Below, piece by piece: positions 1 to 64,000 of a DNA stretch of 64,000 nt. Made by a program: the position numbers and the translations under genes. The first letter of the stretch is position 1. The number at the start of each line of letters is the position of its first letter. The notes beneath the pieces were generated by a model that ran no database searches, was not told the DNA's origin, and saw nothing but the letters and a program-made list of their open reading frames with translations. The stretch is from Apostichopus japonicus (Eukaryota > Echinodermata > Holothuroidea > Aspidochirotida > Stichopodidae). The stretch is taken from positions 28,154,166 to 28,218,165 of the forward strand of contig NC_092579.1 of the NCBI RefSeq assembly GCF_037975245.1, given 5' to 3'.

Positions 1-309
1 AGCAAAGGCCACGTTTTGTATAGTAGCTTATTATAGACGATCATGAAGTGTTTTTGCTCGTTACTTTCTTACTTGCTGCAGTTTGCAGCGTTTAATACAG
101 ACTAGCGTCACAAAAAAAAATAGAATTATGAAAAACGTCACAAATTGATACCCACTTCACGTCTCCTTCTCATATATAGTACACTTACGGAATCTGAAAA
201 TCTTTTACATATTTCATCATATATATTCTTAATATAAATAAAATAGATAGTTTAAATGGCTTTCATGGTAACTTTGGTTTGACCATACGACTATTTATTT
301 TTTCTTCAG
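1..309. other. Edge sequence upstream of gene A exon, no gene seen
   Basis: AT-rich sequence ending in a T-rich tract and the CAG acceptor (ag at 308-309) of the first visible gene A exon. By analogy with genes B and C this is intron; the two 5' exons of gene A would lie before the window. Confidence 0.5.
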
Positions 310-1933
310 GTGTTAAACGTTGGTGCCTTAAATGGGATAGTATGCTATCGACAACTTGGTTACTATTTGGAGCAGCTCTTCTTATGCTCGATTTCTGTAA
401 CTTCTTTCCGAGATTGTATGCACAACCTGAAAAGATATTGCACCTTCTCATTGTGCTGTCACTGTTCATTTCAATTGCGGTTCCTCCTGTCTTGTGTTTG
501 TGCTCCAAGATACGCAGTTACTTCAAGTCTGGAGTTCCTAAACTGAATTGGGCCTCATCTCTAAATATCAGATACCTGATTAAACGAGCACAACTTCTTG
601 ATCTTCCGAACAGAGGTATTATCATCGGTTTCCTATTTTGGTACTTTATCACGCTATTAAAGCAGTTCACCTATCGCATATATCCAAGTTGACATCAATT
701 TCGCATAATCATTTAAACTTATTTTTAACCACGATTATGTTGTAACCTATTACTACGTTGTGAAGGACAAACACCATCAGAGTATCCAATCGTATAGGTT
801 ATCCCACACATTAATTCAACTTATAACGGTCTATAGATCATTGTACTTTAATACAGTACGCATTGCTCGTGGTAAAATATATCCCTTCGTAAACAATGAC
901 TTTCATATTTCTCTTAATTATCGCTTGGTCATCACGAATCACTTGGTATGTTTACGACATAACGGAAAGAAGTGAAACCTATATACGTTGTTACCAATAC
1001 GGAACTTACATAAACTCTATACTGTTAATATGATATACATTTCGACACAGCGTTAATTGAATAACATTAGTCACCCTGTGATTCACAAATATTTTCTATA
1101 TGCTTTATCGAATTAATGCAAATTTGAAAGTTTGTGTTTTTTTCATCTTTTTCTTTTTCTTTTAAGGTTTACCTGGGAAGCTGTTTCTTTTCCAGTGTAT
1201 AAGTTGTCCAGTGGGTGTTGCCATATATCGAACGATCATTTTCGTGTACATTGGTGAATGCGGGATTACACTTTCCAAGGGATTACTGTCATTCGTTGGT
1301 GTAGTGTTTATGTTTTCAGTAGGTGTATTCGTGTACCTGCTCTATTTCATCCGGGTTTCATTCCAGTGCCATTTTAAGCTATTGCTTGCTTACATCAAAG
1401 AGCTTGAATGCGACGCGAAGAGATGCAAAGGTGTCATTATGCAAGTCGCAGCAGATTTCAGTTGTTACAGACGGCTCTGCGAAGTGGTCACAATCCTGAT
1501 GTTTCCTGCAACTGTTTTGGCAATTGTCTCAAATCTTACATGGAATTATATAGTCTTTGGGACATGTGTCATGGAAGATGAAATCAGTAGAAAGATACAA
1601 CAACATATCATGATACTAGCTTGGCTTGAAATTATCACAGCATTTTTCTTATACACTTTTGCATTAGGTGGATTAAAAGTTCGTTACATCTGGGATGACT
1701 TTACTGCAAATCTTCTGCTCATGAAATCCAAAAAAAGTCATGAAAATTCGAAACCATCCTGGAAAGAAATTCTTTTTGAAGTTGAGTATTTGCTGGAAGG
1801 ATCTTATCTTCTGGTAATCACCATTTTTGGTACAGTCAATGGAATTTATATGGGTTTCCATTTTGGCAATCAAAATGTGGCCTTTTTGACTGCAGCCTGT
1901 AATGGCACGTATGTGAATTATACTTGTCATTAA
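310..1933 (+). CDS. Multi-pass membrane protein, gene A (5' partial)
   Basis: Two exons are visible: 310-615 (ends phase 1, donor GGTATT) and 1167-1933 (acceptor TTTAAG, stop TAA). The join reads NRG-LPGK, the same place and phase as RRG-LPGK in genes B and C. About 357 residues are present. The first exon has two hydrophobic stretches (around STTWLLFGAALLML and LLIVLSLFISIAVPP), then a shared NIRY..RAQLL segment matching NVRY..RLQFI in B and C. The second exon has about five hydrophobic stretches and shares the C.....DF.CYR motif and the GGL.V.YIWD motif with B and C. It is a diverged paralogue of B and C. I do not recognise a named family; the size and topology recall gustatory-receptor-like (GRL) 7TM proteins, but that is inference. 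The N-terminal exons are outside the window. Confidence 0.72.
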
Positions 1934-2356
1934 GTTTGATTATTGTGTCAGCTTCATTGGAATTATTTTCAATCGGTGAGATAATTGCACAGATTTACGT
2001 GTCACTTTCTCATCGGATCGAGATTAGTTTACTTTGTTATCTTTTCTTAATTGTATATATGTGTACATTATCTGGCAATTTTTAACAAACGAAACAAAGG
2101 CTCAGCCGTAGTATCATGCATGATTCACACGTCAATATGAAAGCAGCTTTGAACAAAAGTCAATTGCATTATTCTACACTATTTTTTTCCCATTTGTATA
2201 TATTTATTGTATATATTATTTTAAATTTGGCATAAGCAATTCCTCGAATATGTACCTTCTTTACAACCTATACTCTGACAGGATGAAGTAGACCCGGTCT
2301 TGAGCAAGTATACATGTAAGCAAGACGTCGTCAAAGGGTGCATATTCGAACAATAT
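1934..2356. other. Intergenic, no feature seen
   Basis: AT-rich sequence after the gene A stop, probably containing its 3' UTR. No conserved coding or RNA signal was seen. Confidence 0.4.
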
Positions 2357-2644
2357 CTAACATGATTTTATGAAAATATGGGAACAATATCGAAAACATT
2401 TCCTTGAGGTTGCGTCACGTATGATACCATTATATTCGTAATTGGTGTGACATATAACTGGCCACGGTGTCGATTGACCGTTCGGGTCGCAATCAGGCAA
2501 TACGCGAGGAACCATCGTATTAGAAGGACCCATACTGGCACTAGCGCCTCCATAGCATTTAAACATCGGTTGGTTTTCGTACTTAAACCCTATCATGTTT
2601 AACATAGATTCTTGAATTGTACAAAGATCCAGTGCCGATGACAT
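2357..2644 (-). CDS. Small cysteine-rich ORF, possible exon of a secreted protein
   Basis: A 95-residue open frame with eight cysteines and little low complexity, lying where no plus-strand gene explains it. The second half holds LPDCDPNG, a TPWPVIC segment and a RKCF..C segment. The spacing from the PW motif to the C..C pair loosely recalls the N-terminal half of IL-17-type cystine-knot domains, but the match is weak and no full domain is present. Flanking splice sites were not resolved. It could be a chance ORF; low confidence. Confidence 0.22.
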   Translation of the reverse strand: MSSALDLCTIQESMLNMIGFKYENQPMFKCYGGASASMGPSNTMVPRVLPDCDPNGQSTPWPVICHTNYEYNGIIRDATSRKCFRYCSHIFIKSC

Positions 2645-2955
2645 TCGAAATGGTGGCTATATATATAACGATGCTATAATATTTTTCCACTGTACAGCAC
2701 TGTAAGAGTTTGTATTTCTTATCCCAAGTTGCGACATCCGGCGACGCAGAAATGTGAAACGTGCGAAATATCAAAATATGTATTACAATCAATTAATCAT
2801 TGAAGTAATTATTCAATCACTATAGTAAGAAATGTCTTCTTTTGTTTTTAAATAAAATTACAAGACAAAAAATTCCGTATTTTTTTTTTGATTTTCAATA
2901 AGGTGACAGGCATTCTACAAATTAATCACTACAATATGATATGGTATACTAGAAT
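2645..2955. other. Intergenic, no feature seen
   Basis: AT-rich spacer. Short overlapping minus-strand ORFs here look like chance frames. Confidence 0.35.
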
Positions 2956-3059
2956 GATATGTGTGTGTTTTATGGCTAGAATCAAGTGTACAACTAATGG
3001 ACTCGATATAGGCCTACTAACGAAGCGCTGTCAAGATCACATGGCCATAACCCATTGCT

Positions 3060-4060
3060 AGAGGATTGGACTGAGTGCAGGGGGTAGGAAGCTTCCAAAT
3101 AGTGGGGGGGGGGCACAACATCAGAGGGGCACTTTCTCATTCCACAACCACCACTCGTTATGGTATAAACCGATACACACGGGCCATATGACTTAAATAT
3201 ATACGATGTGTTAGTATGCTATCAATACTATTATGGTGCACGTGACTCTATTAACCTATACATCTGTACTTCTGTCCATCCATAATTTAGAACTTTCCCC
3301 AAAAATTCCTCCTGTGTTCATTCCTTCAACAAAAGTCTTTAGCAACCTCGGTTAAATCCTTAGCATGTACAGACTAAAAATAAATAATTAAAATGAAATA
3401 TTAAAATTAACAAAGGCTTAAGATATCCAAAAGACAGTTCTACATCAAATGGGCACATTTTATTTGCCAGTAGGACACATTTGTTATTTGGACATAAAAA
3501 GTGGGGGGGATGGGTACGTGCCCCCAGTCACCCCCGGCTCCTACCCCCCTGAATGGGTGTTCAACAAGATCGATTTTTTGGGGGGATTCTACCCCCATGC
3601 TCTATCTTGAGTTGATATGCGTTGAGTCATTGTATTATCATTACTATCATAGCAAGGTCGAATTAAGAAAAATGATAAGATGCTGACAGTCCTGCCCATA
3701 GTAATAGTTTCATAAGTTTAGCCATAAGAAAAAAGACGCCAGTTAGTGGCGAGTGTTTAACGTAACCCCGTCAGATTAGAACTACATTCCATGTGAAAAA
3801 ATTTGTGTCCACGTTGTAATGCTCTGTTACTGCAGCACAGTTGCTCAGTCTAGAAGCGTAACCAAAACTTTCCTTTTCTGAAACTATATCAGACTATGAG
3901 AACTTTTCTTTCTTGAAAATTCCCTGAAACTTAAAACGTTTTGCTATGCATTACATCAGTGGCGTAGGAAGGTACTTTTGAGTGGGGGGGGGGGGGGCTG
4001 AAGAACGATGGCCGGCCTGGGGGAGGGTTCTAAGGGGAGGGGGTGTCCCCCTCCCCATTG
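3060..4060. repeat. Cluster of dispersed G-rich repeat fragments
   Basis: Three G-rich pieces occur at about 3080-3150, 3500-3600 and 3956-4050. Two begin with a GTAGGAAG motif followed by a long G run. Relatives appear at 41508-41580 (GTAGGAAGCTTCC then G-rich) and, with the related start AGTGGCGTATCC, at 37070. They look like old copies of short interspersed elements; no ORF belongs to them. Confidence 0.5.
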
Positions 4061-4733
4061 GAAATGTTTTGCATTTTCAGGTGGCCTCAGATGCAATTTG
4101 GTGCAATACAGCACACTTCAACACCCACTCCATTTTGTAAATAATTTTGCATTTTTACCTGGCCTTAGATGCAATTTGGTGCTGCAGTATTCCGAAATCA
4201 CTGAAGCGCATTTCTGATCATTAAGACGTCGGATAAGATAAACGTTATGAATGCATCCCCTTCTCTCCAATCCCTTTGTCCTATGTACTTTTTAAGAAAA
4301 GTTACCCAGGAAAGAAAAACCTGGGCACGAAAATCCAAACAAGGAACCGACTGATCCGCTCTCAACCCCCTGCAGTCCCCTTGCATCGAGACTGTGAAAT
4401 GAGCGTCAGGTGTGTATTACGATTCCCTTAGATGGGAACATAATGCTACACATGATCTTAGCCAAAATGCAGAGAAGCGATCTTTTTCCTATCTAGGCTT
4501 TCTTATTTCCTTCTTCCTGCTTACATGCACCCTAAGCAAACTGTTCCTATTTCTATTTCACTTTTATGAGGTATGTTATAGAAGTTATATGATCTTGACT
4601 ATTATGGAGTGACAAATCTAGGTCACATTTAATAACTGGAACATTAAAGTTACTTTCATTACTTGAAGTAAATGTAACATGTCATGGTACGTTATAAATA
4701 GAATTTTGCCTACTTAAATAAAACTATGGATCC
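4061..4733. other. Intergenic, no gene seen
   Basis: Contains a short imperfect internal repeat (GATGCAATTTGGTGC at about 4090 and 4169). Nothing else could be supported. Confidence 0.35.
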
Positions 4734-5001
4734 TACCTTAGGTCGACAGTTACATTGACTTACACACTAAATTTAATCTAACCCTAACCCTTTTTTCTAA
4801 CCCTAACCCTGAACCGACCCTAACCAAAACTTTTAAATGAACGTTTTAGAGGACGGAGAACATTATAAAGCTATTTGCGACAATAAAAAAGTGTCTTAAA
4901 ATGGTAGTGAAAACATTAGGTCGACACTGAAATGTCGACCTTAGGTACACTGTTGACCTAAGGTACACTTTTTTACCATAAACTGTCGACCTAAGGTACA
5001 T
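4734..5001. mobile_element. MITE-like element with TIRs and internal telomere-like repeat
   Basis: The left end TACCTTAGGTCGACAGTT (4734-) is matched in inverted orientation by AACTGTCGACCTAAGGTA (ending about 4999). A second pair of inner copies of the GTCGACC/CCTAAGGTACA motif lies at 4933-4973. The interior at 4780-4826 has several CCCTAA units, a telomere-type repeat. Length about 268 bp with no ORF, so a non-autonomous DNA element or foldback is the best reading. Confidence 0.68.
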
Positions 5002-5007
5002 ATTATG

Positions 5008-5065
5008 CTTATATATATATGCTTATATATATATATATATATATGCTTATATATATATATATACA
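5008..5065. repeat. TA-rich microsatellite
   Basis: Tracts of (TA)n interrupted by GCTTATA units directly abut the element ending at 5001. Confidence 0.85.
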
Positions 5066-6106
5066 CTAGGTTACATGTGAAAATACTGCAATTCCTCTTT
5101 CTGGCATGTATTTTTGTGCTTCAAACTCGCAACTAGAAAATAAAGAACTATATTAAAATAATGCAGATTTGCTCTCTCTCCACCTTGCCCTTGCCCTCGC
5201 ACTACCCTCCAGCCAATCTCCGAGGCATTGTTGAAGTTTTCATTCGGTAACAGCTATACACCTATCTGGCTAGCTGACAATGAAAAGCGACTATTTCGAT
5301 TCTTTTCCTGCTCTATAAACTCATTTAGTGACATTTAGCGACCAAGCTTGCACTCTTGCACCCCTCCCCACCCACCCACCCACAGTATCCACCAAAACTG
5401 CCGTAAGAGAGGGTTACAAGGCAAGGTGACTTCGCTGCATCTTTGAAGGAGTTCACTAAGTTTCTAATTTGGCACTCTATTTCCTTATCACGAGACAGCA
5501 TAATGGTTACCAAGGATGGGTCAGTATGTGACAATTATTACTTTCACAACCCATTCAGTCTGTTGCAAACGCATGCCCCATTTAAACAGGTATTAATACT
5601 AATCCGCAAACCATGGCTATGAAAACAATATTTAGTACCACTTGAAATCTACTGTGTCCGCAAATAGTCTGCTATAAAAAATTAACAGTATATAACAAAA
5701 CAACGTTATAGGCTTGTTTTCGTTATAGTTAATGATAATGCTATGTAGCCTACCACTGTTAGACATAATGTGACAACAGAGAATGCAATAATGAAAGTAT
5801 GCCAAAGTTCGGTGCATCCTGTCTCTGGCATGCCCTTCACATAATTACATGGTGACGATGTAATTTGCGTGTAACAAATGGGTATCGTTATCAGTTTCAA
5901 ATTCGAGTTAATCGGTAATAAAATATTGACATTTTTGTTTCTACTCTTGGACTAATAACAGTTGTCAGAAGTATGCTGCATGAGATGAGGGCTCAACCGT
6001 ATATACTTCAGTAGTTCGCAACTTATATACAGTAGCGGTACGAGACTGGCACATTCGGATTGGTATTTGTTAAATTACCGTAAGAAAAAGGCTGTGTTGT
6101 AATATC

Positions 6107-8935
6107 ATGGCGTTCTATTTGAAGGAAAGACGTAAAGAACAACAAGAAAGTGTGTCTTTATTGTTCGCAAATGACGATATCTTGTCCCTTCGAGGAACAG
6201 ACGACATAGCAGACGAAGAACTTGGAGGAGGAGGAGGAGGAGGAGGAGGAGGAGGAGGAGGAGGAGGAGGAGGAGGAGGAAGAGGAAGAGGAAGAGGAAG
6301 AGGAGGAGAAGATGAAGATGAAGATGAAGAATTAGACAAGCCTAGATTGCCAATTCCGACCACCGTCTGGTTGATTATGAAGATAACTTGTGTATTTTTT
6401 CAAAACAAACTAGCCGTTCCAAGAGAGTGTTTCAGATGTCACATACTCGAACGAAACAAATCAGTGAGTCAATTTGTACTTTTATCTATATAAAATATTG
6501 CATATTTTTATTTATTGAAAGCCTAATGCTTGCACTACGCGGTGAATTACTTCATATTTGCTGTAAGAAAATAATGTGGCTAAATGGTCGTAGTCTCTCT
6601 GAATATGGAATATTTTTGTCGAATATTAATTATCCTTGATCTTACAATATTTAACCTTCCGTTGCTGTTTTTCTGCAGAACAAAGATGTCGTGTCCGGCA
6701 CTTACCTTTTCGATAAGGGGGTATTTTTTGGGGTTAAGGCGGGGGTTTGCTTTACAAATCAAACTTATACTTAATAAACTAAACAATGAGAATTGCTCCA
6801 AACGAAAAGATAAAATACATTTTGTACATGTTCCTGAATCTGATAGTCTTCATCAATTGTTTAATACAATTTCTTAGATTAGTGGAAGTTCGACATGTTC
6901 TGAATCTGAGAGTCTTCATCAACTGTTTAATACAATTTCTTAGATTAGTGGAAGTTCGACTAATGAATGGAATGGTTGCCTAAATGGAGACAGATATGAT
7001 TACTCGACTAGTGAAAGGACAAACCATTATGACGTAATGCAGTCTGAAAACTGTACAGCGTGTGACAGCTACTGGTGGGATTATAATGGGAGAGTATGCC
7101 GGTATGCAGATACAGATATAGGTATGTATGATCATATAGTATGAACTATGCGAACTGTTCCATGCAATTATTGGTGTTTCTCCAAAGTCACATGAACTTT
7201 ATTGTGCTGTTATTTCACGTAATTATGACGTCATTCTGATACTATGATCTACTTGACAAATTGAAAAGAAACAACATACATGTCAAACTACACACTGCAC
7301 GGATAGGGTCTCAAATAAGCTACTGTAAATCTTCCTGATCATTTGGGTCTCTAAACTTAACTAAATGATACCGATAAAAAGTTATCTTTATAACAGGTGA
7401 TCCACAAGGGACCTCGCGAACCGTTTCTATCTCACTATCAGATTTCGCTATATATATATTCTAATCTCCATCATTATAATCCACCGAAACTCCTTTATAA
7501 ACCTTGAGCGGACAGGGTATATTATTAATCATTTTTCTTATACAGTCACACATTGTCTTCGTTTTCCTTAAAGGTGTTGGAACCTGGAATCACCGTGGCA
7601 GCTGGGTTGTATCTGTGCTTCTACTCTTTAGCATCTCTGTCAATAACGCCTACGAAGTCATCACGTTTGCTCATTTTAATCGGGAGAATACGTACTTTCT
7701 CGTCAACTTGTTATCTTTCTTCATCTTCATGACGATATTATCCCTCTATCCGATCATGAGTTTGTATTCGAAGATTACGACAGTAGTAACGCAAGGGAGG
7801 ATTTCTCGAGCTCAAATATCATGGACAAGAACTCTCAATGTCCGTTACATTTTATGCCGTCTACAATTCATAGAATTTCGGAGAGGTGAGTGATTAATTA
7901 ATTAATTAATTAATTAATTAATTAATTAAACGAAATTAATTAATTAATTAAACGAAATGGGATCAAACTGTTCCAGTTTGTGTATGACCACATTTCTGAC
8001 GTTTGTATAAAACAGAAACCGTAATCACATATAGGCCTTCAATACCCATAGGCTAAGGGAAGCGTGGGCTGGGGGGGGGGGGCTTCTACAGCCCCCAACC
8101 AAATATTTTGTGAAAATTCAGGCAATAGGCTGCGAGTTTTCGAATAACCGATGCATGCCATATATGATTTGCAAATTAACCAAAAACAAATTGGTTATAT
8201 TTTTCGGCCAAGTCGTTACAGCCCCCCCCCCCCCCCAATCAAATTGGGCCCTATGCTACTACCGACGTTAATAGTCTACGGTTCCTAGAGATAATATCGT
8301 CTAGGTGGGAGAAAAACGGACCCAATTGTGGAAGGATTAAGTAGCCCATAAAATATACAAGACATTATCTGATCTATACATAGACATTTGTTTTCGTGGA
8401 AAATGTGATATGTGACGTATTTGACAAAATGAAACCCTAGTAAGAGAAAATATTACTGTTTTTGACAACTAAGAACGTATAAAGTATCTTTCAATATGTT
8501 TTTGTAAGTTACTTTGTTTTTCTGTTCAGGTATTTGTAGGGCAAGACTTATTCAGCACTGCTTAATCAGGCGTAATCGGCAGTTTTTAATTGCTTGCAGT
8601 TGGTTGTGATTGCAATATTATTTCTCTCGCTCGCGTACTAGACTTAAAAACCCTATTTGTTCATTTAGCTAGAACGTTTCCTGTTTAAAAGGTGGGGGTG
8701 GGACCATTTTTGGCATAGTTTTGTGCATGGAACAATTTAGAAAGTAATGTGATTTTGTCTTATAGTGAGACGTGGAAGGTTACAGAAAAGGCAACCAGTT
8801 TTTGTAATTGCTAATGTCCTAAGCTTACAGTTGTAAACGATAAATATGATGATGATGATGATAATAATAATAATAATGATGATAATAATAATAATAATAA
8901 TAATGATGATGATAATAATAATAATACTAATAATA

Positions 8936-8972
<37 letters not shown>

Positions 8973-9741
8973 TAATAATAATGATAATAAAAATAATCAT
9001 ATTTTTGAAATTAATAATGTTTTATTTTCTCCTTTTCTGTCAGGATTACCTGGAAAGAAAATGCTGTTGATTTGCTTTGCTTGGCCAATGGAATTGTTTC
9101 TTCATCGATTTCTAATATATTCTCCTATCCACATATGTCCAAAACGTGAGGGTTTCCACTTTTCCAAATTCCAGACATTGATAGTAACCCTTCTTTCTAT
9201 GATCGTTTGGACTAATTTTCAATACCTCTTGTTTTTGTGTCGCATCTCATTCATGCGTCAATTTCAACTTGTGCAAACCTTCGTTAAGAATCATCAGGGG
9301 GATTTGGACGGATGCCGCCAAATGATATGGACCGTTGTGTGCGACTTTAATTGCTATAGAAAGTTTGTCTACGTGTATATGATGTTAATGTTACCGTTTG
9401 TTACATGGGGGATAACCACGTCCGTATGTATGCAGTACAAGCAAGGTGAAGAGGACATTCCTTGCAACAACATCTTATGGATGATTTGGTCGGAACATTT
9501 CATGTTTCTGAGTTTAAGTCTCTCCGCAGTTGGTGGTCTTGACGTGTCGTACATGTGGGACCATTTTCGCCACAATATCCTTACCACTACGCACACAAAT
9601 GACACCGCACACTTTTGGCGTAAAATTAATCACCATCTGGATCACATGTGCTTGGAATCATGCAGCATTACATGGACAATGGCATTGTCATTCATCAGTT
9701 CCTACATGGCAGTCTATAGCACTGGTCTGCAAAATACATAG
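6107..9741 (+). CDS. Multi-pass membrane protein, gene B (complete, 4 exons)
   Basis: Exons 6107-6463, 6944-7121, 7574-7885 and 9044-9741 join in frame to 514 residues. Exon 1 starts MAFYLKERRKEQQ, then carries a poly-Gly run, RG repeats and an acidic DE repeat, all from a GGA/GAA microsatellite, then a hydrophobic TTVWLIMKITCVFF stretch. Exon 2 encodes a Cys-rich, hydrophilic loop with an NCT glycosylation sequon and ends phase 1. Exon 3 has two membrane stretches. Exon 4 has four or five, with the motif DFNCYRK and GGLDVSYMWD, and ends at TAG. Exon 2 uses the second of two tandem TTCTTAG acceptors; the first leads to a stop. The family is not recognised. A 7TM gustatory-receptor-like identity is possible, but no TYhhhhhQF signature is seen at the C-terminus. 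Confidence 0.82.
6217..6333 (+). repeat. Coding GGA/GAA/GAT microsatellite in gene B exon 1
   Basis: A run of GGA codons passes into GGA-AGA alternation and then GAT-GAA alternation. It is read as poly-Gly, then RG repeats, then DE repeats. The frame is kept. The paralogue at 14047-14169 has fewer Gly codons but more RG and DE units, so each block has changed length since the duplication. Confidence 0.95.
6828..6960 (+). repeat. 66-67 bp tandem duplication of a splice-acceptor region (gene B)
   Basis: Two units, 6828-6894 and 6895-6960, each contain TACAATTTCTTAG followed by ATTAGTGGAAGTTCGAC. The second unit supplies the usable acceptor (exon starts 6944); splicing to the first gives a frame ending at the TAG of the second unit's acceptor. 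The same pair is present in gene C at about 14666-14798. Confidence 0.9.
7891..7957. repeat. (ATTA)n microsatellite next to gene B exon 3 donor
   Basis: A run of ATTA units starts five bases after the GTGAGT donor and is split by an ACGAA insert. The gene C copy (15729-15773) is shorter. Confidence 0.9.
8846..8998. repeat. (ATA/ATG)n trinucleotide microsatellite in gene B intron 3
   Basis: About 150 bp of ATA, ATG and AAT units. It generates poly-Ile and poly-Met frames that are not genes. The gene C copy at 16663-16827 has a purer and longer core. Confidence 0.95.
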
Positions 9742-10689
9742 TGTGACTGGTGTATCAGTAGTGTTATTCTATCGTAGTAGTATCAAAGGTGGCTAATGAT
9801 ACTGCTAATTAGTGGCATGTGCCTAAAACAATACTTTATTAAAATCTATCTAAGGATGCATCTGTATAGCTTCAACTGTTGTTTACTTTTAAAGTAAAAC
9901 TATAATGAAACTAAAGACAAAGAATCCGTGGGAACGTTGTAGTAAATGTTATTTCATGCGGTTCAATGTGTTATTTCTATGGGAATGGAATCTGACGTGA
10001 GATAACAAAGACTTTGGTTACCATGGGCGCCCAGTTTCCGTAAATTTCAACTCTTTATTTATCCAGCAACTGCAAATACTTTCAACTTTCATTACGTTTT
10101 CATGTTGGATCGAGGGTTTGGAAATAGCAAAATAATCAATGGGGGCTATCCTGAAACACTACATGAAATTTGTAACTATGTTGTTCTATTACTCACAGCA
10201 CTCTCAATTGGTGCAAACGCAAGCGTTGATTACTTCGGAAGAACGGTTTTAGATTATAGATATTTTATGGCATGCAAAAATATGTTGATTGGTTCAGTAG
10301 TTTGATCTTACTCGCCTGTTTTTGTTACGATAATCCACATATCGCCAACTAATATAGCTTACTGATATGCACCAGTTGTCAACAAAAAATTACAATTTCA
10401 ACGTTTTAACTTTTCGTTTCGTGTTTGTAAATGCTTGTAAATGTAATAAATGTTAAACATGTTCTCAGTGAAACTAATCTACCTTATAATTCATCTCTTG
10501 TATACCAGCAAGTTATATTTTGTGAAACATTACATTATGTTTTGTTCTCTATAGAAGCGACTTAATTTAAAGCACAAAATACAAATTCAAGACAGAGGAA
10601 TTAAAGTTCTCTGGATTGTATCCCAGGCCCTGTTGGGGACTGTAATAAGCTTGATACAAGATATAATTAACAGACGTGATGTTATTGTT
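9742..10689. other. Downstream region of gene B, 3' UTR and spacer
   Basis: A shared ORF starting MLDRGFGN (10102) is open for 67 residues here and 83 in the copy at 17933, with different C-termini because of an indel. That pattern suggests noncoding DNA. A possible polyadenylation signal AATAAA lies at about 10445. Confidence 0.4.
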
Positions 10690-12050
10690 TTTTCAAGCTT
10701 TGACTTATTCTGAGTCATCTCACCAGTGTCTAACAATTACAAAACAGGTGTCTAAATATTAACATATCAATATAGAGAGACAGAGCCTTAATTAATAATC
10801 TCTTTGCAATCTTAATCCCCTCTCTCAGACATGCCATTTGACTCTGGGTAGTATATCGGTTAGAGGTAGTATGATAAAGTTGATACAATATGGAAAAAGT
10901 ATCAAAATGCAAACTTCTGAAGTGAGGTCCATTATCAGTAATAACAATACCATGATATGCAAATGTGTAATTTACAAATAATAATGCATTATTACTGTTG
11001 CACTCTTAGGCGTAAGGTAAATAAGAAATCTGAAAATCACCTGAATAATAATCGATTAAATATCAGATAACCCATTTCTATTCCACCCAAAGAGATTAGC
11101 TCCCAGTGTGTTTTCCCCAGGGGTCTATATGGGATACCACGTGACTGCATAGCCTCTCTTTGATTCTGCTTCCTGTGTGTGCGTTACAGATAGAACACTT
11201 AGAAACTTAGATGTTCAATCTCAGCATTCAATTGAGATCAAAGCTTTACGTCCCTATCGCTTCTTTTGAATTTGTCTATGCCAAGGTGAGCACCGTGAAA
11301 CTGACAGAGGAATACTTGGTCTCATCTTAGCTGGAATAAATTAATTTATCACCTCTAAATCAAAAAGCATCATTTAAACAATAATCTTATGTCTGTAATT
11401 CCAATCAGATTTTGTACGACTTACAGGTAGATTTGCTCTTGCATTTAGGTCATCCTTGGTTACCTATATCAACTCTTCCATGGCTTCATCTTGACTAGAA
11501 AACAGGAAGCATTCACTGAACGTTCATTTCTATTTGTTAATTGCGCCATGAACATTCTTTGAGTGGTGTGTTCGCATTATAAGTCGTTATTAAGTCGTTA
11601 TTATTAATGTTACTTTGGAAATTGGTAACATCCATCGACTAGCTACTTCAAAATATTTTTCACCGAAGGTATCAGCCACTATGTGTAGACTTGCTCTAGA
11701 CAATATGTCTGCAATATATAGGTCTGTTCAATGACGGTACTTTACATGCTGTGGGTACTTTTTTAACTATCGTTAACATTTGGGAGTAGCCTCGCCACAT
11801 GTATGTGGCGTTGATCAACCTTTGACCATAGGAATACTCATGAAAACGTTCACACCTGAAAAACTGGTAAGCATTTCTGTTTTTACTTTGAGGGTACTTT
11901 TGCTGACTTTTAATCGAATAATTTGGAAGCATGGGAAACTGATGCACCATCTGAGAATCACAGCTCTGACCCGTAGGTGGCAAGAGTCAACAGATCTAGG
12001 GTATACTAACTCGGCATCCTGAAGAACCCGGTCATAATTTCTGAGGTCTC
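10690..12050 (-). mobile_element. Decayed Ty3/Gypsy RNase H-integrase fossil, copy 1
   Basis: Read on the minus strand, broken frames hold recognisable Ty3/Gypsy pieces in the right order: an RNase H piece with FRCERFHEYSYG (about 11,830-11,900), a zinc-finger/integrase-core start with CSICNAHTQE (about 11,140-11,210) and an integrase catalytic piece with an ITDNGPHF-like segment followed by a degenerate YPQSNG..ER..KI (about 10,800-10,950). Frames shift and stops interrupt them, so the element is dead. No LTRs were identified. The same fossil sits at 18,540-19,690, so insertion and most decay came before the duplication. Confidence 0.72.
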
Positions 12051-12538
12051 GTATAACTATCTGCCTCTATATGATCTCTTCTCGGAATAGTACATGACTA
12101 CATATTTATTGTATACGTACTAGATAGTTTCAGGACGCTTCAATATATCTTCATCTCATCTTAAATTTTACAATATCGATTATTAAAACAAACTTGCAAT
12201 CTGGTATATGAAAAATGCGACAAGGAGATATTTTTATTATATTATATATTATATTATTTTTATTTTTATTAACTTTAATTAAATCCAATGAAAGAGTCTC
12301 TTGTGCGCTCTTGACTGTGTGGATACTTGGGTATTATTACTCTCTGTTATAATTATTATTTAGCAATATGATTTGCCTGTGTGATAAATAAGTCCAGGAT
12401 AAGATATGAATAATATACATAGATAGCTTCGGAAAACGTCAATTACAATGTTCATAATTTCATTTTTTATTATCGATTGATGCAGCGAATTCTGTTCATG
12501 CATTGTACATAAACTTATTAATTTCAGAAAAAACATTA

Positions 12539-12826
12539 TTAATACATACAGCAGGTTTGTCCTCCTTGCACATTACATAAGCCACCGGTTACATTGTACG
12601 AACATCCAAGTTGAGTTGATTTTGGTAAAATTATATTAAATAATTTCACTCGAGTAGTCAAGTCGTATTTGGACTTAAGAGAGAGAAATTTGTGCATTCT
12701 TGTATTGCACTTGCGATTAAAACTGATATATGGGAACTGTGTCTTGGCGAAAAAATGTCGAACATTGAATGGATAATTACATTCATTCAGTGTCGAACAT
12801 GTCTTTGATGAAATATCATGGTCCAT
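12539..12826 (-). CDS. Cysteine-rich small ORF, possible terminal exon (copy 1, open)
   Basis: A 95-residue frame. After a CATCAAAG acceptor-like site it reads TCSTLNECNYPF, an FPYISFNRKCN segment, then TRVKLFNIIL, QLGCSYN and ends QTCCMY. The layout (C.YP near the start, FP.I....C in the middle, a LGC near the end) is loosely IL-17/cystine-knot like, which is inference only. The copy in the second duplication (20,135-20,420) has AAG changed to TAG and one Cys changed to Tyr. Either this copy is a surviving exon or both are relics. Confidence 0.28.
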   Translation of the reverse strand: MDHDISSKTCSTLNECNYPFNVRHFFAKTQFPYISFNRKCNTRMHKFLSLKSKYDLTTRVKLFNIILPKSTQLGCSYNVTGGLCNVQGGQTCCMY

Positions 12827-12839
12827 TGAAATTCAGTGC

Positions 12840-12920
12840 CAGTTGCGGATCCATGGGTTAACACCCTCCCTCCCGACCCCCTCCCCCTTTTACAACACCA
12901 TGACACCAAAAAAACAAAAA
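12840..12920. repeat. C-rich dispersed repeat fragment
   Basis: TTGCGGATCC followed by C-rich sequence and an A-rich tract. It resembles the other GGATCC-plus-homopolymer pieces in the window (21,100-21,310, 37,070) and is duplicated at 20,435-20,525. Confidence 0.5.
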
Positions 12921-13258
12921 AATTAAAGGTAGTTACAATTGTGTTCAGAAGTGTCGATGGGTCAGGTCTGATCCCGCACACAAATATGTCACAGGGTCTC
13001 ATTTTTCCTATTCTTCAAATATGTAGATCATGATCTGTAATAATGTATGATTATATGGTCGATATTGATTACATAACGATTGGTACTGTGTGATTACACA
13101 ACCGATAATGATTAAACAACGATATACGTATAATTGTATTATAACAAAGTCGATAGTGATGGCATAATTCTTGTAATAATGTTTTCCATGTTATTTAAAA
13201 CAGTTAGAAACTCGTGTTGTGATTATACAACACAAAGTTTTAATAATTTAACGTTACT

Positions 13259-13375
13259 TTAAAAGAGTATTGCAAGTGCCTCTGCTGCATACTCCTTATC
13301 AGGAGGTGGAAAGCGCCGAGGGCTATCGAGGTATTTCTTGACCCCTGGAATGGCAGAAAATGTTGTCACAAATAA
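13259..13375 (-). pseudogene. Orphan GST terminal exon (duplicated fragment)
   Basis: A 117 bp copy of the last exon of the GST gene at 20,862-26,320, with its CACAG acceptor and an in-frame stop (TAA here, TAG in the working copy). It reads FVTTFSAIPGVKKYLDSP and ends AILF, differing at its first residue (L for S). No other GST exon lies near it, because the duplication breakpoint fell in the GST intron just upstream of this exon. It has stayed open, which fits a recent duplication better than function. Confidence 0.88.
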
Positions 13376-13932
13376 CTGTGGAATTAATATTTAAAAAAAA
13401 AACGTGAAACAGAAAACGTAAGTACCGAAAATTGACAAGCTTTTATTTAAATCATCTCAAATTTCTTGCAACTCTTTTAAAAATTAGAAATTAATTAATT
13501 TTAGAAATTAACAGTATATAACAAAACAACGTTATATGCTTGTTTTCGTTATAGTTAATGATAATGCTATGTAGCCTATCACTGTTAGACATAATGTGAC
13601 AACAGAGAATGCAATAATGAAAGTATGCCAAAGTTCGGTGCATCCTGTCTCTGGCATGCCCTTCACATAATTACATGGTGACGATGTAATTTGCGTGTAA
13701 CAAATGGGTATCGTTATCAGTTTCAAATTCGAGTTAATCGGTAATAAAATATTGACATTTTTGTTTCTACTCTTGGACTAATAACAGTTGTTAGAAGTAG
13801 GCTGCATGAGATGAGGATTCAACCGTATATACTTCAGTAGTTCGCAAATTATATACAGTAGCGGTACGAGACTGGCATATTCGGATTGGTATTTGTTAAA
13901 TTACCGTAAGAACAAGGCTGTGTTGTAATATC

Positions 13933-16728
13933 ATGGCGTTCTATTTGAAGGAAAGACGTAAAGAACAACAAGAAAGTGCGTCTTTATTGTTCGCAAATGA
14001 CGATATCTTGTCCCTTCGAGGAACAGACGACATAGCAGACGAAGAACTTGGAGGAGGAGGAGGAGGAGGAGGAGGAGGAGGAGGAGGAAGAGGAAGAGGA
14101 AGAGGAAGAGGAAGAGGAAGAGGAGGAGAAGATGAAGATGAAGATGAAGATGAAGATGAAGATGAAGAATTAGACAAGCCTAGATTGCCAATTCCGACCA
14201 CCGTCTGGTTGATTATGAAGATAACTTGTGTATTTTTTCAAAACAAACTAGCCGTTCCAAGAGAGTGTTTCAGATGTCACATACTCGAACGAAACAAATC
14301 AGTGAGTCAATTTGTACTTTTATCTATATAAAATATTGCATATTTTTATTTATTGAAAGCCTAATGCTTGCACTACGCGGTGAATTACTTCATATTTGCT
14401 GTAAGAAAATAATGTGGCTAAATGGTCGTAGTCTCTCTGAATATGGAATATTTTTGTCGAATATTAATTATCCTTGATCTTACAATATTTAACCTTCCGT
14501 TGCTGTTTTTCTGCAGAACAAAGATGTCGTGTCCGGCACTTACCTTTTCGATAAGGGGGTATTTTTTGGGGTTAAGGCGGGGGTTTGCTTTACAAATCAA
14601 ACTTATACTTAATAAACTAAACAATGAGAATTGCTCCAAACGAAAAGATAAAATACATTTTGTACATGTTCCTGAATCTGATAGTCTTCATCAATTGTTT
14701 AATACAATTTCTTAGATTAGTGGAAGTTCGACATGTTCTGAATCTGAGAGTCTTCATCAACTGTTTAATACAATTTCTTAGATTAGTGGAAGTTCGACTA
14801 ATGAATGGAATGGTTGCCTAAATGGAGACAGATATGATTACTCGACTAGTGAAAGGACAAACCATTATGACGTAATGCAGTCTGAAAACTGTACAGCGTG
14901 TGACAGCTACTGGTGGGATTATAATGGGAGAGTATGCCGGTATGCAGATACAGATATAGGTATGTATGATCATATAGTATGAACTATGCGAACTGTTCCA
15001 TGCAATTATTGGTGTTTCTCCAAAGTCACATGAACTTTATTGTGCTGTTATTTCACGTAATTATGACGTCATTCTGATACTATGATCTACTTGACAAATT
15101 GAAAAGAAACAACATACATGTCAAACTACACACTGCACGGATAGGGTCTCAAATAAGCTACTGTAAATCTTCCTGATCATTTGGGTCTCTAAACTTAACT
15201 AAATGATACCGATAAAAAGTTATCTTTATAACAGGTGATCCACAAGGGACCTCGCGAACCGTTTCTATCTCACTATCAGATTTCGCTATATATATATTCT
15301 AATCTCCATCATTATAATCCACCGAAACTCCTTTATAAACCTTGAGCGGACAGGGTATATTATTAATCATTTTTCTTATACAGTCACACATTGTCTTCGT
15401 TTTCCTTAAAGGTGTTGGAACCTGGAATCACCGTGGCAGCTGGGTTGTATCTGTGCTTCTACTCTTTAGCATCTCTGTCAATAACGCCTACGAAGTCATC
15501 ACGTTTGCTCATTTTAATCGGGAGAATACGTACTTTCTCGTCAACTTGTTATCTTTCTTCATCTTCATGACGATATTATCCCTCTATCCGATCATGAGTT
15601 TGTATTCGAAGATTACGACAGTAGTAACGCAAGGGAGGATTTCTCGAGCTCAAATATCATGGACAAGAACTCTCAATGTCCGTTACATTTTATGCCGTCT
15701 ACAATTCATAGAATTTCGGAGAGGTGAGTGATTAATTAATTAATTAAACGAAATTAATTAATTAATTAAACGAAATGGGATCAAACTGTTCCAGTTTGTG
15801 TATGACCACATTTCTGACGTTTGTATAACACAGAAACCGTAATCACATATAGGCCTTCAATACCCATAGGCTAAGGGAAGCGTGGGCTGGGGGGGGGGGG
15901 CTTCTACAGCCCCCAACCAAATATTTTGTGAAAATTCAGGCAATAGGCTGCGAGTTTTCGAATAACCGATGCATGCCATATATGATTTGCAAATTAACCA
16001 AAAACAAATTGGTTATATTTTTCGGCCAAGTCGTTACAGCCCCCCCCCCCCCCCCCAATCAAATTGGGCCCTATGCTACTACCGACGTTAATAGTCTACG
16101 GTTCCTAGAGATAATATCGTCTGGGTGGGAGAAAAACGGGCCCAATTGTGGAAAGATTAAGTAGCCCATAAAATATACAAGACATTATCTGATCTATACA
16201 TAGACATTTGTTTTCGTGGAAAATGTGATATGTGACGTATTTGACAAAATGAAACCCTAGTAAGAGAAAATATTACTGTTTTTGACAACTAAGAACGTAT
16301 AAAGTATCTTTCAATATGTTTTTGTAAGTTACTTTGTTTTTCTGTTCAGGTATTTGTAGGGCAAGACTTATTCAGCACTGCTTAATCAGGCGTAATCGGC
16401 AGTTTTTAATTGCTTGCAGTTGGTTGTGATTATATTATTTCTCTCGCTCGCGTACTAGACTTAAAAACCCTATTTGTTCATTTAGCTAGAACGTTTCCTG
16501 TTTAAAAGGTGGGGGTGGGACCATTTTTGGCATAGTTTTGTGCATGGAACAATTTAGAAAGTAATGTGATTTTGTCTTATAGTGAGACGTGGAAGGTTAC
16601 AGAAAAGGCAACCAGTTTTTGTAATTGCTAATGTCCTAAGCTTACAGTTGTAAACGATAAATATGATGATGATGATGATAATAATAATAATAATGATGAT
16701 AATAATAATAATAATAATAATGATGATG

Positions 16729-16801
<73 letters not shown>

Positions 16802-17570
16802 TAATAATAATGATAATAAAAATAATCATATTTTTGAAATTAATAATGTTTTATTTTCTCCTTTTCTGTCAGGATTACCTGGAAAGAAAATGCTGTTGAT
16901 TTGCTTTGCTTGGCCAATGGAATTGTTTCTTCATCGATTTCTAATATATTCTCCTATCCACATATGTCCAAAACGTGAGGGTTTCCACTTTTCCAAATTC
17001 CAGACATTGATAGTAACCCTTCTTTCTATGATCGTTTGGACTAATTTTCAATACCTCTTGTTCTTGTGTCGCATCTCATTCATGCGTCAATTTCAACTTG
17101 TGCAAACCTTCGTTAAGAATCATCAGGGGGATTTGGACGGATGCCGCCAAATGATATGGACCGTTGTGTGCGACTTTAATTGCTATAGAAAGTTTGTCTA
17201 CGTGTATATGATGTTAATGTTACCGTTTGTTACATGGGGGATAACCACGTCCGTATGTATGCAGTACAAGCAAGGTGAAGAGGACATTCCTTGCAACAAC
17301 ATCTTATGGATGATTTGGTCGGAACATTTCATGTTTCTGAGTTTAAGTCTCTCCGCAGTTGGTGGTCTTGACGTGTCGTACATGTGGGACCATTTTCGCC
17401 ACAATATCCTTACCACTACGCACACAAATGACACCGCACACTTTTGGCGTAAAATTAATCACCATCTGGATCACATGTGCTTGGAATCATGCAGCATTAC
17501 ATGGACAATGGCATTGTCATTCATCAGTTCCTACATGGCAGTCTATAGCACTGGTCTGCAAAATACATAG
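13933..17570 (+). CDS. Multi-pass membrane protein, gene C (complete, 4 exons)
   Basis: Exons 13933-14301, 14782-14959, 15412-15723 and 16873-17570 join in frame to 518 residues. The protein is identical to gene B outside the exon 1 Gly/RG/DE tract, apart from V to A in ESVSLL versus ESASLL. Exon 4 shows one silent change by eye (TTT to TTC). Topology and features are as for gene B: a basic start, a low-complexity RG and acidic tract, a Cys-rich loop with an NCT sequon, and six to eight membrane stretches. Introns are also nearly identical to gene B. The upstream 250 bp is duplicated too, so both genes probably have the same promoter. Confidence 0.82.
14047..14169 (+). repeat. Coding GGA/GAA/GAT microsatellite in gene C exon 1
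   Basis: Equivalent of 6217-6333, with a shorter Gly run and longer RG and DE blocks. Total length differs by four codons and the frame is kept. Confidence 0.95.
16663..16827. repeat. (ATA/ATG)n trinucleotide microsatellite in gene C intron 3
   Basis: Copy of the 8846-8998 tract, expanded in its ATA core. Confidence 0.95.
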
Positions 17571-18539
17571 TGTGACTGGTGTATCAGTAGTGTTATTCTA
17601 TCGTAGTAGTATCAAAGGTGGCTAATGATACTGCTAATTAGTGGCATGTGCCTAAAACAATACTATATTAAAATCTATAGAAGGATGCATCTGTATAGCT
17701 TCAACTGTTGTTTACTTTTAAAGTAAAACTATATAATGAAACTAAAGACAAAGAATCCATGGGAACGTTGTAGTAAATGTTATTTCATGCGGTTCAATGT
17801 GTTATTTCTATGGGAATGGAATCTGACGTGAGATAACAAAGACTTTGGTTACCATGGGCGCCCAGTTTCCGTAAATTTCAACTCTTTATTTATCCAGCAA
17901 CTGCAAATACTTTCAACTTTCATTACGTTTTCATGTTGGATCGAGGGTTTGGAAATAACAAAATAATCAATGGGGGCTATCCTGAAACACTACATGAAAT
18001 TTGTAACTATGTTGTTCTATTACTCACAGCACTCTCAATTGGTGCAAACGCAAGCGTTGATTACTTCGGAAGAACGGTTTTAGATTATAGATATTTTATA
18101 ACCATGCAAAAATATGTTGATTGGTTCAGTAGTTTGATCTTACTCGCCTGTTTTTGTTACGAAAATCCACATATCGCCAACTAATATAGCTTACTGATAT
18201 GCACCAGTTGTCAACAAAAATCACACTTTCAACGTTTTAACTTTTCTTTTCGTGTTTGTAAATGCTTGTAAATGTAATAAATGTTAAACATGTTCTCAGT
18301 GAAACTAATCTACCTTATAATTCATCTCTTGTATACCAGCAAGTTATATTTTGTGAAACATTACATTATGTTTTGTTCTCTATAGAAGCGACTTAATTTA
18401 AAGCACAAAATACAAATTCAAGACAGAGGAATTAAAGTTCTCTGAAATGTATCCCAGGCCCTGTTGGGGACTGTAATAAGCTTGATACAAGATATAATTA
18501 ACAGACGTGATGTTATTGTTTTTTCAAGCTTTGACTTAT

Positions 18540-19690
18540 TCTGAGTCATCTCACCAGTGTCTAACAATTACAAAACAGGTGTCTAAATATTAACATATCA
18601 ATATAGAGAGACAGAGCCTTAATTAATAATCTCTTTGCAATCTTGACATGCCATTAGACTCTGGGTTGTATATAGGTTAGAGGTAGTATGATAAAGTTGA
18701 TACAATATGGAAAAAGTATCAAAATGCATACTTCTAAAGTGAGCTCCATTATCAGTAATTACAATACCATGAAATGCAAATTTGTAATTAACAATGCATA
18801 TACTGTTTCACTCTTAGGTGTTAGGTAAATGAGAAATCTGAAAATCACCTGAATAATAATAATCGATTAAATATTAGATACGTGACCATTTCTACTCCAC
18901 TCAAAGAGATTAGCTCCCAGTGTTTTTTCCCCAGAGGTCTATATGGGATACCACGTGACTGCATATAGCCTCTCTTTGATTCTGCTTCCTGTGTGCGTTA
19001 CAGATAGAACACTTAGAAACTTAAATTTTCAATCTCAGCATTCAATTGAAGCAAAAGCTTTACATCCCTAGCGCTTCTGTTGCAGTTTTCTATCCCAAGG
19101 TGAGCACTGTGAATCTGACAGAGGAATACTTGGTCTCATCTTAGCTGGAATAAATTAATTATCACCTCTAAATCAGAAACAATCATTTAAACATTAATCT
19201 GATGTATGTAATTCCAGTCAGATTTTGCGCGACTTACAGGTAGATTTGCTCTCGCATTTAGGCATTCTTGCATTTAGGTCATCCTTGTCTGGTTAGCTAT
19301 ATCAACTCTTCGTATGTGTAGACTTGCTCTAGACAATACGTCTGCACTATATAGGTCTGTTCCATGACGGTACTTTACATCATGTGGGTACTTTTTTAAC
19401 TATCGTTAACATTTGGGAGTAGCCTCGCCACATATATGTGGCGTTGGTCAATCTTTGACCACACGAATTCTCATGAAAACGTTCACACCTGAAAACTGGT
19501 AGGCATTTCTGCTTTTACTTTGAGGGTACTTTTGCTGACTTTTAATAGAATGATTTGGAAGCGTGAGAAACTGATGCACCATCTGAGAATCACAGCTCTG
19601 ACCCGTAGGTGGCAAGAGTCAACAGATCTAGGGTATACTAACTCGGCATCCTGAAGAACCCGATCATAATTTCTGAGGTCTCGTATATGG
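18540..19690 (-). mobile_element. Decayed Ty3/Gypsy RNase H-integrase fossil, copy 2
   Basis: Same pieces as 10,690-12,050, with more changes: a deletion near 18,645, a small insertion in the AATAATAAT tract near 18,855, and a ~180 bp loss near 19,310 where copy 1 has its ACAGGAAGCATTCACTG region. It shares the same decayed frames, so the element was already dead when duplicated. Confidence 0.72.
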
Positions 19691-20134
19691 GAAATGCCTA
19701 TCTGCCTCTATATGATCTCTTCTCGGAACAGTACATGACTACATATTTATTATATACGTACTAGATACGTACTAGTTCCAGAACGCTTCAATACTCTTCA
19801 TCTCATCTGTAATTTTACAATATCGATTATTAAAACAAACTTGCAATCTAGTATATGCTAAAAGATATTTTAAACTTTAATTAAATCCAATGAAAGAGTC
19901 TCTTGTGCACCCTTGACTGAGTGGATACGTGCGTATTATTACTCTTTGTTATAATTATTATTAAGCAATATGATTTGCCTGTGTGATAAATAAGTCCAGG
20001 ATAAGATATGAATAATAATCGTAGATAGCTTCGGGAAGCGGCAATACACTGTTCATAATTTCATTTTTTATAATCGATTGATGCAGCGAATTCTGTTCAT
20101 GCACTGTACATTAACTTATTAATTTCAGAAATAC

Positions 20135-20420
20135 ATTATTAATACATACAGGTTTGCCTTCCTTGCACATTAGATAAGCCATCGGTTACATTGTACGAAC
20201 ATCCAAGTTGAGTTGATTTTGGTAAAATTATATTAGTTAATTTCACTCGAGTAGTCAAGTCGTATTGGGACTAAAGAGAGAGAAATTTGTGCATTCTTGT
20301 TTTGCACTTGCGATTAAAACTGATATATGGGAACTGTGTCTTGGCGACAAAATGTCGAACATTGAATGGATAATTACATTCATTCAGTGTCGAATATGTC
20401 TTTGATGAAATATTATGGTC
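20135..20420 (-). pseudogene. Cysteine-rich small ORF, copy 2 (stopped)
   Basis: Second copy of 12,539-12,826. An in-frame TAG replaces AAG in the HKFLSLK segment, a Cys is changed to Tyr near the start, and bases are missing near the C-terminus. If this was ever an exon, the copy is dead. Confidence 0.4.
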
Positions 20421-20861
20421 CATTGAAATTCAGTGCCAATTGCGGATCCATGGGTTAACACCCTCCCTCCCGACCCCCTCCCCATTTTACAACACCATGA
20501 CACCAAAAAAAAAAAAAAAAAAAATTAAAGGTAGTTACAATTGTGTTCAGAAGTGTCGATGGGTCAGGTCTGATCCCGCAGACAAATATGTCACAGGGTC
20601 TCATTTTTCCTATTCTTCAAATATGTGCATCATGATATGTAATAATGTGTGATTATAATGGTCGATATTGATTACATAACGATTTGTACTGTGTGATTAC
20701 AAAACCGATAATGATTAAACAACAATATACGTATAATTGTATTATAACAAAGTCGATAGTGATGGCATAATTCTTGTAATTATGTTTTCCATGTTATTTA
20801 AAACAGTTAGAAACTCGTGTCGTGATTATGCAACACAAAGTTATACTCATTTAACGTTACT

Positions 20862-23624
20862 CTAAAAGAGAATTGCAAGTGCCTCTGCTGCATACTCCTT
20901 ATCAGGAGGTGGAAATCGCCGAGGGCTATCGAGGTATTTCTTGACCCCTGGAATGGCAGAAAATGTTGTCACAAATGACTGTGGAATTAATATTAAAAAA
21001 AAAAAACGTGAAACAGAAAACGTAAGTACCGAAAATTGACAAGCTTTTACTTATATAATCTCAAATTTCTTACAACTCTTTTTTCCTCGGTTAGATTAGA
21101 CGTGGATCCGGGTTTGGAAGTAGGGGGGGGGGTGATGGGTTGTAAACCTGCTTTTAACCTCTTACAAACATTCCAAAAAATTGTGACCAACAAAGTTTCT
21201 TTTATATATTTTTTTCTTGAGCAGAATGTTATGTCCTTCATGACAAGTCGGCTTCGACGACCCCGGGGCCACACACCTCCTTTATAAAATCCCGGATCCG
21301 CCACTACAACCTCGTAAAGTTTGTTGTTATTACTAAGAGGCTGACAAATTTGAGAAATTGTTTATACCATACACACTCACACAATATATCAGAGCCTTGA
21401 CATCATGGCAAGGAAGCTTCTATATAGATCCTACATAACCTAGACATTATTCTTGCATTTTATAGAGAGTATTTGGAAGGTCAAAATATGCGTATAAGTA
21501 TATTGCGTGTATAACACATATTATGGTGAAAGCGTATATAGTAAACGTACTTTACAACGTGGGAATTCATCCAAGAGATTACCGTAATCTGCCCCCTCAT
21601 CTATGTACGATAGAATATTGAACAAAGCACAGTCAGCTATTGTAACAGAGCTACCGACAAGAAAACCAGTCCCATTCTCCGTAAGAACCTGAAATGTCAT
21701 AAAGCAATCAAAACCGACACTGAAAACGACGTCGTCATTGGACGGTTGGTTCTTTAAACACATGTTTTTACTTATATGTATATCGCGAGGCGGGTACAGA
21801 CCACAACAGATCTTCACACGAGACAACATGACATACAATCGCATATGCGTCGGCGACTGCCTTACTATTCTCATTTGTAAGTACAAACATTCACTAGTAA
21901 TAAATCCCTGTTATTAAAAGCTTGTTTGTTTGGCAGCTTGGCGACCGAAATGTCACCTTCTTCATCATCATGGCGAACCCTCCAGTGGCGAATATTTGCG
22001 TTTTGGGGACTGGGTGTTATTTAATTAAATGCAGGCGCAAATTGCAGCGACCCGACGCGACTGCGACGAAAAATCCGTCGGGTCACAGTCGGGTCGGTGC
22101 TCACGACCCGACCACGGTCCCCAGTCGTGATGTTTAATATTCGTCGGGGCCGTCGCGCCGCATTTGAGTCGGGTAGTTGCAGTCTGCGGTTGTCCACGAC
22201 CCGACTGCGATCCGATTAATAGATAGCCAATGATGAAACGTCTTGATATCAGGTGACGGCTGCAGTTGAAAGTCATGTGGACTGATGAGCACGAGATTAA
22301 ACTGTTGGGTCGCGTCGGGTCGGGCTAGTGTGCGGCTAAACTTATACGACTGACTCCAACGCATTCCCCTTGAGTAGTTGGAGGATTCGTGTCGGGTATG
22401 TGCGATTCGCAGGGTGATTATAGTTGCAAAATCACTTTTATAGCTCTTCATTAAACTATTATGACAAATTTATCAGTTTCTATACGTGGGTGAGATAAAA
22501 AGATAATTTTACAGTTCGATAATTCCTTTTACTCCGTAAAATTTAGAAAGTATATATCTCTGACATTTTCTTCTTTTTAGAAACGGAGATTTGAACATAA
22601 CGACGATAAGATAACTTAACCTTTTCATAGGGAGGGAGGTATCGTTCTCTCGCCTTCTTAATTGCCTCTTTACGGCAGTCATCCCATTTTTCTTCAGGAT
22701 GAAAAATAATCCAAGTCGGTTGACACAACATTTGGAATGAACGTGCCCCAGTATAAAGCATGTATACACTGGTACAGGAAGAAGAAGAAAGAAAATATAA
22801 AAGAACAATGAAATATCCTTTGTTTTTATTTTTCTCTTGTTGCTTTACGACTATTGTCAAGGGCTGGGCAGCGCGTACTCCCCACCCCCCCCCCCCCAAA
22901 GCACCCAAGAACATCTTTCCATAAATGAGAAGTACCTCATTTTATAGAACACGTAAATATAGAAGTGACCTTTTGTTGCAAAATAAAAGAAATAGTATTC
23001 AAAAGTGCCATGTTGTTGTAAAACCTTCAAACCGACTGAAATTTGTGGTACATAACTTGCGAGAGATGGTCCATTAATATATCGGGACGTTGAGTTTGCG
23101 GTTTGCTTCTTCATATCAAAGTTACATGCATCCCCCATAATATGTCTTACCCCCTCCCCAGATTGAACCCTCCCTTCCCCTCTTGATATTGTGAAACCGC
23201 ATGGCTTAAATTACTTCCTTACTTTCCCATTTCTTTGTCGTTGCTCCCTATCATGTTGTACTTCTGGCCTAGGTAATGTTCTTGAGCTTGTGACTCTATG
23301 AGACACAGGCCATCAATTTCAACCAAGGGGAGCTGCATGAACATAAGCTTTCCAGCTGATGGAATTAATAAATAAAAATAATAATAAAATAAAGATATGT
23401 TAGTTAGCATTGCTTTGCTGCAGGTTATACTTAAATAAAGTGCCAAACGAGCGTATACACAATTTATTCAATGTACGGTATCCGTTTTGCTGTATATACA
23501 TATATACGTATACACACACACACATATATATATATATATACATAATATATATATATATTATGTATATATATATATTATATATTATGTATATATATATATA
23601 TATTATGTATATATATATATATAC

Positions 23625-23674
<50 letters not shown>

Positions 23675-26320
23675 TAAAATGTACTCTGAGTCTCCGTAAT
23701 TCTTACATTAATTCGTAGAAAAGACAAATCCGCACAACCTTTTTTCAGAAAATGATCAACGAAGCTAAAAACATTTCAGAATTATTTTCATCCAAACTTT
23801 CATCTCTTTTTGTTGCAAACTTGTCTTATTCTGTAGAAAGGTAGTACAGGCTTGGTTTTTCTATATATATTGTAAGCCAACAACATTGAATTTATAATCT
23901 TGTCTATGATACGCATATACATACTTGTCCTGAGTTTCTCAAACTCAGCTTTAGAAGTGATGTATTCTTCATCAATCTGCGGATTTCAAAAGAAACGAAA
24001 ACTTTCGATTCCGATCAGATTTTATGCTTCACGACCATGATATATACAAGAATAATATTAGTATAGGTTGCATGCACGCAAATTAACACAGGCCTATGCA
24101 TTCAACAAGACTTTCTTGCCAATATATAGCTCCGAGTTCCTCTTTCCTCCAAATTTACCTAATGGTATATAATCTGTAACACTTTCGATTAAGTTTGTAA
24201 ATTTCTCGATACCGTAACGCTATTTAAGGAACTGCTTGGAAATTTCTCCATGGTGCTTAAAAATGTTCCGCTTTTCATCAGTCCTCTGTACACATGTCCT
24301 CTGTACAATATCATTTTAAGTAGATTAATATTTCCTATTGGTAATATTCAAGTACCCAACCAACAAATAGTTAATGCGTCACTATATTTATGTTCGTAAA
24401 TACTTCGGATTGCGTAATAGTCACCAGATATTAAACAAGTTAAAGAAATTTCCATCTGTGTAGAATACACAGTGCCACTGCATTGGAAAACCAAACTAAT
24501 GTATCATAGCTCATATACCTCACGTTATAGTATACATGCTAGCATTTATAAAGGTACATTTCTGTTTAAAACTAAACTGCTCTGTAGTAATGATGTTGAC
24601 TGGCGTGTCTAATCCATCAACAAGAAAAGAAAAAAGATGAAAGACCAAAAGTTCCAAAATTCCGATTTGTCTTCTAATATTCGATGAATATCTAATATAA
24701 TGAGAAACCTTTATGAGTCCCGATATTTAAGAATGACAAGAAATCGTGTTATACAGAGCTTGTTAATGTTCATTTTATAGTAACAAATTCTCGATTGGGA
24801 CTCTGCTGAGAGGAATGGAAGAGAGGTTGGTAACATTTGTCAGACATTTTCAACAAAAATTAAAAGCTTTGTAAAAACAATGCTACAATTAGTCACTAAA
24901 CCATTGGAGAGAACCATAGATAGGTTTGCAGAAGCCCCCCCCCCCCCCCCAAAAAAAAAGAAGAGTAAATAGTCTTCTTACTTTTTTAAAAACATCGTTT
25001 GTTCCTCTTTATTCAATCTCGTCGGGGCACCTCTTTAATTACCCCTCCTAATGACCCCTCCTAATGACACTTGAACCCCTATATTCCTAGATCTAACTGC
25101 AGATGACGGTGCAAATTTCTGTTTTTATTTGTGTGGTGTTGTGGATTGCAGTCTCGATCATAGTCCACAGCATCGTCAATATTTAATATAACCGAATTGC
25201 AGTTATCAAACCAGTATTTAACAGTCGTCTTATCATGCATGGTTAAACTTCAGCAGTAAACAATTACCTCTGCAGGCTCATAAAGACCGCTTAATTTAGC
25301 ACTGGCGCGTGACAACAATACCTCCAAATTCCCACTGTTTTGTACACGACAATAATGAAGGTCTATAATTAATGGGCTCGATCGTAAGTTCCATTGGAAT
25401 AAAGTGTTCTCTGGCGGTATTGTATGTACCTGAATTTGTCAGATCTATCCCGTATTCAAAATTTTGTTTACACACTGAAGCAACTATGGTAAAGTAAAAC
25501 ATAGGCCCAAGCCCTATATAGTTATTGTCAGAAAGCAAAATTTAAATGAGTACACTGAAATAATGCCGAGGGAAGAAAAGGTGCATGCTAAACAAAATAA
25601 TATACATTTTGGAGGCGGAGGGGTGTAGACGTTGAGGTGTTTGTGGGGGGGGGGGGCGGGGGCGTGAGTTGTTCATACACTGCATGCTCAACAATTTAGC
25701 CAAGACATACACCTACGTGTGTATCAATTAGTAATACAGCCTTTAAGTATGTGGTTAGGATACAGTTTCCAACTTGGCCGGGTCTACTAATCAGGCCCCT
25801 TAGCTTGTGAGAGGGGGAGGGGGAGTAGGGCTAAACCGCGCGATTTCCACTTCCTAAATAAAAGTAGGAACCAACAATGACGTGGACGCCTGTACAGTAT
25901 GCGCTATTGCACGTAGTTTTAGTGAAATGTTCATAATATTACTTCCATGCGTACAACCTCGACATTCTTGAGATAAAACTCTAATGTACCCTCTTTTTTT
26001 TCAAATGCAACTTTATAAAACGAGATCTCACTTGAATGTTTAGGTGCAACTCACAAGGCCTGGAAAGTATATTTCCAGCAATCTGGGAGGCATTTTGGGG
26101 GCAAAAATTAGCCTTTTGACTCACTAAGCAACCGCCCTTGGTGTAACAGATATCGCATTGCGATGATATGCAAAGCGCAGTAGATTGTACGTGAAGCATA
26201 TAGGATGAAAGATTGATGAGACTGTATTTATACCTCGATATCCTTAGCGGCAAAAATAAGTCTCGACACCTCAGCTAGTCCGCGACCACGAACGTAAGTG
26301 ATTTTCGGAGTTTCAGCCAT
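20862..26320 (-). CDS. GSTA-like: Glutathione S-transferase, alpha-class-like (6 exons, complete)
   Basis: Exons, 5' to 3': 26234-26320, 23925-23976, 23223-23355, 22621-22768, 21551-21688, 20862-20978. They join in frame to 224 residues. The enzyme conjugates glutathione to electrophiles in the cytosol. The N-terminal thioredoxin fold has ITYVRGRGLAE with Tyr9 in the catalytic place, LMFMQLPLVEIDG with the cis-Pro, and the IESQA glutathione contact. The C-terminal helical domain has RYLPPYEKVL, GFLVG...TIAD and PGVKKYLDSPRRFPP. Exon sizes of 52 and 133 bp are those I recall for vertebrate alpha GST genes. Position 15 is Leu where mammalian alpha enzymes have Arg, so the active site differs. 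The last exon lies in duplication copy 2 and converges on gene C. Confidence 0.93.
21095..21310. repeat. GGATCC-bounded dispersed repeat in GST intron 5
   Basis: Starts GTGGATCCGGGTTTGGAAG with a long G run and ends with the inverted form, CCCGGATCCGCCAC. About 215 bp, with frames on both strands that are chance. Its left edge sits close to the duplication breakpoint at about 21,082. Confidence 0.55.
22040..22332. mobile_element. GC-rich inverted-repeat element in GST intron 4
   Basis: A sharp GC-rich island in AT-rich intron. It begins CGACCCGACGCGAC (about 22,047) and ends with the inverse GTCGCGTCGGGTCG (about 22,309-22,322). Further CGACCCGAC/GTCGGGTCG copies lie inside in both orientations, so it can fold strongly. 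No protein is encoded; a MITE or foldback element is the likely source. Confidence 0.6.
22880..22900. repeat. Poly-C run in GST intron 3
   Basis: A C homopolymer, one of about a dozen G or C runs in the window, flanked by a C-rich context. Confidence 0.7.
23497..23671. repeat. (TA)n / (CA)n microsatellite in GST intron 2
   Basis: About 175 bp of TA-rich dinucleotide with a short CACACA stretch at its left. It produces Tyr/Ile-rich frames that are artefacts. Confidence 0.95.
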
Positions 26321-29300
26321 TTTGTTACCTCTTGGCGGTTAGTCATGTGTAGGCTACGTCTTTGTGACTGGTATACGGATCAATGCATGTTTAAAATCAC
26401 CGTATTTACATATTAAAAGGTTGTTAGAAGTAGGTACCTTAAAGGGTAAGTATATTACTACAAGGTAACACAATTTAGGATATAATAAATTTGCGAAGAT
26501 TCATACCTAAGCGGAACTACTATAACGTATAATTGTTGTAACCAAGTGTTCATCGTCACCAATAACCGGAAGGTTAGCATCGGTCCCTGTAGATCTCATC
26601 ACCGGCATATTCATGTGCAGTGAGTTGGCAGCGAGCGTTATCAATCATAGATGCCTCCATTTTCCTCAGGAAAGGAAATGCTAGATACTTTGATCATTCT
26701 TTCAGGGAATCTCAAGCGTATTTTATTAGGGCGTTTCGGGGGTGGGGTGGGGAGGGGGTGTGGTTAGTCCCTCCCACTCTTCCTCAAAAAAACTTGAGAT
26801 AGCACTAAAAATTGAATACTTTGGATTATTCACAAATTCAGGAAAGACGGAAAAGATACCAATTTGCATATAATTCCTTATTCAAACAAACGGACACCCT
26901 CTCCCTTAAGGACTTCTCCATTAAGGTCCCCTCCTAAGGACGAGCATCGTCCAATATTTGTGCCCTCCACCCCCCCCCCCCCTAAAAAAATATCAAATCC
27001 ATGGCTACTTACCAGGCACACTATATTCGCTATTTTTGTGACCTTGTCAACCCTCCTCCCCCTCCCCGTCCACTTGAACCTCTCTTGCATTTCAGGGAGA
27101 AAAAAAGCTAAAAATTATATCACAAAGCTGCCCACCACGCATATTGTGTTTTGAAATTTGAATTGTTCTAGAAGTTATATTTGCAAACTTTATCTACTAA
27201 AAGTGTTCTTAATTTTAACTGTAGCTATACTCAGTACTGACATAAGTTTCCTGTGAAAAAGTAAACACCATTTAAAACACACAAAAACATAGACAAAAAA
27301 CGTGCCATAAATTTTACGAATTTTTATTAAACATCTTTGCTTAGGGTTCCACAACTTGTTACCAAAAAGTAACCTACACTAACAAATATCTCAAATAGGG
27401 GATGGGGGGGGGGTGAGGGTTCTTGATATGCTCAAGAAATGCACTTGGAAGGAAACCAGTAATAATAAATGTGCATCTGTTTACTTTTAAATAAGATGTT
27501 CTTATTACAGCTTCTTTTCAACCTCTGCTCTTAAGTATATAATCTACAAAGCGAACAAAAAGCCACAAGAAAACGTACCTTTCGATCTTTTATGAAAAAC
27601 ACTATACATGCACGCTTCAACTCTCCAGTACATGTAACCGTGTCTCTCCTATGTCAATGTCTGTAAAATGAGGGGCCTAAGGGATGAAAACAGTCAATTG
27701 TTCCTTTCACAAAAGAAGGGTTCTCAAGGGGCCAACCACCATTTTTGTACTTGGGATGGGGGGGGGGGGAACTACTATGTCATGTTGTATATTTATGTAC
27801 TGTAAACATTAGGATGATTGGAAATATTACAAAGCAGTATATGTGGATGCCCCCCCCCCCCTGGCTCATATCACCATAACACCAACCAAATCATGGTCCC
27901 TGTTTTGCTATATTTTGTCCTTGACTTATCTATCACCTCTAGGGTATTGCTTTTTCTCACCAAACTACTTCAACTGAGTTTTCAAAAGACATCAAACTTT
28001 TCAGATGACCAAGACTGACAAGCCAAACATCATGAATACTTTCTCCTCTTATGAAATTGTAGCTAACAATTGTATCAACTTGACTGACCATATCAAGGCT
28101 GAACCCTGTTATTTCAACATCTATTTTCCATTTCCTTTATGAAATAAGACCATTTTGATCTAATGAAGAAGCAAGAATGGATTGATAATGTGGACAACAC
28201 ATTCTGCTTCCAGAACAGCTCACTTTGACAAATTTGGAACATAAAATCCCCATAACGTAGATATTCAGTACTCCCACTCCCCACTATGAACAAGTTTGTT
28301 CGTTTGCTCACAGAAACATTACCAACCCCACCTGTCATCACATGCTGATTGCTTTCAACTCCCCTTATCTGTCTGAGCAAGGAAACATGGGCAAAAACCA
28401 CTATTTTATTTCATGGAAAATATGATACCATATGCTGGTCACTCATGTTTTTAGAAAGAGTTGTTTCATTTTCATGAAACAAGAAATCCCCAGTAACTAT
28501 AGCATTAAAAATTTACTCTCCCCCAGTTAATATTTTAGTTATAAACATGAAATAAACAGAATTCATGTTCGCTTAATATTTAAAAATTTAACCAATCAAA
28601 AATACCAAAAAACAAATACTATACACACACACAAGAAAATCAGCAAGACACATGTATAAATATACTTGTAGATTTAAAAGCCCTAAATTATTTCACCCTT
28701 CACAGAATAGGTAAGCTATCCCCTGGTCACTATAACAAAATACTAAAAATCATATTTAACAATCAAACTATTAAGGAAATTGTCAACTTTAAATACATTA
28801 TGCAACATCACAACAAATACATGAACCACATCTCCTAAATTCTGTTTAAATGTTAATTACCGGTGAGCAGCACATTTCATGTACTTACTTTTATCGATGT
28901 CTAAAGTACAGGTTAATATCTAACTTCAAAGTTGCAAACTGCTCCAGTTTAAAAGGAAATAAATATAAGAAAAACACAAATATATAATAATTTGCTTTTT
29001 AAAATACACGTCTTTGGGTGCTGTTCAATTGGTTTTCTCCAATAAATGAATAGTCTCTTTGTTTTTCTGAATCACGATTCATTTTACAACTGAATTATGA
29101 TTGTTACAGTGTAAAAAGCTAGTTAAGGAGGAAACGTTGTGTCATGATAATAAATGATCCTTGCTGAGCAATGTAAACTAATTTCATCATTGCAACGCAA
29201 TAAATTTATAGGTGCAAATTTCAAGGGGAACTTGTTAATGGGATGTGCTGCTTGCTGAAACTGAACGCTTGGCAAATTTGCTGAAATTTGTCTGCACATT

Positions 29301-30241
29301 TCGGTCTAAACCATATCCTGACAGCTTTTTGTTTCGCTTAGATACATAACAATTGTGCACCATGTGGGCTACTTAGAGCATGCAGACTAAGCACCACACT
29401 GAAGGGCACATTTCTCTACTGCGACAAATTAAAACTGTTACTTCAGATTTCATTGTTTAAAGATGTATTTGACGGACAAAATTTTGATTGCAAATGGACT
29501 AAGTGCCAATCTAACGGCAAATCTTTCACTGGAACAAGAACGAACAGATTGACAGTCTTTGTAAGTCCATATAAGAATTTGATTTGACTCAAGAAATTAA
29601 ACATGCTTTACACTTTTGAGAGCCTACTTCAAAAATGGAATAATCCGACCAACCGGTTCACACAGTGCTACATTTACAGATTACAGTCAAGCTGTATGAG
29701 TCATACACCTGGGAATTAACATTGGGAATGATTTATTGAGAACTTGTAGTGTACAGTTTACAGAGAAAGGAATAGATATATGAAGTTTTTAAGTTTGGGA
29801 AATTATTTGTAAACACATGTGGCAACAGCAGCGAGGATAATGTCAAATGTAGGGAATTGTGCTGAAAATGTTTTTTCCACAAAAGCGTTGCATTTTCATG
29901 AAATTCTATTAAGCCACAGTGAAGCATAGAAAGTTAAGCAAACATTCCAAAGGCATCATATTTTGAGGAGATTATAGCAGCCTGAGTAAAGCTTTAATTT
30001 GAATCACATTTTTAACCAAATGACATCACAGGCTAACCACTGGTTACACCACAAAGAGTTACATTCAATCACCAGTATTTAGGGTTAGGGACAACATAAT
30101 GAGATGGACTGTTCACCTATAACAGTGTAGAATATTTTTTGTTTCACTATAAGCTTCACATCCAGTTAAAATTGTTCTTCCAGTTTGTAAAGATGATTCA
30201 GTCTAATATTTTGTCTTCCTTCCTTTTTTCTTGAGTCCGAC
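26321..30241. other. Intergenic between GST and ZC4H2, no gene seen
   Basis: Holds the GST promoter region (26,321 upward), several C- or G-rich stretches (about 26,740, 26,965, 27,405, 27,760 and 27,850) and AT-rich sequence that probably includes the ZC4H2 3' UTR near 30,240 and below. Short ORFs show no recognisable protein. Confidence 0.45.
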
Positions 30242-33200
30242 CTACGCACTGTTCTCGCCGTCATCGTGTTTCCTCTTGACTTTCTTGGGATGTCGCGACT
30301 TATTCTTGGCCTTGCAGAGCGGACAGACGGGAGCATTGCGATGGATCGGTTGTTGACACGATTGACAGATCTGTGGGTAGGAAAAAAAGATGAAACATAA
30401 AAAAGGAGGTTTGCAAATGAGTGGAATAATTGGTTTTATTTGATCTGACAAAGCAAAAAATCAAGTTCAAGCATAATTCAAAATTTTATCCAAAGTTTAG
30501 ATCATTGGTCTTGATTTACCTTCATTGGAGGAATTTGCACTTTGAGAACGCTGGTACTTGTACTCGTTGATGGGATGCTAAAGATATTTGGTTTCTGATT
30601 AGACTCGTCGTCTACAATCCGCTCTCTGTTAACTCTGTTCTCCATCTTGTTGGACTCTTTCTTAAAAGCCGATCTCATCCTCTTGAAGTAGCTTTGAAGA
30701 ACAAAATATGAGTGAGTAGTACTTTATGAGGAGACCAGCTATATGATGTTGGTAGGTAACTTATAAGGTAGAGAACTTATACATACCAATTGATGCTCCC
30801 CAGAATAAAATTAACAAATTTCAAAATGGACGTTCAATATGAATCTAAGAGACAGCCTGCGGCTTTTATAAGCCAATGATGGCTTCTTCGCAAGTTCTTT
30901 GCAAGTGTCAATCCTGAAGCAGACGGTTATGCAAAATGATTGCATGCAACTTGTGCTTTGTGTTACCACTTCTGTCCCTTTGTTTCTGAAGGAGCTGATC
31001 ATGGTAGGATCAAGAAACAAAAATCACTCCCTATACCTTGATAATAAGAGTGGACTCACTGTTTGTCGATGACATCCCCTCCAACAGATACTGGAGTAAT
31101 TTCTTCCAGTCCCAACTGGTACCTTCCTTCGTTCACTGTTTCTTTCAGAGTGTTATACTCTTTAAATACATTCCAGGCTAGTTCCAGCGAACGGTTTCTG
31201 TCTTCATCAGCTTCTTTGATGACCGCCTCCATCTGTAGACAATGATATTCGATTCAAATGTTAGTCTCCAAAAGCTCTATGCCATCAGCAAAATGATATG
31301 TTATGATAAACTCACAATTTTTTGTTAATAAGCATTTACAAATTATCAGGCCACAGGCTGAAAAATAAGTCTCACAGACAGGAGGAGTCGCAGCTATACA
31401 GTAGTCAGGCATGGATCGAGCACGTGGGATGTACAACCCCTTCTCCCCCCCCCCCCCCGCCCCCTGCCCCTCCTTGTCAACCTCACATAAAACATTAAAA
31501 GTAGTTATTAGTACAACCTTGCATGCAGACCCAATAAATAGTAGACCAAATTAATGCAGCCTAAATATTCACCATTCAACGTAGCAAATTTCCCTTAAAA
31601 TCTGAAACCCCACTTCATGAGAGTTGGCTACAACGACCCAAGGACTCACCCTCAACTTTTTAACATCCTGGATCTACCCCTGACAGTAACGCAGTGCTTA
31701 ACAAATAACTAATCCTGTAATTGCATGAAAACTTTTAAATAGGATAGAAACGTTTGAACTTCAACTGAATTCTGAATGCTTGTGACTTCAGAGTAAAATT
31801 TAATACAAAGTCAACACCATGAAGACTGAGACCCTAGTTGGAGAACACTTTAATCTTCCCAACCATACCATTATTGACATGTCCCTACAGGGGATTGAAT
31901 CTTTCGCACCATTCAACCTCATGGGCTTGACATTCAGGAACGACATGACTAACCTTTCTTCTGCTCCGCCCCCTTCCATCTCCCCTTGTTTACCCCTCTG
32001 TCACCCCTCTTCTCATAACTCTCTGCCACCTTTTTTTCTTCACACCTTTCTGTCTTTGTCCTTCTCTAGTTTACTCCCTACCCTCTTCCCTTAATCCTCT
32101 CTTTGTCCCTGTACAGTTTATCTCCTACCTCTCCATCACTTGTCTACTAATCCCTTTACATCTATCTCTTTGTTCACCCTGCTCATTATCCTGTCTGTAT
32201 TCTCTGTGTGTATTTGTCCCTTCTGTTACTGTAACTTGTCATTCAGCCTCTGAAGAAGATCTTGCTAGGATCGAAACACCAGGCCCTCTTACTAAATTAC
32301 ACAAAACTTTATGATGAGAGATCATTGAACATTTCTGATATCTCCTGAATTGTACTTGACAAGAATTCTAAAGAATTGAAAATCACAGACAACAGAAATT
32401 TGATATTGACACAAAGGATCATATATGAACAAATGATAAGGTAACACATTAAGTTCATTAACATGCTATATTTAATCAGATTTAAAACTTTATTAATACA
32501 ATGTCACTATTTAGAATAATGACATGGACTGTAGGTTTGTGACAGCAAAATCTGCATCATTTTCCTTAATTGTGACTGATAACCCCCCAAAAATGTGATA
32601 TCACTGAATATGTGCCAAACCTTACATGGCCATCAATCTTAAATGAATATAGACACAGCCATCAAAAAATGAGCTGAGGCAAAACTGTACAAAATACTGA
32701 AACTAACCGTGTTAATGAGAATAACCCAAACTAAACTAACTGTGAACGTTAATGAATAGGTAAATTAGAAATTCATTGATACTGAGTGGACATAGACATT
32801 AATGTTTAGTACTGTACAGTATATCTTTCGGAACTGTCAATGAGTTGTTACCACGGTGACCCCAGAAGACTGGAGAAAATTACAGGTTGTATACATGTAT
32901 CAATATTAGCCAATCGACGCCTTACAGCGCCACCAATTTTGGGCACTATGGTAAGTACTGTACTGCATCCAATAACTGTACTACATAATATCAATTCACT
33001 TACTGCTTTCATATCAGCATGTATCTGTCTGAGCTCTTCAACGTGAGCTAATCTTTCTTCTTCCAGTACTTCCAACTCATTCTTGTAGTCATAGAAACGA
33101 CCTTCCTCAGACTTCATCTCCTGACATTGTTCTAGGACTTTCACCTTCAGTTTCTCAAGTTGCAATGTCTGAGCTCTGAAACAAATTAGAAAAATTTTAA

Positions 33201-36200
33201 TGAACAAATTGTTTGTTTAAATGCATTTCATAATTTTATCTTGCAAAAGGTTCTCCTAAAATATCAAAATTTTACTGTAATTGCAAGAATCCTTGTGAAG
33301 AGAGAAGTTTTACAGAGTTGATTTGCATTTATATTATTGCAAATAAAAAATACCTCATGAACAACAATAAATGTGCTTTGCCTATAGCTACTGTACAACC
33401 TGCAATATCCAACTCTAACATTTTGTTGGAACAAGTTTTTTAAGTTGTTCATTTCATAACTTAATTAATTAATAAGAGACTAGTCCTACTGTTCTGAAGT
33501 ACAATAGCCCTCTGCACTGTGAATGCAATAACGTACACAAATTTCAACTAACACCCAGTGCAGTGAGAACAGATAATTAAATGAATAAACAACTACAGTA
33601 TACATACATAGGTGGGTCTTTAGATTCATACATATCACCTGATTAAAGAAATAACCACAAACAGTGCCTGACTTTAGTCTTGAAGCTTGTCAGTTTCTAG
33701 GTAAACATTCTACAATTATTGGTCGATTAAGGTTGGTAGATATAGAAGGTTTAATTAAATTTGTCTGTCTCAAAGATGTTTGGTTTCACAAATTGTCTAG
33801 TCCAAGATTTCTAAATCCTAGAGGAAAAACCATGCTTTCAGCTGTTGCTGTCAACATTTTATAGAAAATACACCCTCAACATCATCTTCCTAGAAAAAGA
33901 TAAGACATGCAGACTTCTTTTTTCCAGAATTAAGCCCAATGTGACAAAAGGCTCTGTAAGTGTGATTATTTCATCTAATCACTCACGCCTGAATGGTCGC
34001 CCATTTAGTTCTATACACCCTAACTAGATCACAATACTGACTGCATTCGTTTATTGATTTTCTTGGTGTTTACTCTGCCAGACTAGCTAATTACAAAACA
34101 GAAGTTTTAGGATCACCTGCAGGATTCCATAAGTGAGGCAATTACATCCTTGACTTAGTTTTATAAATACTCTCGTAACCAACAACCTTGTCTGAAGTTG
34201 TTTTCAGGATTGATTTATTTCCATTTGTCATATCCTGATGATCTGACAATTCAGGCGTTTGCTTCTACCACAGAGCACAAATTCTGTATTTTCAATTGAT
34301 TTACTTGTTTTGATTAAAAATAATATTGGCATGGGCCATATCATACCAAAACTCACCAATAATAGATAGAAAAAAATGGTAAGTGGATCATAAATAATTG
34401 GATCAATGAAAACAGCCAAGGACAAAAGCGATGCAAATGAAATCATTTTTTAGCCTGGTATTTTTCTTTTCTATTTATGGCACCTTTCAGCATGCAGAAA
34501 CTTAGGAGACTTTTATTAAATAATTAATAAGTGACGATATTCCATTGTACACATTTGGTCTACAGTATAGGTACTGTAATACTTTTCTTCATTTATTCAC
34601 ATGATGTAAATTGATAATTGTACCAAAATGATTGCAAAATATTGCTTTATACTGTCATATACTGTATGAATAATTATGCAATTTGAAGTATTTTGTTGGT
34701 TTCAAGAGCGAAATTTTAACATGTAGTAAAACTATATATAGTCAAAGTAGCATCTGCAATCTGTTATCATTTTCACATCAAAGTTCTCAACTGTGAGAAG
34801 TTCAAAAGCATTGAAAGAATAACATTTAAGGGTGTGAAGACTCGGGCAAAAAGAAAAGTCTAATGCCGGTAATCTAGTTTCGAATGAGGTGTAACACCAA
34901 ACCAAACCACGTGCGGCCATCTGAAAAAGTTAACTTTCTGTTGCTTGCAAGTGACGTTTTGTTCTTGTCGCTACAAAATGCAGACAGTAATGAAACGTGA
35001 TACCTTGTTATCTTTAGCTGGACCTGAGATGTCCATCACTGTATCGTTTATACACTGTGCTGTGGGTATTGACCGCAGCTGTATGTACTGACTGTACACT
35101 AGTGTCTTATTACCGACGGTAGCAAGCAGTGTGTGTATTTTCTGGGATCGATGGCGGTGTCTAACATGGCGGTGTTTCGTTCTTCGAAACTAGATTACCG
35201 GCATTAGACGTTTCTTTTTTAGGGGGGGGGGGGGTCTTCACACCCTTAAATTTAAAATTTTGAACTCTTTCACCAAATCCAAAAGTTATGTGATGACTGT
35301 ATGACCCTTAAAATGCCTAATTAATCTAAACAGCTACCCAGGTCCACACACATTTTTATCTTCTTGTTTGTATACTGTATATCTCTGTCTCACAATTGTT
35401 CCATGAATGTCAAAGTAATTTAAGAACAAAGTGGCTATTGTTACGACTAGTCGTAACAATAATTCCCGACTACGCATGCGCAGTTGCTATTTTCATGACC
35501 AGGAGTACTATTTTTACGACGAGGAGAAACAATAATTTCCGGTTAGGGTTAGGGTAAGGGTTAGGATTGAGGTTTAGGGTTATGTTTAGGGTTAGGGTTA
35601 TCCCTACTACATGCGCAGTTGCTTTATTTACTTTACTGCGCTTGAATTTGCCTTTGTCGTAAGAATAGTTTATAAATAATTGTTACGACTCGTCGTAAGA
35701 ATAGCCACGGCCATTTAAGAACTTGAAGCCTAGGTGTATTTGTTCATAAATGTTTTTTCAACAGCAGTGGCATAAATCTTGACATTGACTTGCTATTGAA
35801 CTTACTGTTAACAATTTAAGCAACTGACAAACCATTTAGAATTTTAATTTGCTCAAACACATATAAAAAGGGGGCAGGGAGGAGGTAGGAGTTGAAAGAG
35901 CATTATAAGCATATAAGCCTCATCTAAATTGTCGATAAATTTATCAAATTCTATGTGTAGAATTCTGCTTATATTCCCCTTACACTATAACTTAGTACAT
36001 GGGGCAAGCAGTTTGTGTCCCCTACAACTAAGCTACTCGATTTGTTAAATGTTAGCCAATGAAAGCACAGTATTTGATGGAAATGTTTAAAGTCTGTAGG
36101 ATACAGCAAAAATTTAATTGGTTTGTTTGATAGATTTGACTATTGACAAATTTGGTCAAATCTTAGTCTAAGTCTGTTGCAATTTACCTGCAGACAAACC

Positions 36201-36671
36201 CATATGATTTCTGTGCTCTCACTTAATGAAAAAATGCCAGTTTGTGGATTTTTCAGTTGTACTTATTGAGTGTATGTTTGTTGTTATTGTTTTTGAAACA
36301 TACAATTTGGACTGTGGTTGACTTCAAAATCACATTAGTTGAACTAAATAAGGTTAGGACTGACTGTCAGTAGAATACTGTATAAGTACATAGAACTAGG
36401 TTAGCCAATGAAATGTTAACTAATATAATTCTGTAAAATACAAGAAATATTCCAAAGCCTATCTCGCTACGTTTGGCCCTGGGCTATGGTTATTAATATT
36501 TTGTACAAATTAGGCCTAAAGTCATCAACGTAATTGGCTTAGGCCTATGCGTATAGGGTACATTGCTTAGCAAATTTGTGCTCACCTAATGTCTTTGATC
36601 GAATACATATGTTGCATTAGCTGGCTAACCCTATCTTCATCGAACGCAACTGGTTCCATGGTGGACGCCAT
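30242..36671 (-). CDS. ZC4H2: ZC4H2 zinc-finger protein (5 exons, complete)
   Basis: Exons: 36586-36671, 33004-33175, 31060-31232, 30520-30691, 30242-30370, joined in phase to 243 residues (human about 224). It starts [21 protein letters not shown] long coiled coil follows ([19 protein letters not shown], then [15 protein letters not shown] and an [17 protein letters not shown] stretch), then a Ser/Thr-rich linker and the C-terminal zinc finger [18 protein letters not shown], ending in a basic KKVKRK stretch that can serve for nuclear import. In vertebrates ZC4H2 acts in neural development and RNF220-linked ubiquitin signalling. One His of the C4H2 set (after the second Cys in human, as I recall it) is Gln here. 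The alternative start at Met5 is possible. Introns hold a Penelope fragment and two MITEs. Confidence 0.95.
31440..31465. repeat. Poly-C run in ZC4H2 intron 2
   Basis: A C-rich homopolymer following GGATCGAGCACGTGGG, similar in style to the other GGATC-plus-C-run fragments. Confidence 0.6.
31800..32290 (+). mobile_element. Penelope-like element 3' end with hammerhead-like motif
   Basis: The frame from 31819 includes [20 protein letters not shown] and ESFAPFN, matching the region after the GIY-YIG endonuclease core of Penelope-like retroelements (HFN.PGH pattern). The frame then degenerates into C/T-rich sequence. At 32250-32277 a hammerhead-type core occurs: CTGAAGA, a GATCTT/AGGATC hairpin with loop GCT, then GAAAC. 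Such ribozyme-like motifs are known at the ends of Penelope-like elements. It lies inside ZC4H2 intron 2, antisense to the gene, and is 5' truncated. Confidence 0.7.
34825..35250. mobile_element. MITE with ~60 bp TIRs (family 1, full copy)
   Basis: Left end TTTAAGGGTGTGAAGACTC leading to GCCGGTAATCTAGTTTCGAA, matched in inverse at the right end (TTCGAAACTAGATTACCGGC ... CTTCACACCCTTAAA). A poly-G run interrupts the right TIR. The interior (CAAAATGCAGACAG to GGGATCGATGG) is shared with 55,937-56,213. No ORF. It lies in ZC4H2 intron 1. Confidence 0.82.
35431..35708. mobile_element. MITE with GTGGCTATT TIRs and internal TTAGGG-like repeat
   Basis: Left end GTGGCTATTGTTACGACTAG and right end inverse ending AAGAATAGCCAC. 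Each TIR contains its own palindrome around TTACGACTAGTCGTAA. The interior at 35,540-35,605 has several TTAGGG units. About 278 bp, no ORF, in ZC4H2 intron 1, about 180 bp from the family 1 MITE. Confidence 0.82.
35925..36092. repeat. Dispersed repeat, copy 1
   Basis: The blocks TCTAAATTGTC.ATAAAT, AATTCTGCTTATAT and TTGTTA.ATGTTAGCCAAT recur in the same order at 40,150-40,262, with a 60 bp length difference between blocks. Old interspersed repeat of unknown type. Confidence 0.65.
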
Positions 36672-37067
36672 AGTAGAACGCAAAAAAAAGCGATAACTCG
36701 GACGAAGTTTATTCGTATAGGTTATGTAGAGTTAAGAATTGTTCCCTTGAAAGTTGAAGTTGGTTAAAATTAGTTATATGTTAACTCAGTACTATACTGT
36801 ACAACGAAACCTTCTCGGCACACCGCACTGATGTGTTTACTTCGCTGAATTACATTCAGCCGCGGGAGTATTAATATTACTTCCGTGCATTCAGCCGTAC
36901 ATGTGTATGTAGAGAACAACTATTTGTACCTATCGACTCGTCTTTTCTGAGTGAACTTTCGCAGATAAGTTGTGGAACCCCGCCCCCGCCATCGATTTAG
37001 AATGCAGCTTCACTGCGGTACGTACCCGGTCATAATAATGGAACAAAGAATTTGCGGAAACATTTTA

Positions 37068-37150
37068 CAGTGGCGTATCCAGGATTTTTCGATTAGGGGG
37101 AGGGTGTGGAATGAAGGGGAAAGTCGGGAAGGACAAGCGCATCTGAGAAT
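37068..37150 (+). repeat. G-rich dispersed repeat fragment
   Basis: AGTGGCGTATCCAGGATTTT followed by a G-rich stretch. Same style as 21,290 (inverse) and 3956. Confidence 0.5.
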
Positions 37151-37921
37151 TTGAAAGTGACATACATATGATTTCAAAATTGTGGGAGGGGCATTCATCT
37201 TAAGTGGAATCTAATTGTGGTGTTATCTTTTAACAATGAAAATTATTTCTCTGCAGATTTTCAAAGCTGGATTTACTGCAAATGGTATCAAAATCCCCCA
37301 CCCCCATCCCTTCCATCTCAAGTATGTAAATAATCTTGTATAATGAGATAAGTTGAGATAATCGCTATTAGTCAATTGATTAATGAGTCTGGAAATTTGG
37401 CATATTTTATTTAGTTATCAGATTCTTTGAGGGTAGGAAGGGGTATAGCTACTTTATTCTAACCGGTCCCTCATAACAAAAGACCTGTTGCTACTTGAGA
37501 ATATTTTAAAGCCCAATTATTGTAAACATGAAACGAGGCACTAGATGTTGATGAAAATTCATTTATTTTGTTTACATACAAATCACATGTACAAACACTT
37601 TACAAGAATGGCTGACCCCATCTTCAAGTGGAAACAAAAAGCCCTGAAGCTGTGTGATTATTAATATGTTAAATTATATATAATTATACAACAATTAAGT
37701 GGGTGTCAGTAGGCTTGGTATATCACTTAAATGTGAGTTTTAATCAAAGTAAAATTCTGAAAATTACATTTAAAAGGTCTCCCCACCTCAAGTAAAGAAA
37801 AAAAAAAACATGTACTAGAAATTATGTTCACCATTTGAATGTTCTGTGTCTAGAAACTATATTGATGCTCTTCTTCAGCTAGTAACTTTGATGTTTTGTT
37901 CCACAACTACCAACATGAATG

Positions 37922-40890
37922 CTACATCTTTTCAGCCTCCTTATCCCGTTTGCTGATGTTTCGATTTCCAAGGACATAGTGTCGAAGTGGTTTCTCCTTC
38001 CATCCCTTGGTGGCATAATCTACACCTATCCTTGGACATGAAATGATGTCTTCAGATGCCAAGAGAGGTGCATCTTCAATCCACAATGAAGAGTTAGTTA
38101 CAAGACTTTCTTTATCAAATAATTTCTTTGTGATCTGTAAGGCACCAGTGAGCTTTCCAGGTCCACTGCAGAGAGCAGTATCTTTCAATGCCTTTGATGA
38201 CTTTCTTCCCTTAGAGCGGAACTTCTGCATAAGTTCCTCCCCGTCGATGGGTTCTAACGCTCTCAGTAACACAGCATTTCCATCCCCTACAGAAAGGAAG
38301 AATGAAACAATTTGATAGTCACATGACATATGCACATTTGAAAGTTATATTGTAGAGATAGCTTATTACTTATGCGACTTGCACTGGCCCTGTTATGTAT
38401 AAGAAGTATGTGTGTCAGTTTACATATGTATACCAGGTGGACACAGTACTGTATTCAGTTCATTCCTCCTATCAATGGTATATTGTTCTTTATGCATATA
38501 TTATGTTAATAGCTAGACCAGTGGTCTATAGTTGGTGTGGTACATGCTACATTCCTCCTATCAATGGTACATTGTTCTTATGCATTTATGTTATGTAAAT
38601 AGCTAGACAAGCAGTCTAGTTAGTAAGACTGAATAAAGAAGTAAGGCAGAGCCTCCCAGACCCTCAGAGTGTGCACATGTATTTTCTTGTTTCTGTGTTT
38701 TGTGTTCAAAGTCTGTCCGTTGTCAAGCCCTCGGACTCTACAATATGTACTCCATTTATCAAATTTCAAACTGATATTGCCTATCCAAGCCTCAGTTGTT
38801 GGAGATCCCTACATGTCCAGTTCATAGAGAGCAGAACTTATGATCCTCAGGTGTGAATACCACTCTAGCCAGAACATTCAGTCTTTGCTCATTTCAAATT
38901 AGTTGATAATTTCTTCTCAGTTTTCCATTGTCAAGTTTCCAAATGTACTTTTTCTGTAGGGTCCGAACACCTTCAATACAGTATTCCAAGACATTCCGGA
39001 GCCCGAGTTCAATTATTAAGCGATTTTAAGTCTGATAGGCCAGTTATATTGACTTTAAGGGTTGACAATTCAGTAAATTACTTCTTTGAAGTTTCAGCAT
39101 TGAGTGACCATTTATTGACTTTCTTACATAATTTTGGGTACAACATTGATGAGATTAAAGCAAAAGTGATCATGCTATTTAGTTGCCATACATTCTTTGA
39201 AAATGTTCTAATGAGATCGTCACAAAATTATGATTGATATTTTCGCTAGATTCATTCACGCCCTCATCATTAAATAGTGCAAGCCGCATGAATGCATTTC
39301 CACCTGTGTTTGTGTAAAGAGATGCATGCATGCTCAAGGGAACAATCAATAAGGAAACACAGGGCTAAAACCAGTCAAATAATTATATTGTATAAAGTAC
39401 AGTATAAGCAAATAAACTAACCTTTGCTGGATATGTTCATGCAGTGATACATCCCATATATGAGGTAGACATACACAGAACCAGGCGCCATCCACATGGC
39501 CTTATTTTTTGCAGATTTGTGACCTTGGTATGAATGACAGGCGGAGTCCTCCGTGCCAAGGTAAGCCTCTGTCTCAACGATTTTCCCGCTGATTCTTTCT
39601 CCATCGAGCTCTCTCACCAAGACTTTTCCAAGGAGATCTTTAGCAAGCTTCACACAATCTTGGTCAAAGAAACTAGACCCAAGTCTGGTGTCTTTTTTCC
39701 CTAGAAAGTAAGGGCTGGTTTTTCTCTTCAACGTATCTGGGGATTTTGCTTGACTTTTCTTCACAGTCTTTGTCTTTCTAGCATATTTGGCCACCTTCTT
39801 GGTTAGTTGACTAGCCTCAGTAGCTGACTTTCTCTTCATTATTACACTAAATACATATGACACTCTTTTTAGCACAAAGGTCACCTTGACTGATTCTACC
39901 TGTAGAAAAATAAGACATATTTAAAACTTACATATATCATCATATCTTTCACTAAATCGAAAGTGCACAGTACAAGCAGCGCTTATGCATCAGTTCATTT
40001 GAAACAGCTGTTTTGAACAGTTTTATCAGTACCTGGGCATTTTCAGCTCAATGTCCTAAAACGTCAAAACAGATCCAACAGGCCTATAACATTCAGCACA
40101 AGGAGAAACAGAAGCCTCATGTTTACTGGCCAATGTTAGTACTGCAAGAGTCTAAATTGTCAATAAATCTATCAAATATAATTCTGCTTATATATGTCCG
40201 CTGTACTTAAGCCACTCAATTTGTTAGATGTTAGCCAATAAGAACACATTACTTGATGCATAAGGGAAAGTTCTAACTATATGCACTGCTGGCCAAGGAT
40301 CACATTTGCAAAAGTCATTTTGAGGGTAATGTGACAATTTCAGATAGGTTGGGCTGATGAGAGACATTCTGTACCTTGTCCCTACATGTGAAAAAGCAAA
40401 TTAATAAAGTGTTGTGGCGTTACTAGCCTACTGTATATATAGGCTCTATAGGTTTAGTTTAACAATTGGCCTGTGACAGGATCTACTTGGATTTTGGACA
40501 GATGTTGTTTGAAGTATATGTCACCCATGGAAGGATATTATCCAGTATGGTGTTGGTGTTCACAATTGTCCAGTAGTTTTGCTTATGTTAGAGTACACTC
40601 TCATTGGAAGTATAGTGTAGGCCTAGATTAGGCCTAGGCCATACATACTTTACGCCTGTGAATTGACTTAGGTAAAGGTATAAAGTAATGCATATATAGC
40701 CTAACTTAGGGTTGATAATGGTACATAGTTCGCTAATTTCTAGTAACAAACCTAGATTGCCGCACCACTGTTTCTTACACCACTGAACGTTTCCAATAAA
40801 AGTTTGCGTTACCGACCATCTACCAGAACTACGATTACGAACACGTCTTGACTTGCAGTTATCAATATCATTATCAGTCAACTGTGTCAT
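37922..40890 (-). CDS. MPG: DNA-3-methyladenine glycosylase (AAG/MPG)
   Basis: Removes alkylated purines and hypoxanthine from nuclear DNA to start base-excision repair. Core exons: 39422-39899 and 37922-38286, joined G|GG at SSKGDGNAV. The frame has a basic Lys-rich N-terminus, then GSSFFDQDCVKLAKDLLGK, the catalytic segment GKIVETEAYLGTED (the Glu is the general base), the YVYLIYGMYHCMNIS segment carrying the intercalating Tyr, LLRALEP, and CSGPGKL. The likely first exon is 40813-40890 (MTQLTDNDIDNC, donor GTAACG), giving 306 residues. Starting at the internal Met at 39839 instead gives 260. Human is 298. Exon 1 is the least certain part. Confidence 0.92.
38462..38640. repeat. Two-copy 89 bp tandem duplication in MPG intron
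   Basis: ATTCCTCCTATCAATGGTA starts units at 38,462 and 38,551; both continue to an ATAGCTAGAC.AG..GTCTA segment. Confidence 0.85.
40150..40262. repeat. Dispersed repeat, copy 2
   Basis: Shorter relative of 35,925-36,092, upstream of the second MPG exon. Confidence 0.6.
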
Positions 40891-41321
40891 GGTCCCCGGG
40901 AATTTCCCTTTTTTAATATCCAGGGGTGCACGTCAATTTCTTGGCACCCATACGCAACATCACTGTTTTGTTATTCAATTTCAAACTGGCATTTTTTTTG
41001 GGAGGGAGGGGGGGGCAATGTTTGTTAAATCTCTAAAATACTATAAACAGCATTAGTAGTGATTTTAATTTCACATTTCGTTCATACTATGATACAAATT
41101 GGTATATAAATATGTCATGGCCTTCAAATTTACCATGAAAATAGCTGTTAAAGAGAGTGAGGAGGGGGGCTGGGAGAGACAAAAAAAGCTATTCAAATTG
41201 AATTAATCTACCAAGTGGGTCACTTGTATGCAGTGCTGTAGTCGATCTTTTTCCTTTGAGAGGCTGATGGGGGAAGTAGTTGGGTCAGGTGGTTAGTAAA
41301 TATATATTACAATAGCCCAAA

Positions 41322-41412
41322 TGGGGTGAATACATGGTGCAGCGGTTAGTGGCCTTCCAATAATCATTAGGTTCTTGGTTCAATTTCTCACAAGGAACCA
41401 GATTCCCTTTGA
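41322..41412 (+). mobile_element. tRNA-derived SINE fragment
   Basis: A degenerate box A (TGGTGCAGCGGTTAGTGG), an anticodon-arm-like CCTT...AAGG region and a box B (TTGGTTCAATTTC) are spaced as in a tRNA, but the acceptor ends do not pair. Best read as the head of a tRNA-derived SINE. A G-rich GTAGGAAGCTTCC fragment follows at 41,508. Confidence 0.5.
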
Positions 41413-42419
41413 CCTATTAAAATGACTGCCTTGTAGTGTTTATGAGCGGAGTCTTTCGTGGGTTTAATATATTTCAGTTGAGATATTGGTGAGTATTTTT
41501 TTGATGTAGGAAGCTTCCCAAAAGTTGGGAGGGGATGGGGTGGAAAGCAGGTGGGGTTTGAGACACTTTCCCATGAATAATTTTATATTGGTACCAAAAG
41601 GGTGACTTAAATTAACAGTCTTATAACCTTTTTAAGTATCGTTATATCATATAGATAGACCTGATCATATTTGTCTGTATTTCTTGCTTGAGTGTGCAGG
41701 TGGACTTAAAAAAAAAAAGTGAATCTGACAAGGTTGAAATAAAGACAGTTGAAAATCTCTCTCAATTGTGAATTTGCCATTCCAGGTGGAATTATAATAT
41801 TTACAGAGTAAAAGAGAAAATCATCAGGGCTGGTCTGGAGCTTAATAACAGTCAATTCACATTTTACATATAACTTTATTTACAGTAAACACAAGTTCTT
41901 ATGATGACTCTCAAGACTCATATCAATGTATTAAATTATGTATTTTAAGTTTGTTAATGAATCCCTGACAATAATCACAAATATCACAAGTCACAACTCC
42001 TTACAACACTTGTTGAAACCAATTTTTCTAACTTTATTTTGTTCTCTGCGATAAGTATTAATTCAGCTGGAATTTGAAAGAGGGTAACAACAAGTACTCT
42101 TTTCCAATAGCAGTTCAGTGAAATAACATTTCAACAGAATTAAAGTGGCTTGAATAATCTGTAGCAATGATACAAAGAATTTTCATGTTAACAGTCAAAC
42201 ACAGCATCGATGTTTCTGCCTAGAAATGGCAGACATGTTAATGGTCATCAGTATTGACTTCATACGTTAGAGAGTTGACAAATAGAACTCATCACAGTCA
42301 GTCTCTGTGTGCACATAGCATTGACTATATTCCACATTGGTGTTAAATGATGCAGAACATCAGTTAAGGCAACCACGTGAACCACCTTCATCCAGTAATG
42401 ATGATTCGGTTTCGAACGA

Positions 42420-45397
42420 TCATCTTCTTCTTGTGCCAGATAATATCACAGGTTCCCCAACATGCATATCGACTGAGACATCTCTCTCTGAAAATGAAAT
42501 AGAAAGAGGTTAGAAAACAAAGACTTGGGAAAGAGGGTGGAGAGACAAGGGAGGAAGATGAGCACACGCTCCACAATTTTCTAAGAATAAAGGTCTGTGT
42601 TTCTGAACCTTTCACTTCAGTTTAAATAGTCAGAAAATGATTAATTTATTGGAGAAAGCAACAGAGTATATAGAAGAACTCATGTATTTATATTAACAAG
42701 AACATGAATATTTTTACTTTTGGCATAAAAATGTTGTTACTGCTTAAAGCTGCTTTGTTAACAATGAAATCACAGGGCGTTGTGAAATGCCTACAAGTAG
42801 CAAACAGATTATCCCTTCTCCATCTTGTGCAGCTCTTACAGACTAAATCAAGTACCAGAGGTAGGCAAATTCTGCAGATGGTCCTCCTGGAACCCATAAT
42901 GAGCATTTGCAATTGGTTTCCATCCTTCCATATAGCTTTCACCTCCACTCTCCTACAATATAACTCGATAATTTGGGCACTTTGACGTTAATTTAGTTCT
43001 GGTGAGAAACACTTCCTTCTCTCACACAATGCAGATTGGTATAGTGTACAATAGCTTTTAAAATGCAATGACAGCAATTTCTTACAAGGAAAGCTATTAC
43101 TTTTACTAAAGCTATAGCTTCAAAATTCGTTGACTAGAAGTGCACTCAGAATTGCACTCAGTTTTGGATATAAAGTTTTATATGGGAATTTTATGTCAAA
43201 GGGTTTTTAGAGTGAGAGAAGAATGGGATGAGGGTGGGGGTACTTAAGTGAGAAGAATGGGATGAGGGTTGGGGTAATTAAGTGAGAAGAATGGGATGAG
43301 GGTTGGGGTAATTAAATGAGCAATACGGTACCAACTGACAGGAACCACAGTACTGTTCAATGCTAATGCATTTCTTACCATTTTGTCTTCTCCCATCTGA
43401 CCTTTGACCATCAAAGCTTCTAGTGTCTTTGTTTTTACGAGGCTTCATCGACAATCCAGGACCTTTGCTCTCCAAAAAGTGAGACAGCACACCGTACAAT
43501 AGAGGTCTATTACGTAAAGATGAAAATTGTCAATGTATTAAAAACTAGACCATTGCATAAGGGACAAGACATACATATAAACTTCTGAAGCCTTAAGGAC
43601 AAATCAATGTCAGGCTTACTATAAGAGTTGAAGTGGGAAGGTTTAAGGGAGTGGGTTGGGGGGGGGGTGGAGGGAGGAGATGAGTGGGACTACAAAATTA
43701 TTCCTCACAGGTTAAATGGGAAGATCTTTAATTGTGAAATATGTATTAAAGAATAGTTAACAGAAAAAAATAACAAGAAAGATAACACTGTTTGAGGAGC
43801 AACTCTTAAGAAATCAATTAATTTTTCTTAAGTAATGATCAGAAAGCAAACTTACAACCTGGCTGTGTCACTGTCTTCCTGAATGTTGAGTTCGTTTGTC
43901 AAGAATGATCTATCTAAAGGAGTCTTTGGCTGGCCAGTTTCTGAAAGACATAGCATTAAAACCTTACTATACATGCAGTAAAATGTCAAAAATGATCGAA
44001 TGAAGTGCTCTATGCACATTGAGACTTTAAGTTTCTGTACAGAAAGGAGAGGAGGTCTACAAAAAAAAATACAGAGCTTTTGCAAGTAAATAAGGAGCAA
44101 GTGAAAAATACCACAAAAACAAACAATTTCCAGAAAACTGCATTTTTTGGTGAGATGAAATAATTAATGCAGGCATTGAAGTTACCTGCCATCAAAACTG
44201 ATAATGAATATTTGTAATGGTTGAATTCCAAGTATTCTCTGATGAGTTCGTTAATCAGCATATTCTCACTGCTAAGAGTGGGACGAGATTCCAACTGATC
44301 ATCTAGAGAGTGAAATACCTCCGCTCTCATCCGTGCTCTCATTTGACCCATCACACCTCTGTTTTCCAGGGTTTCTTTCAACACTGGGAATGGATATGGA
44401 AAAGAAACAGTTGGATCAAGAAAGAAAACAGATAACTTCAACGTAAAGGACTTGATCAATAGTCCACAGATGCATTCAACATTATGCTAAAAATTTGTAT
44501 GAAATAAGTTTAGTACATGTCATATATATATCTCTAACTCCCAAGCAACTTTGTAGCTACTTTCTGAGCATTATCTTCCATTGGATTTATCTAATATCTG
44601 TATCAGCATTGTGTTACATAATACAAGTGATGACTTTGAAAACTGAATCTGACGGATCTCACACTGTAATACCTCATCAACCGGCAAAGACTCTCCACCA
44701 CACAGACTTGAAAGTACTAAATTATCAAACAGCAGTAAAATGGTAAATAATGCATTCATCACGTAGCATTCACATGCAGAAGTCATCAAAACTGATCTGA
44801 ATCTGCATTACTGTTACAGGCTATGACAATGCCTTAGTGTTGTTTCTTATATGCCACAACATGACAACTTTATCAGTGGCAGTAAATGTATATAGGCTAA
44901 TTGCCAGTATGTTGTAATGAAATCCTGTAAGAAGATTACTTTTTAGGCCTAGGCTAAAGTATGCTATGCCTGATCAATAATGGGACTTTCTGCTGCTGTA
45001 GAAAAATTATGAATGTCCGAAAGTCTGTCAAAATGGTATTATACTATGCATAAGTATATTAACACTAATACTCTTGAGTCTTAGCCTAGGCCTAGGCTAA
45101 ATCATAATTAGTAATATTTCTTACCTATACTAGGAATTAGGTCTGTATTGTATCCTATACATTGGAAGCGAATTTGATTTCCTTAAGACATTATGCTATT
45201 CTACTCATAGCCTTTATCTTCAACTTTCATGTTAATTGCTAGGTCTCGGACGAACTAGTACTACTACTAGCCTACACTAGAAGTCTACAGTAGTCTAGTT
45301 CCGCTACATTACCGAATGGTGTAGGCTTAACCTAACTGGCCTAGGCTATGCCCATTCCGTCTTTATCACCTGATTTCAGTTCTTGAACATTGGACAT
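42420..45397 (-). CDS. CEP20: CEP20/FOPNL-like centrosomal LisH protein (5 exons, complete)
   Basis: Exons: 45370-45397, 44186-44383, 43856-43940, 43379-43506, 42420-42487, joined in phase to 168 residues (human about 174). It starts MSNVQELKSVLKETLENRG. The FOP N-terminal dimerisation/LisH region is clear: MGQMRARMRAEVFHSLDD, then NMLINELIREYLEFNHYKYS. It continues ETGQPKTPLDRSFLTNEL and LLYGVLSHFLESKG, then a basic, low-complexity tail ending RRR. Vertebrate CEP20 localises to centriolar satellites and basal bodies and is needed for ciliogenesis. The short 28 bp first exon is supported by the ELK-VLK join seen in the human protein. The 3' exon is least conserved but fits phase, acceptor and length. 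Confidence 0.94.
43217..43318. repeat. 34 bp tandem repeat, three copies, in CEP20 intron 4
   Basis: AGAAGAATGGGATGAGGGT recurs at 43,217, 43,251 and 43,285. It ends about 60 bp beyond the 3' side of exon 4's donor. Confidence 0.9.
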
Positions 45398-45813
45398 ATT
45401 AAAAGAATTCCCGTGAAAGTATAGTGTAATACCAAACGCTATAATATCAATATAAACATTTGTAAATCATTCGAAACTCCTCGAATTTAAGGAGCTGCTA
45501 ACTCTCGTTGCGTTTCATAACATTCCTTACTGTACAGGGTTGGCTCTGATTTGTTTTGAAAATAGCGCCACAGCTCCGTCCTGACAGATTGAATTTAGAA
45601 ATGACGTCATTTTGTGGTCTTCTGTGATGTATGCGGAGGCGCGGCAGACTACTACAGCAGAAGCAGACGACGAGCACATGCTGAGAGTGTCCAGCCTTTG
45701 GTCACTCGTTCTAAACGCTCTGATTGGCCATTGCATGCAGTATAGGCCTATTTGGTAATTCAGACCAGACCTTGAACTCGATCACTATATACATTTACTT
45801 TGTGACTTACTTA
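45398..45813. promoter_or_regulatory. Probable bidirectional promoter of CEP20 and a plus-strand transcript
   Basis: A CpG-containing stretch with TGACGTCA-like (ATGACGTCAT at 45,600) and ATTGGCCA (45,723, CCAAT-type) motifs lies between the CEP20 start and a candidate plus-strand first exon. The ATGACGTCAT palindrome is a perfect CRE/ATF-type site. No TATA box was seen on either side. This is inference from position and motifs. Confidence 0.4.
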
Positions 45814-48800
45814 GGCCAACAGTTACAACGCAAAAAGGAAAGGAAATGAAAATAAAAAGTACCAGACTGAAAAGGGTATGTAACTGTGTCAAACTCAGAT
45901 TTGTCTAGCCTCGAACGACGGTCACTCTAGTTTAAATACTTTACGCTACTCGCAGCCTTGGTTAGGCCTAGCCTAGGCCATATGTTAGGAAGTTAGGTCT
46001 GGCTAGGCCTAAGTACTTAAATTAAACTTAGATGTCTAGGAATAATGGTTAAGGCTTTGCCCTTCATATACGCGTTTTTAAGGTAGGCTGTATGAAATTT
46101 TCTAAAGTTCATATTTGTTCAACTTCAACAGCATCCATTGAGAGCCCTACTTTGATGACAAAGTCCCAGTGATAGACTAACTAGCATAGCCTAGGCCTAC
46201 TAAACTGGGGTTTTTTTTCTCACCCTGGGAACTTAAATTAAAGGAAGCAGTGTATTCCACCGGAAAAAAACAAAGTTTCACTTCAATTTTTTCTCCAAAA
46301 TTTGCAAACTAAATTATTTTCACAAGTTCTAAGCAAGTGGTATCATTTCAATCAAGGCCCAAAAGAAAATATTTATATTTAGCCATAACAAAATTGAGGG
46401 CAGACAACAACATATCTAATTATGATGAGTGTAAACCAGCCAGTAAAGTTTTTATTGCACAGGGGCCTGAGCACTTAAAAGGAAGCAGTGGCTATGCACA
46501 GAAAGTGCAAACTCTCAGATATTTTTTTTTGCTGAAATTTGCCTAAGACCATCATGCAGTTGGTGCATTAAGTCCTAGGAAAATCTATTCAAGGTCAAAT
46601 GAATATAATATAAAATATTGTTGCCATAAATGGACACAGTCATCAGCGTATTTAATTACGATATACAACATTACTTAAGATGTCAATAATACATTCAAAC
46701 CAATATATGCCTATACAGGTTCATGGCCAGCTCATATCTGAAGCAAAGTGAAGAAATTAAGTTGTAATAAAAAAAGAATGATTCATGTTTTGAAGAATGA
46801 AAGTAAATGTTTAATTAGTTATGCTTTTATTTTATCCATGGACTTCTTATTTTATTTTCAAAATAACTGAGCCCAACCAATGTCTGTAACAAATAATGCC
46901 AGTGATATTCTTGTCTGTCATGATATTTTAATGGGTGTACTAGGTGTAGATATCAAATTAAATATACTTTAAATGTGTTCAGGAAGCCAGTTACCGGGAT
47001 AGTCCTCATTTTTTTGTTATTTTAAGTACATGCGCTTGATTGGAATAAAAACAAAATTGTAAAACAAAATGCCCGGATTTGTGGGTAGCACGTAGTAACT
47101 CAAGTGGTCTCACTTTAAATAAATTACTTGTGAGAGAATTCTTTCATAATAAAAGTTTAGTATAAGGATGATGTGAATGCAAATGATTGTAATTTCTACT
47201 TATGTATCTTTCCACATCTTTTATATTATGTTGTTTTCTTGCAGTACCAGGGTTGTGTGTTAGTAATGATACTGCTTTACATTTATCAACAGCTGAGGGT
47301 AAGTATTGTACTCAGGTCTTGAAAACTTAGATTCTGTGTTTATAATGCTGTACATAGTGGCTAAACATGGCAGGATTATACCCACACTTTCTAAAGCACT
47401 ATAGGCCAATGTTTTTTTTTAAAATATCCAATGTGTTTCATGAAACAAGGATTGAACAATGAAAGTTCTCCATACATGAAGTCATTCTAAGCTGCTACTT
47501 AAATTGTGTAATTTAGGCTAAGATGGTATTGAAACTCGATTAACTATAAATGACTATCAAAGACATACAATCCATTCAACGAGCAGCAAAACACAGGGTT
47601 TTTTTACAGAAATCTAAAAATAATAATAAGTTTTCTGTGCAACTTCGTCAGACTTGTAAGTGTACAACAGAAAAGTGACAGAGAAATTATAGGGAAAAGA
47701 GCACATATATTTCTGGCTAGACCAGGATTTAAACCATACTGGGTTACAATAAAAAGTCAAATTTCCCTTGAAATGCCCTTCCCTGCCACTTTTGGGTTGT
47801 ATCATGGAGCTATTCTGTTTATAGCTCCATGGTTGTATCAAGTAACACTGTGGTGTGATCCCTGCTTACACAGTGTACTCTGACTGCCATCCTAGCAAAT
47901 TAAGAAATGACTACATTGGGATCGCAACCAACTAAGGGCTGGATAACTCAATCAGTAGAGAGCTAAGTTTTTAACACAGAGATCACTGATTGGAATCCTC
48001 TTCTAGCAATAAATTGCTTTGCTCCTTCCCCAGTAATAAAGGTGTATGATGCTAAAGTAAGTGGTACATTAAAAATGATTGGTAATTATGAGCTAAAGAT
48101 GATTCAGAGATTTGCAAACATTCAGTTTCACACAAGCTGAGCTCAATAAAATGTAAACGTTCCTGTAAGTTTCCTGAGAAAGTAAGCTCCCATGCTAAGA
48201 TGTATAAATTATATAGTTATAGTTGCAGAACACTTCTTCTCCTCTTTTGGAGTTTTGTTAACTTTCAACTGTCCTTTGGAAATCTTCTACTGACCATAAA
48301 TGTAATTATAAGGAAAAAATCAGCTCAATTTGACATCTTTCACTCTGCTGTTACCACTTGTCAGATATGTCCACAAAATATCACCAAATTTGTACTGTTC
48401 ATTCCTTTTGCCACACAGAATGAAAAGATAGTTGGCTGAATGCTGCTGTATGTTTCCAGAAGTTTTGTTAACCAATTGACATCATGAGACACTGCATTGG
48501 ATATCCCTTAAAAATAACTTGCCACAGTTCCATGCATATGCATGGTGCTTTCTCAATGGTCTGAAAACTGACCTTGCACATCTAACCTTTGATATCACCG
48601 AAAGAGTTGGTAGATCTGTAAACCAAGACTTCATGAAAAACATTTAAAAAATATTGGCAAAGTACAGATTGACCAAGATAGTCAAGTGCAAATTTATATA
48701 TGTTTGAAATTTTCTGACAATCTAACTATTAATTTTAACCAGTATTTTTATTTATTGTAAACTATTTCTTTTAGCTTTGATGAGTGGTAAGCCTCCAGGA

Positions 48801-48910
48801 GAAGATCTCTTTCTTGAAGTAGCTGTTCACCATGTATGAGGGGCCACTGACATGGATGGTAGGGAACCAGATGTGGTTCTTTTGGTAAAAGGTTGGTTCT
48901 ATTCAATAAA
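45814..48910 (+). CDS. Candidate small spliced gene (3' part), unidentified
   Basis: Candidate exons end at 45875 (donor GGTATG), and lie at 47245-47298 and 48775-48839. Phases match across both joins, giving KYQTEKVPGLCVSNDTAL then HLSTAEALMSGKPPGED and ending FLEVAVHHV with TGA. A polyadenylation signal AATAAA follows at 48,905. No start codon lies in this frame in the first exon, so an upstream exon would be needed. Read in another frame, the first exon has MKIKSTRLKR. I do not recognise the protein. It may instead be a noncoding transcript from the CEP20 promoter. Confidence 0.3.
47936..48005 (+). mobile_element. tRNA-Lys-like SINE fragment
   Basis: GGATAACTCAATCAGTAGAG resembles box A and the D arm, TTTTTAA sits where a Lys anticodon loop would be, and TGATTGGAATCC resembles box B. 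Stem pairing is poor, so it is a degenerate SINE head, not a tRNA gene. Confidence 0.45.
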
Positions 48911-49461
48911 ATGTAGTTTCTGCCACTGAATAGGTAAGATCAGGAAGGGTTTTTTTTCTTCTAATTTGCCTTTTGTAGACTATATACATTTAATATGAGG
49001 ATGTAAATGTGTCTGGGCAACACTAGCAAATGTTATGAATATATTTTAGTTAACTGCTAAACTGGTGGAAAATATCTTGGAACTTAGATGGTATATGTAC
49101 AACTTGGTTTGATCTTCAATTTTATTAATATTTGATAGGCTTAATAAGATTGCTTGAAATTAGAGACCGTATTCCAAAACCTATTTTACATTCAACTACC
49201 ACTTTGCCTTCTGTAACAACTTTCTAGAATCAACTGAGAAATGATCCCGAAATAAGTATACATATACCTGTAGGTCTACTCCAAAAGTATTAAATCTTAA
49301 GTAGAAGAAACATACTGTTGACAAACATTATGCACTGTAAAAATATGAGTTTATTGGAGTTTTCAGTATCTCTGAAACCATCTTCATAATCATCATCTTA
49401 CAGAGTCAACACCATGTGGCCTCTCTTTAAGTTAAGTTCATATCTCCTACATTATGTTTAT

Positions 49462-49499
<38 letters not shown>

Positions 49500-52400
49500 T
49501 ATAGATATATATATATAGATATATATGTATCAAACTAGCTATTTAAAACCAAGCTAGCTATTAAAAAGCGCCTTCACTTATTTTCTAGAATTTTTTTTTT
49601 TTTACCGTTCGATTGGTGACTCTGCACCAGTGGAATCTTGAGCCGATAAATACCAAGTGTGCCTGCACACAAGTCCACCTGGTGTGTTCGTATGTTTGTG
49701 AGCGTTTGACCCATGTCACGGTGTCCTCTGTTGAAACATGGGCAAAGGGTGCCCCATTAGTAGACCAGACGGTTATGTGGAGAAGAACAAAAACACTGCC
49801 TGTGAATTTGTCTTAATTGTTTCCGTATGGTTCATCTTAGGTAATACTAGAATTGAATACTGGAAATATCTAAAGCTCCTTTCAACAAATGGTGATTTAA
49901 GAATCACTCTGTCATTTATTTAGTTGATAGAAGTAATAATATATTTCTAGTATTGGCTTGAACACATGTTGTTGACTGATTTTTTTCTTTTTTTTCTCTC
50001 TAAAGTAGTCTTTTAATTGTTCCAAAATATTTACAACTTGATTATTTTCTCTATGCCACTGAGGTGGAGGTTGTGGCGCTGCGATGAGGTCCATGTGTGT
50101 AGGTCTGCCTTATGCAACTCACCAACAGCTACCTGACCTCATAGTTGTTGCCTTGGAATCTGGCCCACAATTTCACCACTGTTTACCTGGGATCTGCAGC
50201 CAGTGTCTTCATAAAGTCATTAGCCCCCCCCCCCCCTACTGTTAGAATATCTAGTGTACAGTTCACAGATATATTACACAGATATATTAAATAGATAAAA
50301 TCTAAACAGTCCAAAAATTCTTTAAAATTGTCTTAAAAGTTGGCAAATCGTAGCACCATTTTTGAAGGTTGGGGGCAGAGTCTATATGGTATGTGGTTTG
50401 AGTCCTCATGGATGATCCTTACAGTAAAGACTTTTGTGACTAAAAGGAGTTAAATGCTACAGAGTTTTCTTGTCAATTCCTCTGTTAGATACACTTTTTT
50501 CTACACAACTAAATGCTTCAATCTAATCTTCGAGAGAGGCTGTCAGACAGGATTATAATATATTATTGAATTCAAGTGCTACCATATCTAAGACATGTTA
50601 ACATAGGAAATTATTCCTAGTTTGATGTTAAAAAAAATTATGAAATGAACATACAGTAGGGCTTCTGTTAGCGAATAAATTTCTGCTGTGTAGGTTGAGA
50701 TAACCAAGCATTACAAACAAAATCTAAAATAGCATTACATGTTTAGACAGCCCGAGTGTCCCTTTTGAATCTTGAGCTTTACATCCTGGGGACCCCTTTC
50801 GGCTCTTCTCTAACTGGTTGTCTGTAGCTGGGTGTTTTCATGTAATATTTGAAATCATACTGATTTCCATTTCAAATTAACCCTTATTTCCTGGTTGCAT
50901 AATTTCAATATTCGTAGATGAAATAACATTTAACTGATGTTAACTTACTATTTGATATTACTACAAGCAAAATGTTGTGACAAAATAAAAATTTATCCCA
51001 ATTATCACAGACTTCAACTTCAGTCATAAAAACTTTATTCCACCTTTCTTCCAAGTAATGAAATGAATATAATTTTGAAGAAAATTTCAGCAATTTTCAC
51101 ACAGTTAAGTAACAAATATTGTGAGGTACTACCTCAAGAATGATAATTTTAATGAAATGCTGGAGTAAGACCCAGCAACTGGCAGCCTTCAAGGCCGGCA
51201 GCATGAGGTCGCCCTTTTTATATTTGAACAGTATTTCTTATCTAACTTTAGGCTGCGGTTCTTCACAGTTGTGGCTTCATGCACCACACTGTTCTGCAGG
51301 ATGTCCAGAAATGTCTTGTTCCTGGTTATTTATATGCCCTAGAATGCCAAACTATCTTCATTGAGTTTACACTGTATGTAGTTTATAAACAGTAGAGTTC
51401 TATCATAGTTATTACTGTGCAAAGTCATGCAGTGGAAGAGCTCATTGTTAACAGTCACCCACTGTATAATTATCATAGAAATTGAACAGTAGGAACCTAC
51501 TTCAATTTCTATGATAATAATATAAATTGAAAGGAAAGAGAATGTGAAATTCTTTTTATTTATGCCCTCTTCACCCACCCCCACATTCTTTACTCTAAAG
51601 AAACTGTTGGGTGTTGTTTATTTCCAAAGGAGTCAATCCAGCTAGATTTTTCGGCTGCATCTGGTAACTGGTGTACCCCTAGTAGTGATGACTGTTATTC
51701 CCTCTGTCCATGCATCTGTGGGTTTGGTATTGTTCATATTTCCATTATTGGGAGTAACTATATCAATTTGTTTGTTTTATATTTATATTTTCCCATTTTA
51801 TTATGACTACCAATTTTTCAGCATTTATCCTATTGGGTAATTCAAACTATAAAGGTGTTTTCGTTGGGCTGGTGTGTTTAGAATCGGGCAAACAAGGTAA
51901 TATCAGAGTGGAGGCTAATCAAATATTTGTACATGTTTGTTTCATTTTCTGCACATATGTTGAGGCTGTTCCCTCCTCTCTAGTGAGAGATATTTGTCTT
52001 TAGTTTCTGGTCATAGTGAGAGTTTAACAGAACTCACTGAATAGAAATAAGTGCGGCATATACTTGTGGCTTACTGTAGTACAATATTTAGAGGCTTGTT
52101 CAAAGTATCATGATGTAATTCATCCAGTAACATACTGTATATTTATTGATTCTTTACTGCAGGTAAAATGAGTCAGATAGTTATGTGGAATTTTGAGCAA
52201 ATGATGGCAAGGAATGTTAAAGCCAGCTGCATGGCGTTCTGATGTATTAATGTCTCATAAGGAAGGTACTGTTCATTATCAAGACATTGAGAATATTTTA
52301 GAGCAACCTGGGAGATCTAATTGAAGATGGCATCTTCAATCTAATAATATCACCCCATCTTTGTTCTATGGCAGATCTGGTGATTATCGTGGTGGTTGGG

Positions 52401-53280
52401 ATTGAAGAATATTTATGAAAGTTTACATCGAATGAAGATTTGAACCTAAATGGTTATTTACGTGAACTGTTAAGTGTAGTTTTCTATTGTTTATCACTTA
52501 CATAAACCGTCTGAACATTGTCTCTCTTTTCTTATTTAAATGTTGTAATGAGAGAATGTTATTGCTTTGCATAGTAAGTTTTAATTTTAAGCAATTCTTT
52601 ATTTCCACAGAAATGATTTCCTGATGTTAAGTTTAATACCGCACCTCATGCAAATTTGTTCAATTCAGTATCCGGTCATGCATCTGTATCAAATATGTAC
52701 ACGGTTTATATTCTGTTTTAAGAGGTGGATCAGGATTTATTAAGAAGAGGATCACATGGGCTCCAGGGTCGTTTATGCCTACTCACAAATAGGGGGTCTG
52801 ATCAAGGGTCATGTACCAGAAAAAAAAACTTTTAGGGTTCATGTTTAGAATATACATTAGTTGTAAATGCAAGATTATGCTAATGGAATCTTTGTTTGAG
52901 GTTGAAAGGGGATAGGGGGTTGGAAGATATAGACCAGCCTTTACCCACTCTGTATCATGTATACATAGCCATGCCTGCTTCGATTATAGGAGTGGTCATG
53001 CATGATTAATCAATGCTCTGCTGACATGATTTTATTTTAAAGGATGATTTTAGGTAGAATCATAGCTTGTTACAAAACATACTACAAAAAAAGTTGTAGG
53101 GATACCTTTTCTTACAGTGAGGCAAGAACTACAGGCACAAAAATGTTCAATTTAACTCAAATCTCTCTCCAGCATTCGAATGCTACCAAATATATTAGCC
53201 AATATCAATGGGTTCTGCATTTAAGTATCATATTGATACGGTTACCATACGTTTGAACTTTTCTGAACATGTCCTCCCAT
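48911..53280. other. Long intergenic stretch, no gene seen
   Basis: AT-rich sequence with a (TA)n microsatellite at 49,465-49,530 and poly-C at 50,224-50,237. A short hairpin (GAAATTGA..TAGGAACC..TCAATTTC, about 51,477-51,510) stands out. No recognisable protein was found on either strand. Confidence 0.45.
49465..49530. repeat. (TA)n microsatellite
   Basis: TA dinucleotides with GATATA interruptions. Confidence 0.9.
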
Positions 53281-53289
53281 TTTTAATGG

Positions 53290-53950
53290 TTACATCTCTA
53301 TGTTCCGACGTCTCTATGTTCCGACAAAAAGAAATAAATAGGGACAATTTTTTTTCTCCAAAATATCGTTTGTACCAAGAAAACAAGTTTTCATACCCCA
53401 ATATCTTTGTGACCAAAATTTTTTGTACCAAATTTCCCCCCACACCCCCCCCCAAAAAAAATTGTTGTGACCCAAACAGTGCTTGTAACCAAAAATTGCT
53501 TGTTACCCGAAATTTGTTTGTACATTCTTTGGACAAAACTTTGGGACCAAAAAAGAATACTGCAAGCGGTCGGCACGATAGATATTTTGTAAGCACTGCA
53601 GGCGACTTTTTGTTATTGCTCAAGCGATATCTATAGTTTTTACGTTTACCCGACCTATAGTTATGTAAATTAACTAGGGGCAATGATTGGTCACACACCA
53701 TATTTTGGTCTAAATCTAAACACATTTTATTCGAAAATTGATTTGGCCCAAAACGATTTTGGTCACAAACAAACAAATATTGGGTCACAAGCAATTTTCG
53801 GTCACAAGCACTGTTTGGGTCATAAAAAACTTTGGGACACAAAACTAGTTTTCTTTGTTGAAACAGATTTGGGATAAATAAAAAAAAATTGCTCCGAATT
53901 TTTTCTGTTTGTCGGAATATAGAGACGTCGGAACATAGAATCGTCGGAAT
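53290..53950. mobile_element. Foldback/TIR element with long inverted arms
   Basis: The left arm begins CTCTATGTTCCGACGTCTC and the right arm ends with its inverse (GAGACGTCGGAACATAGA). Inside the arms, tandem imperfect units of the form TTTGTGACCAAAA / TTTTGGTCACAAG occur in opposite orientations. The centre (about 53,560-53,640) is unique. The long open frame across it on the minus strand is a by-product of the repeats. Probably a non-autonomous DNA element. Confidence 0.72.
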
Positions 53951-54259
53951 TAACAGAGGGATGTCACCGGAAACGAGTAAGTTGCCATTTGCGTACTCCA
54001 ATTTGAGCTCAAAAATGCAAATTGTCAATATAGTAGTAACACTAAGTACAACGGATTCTCTAATATTGCCAGCTTTGTAACATCAAATTTCAGTGGCATC
54101 ACTTTCATGTAGGTAACTGGCGCATTTTGCAAGCGAATGGGCGGGAAATCCCTTACGTCAGACCGCGACAAATAAAATATAGCCTACCAATAACGCGACG
54201 CAAGAATACCAGCAATAAGCCTGGAAGAAAGTTTCGAGTTCCTCCCATGCATTAGACCT

Positions 54260-54960
54260 ACACGCTTTACGAGGATATCTCATATATTAGGTGTAAGAGA
54301 AGCTGTGAGTGTGAGGAAGGGTAGGGAGAATTGGGGGGGGGGTAATTGATGTTACCAGGGGACCTAATTATTCGTCCTAAATGAGATTTGAAAAAAAATC
54401 ATTAATGTAAGTAAATATCATTACTGCCTGCTCCCGCTGATTTCTTTTAACCCTAGGAGCGGAGTGTGTGAGGTGAAGAAGGGTAGGGCAGGATGATCCG
54501 ATGAGGAGGGATAAATGACGATGTAACCAGGGGGTTGATAATTCGTTCAATAAGAGATTTGAAAATATATATATATGTAAGAATTAATATCATTACTGCC
54601 TGCTCTTACTGATTTCTTTCAACCCTAAGTTACGCTTATCGGAAGACTAGGCCGATAATACAATGCTTTAACAAAGAGATGCTTGTCACGGTAACTTTCA
54701 TTAATCTATTCGGAAAAAATATGCTTTTAAGTTGAGAGACTCAGTAAGGATCAATTAAGTAGAACAAAGATCGTCGCGTGCTGCGTGTAACGATGAAGTT
54801 TCCTACATTGGCATGGAAGGGTATCAGGGAGTGAAGGATTGAGTGGGAAATTAAAAAAAAAATCTTAGTGGTAAAATCATTATTGCTTGCTCTTTGCTGA
54901 TTCAACATTAGAATAGGCCTAAGTGTCTCTAATCATTAGATATTCCATTAACAAACGAGG
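54260..54960. repeat. Degenerate ~175-280 bp tandem repeat
   Basis: The sequence GAAGGGTAGGG..., GAGATTTGAAAA and CATTACTGCCTGCTC occurs twice in order (about 54,315-54,440 and 54,478-54,610), with a third weaker copy at 54,830-54,910. Confidence 0.6.
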
Positions 54961-55181
54961 ATCGGTTGAGGAAGGGGGGGGGGGGCTACTATACGGATTG
55001 ACGGGGAAGAATGATTGGGAGGCTAAAAACCCCTCTCGGGTATCACAACGAGGATGCTGGTGCGCAGCGCAGCAGTGCTAATAACAATGCTTGGGCAATC
55101 TTGTCTTAAACACCTCAAGACTAGGGCTCTCTTTAACGGCCAATGATTGTGTATTCCAGTCTTTTATGGGGGGGGGGGGGG

Positions 55182-55796
55182 TGTTACTAAAACGAATGAC
55201 AATTGCGTTACACATAACGAATGACAATAGGTTTTACACACTAAAAAATTGCGTTGACTAAAACGAATGACAGCACAGACATTTGCTTCAACCGGGTATC
55301 ACAGTTCAGACTTCTTGGGTATCTAGCTGTAGTAAAGTACGGACAAGATAAAAACGCACCATATAGAAAGCGAAATTGTAAGTTTGATTTTAAGAAAGTA
55401 AAATTTAACGTCATTTTTCCGATATTAATTGTTAGAAACTAACAATACTATAATCTTGAAACGGCTTCAGTTATCTTTCTATATTAATCTACAGAGGTAA
55501 AAAGCACAGCACTCAAGAGCATTCTCACACAAAAACTTTCCCTGGGATTTCTATCCGTAAATTACACCAAAACCCTGCAACCACGTAACATGCGATTTTC
55601 CTCAAATCATTTTTGCGCAGAAAACCAATAACCGCATTTACTCCACTCCGTTAATCATTCTATCTCCACTCAACACTGTCCTTCGTTGTCATTCGCTGTT
55701 ATTCGTTGTCATTCGCTGTCATTCGCAAATGGTATCTAACCCTGTACAAAGTCAATTGTCATTCGGTCATTCGCTGTCATTCGTTTTAGTTTGTCC
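55182..55796. mobile_element. TIR element with ACGAATGACA subterminal repeats
   Basis: The left end ACTAAAACGAATGACA (55,185) is matched by TGTCATTCGTTTTAGT at the right end (about 55,776-55,791). GAATGACA recurs three times inside the left end, and TGTCATTCG or close variants five or more times inside the right end, always pointing inwards. Repeated short subterminal motifs are typical of transposase binding sites in hAT-type elements. No transposase is present. Confidence 0.72.
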
Positions 55797-55936
55797 CTTT
55801 TATGGGTGTATTTATAGTCCTAGGATAGAAACTATACGGAAAAGCACGATGATTATGTGGAATTGGTCTGAGACCTTATTAGTCCCAAATCTGAGATGCA
55901 TATTCAAGATAGTGGAACGAAAGTTTTGTTCGTAGA

Positions 55937-56213
55937 CAAAATGCAGACAGTTATGAAACGTGATACCTTAATTGTTATCTTTAGCTGGACTTGAGATGTC
56001 CATCGCTGTATCGTGTGTATACTGTGATGTGGGTAATGACCGCAGCTGTATGTACTGACTGTACACTAGTGTCTAATTACCGACGGTAGCAAGCTGTGTG
56101 TGTATTTTCTGGGATCGATGGTGGTGTTTAACACTTCTGTTACACACCATTCGAAACTAGGTCAAATTACCGGCATTAAACGTTTCTTTTTGCGCGAGTC
56201 TTCAAACCCTTGG
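55937..56213. mobile_element. MITE family 1, second copy (left end lost)
   Basis: Matches 34,975-35,250 along its length: CAAAATGCAGACAG, GACCGCAGCTGTATGTACTG, CGACGGTAGCAAGC, GGGATCGATGG, then the right TIR (CGAAACTAG..AATTACCGGCATTA). No left TIR was seen. Confidence 0.8.
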
Positions 56214-56434
56214 GGCAACTTTTGTGACGGGATTCTCAGCGAAATCAATAAATTATATTGACCAACATGTGTAATGACGTTAGGCCTATGTTATGAGACC
56301 ATTTGAATTGTTTCGTTTTAAATGTAATGATTTCTAATGGATATGCATCTAGCATGTTATTGTTAGTTTATTTTCGGTCAGGCGCACACGGTCCGTGGTC
56401 AAAGGTTAAGCTAAGGAGCGCGAATTATGATCTG

Positions 56435-56613
56435 TATATAAAAGCTCACGAATGGTTGCACGAGCAGTGCAGTTCGCTTCCTGGCAGCCGTAGGCTAACA
56501 ATTCATACGTAATTGTCATTTGTAGCCTATTCTGTATGGGGAGTAACTGCCAAAGAATGTGAATGGCGGATATATTCACCAGCTCGAAGGTTGTTCTTAG
56601 TTTCGTGGAGCAA
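56435..56613 (+). promoter_or_regulatory. TATA-like core promoter and possible first coding exon
   Basis: TGTATATAAAAGCTC (about 56,434) is a good TATA-box match. About 125 bp downstream an ATG at 56,563 opens MADIFTSSKVVLSFVEQ, ending at a GTTAGT donor (phase 0). A phase-0 partner might be 59,344-59,433 (acceptor ACAG, donor CAGGTTTAG), which reads SQVKEEYRRRRRRKWKEICE. The protein is not recognised and the pairing is speculative. Confidence 0.22.
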
Positions 56614-57104
56614 GTTAGTACTTCACATTGTTTGAGTCAGCGAGCGTGATAAATTAGGCTAGCCTATCATATAATAGGTTCGCTTAGGCCTAACGGTAGG
56701 CTAGCTCACGTAGGCACTGGCGTCTATAGTAAGTTGGGATGCTACAGTATTGGCCTAGGCCCCTAGGCCTAATATGATATTCACTGGACTATTTATGTAA
56801 GTAAAGTAAGTCACTTTATATCTGCCGACAAAATACTAGACCTAGCTGGTTGGGCATAATTACTTTCTGGTTAAGGCTAGTACAGTTAGACTAGGCCTAA
56901 CTTAATTGACTTTAAATTCCTACCAGAGTAGCCTACCATAGCCTAGGCCTATGCCATCTAGCACTTAACAGTAACACATCCTCAAGAAACTAACTCGCAG
57001 CCAGAAAAATTAGCTTACGATGAAAGCTCTCTCTCTTTGCTATTTTTTCAATTTCTATCATGTCAGATAGGCAAGGCCGGCTCCTGTTAGTTCCGGACAG
57101 GAAA

Positions 57105-57845
57105 AGTGTCGGTTTCCTCTCCAACTTCCAAGAATAAAATCTTTAGTTTCCTCCCTGAAATTTTAGGGGAGGAAACCAACTTTTTTTCAGGGGAGGAAAG
57201 AAAACGGCAAGGCTGTGGAAAAAATTAATTTAGGTAGTGAAGCAACGTACGTAGTAAATATCTTGTGATTTAGGGGAGTGGTGAAAGAATGGATCATATT
57301 TCAAGGTGGCTATGTTGGAAGAGACACTTGTAGTGATTGAAGAAACTGGTGAATGCTAAAATGTAACGTTTTTTTGGGAAGGAACCAAGGAGGGCATACT
57401 TATAGGCTAAATTTACTATATTATTCCATTCCCACAATGATCAATGCCATACACGCAAACAACCCATTACCACTTTGAATTCCACGCATGTAAATTACCC
57501 TATGTTCGCATACAATCCTATGCAAACAATCCGGCCGATTCACAAACTTTTTATCTTTCAATCACTAAACAGTTACACAAGTGGTCACATTTCCTATTTT
57601 CCTTCATACAATCACAACTTTCTTTAGCTTACTCTAAAAGAAAATATGCTGTCAGAGCGAACATCTATTCTTTCCACATAGCCAATATGCCTCCCATGAA
57701 AAACCTTAGTTTCCTCCCCTGAAAATGTTAGTTTCCCATGAAAACGTTCTTGACCTACCCTATGATGTAGGGGAGGTAAGTTACTGAATGTTTTTAGTGG
57801 GAGGAAACTAACATTGTTAGGGGAGGAAACAAATGGTCCCAGGCT
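57105..57845. repeat. Cluster of TTAGTTTCCTCCC repeats in both orientations
   Basis: TAGTTTCCTCCC-type units (57,108, 57,142, 57,708) and the inverse GGGAGGAAAC (57,164, 57,188, 57,803, 57,821) form an inverted cluster around an unrelated AT-rich centre. Probably two small foldback units or the ends of one ~740 bp element. Confidence 0.6.
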
Positions 57846-57899
57846 ATATAGGCCTACCACCAAAGCGGAGGCTAGATAGAGATGAGGACGAACTATCCT

Positions 57900-59640
57900 A
57901 GAGGCTACTTATAAAAGCAACGGTACTTTGTAATATGAAATTCTCAAGCAATTAGGCCGAGCTCTGCGGTCTAAGTGATGTTGGTGATGGTTCAAATATG
58001 GAGAAAACTCTCCATGCAAGCTGATATTAATACCTAGCGTAGGCAACTAAATAGATATACATGTATTAATTTGATCAACTAGCATATTTTTCACCTGAAG
58101 CTAGGCTTAACAGTATTGGTCCAACTCTCGGCTTAAGTTAAAGATCTTTATCAGATCATAGACTTCTTTTGATGCTTAAGGCATAATTTTATGGTAGGCA
58201 GAACTGCTTCACTGAAACTTTGATTATTATAAAACCGAGTTCAAACTTTGCTAAGTCTACCTCTCATTATTGAGTAATTGTCTTTAATTTGGTTTTTAAT
58301 TGGAAAGTTTGAAAGTTGTGAGGAACAAACCTCATGGTAAACAAATGTTAAGAGTATTGAGAGACAAGTACACTATACAGTATCTCTGTCCTTGTTGATA
58401 TAGAATATTATTACACAGGGGCTAGAAGTCATGGAAGCACCTGAGGGTTTACCATGAATACCGTATACCAATATGTTGTTGGTACTTTTGTAAGGCTGAA
58501 AAGCCAGTTTTCATCTTTGCTTAAGTGTACATGTTGTAGCTTAAATGTCGGTCCTTATTTCACTTGTCAAGTTTCTTGTTTCAAGAATTATGTTTATTTC
58601 AGAAATTTTTCAATTTTCCAGTTCTTCATTAATGTGCTTGCCAAGTTTGTTTAAACTGGTACATGCTCTCAATATTGTTTAGCTGATGAAACATTCTCAA
58701 AATTGTATTGAATTCATTCCATACTATTGGCTTGACCATTATAGTGAATAATGTACATCAAAGGAAGTTTCAGCACTTTATGAAGTACTCCATAGGTTTG
58801 ATAGCATTGTCTAGTGAGGTTCATTAATGAGTCATATTGCAAGTATTAAAAAATAAACAGGCACTTAGTAACAAAAAGAGGTACAGTTTATTCATCGGAA
58901 AGGTATCTGCATACGCAAACTGGAAGATGATTTTATGTAAAACAATTACTAAAATTTTATTTCACACCATTGGTATATATATGTACATGTTGCTTTCATA
59001 TTTGTCTTTACAGCATTGCATGGGCCACACTGATTAACAAGAAGACTCCATGAACTGTGACTGTAACATCCTGCTGGAGGTCTGAGACATTGCAGCTTTG
59101 GTATGCAGTTTACTATATTATACACAAATATTTAAGCTCTGGTATTCATTTCGTTTATTTCTGCCATTAAATTAGAATGATATACATTTGTTAATACATA
59201 GTTATATCAATGAGGCAGCAGTCAGGGGTTGTTTAGTTAGTCCGGGGGAGGGGGAGGGAGGGAGATATTATATAAAAATGAGTCTAGTTGCAATGTCTAT
59301 CTGCTTTCCAATATATGAAATCTTCTTATCTTTTACAATACAGTCTCAGGTGAAAGAAGAATATAGAAGAAGAAGAAGGAGAAAATGGAAGGAAATTTGT
59401 GAGTCTTTGATGTCTCTAATGAAGCTGGATCAGGTTTAGAAGAAGTGGTTGAAAGATCTTAAAGTGACTGAAAGATATGGAATGTTAACTTCATCTTCAA
59501 ATGATCTTCAGGATAGGAACAGAGACATTTATAGCCAATTTTACAGAGCATACAGTGCAATTGGTCACCAGCAGTCTTGACCTGAACATATAATTCCATT
59601 TCTTTCACTGAATGTCTGTCCAGAAGAGTATAGATCATTT
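57900..59640. other. Intergenic, little seen
   Basis: AT-rich. Contains the possible exon at 59,344-59,433 (Arg/Lys-rich) and a G-rich stretch at 59,241-59,262. Nothing else could be supported. Confidence 0.35.
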
Positions 59641-60260
59641 GCCTTAATTTTGGTGGTTCACAAGGTGAACTTGAATTTGTTACTTTTGCTGAGTTTGTTG
59701 GTATGAGTTTCTAATTCATTAATGTAGTCTGTTTTGTAAATTAAAGAGACATTGTGCCTTAGTTTGGTGGAATGAGTAGTTAATAAGTGTGGTCTGTTTG
59801 TGCTCAATTGAAGAGCCATGATAAGTTAGTTTGGTGGCATCAGTTGGTATTCAGTGATGTCTGTTTTGTGCTAAATTAATCAAACCTGGTGCCTTAGTTT
59901 GTTGGAATCATTTTGTAATTAGTAATTTGGTTGTCTTAAATTGATGATTGTTGCCTTAGTTTGTTGGAAAGAGTTGCTAATTAGTGTGGTCTGGGTTGTG
60001 GTAAATTAATAAGACATTGTGCCTTAGTTTAATGGAATGAGTTGGTATTTAGTGAGGTCTTTTCTGAGAGATGTTCAAACCAGTGGCCAATAATTTCTGA
60101 CCATATAATTCCATTTCTTTCACAAATTGCCCCTCTAGAAGAGTACACATCTTTTGTCTGTGGCTGACAGTTTGGTTGTTCACAAGGTTTATCTTTTTTA
60201 CTATTGCTGTTACTTTGAAGAAAACTGACTAATTTGTTTGTATTCCTCTCCTTTCATCAG

Positions 60261-60433
60261 AGATCTGTGGCCTATGTTGGTCAACAAGCGGATCCAAAAC
60301 GATACCGTGAGAGGAAATGTTGTTTGGTAAAGATCACAACTCCACCAAATACGAGAAGATCCTTCAAGCCTGTCCTCTACAGAAAGATCTGGAAGTGTTA
60401 TCTGGAGGTGATTTAACAGAAATTGGAGAAAAA
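60261..60433 (+). pseudogene. ABCC (MRP-type) NBD1 exon, broken copy 1
   Basis: Starts after a CATCAG acceptor with RSVAYVGQQA and ends at a good GTAAGA donor. Compared with copy 2 it lacks two bases in the AWIQN codons and two more in the NVLFG codons, so the frame is lost after QQA. The rest still matches the region between Walker A and the ABC signature of multidrug-resistance-associated proteins. No other ABCC exon is near. Confidence 0.8.
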
Positions 60434-60533
60434 GTAAGATTCAAGGGAAACATCAGTGTGAGCCAGAATCATTAACATCAGTCTTCTCAACAGTTGATTG
60501 TTGTCAAGATCAGTACTTAATGTACAAGACACG

Positions 60534-61290
60534 GTGCCTTAGCCTGTTGGAACCAGTCGGTATTTGGTGTGGTCTGTTTTTGTGATAAATGTACGAGACA
60601 AGGTGCCTTAGCCTGTTGGAACCAGTCGGTATTTGGTGTGGTCTGTTTTTGTGCTAAATGTACAAGACACTGTGCCTTAGCCTGTTGGAACCAGTCGGTA
60701 TTTGGTGTGGTCTGTTCTTGTGCTTAATGTACGAGACACGGTGCCTTAGCCTGTTGGAACCAGTCGGTATTTGGTGTGGTCTGTTCTTGTGCTTAATGTA
60801 CGAGACACAGTGCCTTAGCCTGTTGGAACCAGTCATTATTTGGTGTGGTCTGTTTTTGTGCTAAATGTAGAAGACACGGTGCCTTCGTCTGTTGGAACCA
60901 GTCGGTATTTGGTGTGGTCTGTTTTTGTGCTAAATGTACGAGACATGGTGCCTTAGCCTGTTGGAACCAGTCGGTATTTGGTGTGGTCTGTTTTTGTGCT
61001 AAATGTACGAGACACGGTGCCTTAGCCTGTTGGAACCAGTCGGTATTTGGTGTGTTCTTGTTTTTGTGTTAAATGTACGAGACACGGTGCCTTAGCCTGT
61101 TGGAACCGGTGGGTATTTGGTGTGGTCTGTTTTTGTGCTAAATGTACGAGACACGGTGCCTTAACCTGTTGGAACCAGTCGGTATTTGGTGTGGTCAGTT
61201 TTTGTGCTAAATGTACGAGACAGGGTGCCTAAGCCTGTTGGAACCAGTCGGTATTTGATGTGGTTTTTTTGTGCTAAACTACTATTCTTA
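60534..61290 (+). repeat. Homogeneous 69 bp minisatellite block 1
   Basis: About 11 units of GTGCCTTAGCCTGTTGGAAC..., spacing 69 bp (for example TGTA at 60,728, 60,797 and 60,866). 69 is a multiple of three, so open frames of 23-residue repeats run through it. These are artefacts. Confidence 0.93.
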
Positions 61291-62083
61291 CAGAAAGGCT
61301 GAACAAGTTCCATGATATAGTTTGAACAGCGTTACACATTCCACTCATTCCAAGCAACCATGACAACATCAAAATGAAGCTTATTGGTGTCTTAGTTTAG
61401 TTGCATGAGATGCTAATTAATGTAGTCTGTTTTTGTGCTAAATTATTGAGACATGGTGCCTTAGTTTATTGGTATTAGTTTTTAATTAGTGTTGTCTGTT
61501 TTGTGCCAAATGTAGGAGACATTGTGCCTTAGCCTGTTTGAACCAGGCGGTATTTGGTGTTGCCTGTTTTTGTGCTAAATGTATAAGACCTCAGCCTTAG
61601 CCTATTGGAACCAGTCGGTAATTGGAACCAGTCGGTAATTGGTGGTGTGTTTGTATTAAATTGATAAGTTCTGCCTTAGTTTATTGATATGAGTTGCTAA
61701 TTAGTGTGGTCTGTTTTGTGCTAAATTAATGAGACCTGGTGCCTTAGTTTGTTGGAATCATTTTGTAATTAGTAATTTGGTTGTCTTAAATTGATGCTTG
61801 TTGCCTTAGATTGTTGGAAAGAGTTGCTAATTAGTGTGGTCTGGGTTGTGGTAAATTAATAAGACATTGTACCTAGTTTGATGGAACGAGTTGGTATTTA
61901 GTGAGGTCTTTTTTGAGATTTGTTCAAAACCAGTGTCCAATAACTTTGATCTGACCATATAATTCCATTTCTTTCACAAAATGCCCCTCTAGAAGAGTAC
62001 ACATCTTTTGTCTCACGGCCGACAGTTTGGTTGTTAACAGGGTTTGACTTTTTTACTTTTGCTGTTATTTTCAAGAAAACTGA

Positions 62084-62335
<252 letters not shown>

Positions 62336-63347
62336 CATCAGTCTTGTCCTCTCAACAGTTGATTGTTGTCAAGATCAGTGCTAAATGTAGGAGACAGGGT
62401 GCCTTAGCCTGTTGGAACCAGTCGGTATTTGGTGTGGTCTGTTTGGTGATAAATTAAAGAGACATTGTGGCTTAGTTTGGTGGAATGAGTAGCTAATTAG
62501 TGTGGTCTGTTTGTGCTTAATTGAAGGGGAGTTCTGTGATAATTTGTTGGTAATTGGTGTGGTGTGTTTGTATTAAATTGATAAGTTTTGCCTTAGTTTA
62601 TTGATATGAGTTGCTAACTAGTGTGGTCTGTTTTGTGCTAAATTAACGAGACCTGGTGCCTTAGTTTGTTGGAATCATTTTGTAATTAGTAATTTGATTG
62701 TCTTAAATTGATGCTTGTTGCCATAGATTGTTGGAATTTTGGTGGTTCACAAGGTGAACTTGAATTTGTTCCTTTTGCTGAGTTTGTTGGAGTAAGTTTC
62801 TAATTCATTAATGTAGTCTGTTTTGTAAATTAAAGAGACATTGTGCCTTAGTTTGGTGGAATGAGTAGTTAATAAGTGTGGTCTGTTTGTGCTCAATTGA
62901 AGAGCCATGATAAGTTAGTTTGTTGCATCAGTTGGTATTCAGTGATGTCTGTTTTGTGCTAAATTAATAAAACCTGGTTCCTTAGTTTGTTGGAATCATT
63001 TTGTAATTAGTAATTTGGTTGTCTTAAATTGATGATTGTTGCCTTAGTTTGTTGGAAAGAGTTGCTAATTAGTGTGGTCTGGGTTGTGGTAAATTAATAA
63101 GACATTGTGCCTTAGTTTAATGGAATGAGTTGGTATTTAGTGAGGTCTTTTCTGAGAGATGTTCAAACCAGTGGCCAATAATTTCTGACCATATAATTCC
63201 ATTTCTTTCACAAATTGCCCCTCTAGAAGAGTACACATTTTTGTCTGTGGCTGACAGTTTGGCTGTTCACAAGGTTTATCTTTTTTACTTTTGCTGTTAC
63301 TTTGAAGAAAACTGACTAATTTGTTTGTATTCCTCTCCTTTCATCAG

Positions 63348-63520
63348 AGATCTGTGGCCTATGTTGGTCAACAAGCGGATCCAAAACGATACCGTGAGAG
63401 GAAACGTTGTTTGGTAAAGATCTCAACTCCACCAAATACGAGAAGATCCTTCAAGCCTGTCCTCTACAGAGAGTTCTGGAAGTGTTATCTGGAGGTGATT
63501 TAACAGAAATTGGAGAAAAA
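63348..63520 (+). pseudogene. ABCC (MRP-type) NBD1 exon, broken copy 3
   Basis: Shares both 2-base deletions of copy 1 and the intact GTAAGA donor, and lies 3,087 bp from it. Copies 1 and 3 are therefore products of one larger duplication made after the exon broke. One further change gives AGAGTTCTGG for AGAGATCTGG. Confidence 0.8.
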
Positions 63521-63604
63521 GTAAGATTCAAGGGAAACATCATTGTGAGCCAGAATCATTAACATCAGTCTTCTCAACAGTTGATTGTTGTCAAGATCAG
63601 TGCT

Positions 63605-64000
63605 AAATGTACGAGACACGGTGCCTTAGCCTGTTGGAACCAGTCGGTATTTGGTGTGGTCTGTTTTGTGCTAAATGTACAAGACACTGTGCCTTAGCCT
63701 GTTGGAACCAGTCGGTATTTGGTGTGGTCTGTTCTTGTGCTTAATGTACGAGACACGGTGCCTTAGCCTGTTGGAACCAGTCGGTATTTGGTGTGGTCTG
63801 TTTTTGTGCTAAATGTACAAGACTCTGTGCCTTAGCCTGTTGGAACCAGTCGGTTTTTGGTGTGGTCTGTTCCTGTGCTTAATGTACGAGACACGGTGCC
63901 TTAGCCTGTTGGAACCAGTCATTATTTGGTGTGGTCTGTTTTTGTGCTAAATGTAGAAGACACGGTGCCTTAGCCTGTTGGAACCAGTTGGTATTTGGTG
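63605..64000 (+). repeat. Homogeneous 69 bp minisatellite block 2 (runs off window)
   Basis: About six units of the same repeat as 60,534-61,290, including the variant CAGTCATTATTTGG unit in the same relative order, which supports duplication of the whole block. Confidence 0.92.

Follow-up and report, generated by a model that had tools for sequence, protein, structure and literature searches.

A small tandem family of predicted multi-pass membrane proteins as candidate divergent GRL-type receptor channels

What kind of protein is specified by three consecutive plus-strand genes, here called A, B and C, in the 64,000-nucleotide stretch of DNA that we analysed (the window)? A preliminary description had taken them for paralogues with a shared exon phase and shared motifs, could place them in no named family, and had thought that a lineage-specific chemoreceptor, for example of the GRL type, would fit. 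The genes do constitute a small tandem family encoding predicted multi-pass membrane proteins, and we give roughly even odds (a probability of about 0.5) to their being divergent, lineage-restricted receptor channels of the 7TMIC/GRL type, an identification that neither sequence nor fold proves.

Gene B (6107-9741) comprises four predicted exons, which join into an open frame of 514 amino acids with GT/AG at every border. Exon 1 (6107..6463), delimited by its open frame, donor site and hydropathy, with no independent support from A, supplies the ATG, a Gly/Arg/acidic repeat tract and an N-terminal hydrophobic stretch (residues 81-99); exon 2 (6944..7121), recognised by frame and splice borders, holds four cysteines and one NCT sequon (residue 155). 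Exon 3 (7574..7885; splice borders, tblastn and hydropathy) encodes TM1-TM2 and a basic loop, and exon 4 (9044..9741; tblastn, alignment, hydropathy, AlphaFold and codon positions) TM3-TM7 and the stop. The exons of gene C (13933-17570), viz., 13933..14301, 14782..14959, 15412..15723 and 16873..17570, were delineated by open frame and joins, and their predicted joins yield an open frame of 518 amino acids. By the predicted exon coordinates, the first join of both genes is in phase 0 and the other two are in phase 1, and the Cys-rich, sequon-bearing exon noticed earlier in B and C is their exon 2. Of gene A (310-1933) only the last two exons, encoding 356 amino acids, are visible; it is incomplete because only 309 bases lie upstream of its first visible exon, and its start falls beyond the window edge. 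The first of these (310..615) is the counterpart of exon 3 of B, as indicated by GT/AG borders, a phase 1 join, hydropathy and tblastn of A against B exon 3 (E 0.001-0.003), and the second (1167..1933) encodes TM3-TM7, a C-terminal tail and the stop (1931-1933). The low-complexity exon 1 and the Cys-bearing exon 2 of B and C have no counterpart visible in the partial A.

The kinship of A and B is, judged from sequence comparison, far above chance. Their last exons are 31% identical on alignment (tblastn E 6e-21), and a tblastn search of the window with B also recovers the exon 3 counterpart of A (E 0.003). Identities between the last exons at codon positions 1, 2 and 3 number 102, 130 and 69, respectively, of 225 aligned codons, which in this alignment is the pattern of protein-coding descent. 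Further, the TM1-TM2 exon is joined to the last exon in phase 1, between RG and LPGK and with GT/AG borders, in both A (310-615 to 1167-1933) and B (7574-7885 to 9044-9741), and the motifs D-F-x-C-Y-R and G-G-L-x-V-x-Y-x-W-D are present in all three genes. The shared join and motifs of the preliminary description thus stand; the count of three does not, for B and C are near-identical and the family hence amounts to two independent sequences. Searching with exon 4 and exon 3 profiles against open stretches of at least 25 residues in all six frames, we found only A, B and C within the window (next best rows at E 0.026 and 0.038), and none of 77 and 105 short-pattern stretches from viral and prokaryote contigs encodes a relative at tblastn E <= 1e-3. 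An open reading frame at 10006-10305 (counterpart at 17837-18184) was considered as a last TM exon and rejected, since TM7 and a stop codon already close both A and B, Pfam lists nothing for it at E <= 0.1, and its final residues differ between the two copies.

Hydropathy analysis, at a cut-off of 1.1 that we chose, delineates seven segments in B, TM1-TM7, at residues 190-208, 224-242, 289-307, 328-346, 393-411, 435-453 and 488-506 (TM7 clears the cut-off narrowly, at 1.16), besides the N-terminal stretch at 81-99, and seven segments in the partial A; the earlier count of six to eight hydrophobic stretches agrees with these eight and seven. The loops alternate in length, being long after TM2, TM4 and TM6 (46, 46 and 34 residues in B; 48, 41 and 48 in A) and short after TM1, TM3 and TM5 (15, 20 and 23 in B; 15, 14 and 25 in A). 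Lysine and arginine account for 43 of 263 residues in the long loops of A and B and for 10 of 142 in their short loops plus C-terminal tails, everything upstream of TM1 being excluded from the counts (one-sided Fisher p 0.005 for A and B pooled, 0.018 for A, 0.10 for B alone). The long basic loops together with the seven segments suggest a predicted topology with the N-terminus inside and the C-terminus outside, an N-terminal orientation that insect OR/GR-type channels share and that GPCRs reverse. Two sequons, NGT and NYT, in the tail of A past TM7 fit an outside C-terminus. Under the same topology the product of exon 2 in B, four cysteines and NCT sequon included, would lie in the cytoplasm, where the sequon would be idle, and a second sequon of B (468) falls in a predicted inside loop; if the 81-99 stretch spans the membrane, the picture changes.

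How far, then, do these proteins conform to the GRL plan? According to the available part of PMC7746228, GRLs are recognised by their length, seven TM segments, an inside N-terminus and longer intracellular loops, with a TM7 motif that is diagnostic though not definitive. B (514 residues) and the partial A (356) correspond by hydropathy to the class of about 350-500 amino acids with seven TM segments; the loop lengths also agree, and the inside N-terminus does so as a prediction (p 0.10 for B alone). Two features are absent. First, of the four fixed positions of the TM7 motif (T/S)Yhhhhh(Q/K/E)(F/L/M), B (SY-MAVYS-TG) has two, retaining SY and not QF, and A (IY-MGFHF-GN) has one, the Y alone; the C-terminal signature is thus missing as first described, its Q/K/E and F/L/M positions being absent from TM7 of both. 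Second, no phase 0 intron precedes a TM7 exon, as TM3-TM7 lie in a single open predicted exon in A, B and C. Tandem arrays are common in chemoreceptor families. Hence, the suggestion of a GRL-type chemoreceptor survives in part: tandem layout, length, seven segments and charge pattern are as it anticipated, whereas no OR, GR or GRL match was obtained by sequence or fold, and the pre-TM7 intron is wanting.

Within the 7TMIC/GRL reading, and by analogy with such channels, the subunits might assemble into a tetramer through cytoplasmic extensions of TM4-TM6 and TM7a, with TM7b lining a cation pore that would open upon the binding of a small ligand in the bundle's outer half, and the copies in the array could then be tuning variants in chemosensation or other cell-surface sensing. 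We further propose, tentatively, that they represent a previously unrecognised, sequence-orphan branch of 7TM ion channels in a non-insect animal, which is tandem-expanded and homogenised by gene conversion, bears a Gly/acidic, Cys-containing N-terminal extension, and has neither the 3' intron nor the TM7 motif in its canonical form.

The main rival is that these are an orphan, lineage-restricted multi-pass family unrelated to the 7TMICs, for instance transporter-like or accessory proteins, which has arrived at seven segments by chance; we accord this a substantial likelihood, though one short of even. Its strength lies in the want of any convincing match in Pfam, PDB sequences, the Orco comparison or Foldseek, as well as in the TM7 motif and 3' intron discussed above. 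When A and B were scanned against Pfam-A as six separate exon pieces, no family reached the cut-off, and the rows listed were sub-threshold and of unrelated families; neither 7tm_7 or 7tm_6, the profiles proposed earlier as a check, nor any other receptor family including GPCRs was listed for these pieces at E <= 10, a limit at which the HMMER filters discard most matches above 0.1 and a very diverged GPCR member could escape an exon-wise scan. PDB sequences, a library that includes Orco, ORs and Gr64a, gave no match at E <= 10 for exon 4 of B, the last exon of A or a two-row profile of them. Alignment to the Orco TM5-TM7 fragment by hhalign returned a probability of 0.2, and Smith-Waterman comparison with it scored 34 for B (reached by 112 of 500 shuffles; reversed B 34) and 29 for A (reached by 424 of 500; reversed A 30). 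The initial failure to match a named family is therefore borne out for the libraries tried, namely PDB sequences and, with each exon scanned separately, Pfam-A.

What speaks against an unrelated family is that the alternation in loop length and charge and the helix lengths of the last exon conform, in A as in B, to the plan of the 7TMICs. AlphaFold models built from two-row alignments have five helices each: 3-29, 41-82, 87-132, 140-180 and 187-230 in B exon 4 (pLDDT 62.8, pTM 0.57), and 3-29, 37-79, 83-132, 138-188 and 198-245 in the last exon of A (pLDDT 53.7, pTM 0.39). Their lengths in these low-confidence models (27, 42, 46, 41 and 44 residues in B; 27, 43, 50, 51 and 48 in A), one ordinary helix followed by four long ones, agree with the TM3, long TM4-TM6 and TM7a+b of 7TMICs, though models as weak as these settle nothing; Orco-like proteins have such long TM4-TM6 and TM7a+b in the available part of PMC9998090. 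AlphaFold runs on two rows may themselves produce such long, unbroken helices as an artefact. A Foldseek comparison had been suggested for the 514-residue product; run on the exon 4 models of B and A (pLDDT 62.8 and 53.7, and so weak), it retrieved no PDB entry at E <= 0.001, and the VIA-align rows for the B model were generic bundles.

The nearest parallels to the 7TMIC/GRL reading come from three groups of proteins. With the GRLs of animals such as echinoderms and hemichordates (e.g., SpurGRL1), A and B share the 350-500 amino acid class, seven TM segments, a predicted topology that puts the N-terminus and the longer loops inside, and the TM7 tyrosine, and the 81-99 stretch of B resembles the re-entrant N-terminal segment that, as described in PMC7746228, is mispredicted as a TM segment in several GRLs, SpurGRL1 included. 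They differ in lacking both the QF of that motif and an intron ahead of TM7, in the long acidic/glycine N-terminus and Cys-bearing exon 2 of B and C, and in having no OR/GR similarity in the searched libraries, the echinoderm GRLs being compared by description and not by sequence. The structure-defined Grls of Drosophila, most of which are reported in part of PMC9998090 to be without the TM7 motif and mostly narrow in taxonomic range, are likewise sequence orphans of 7TM topology; in contrast to A and B, whose low-confidence models matched nothing, they were recognised through AlphaFold models resembling Orco (PMC9998090). Finally, insect Orco/OR and Gr64a, with their solved structures, are akin to A and B in predicted topology and in the order of long cytoplasmic helices, and unlike them in that A and B have neither a sequence match nor a Foldseek match at E <= 0.001. 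The name GRL101, as used in PMC6267866, belongs to a GPCR and is irrelevant to GRLs.

The near-identity of B and C stems from a 7.8-kb tandem duplication, whose left unit (5679..13478) holds B and right unit (13505..21082) holds C by self-megablast and alignment, with just 26 bases (13479-13504) between them. The two proteins differ by one residue and in the length of the exon 1 repeat. The units are separated by 199 substitutions over 7,518 aligned positions, distributed unevenly: 1,585 consecutive bases (6308-7892) recur unchanged in the right unit, exons and introns alike, and 400-base bins beyond the gene core diverge by 1-18% (3.5-18% downstream of 10879). This juxtaposition of an identical core and diverged bins suggests that the core of the gene recently underwent gene conversion. 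Excluding 11459-13478, substitutions are sparser in coding (9/1,545) than in non-coding positions (83/4,185; p 7e-5), which favours constraint; however, exons 2-4 compared with introns (1/1,188 versus 6/2,067; p 0.43) do not, so that the contrast derives from the flanks, and exons 1-2 carry no selection signal because the identity of B and C extends through the introns. Two local repeats occur in these units. A GGA/GGAAGA repeat in coding exon 1 (6224-6330 and 14050-14168) is not equally long in B and C, whose Gly/Arg/Asp-Glu tracts differ accordingly. A 66-bp tandem repeat (6826-6960 and 14664-14798) doubles the exon 2 splice acceptor, with copies at 6870 and 6936; use of the first would run into an in-frame stop within the second acceptor.

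A further possibility, compatible with the other readings, is that one of B and C is an assembly duplicate, viz., an unmerged haplotype, in which case the family would consist of A and one gene. The spacing of 26 bases and the 1,585-base identity are in its favour, but the divergence of 3.5-18% per bin downstream of 10879 is high for alleles, though possible, and we think it rather unlikely. Very improbable is the idea that the genes are diverged GPCRs, i.e., 7TM proteins with an outside N-terminus: seven hydrophobic segments in a tandem array, an exon 2 whose sequon and cysteines would become extracellular, and the tandem OR-like GPCR genes described in a sea cucumber (PMC7042368) would accord with it, yet, by charge bias, the loops that follow TM2, TM4 and TM6 should lie inside, which predicts an inside N-terminus, the Pfam scan of the six exon pieces listed no GPCR family, and B has three introns, unlike the sea cucumber OR-like genes, mostly single-exon in the available part of that source (PMC7042368).

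According to PMC7746228, GRLs have been described from a limited number of deuterostomes. Should the 7TMIC/GRL reading be true, a motif-less tandem family of this type would imply that sequence screens undercount such channels in animals other than insects, just as the Grls of Drosophila were undercounted; were the proteins unrelated to 7TMICs, their interest, as an orphan membrane family, would be modest.

The window (36.7% GC) looks like animal DNA, given its intron-bearing genes and minus-strand neighbours, the latter including by Pfam a glutathione S-transferase C-terminal exon, a zf-C4H2 gene and two exons of a methylpurine-DNA glycosylase, as well as a FOP-dimer/LisH exon marginally below the Pfam cut-off. 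The glycosylase gene (37922-39920, minus strand) has at least two exons, with Pfam E-values of 5e-33 and 1.5e-24. From 59646 to 64000, nested tandem arrays whose repeat unit is 69 bp, together with larger duplicated blocks, reach the end of the window.
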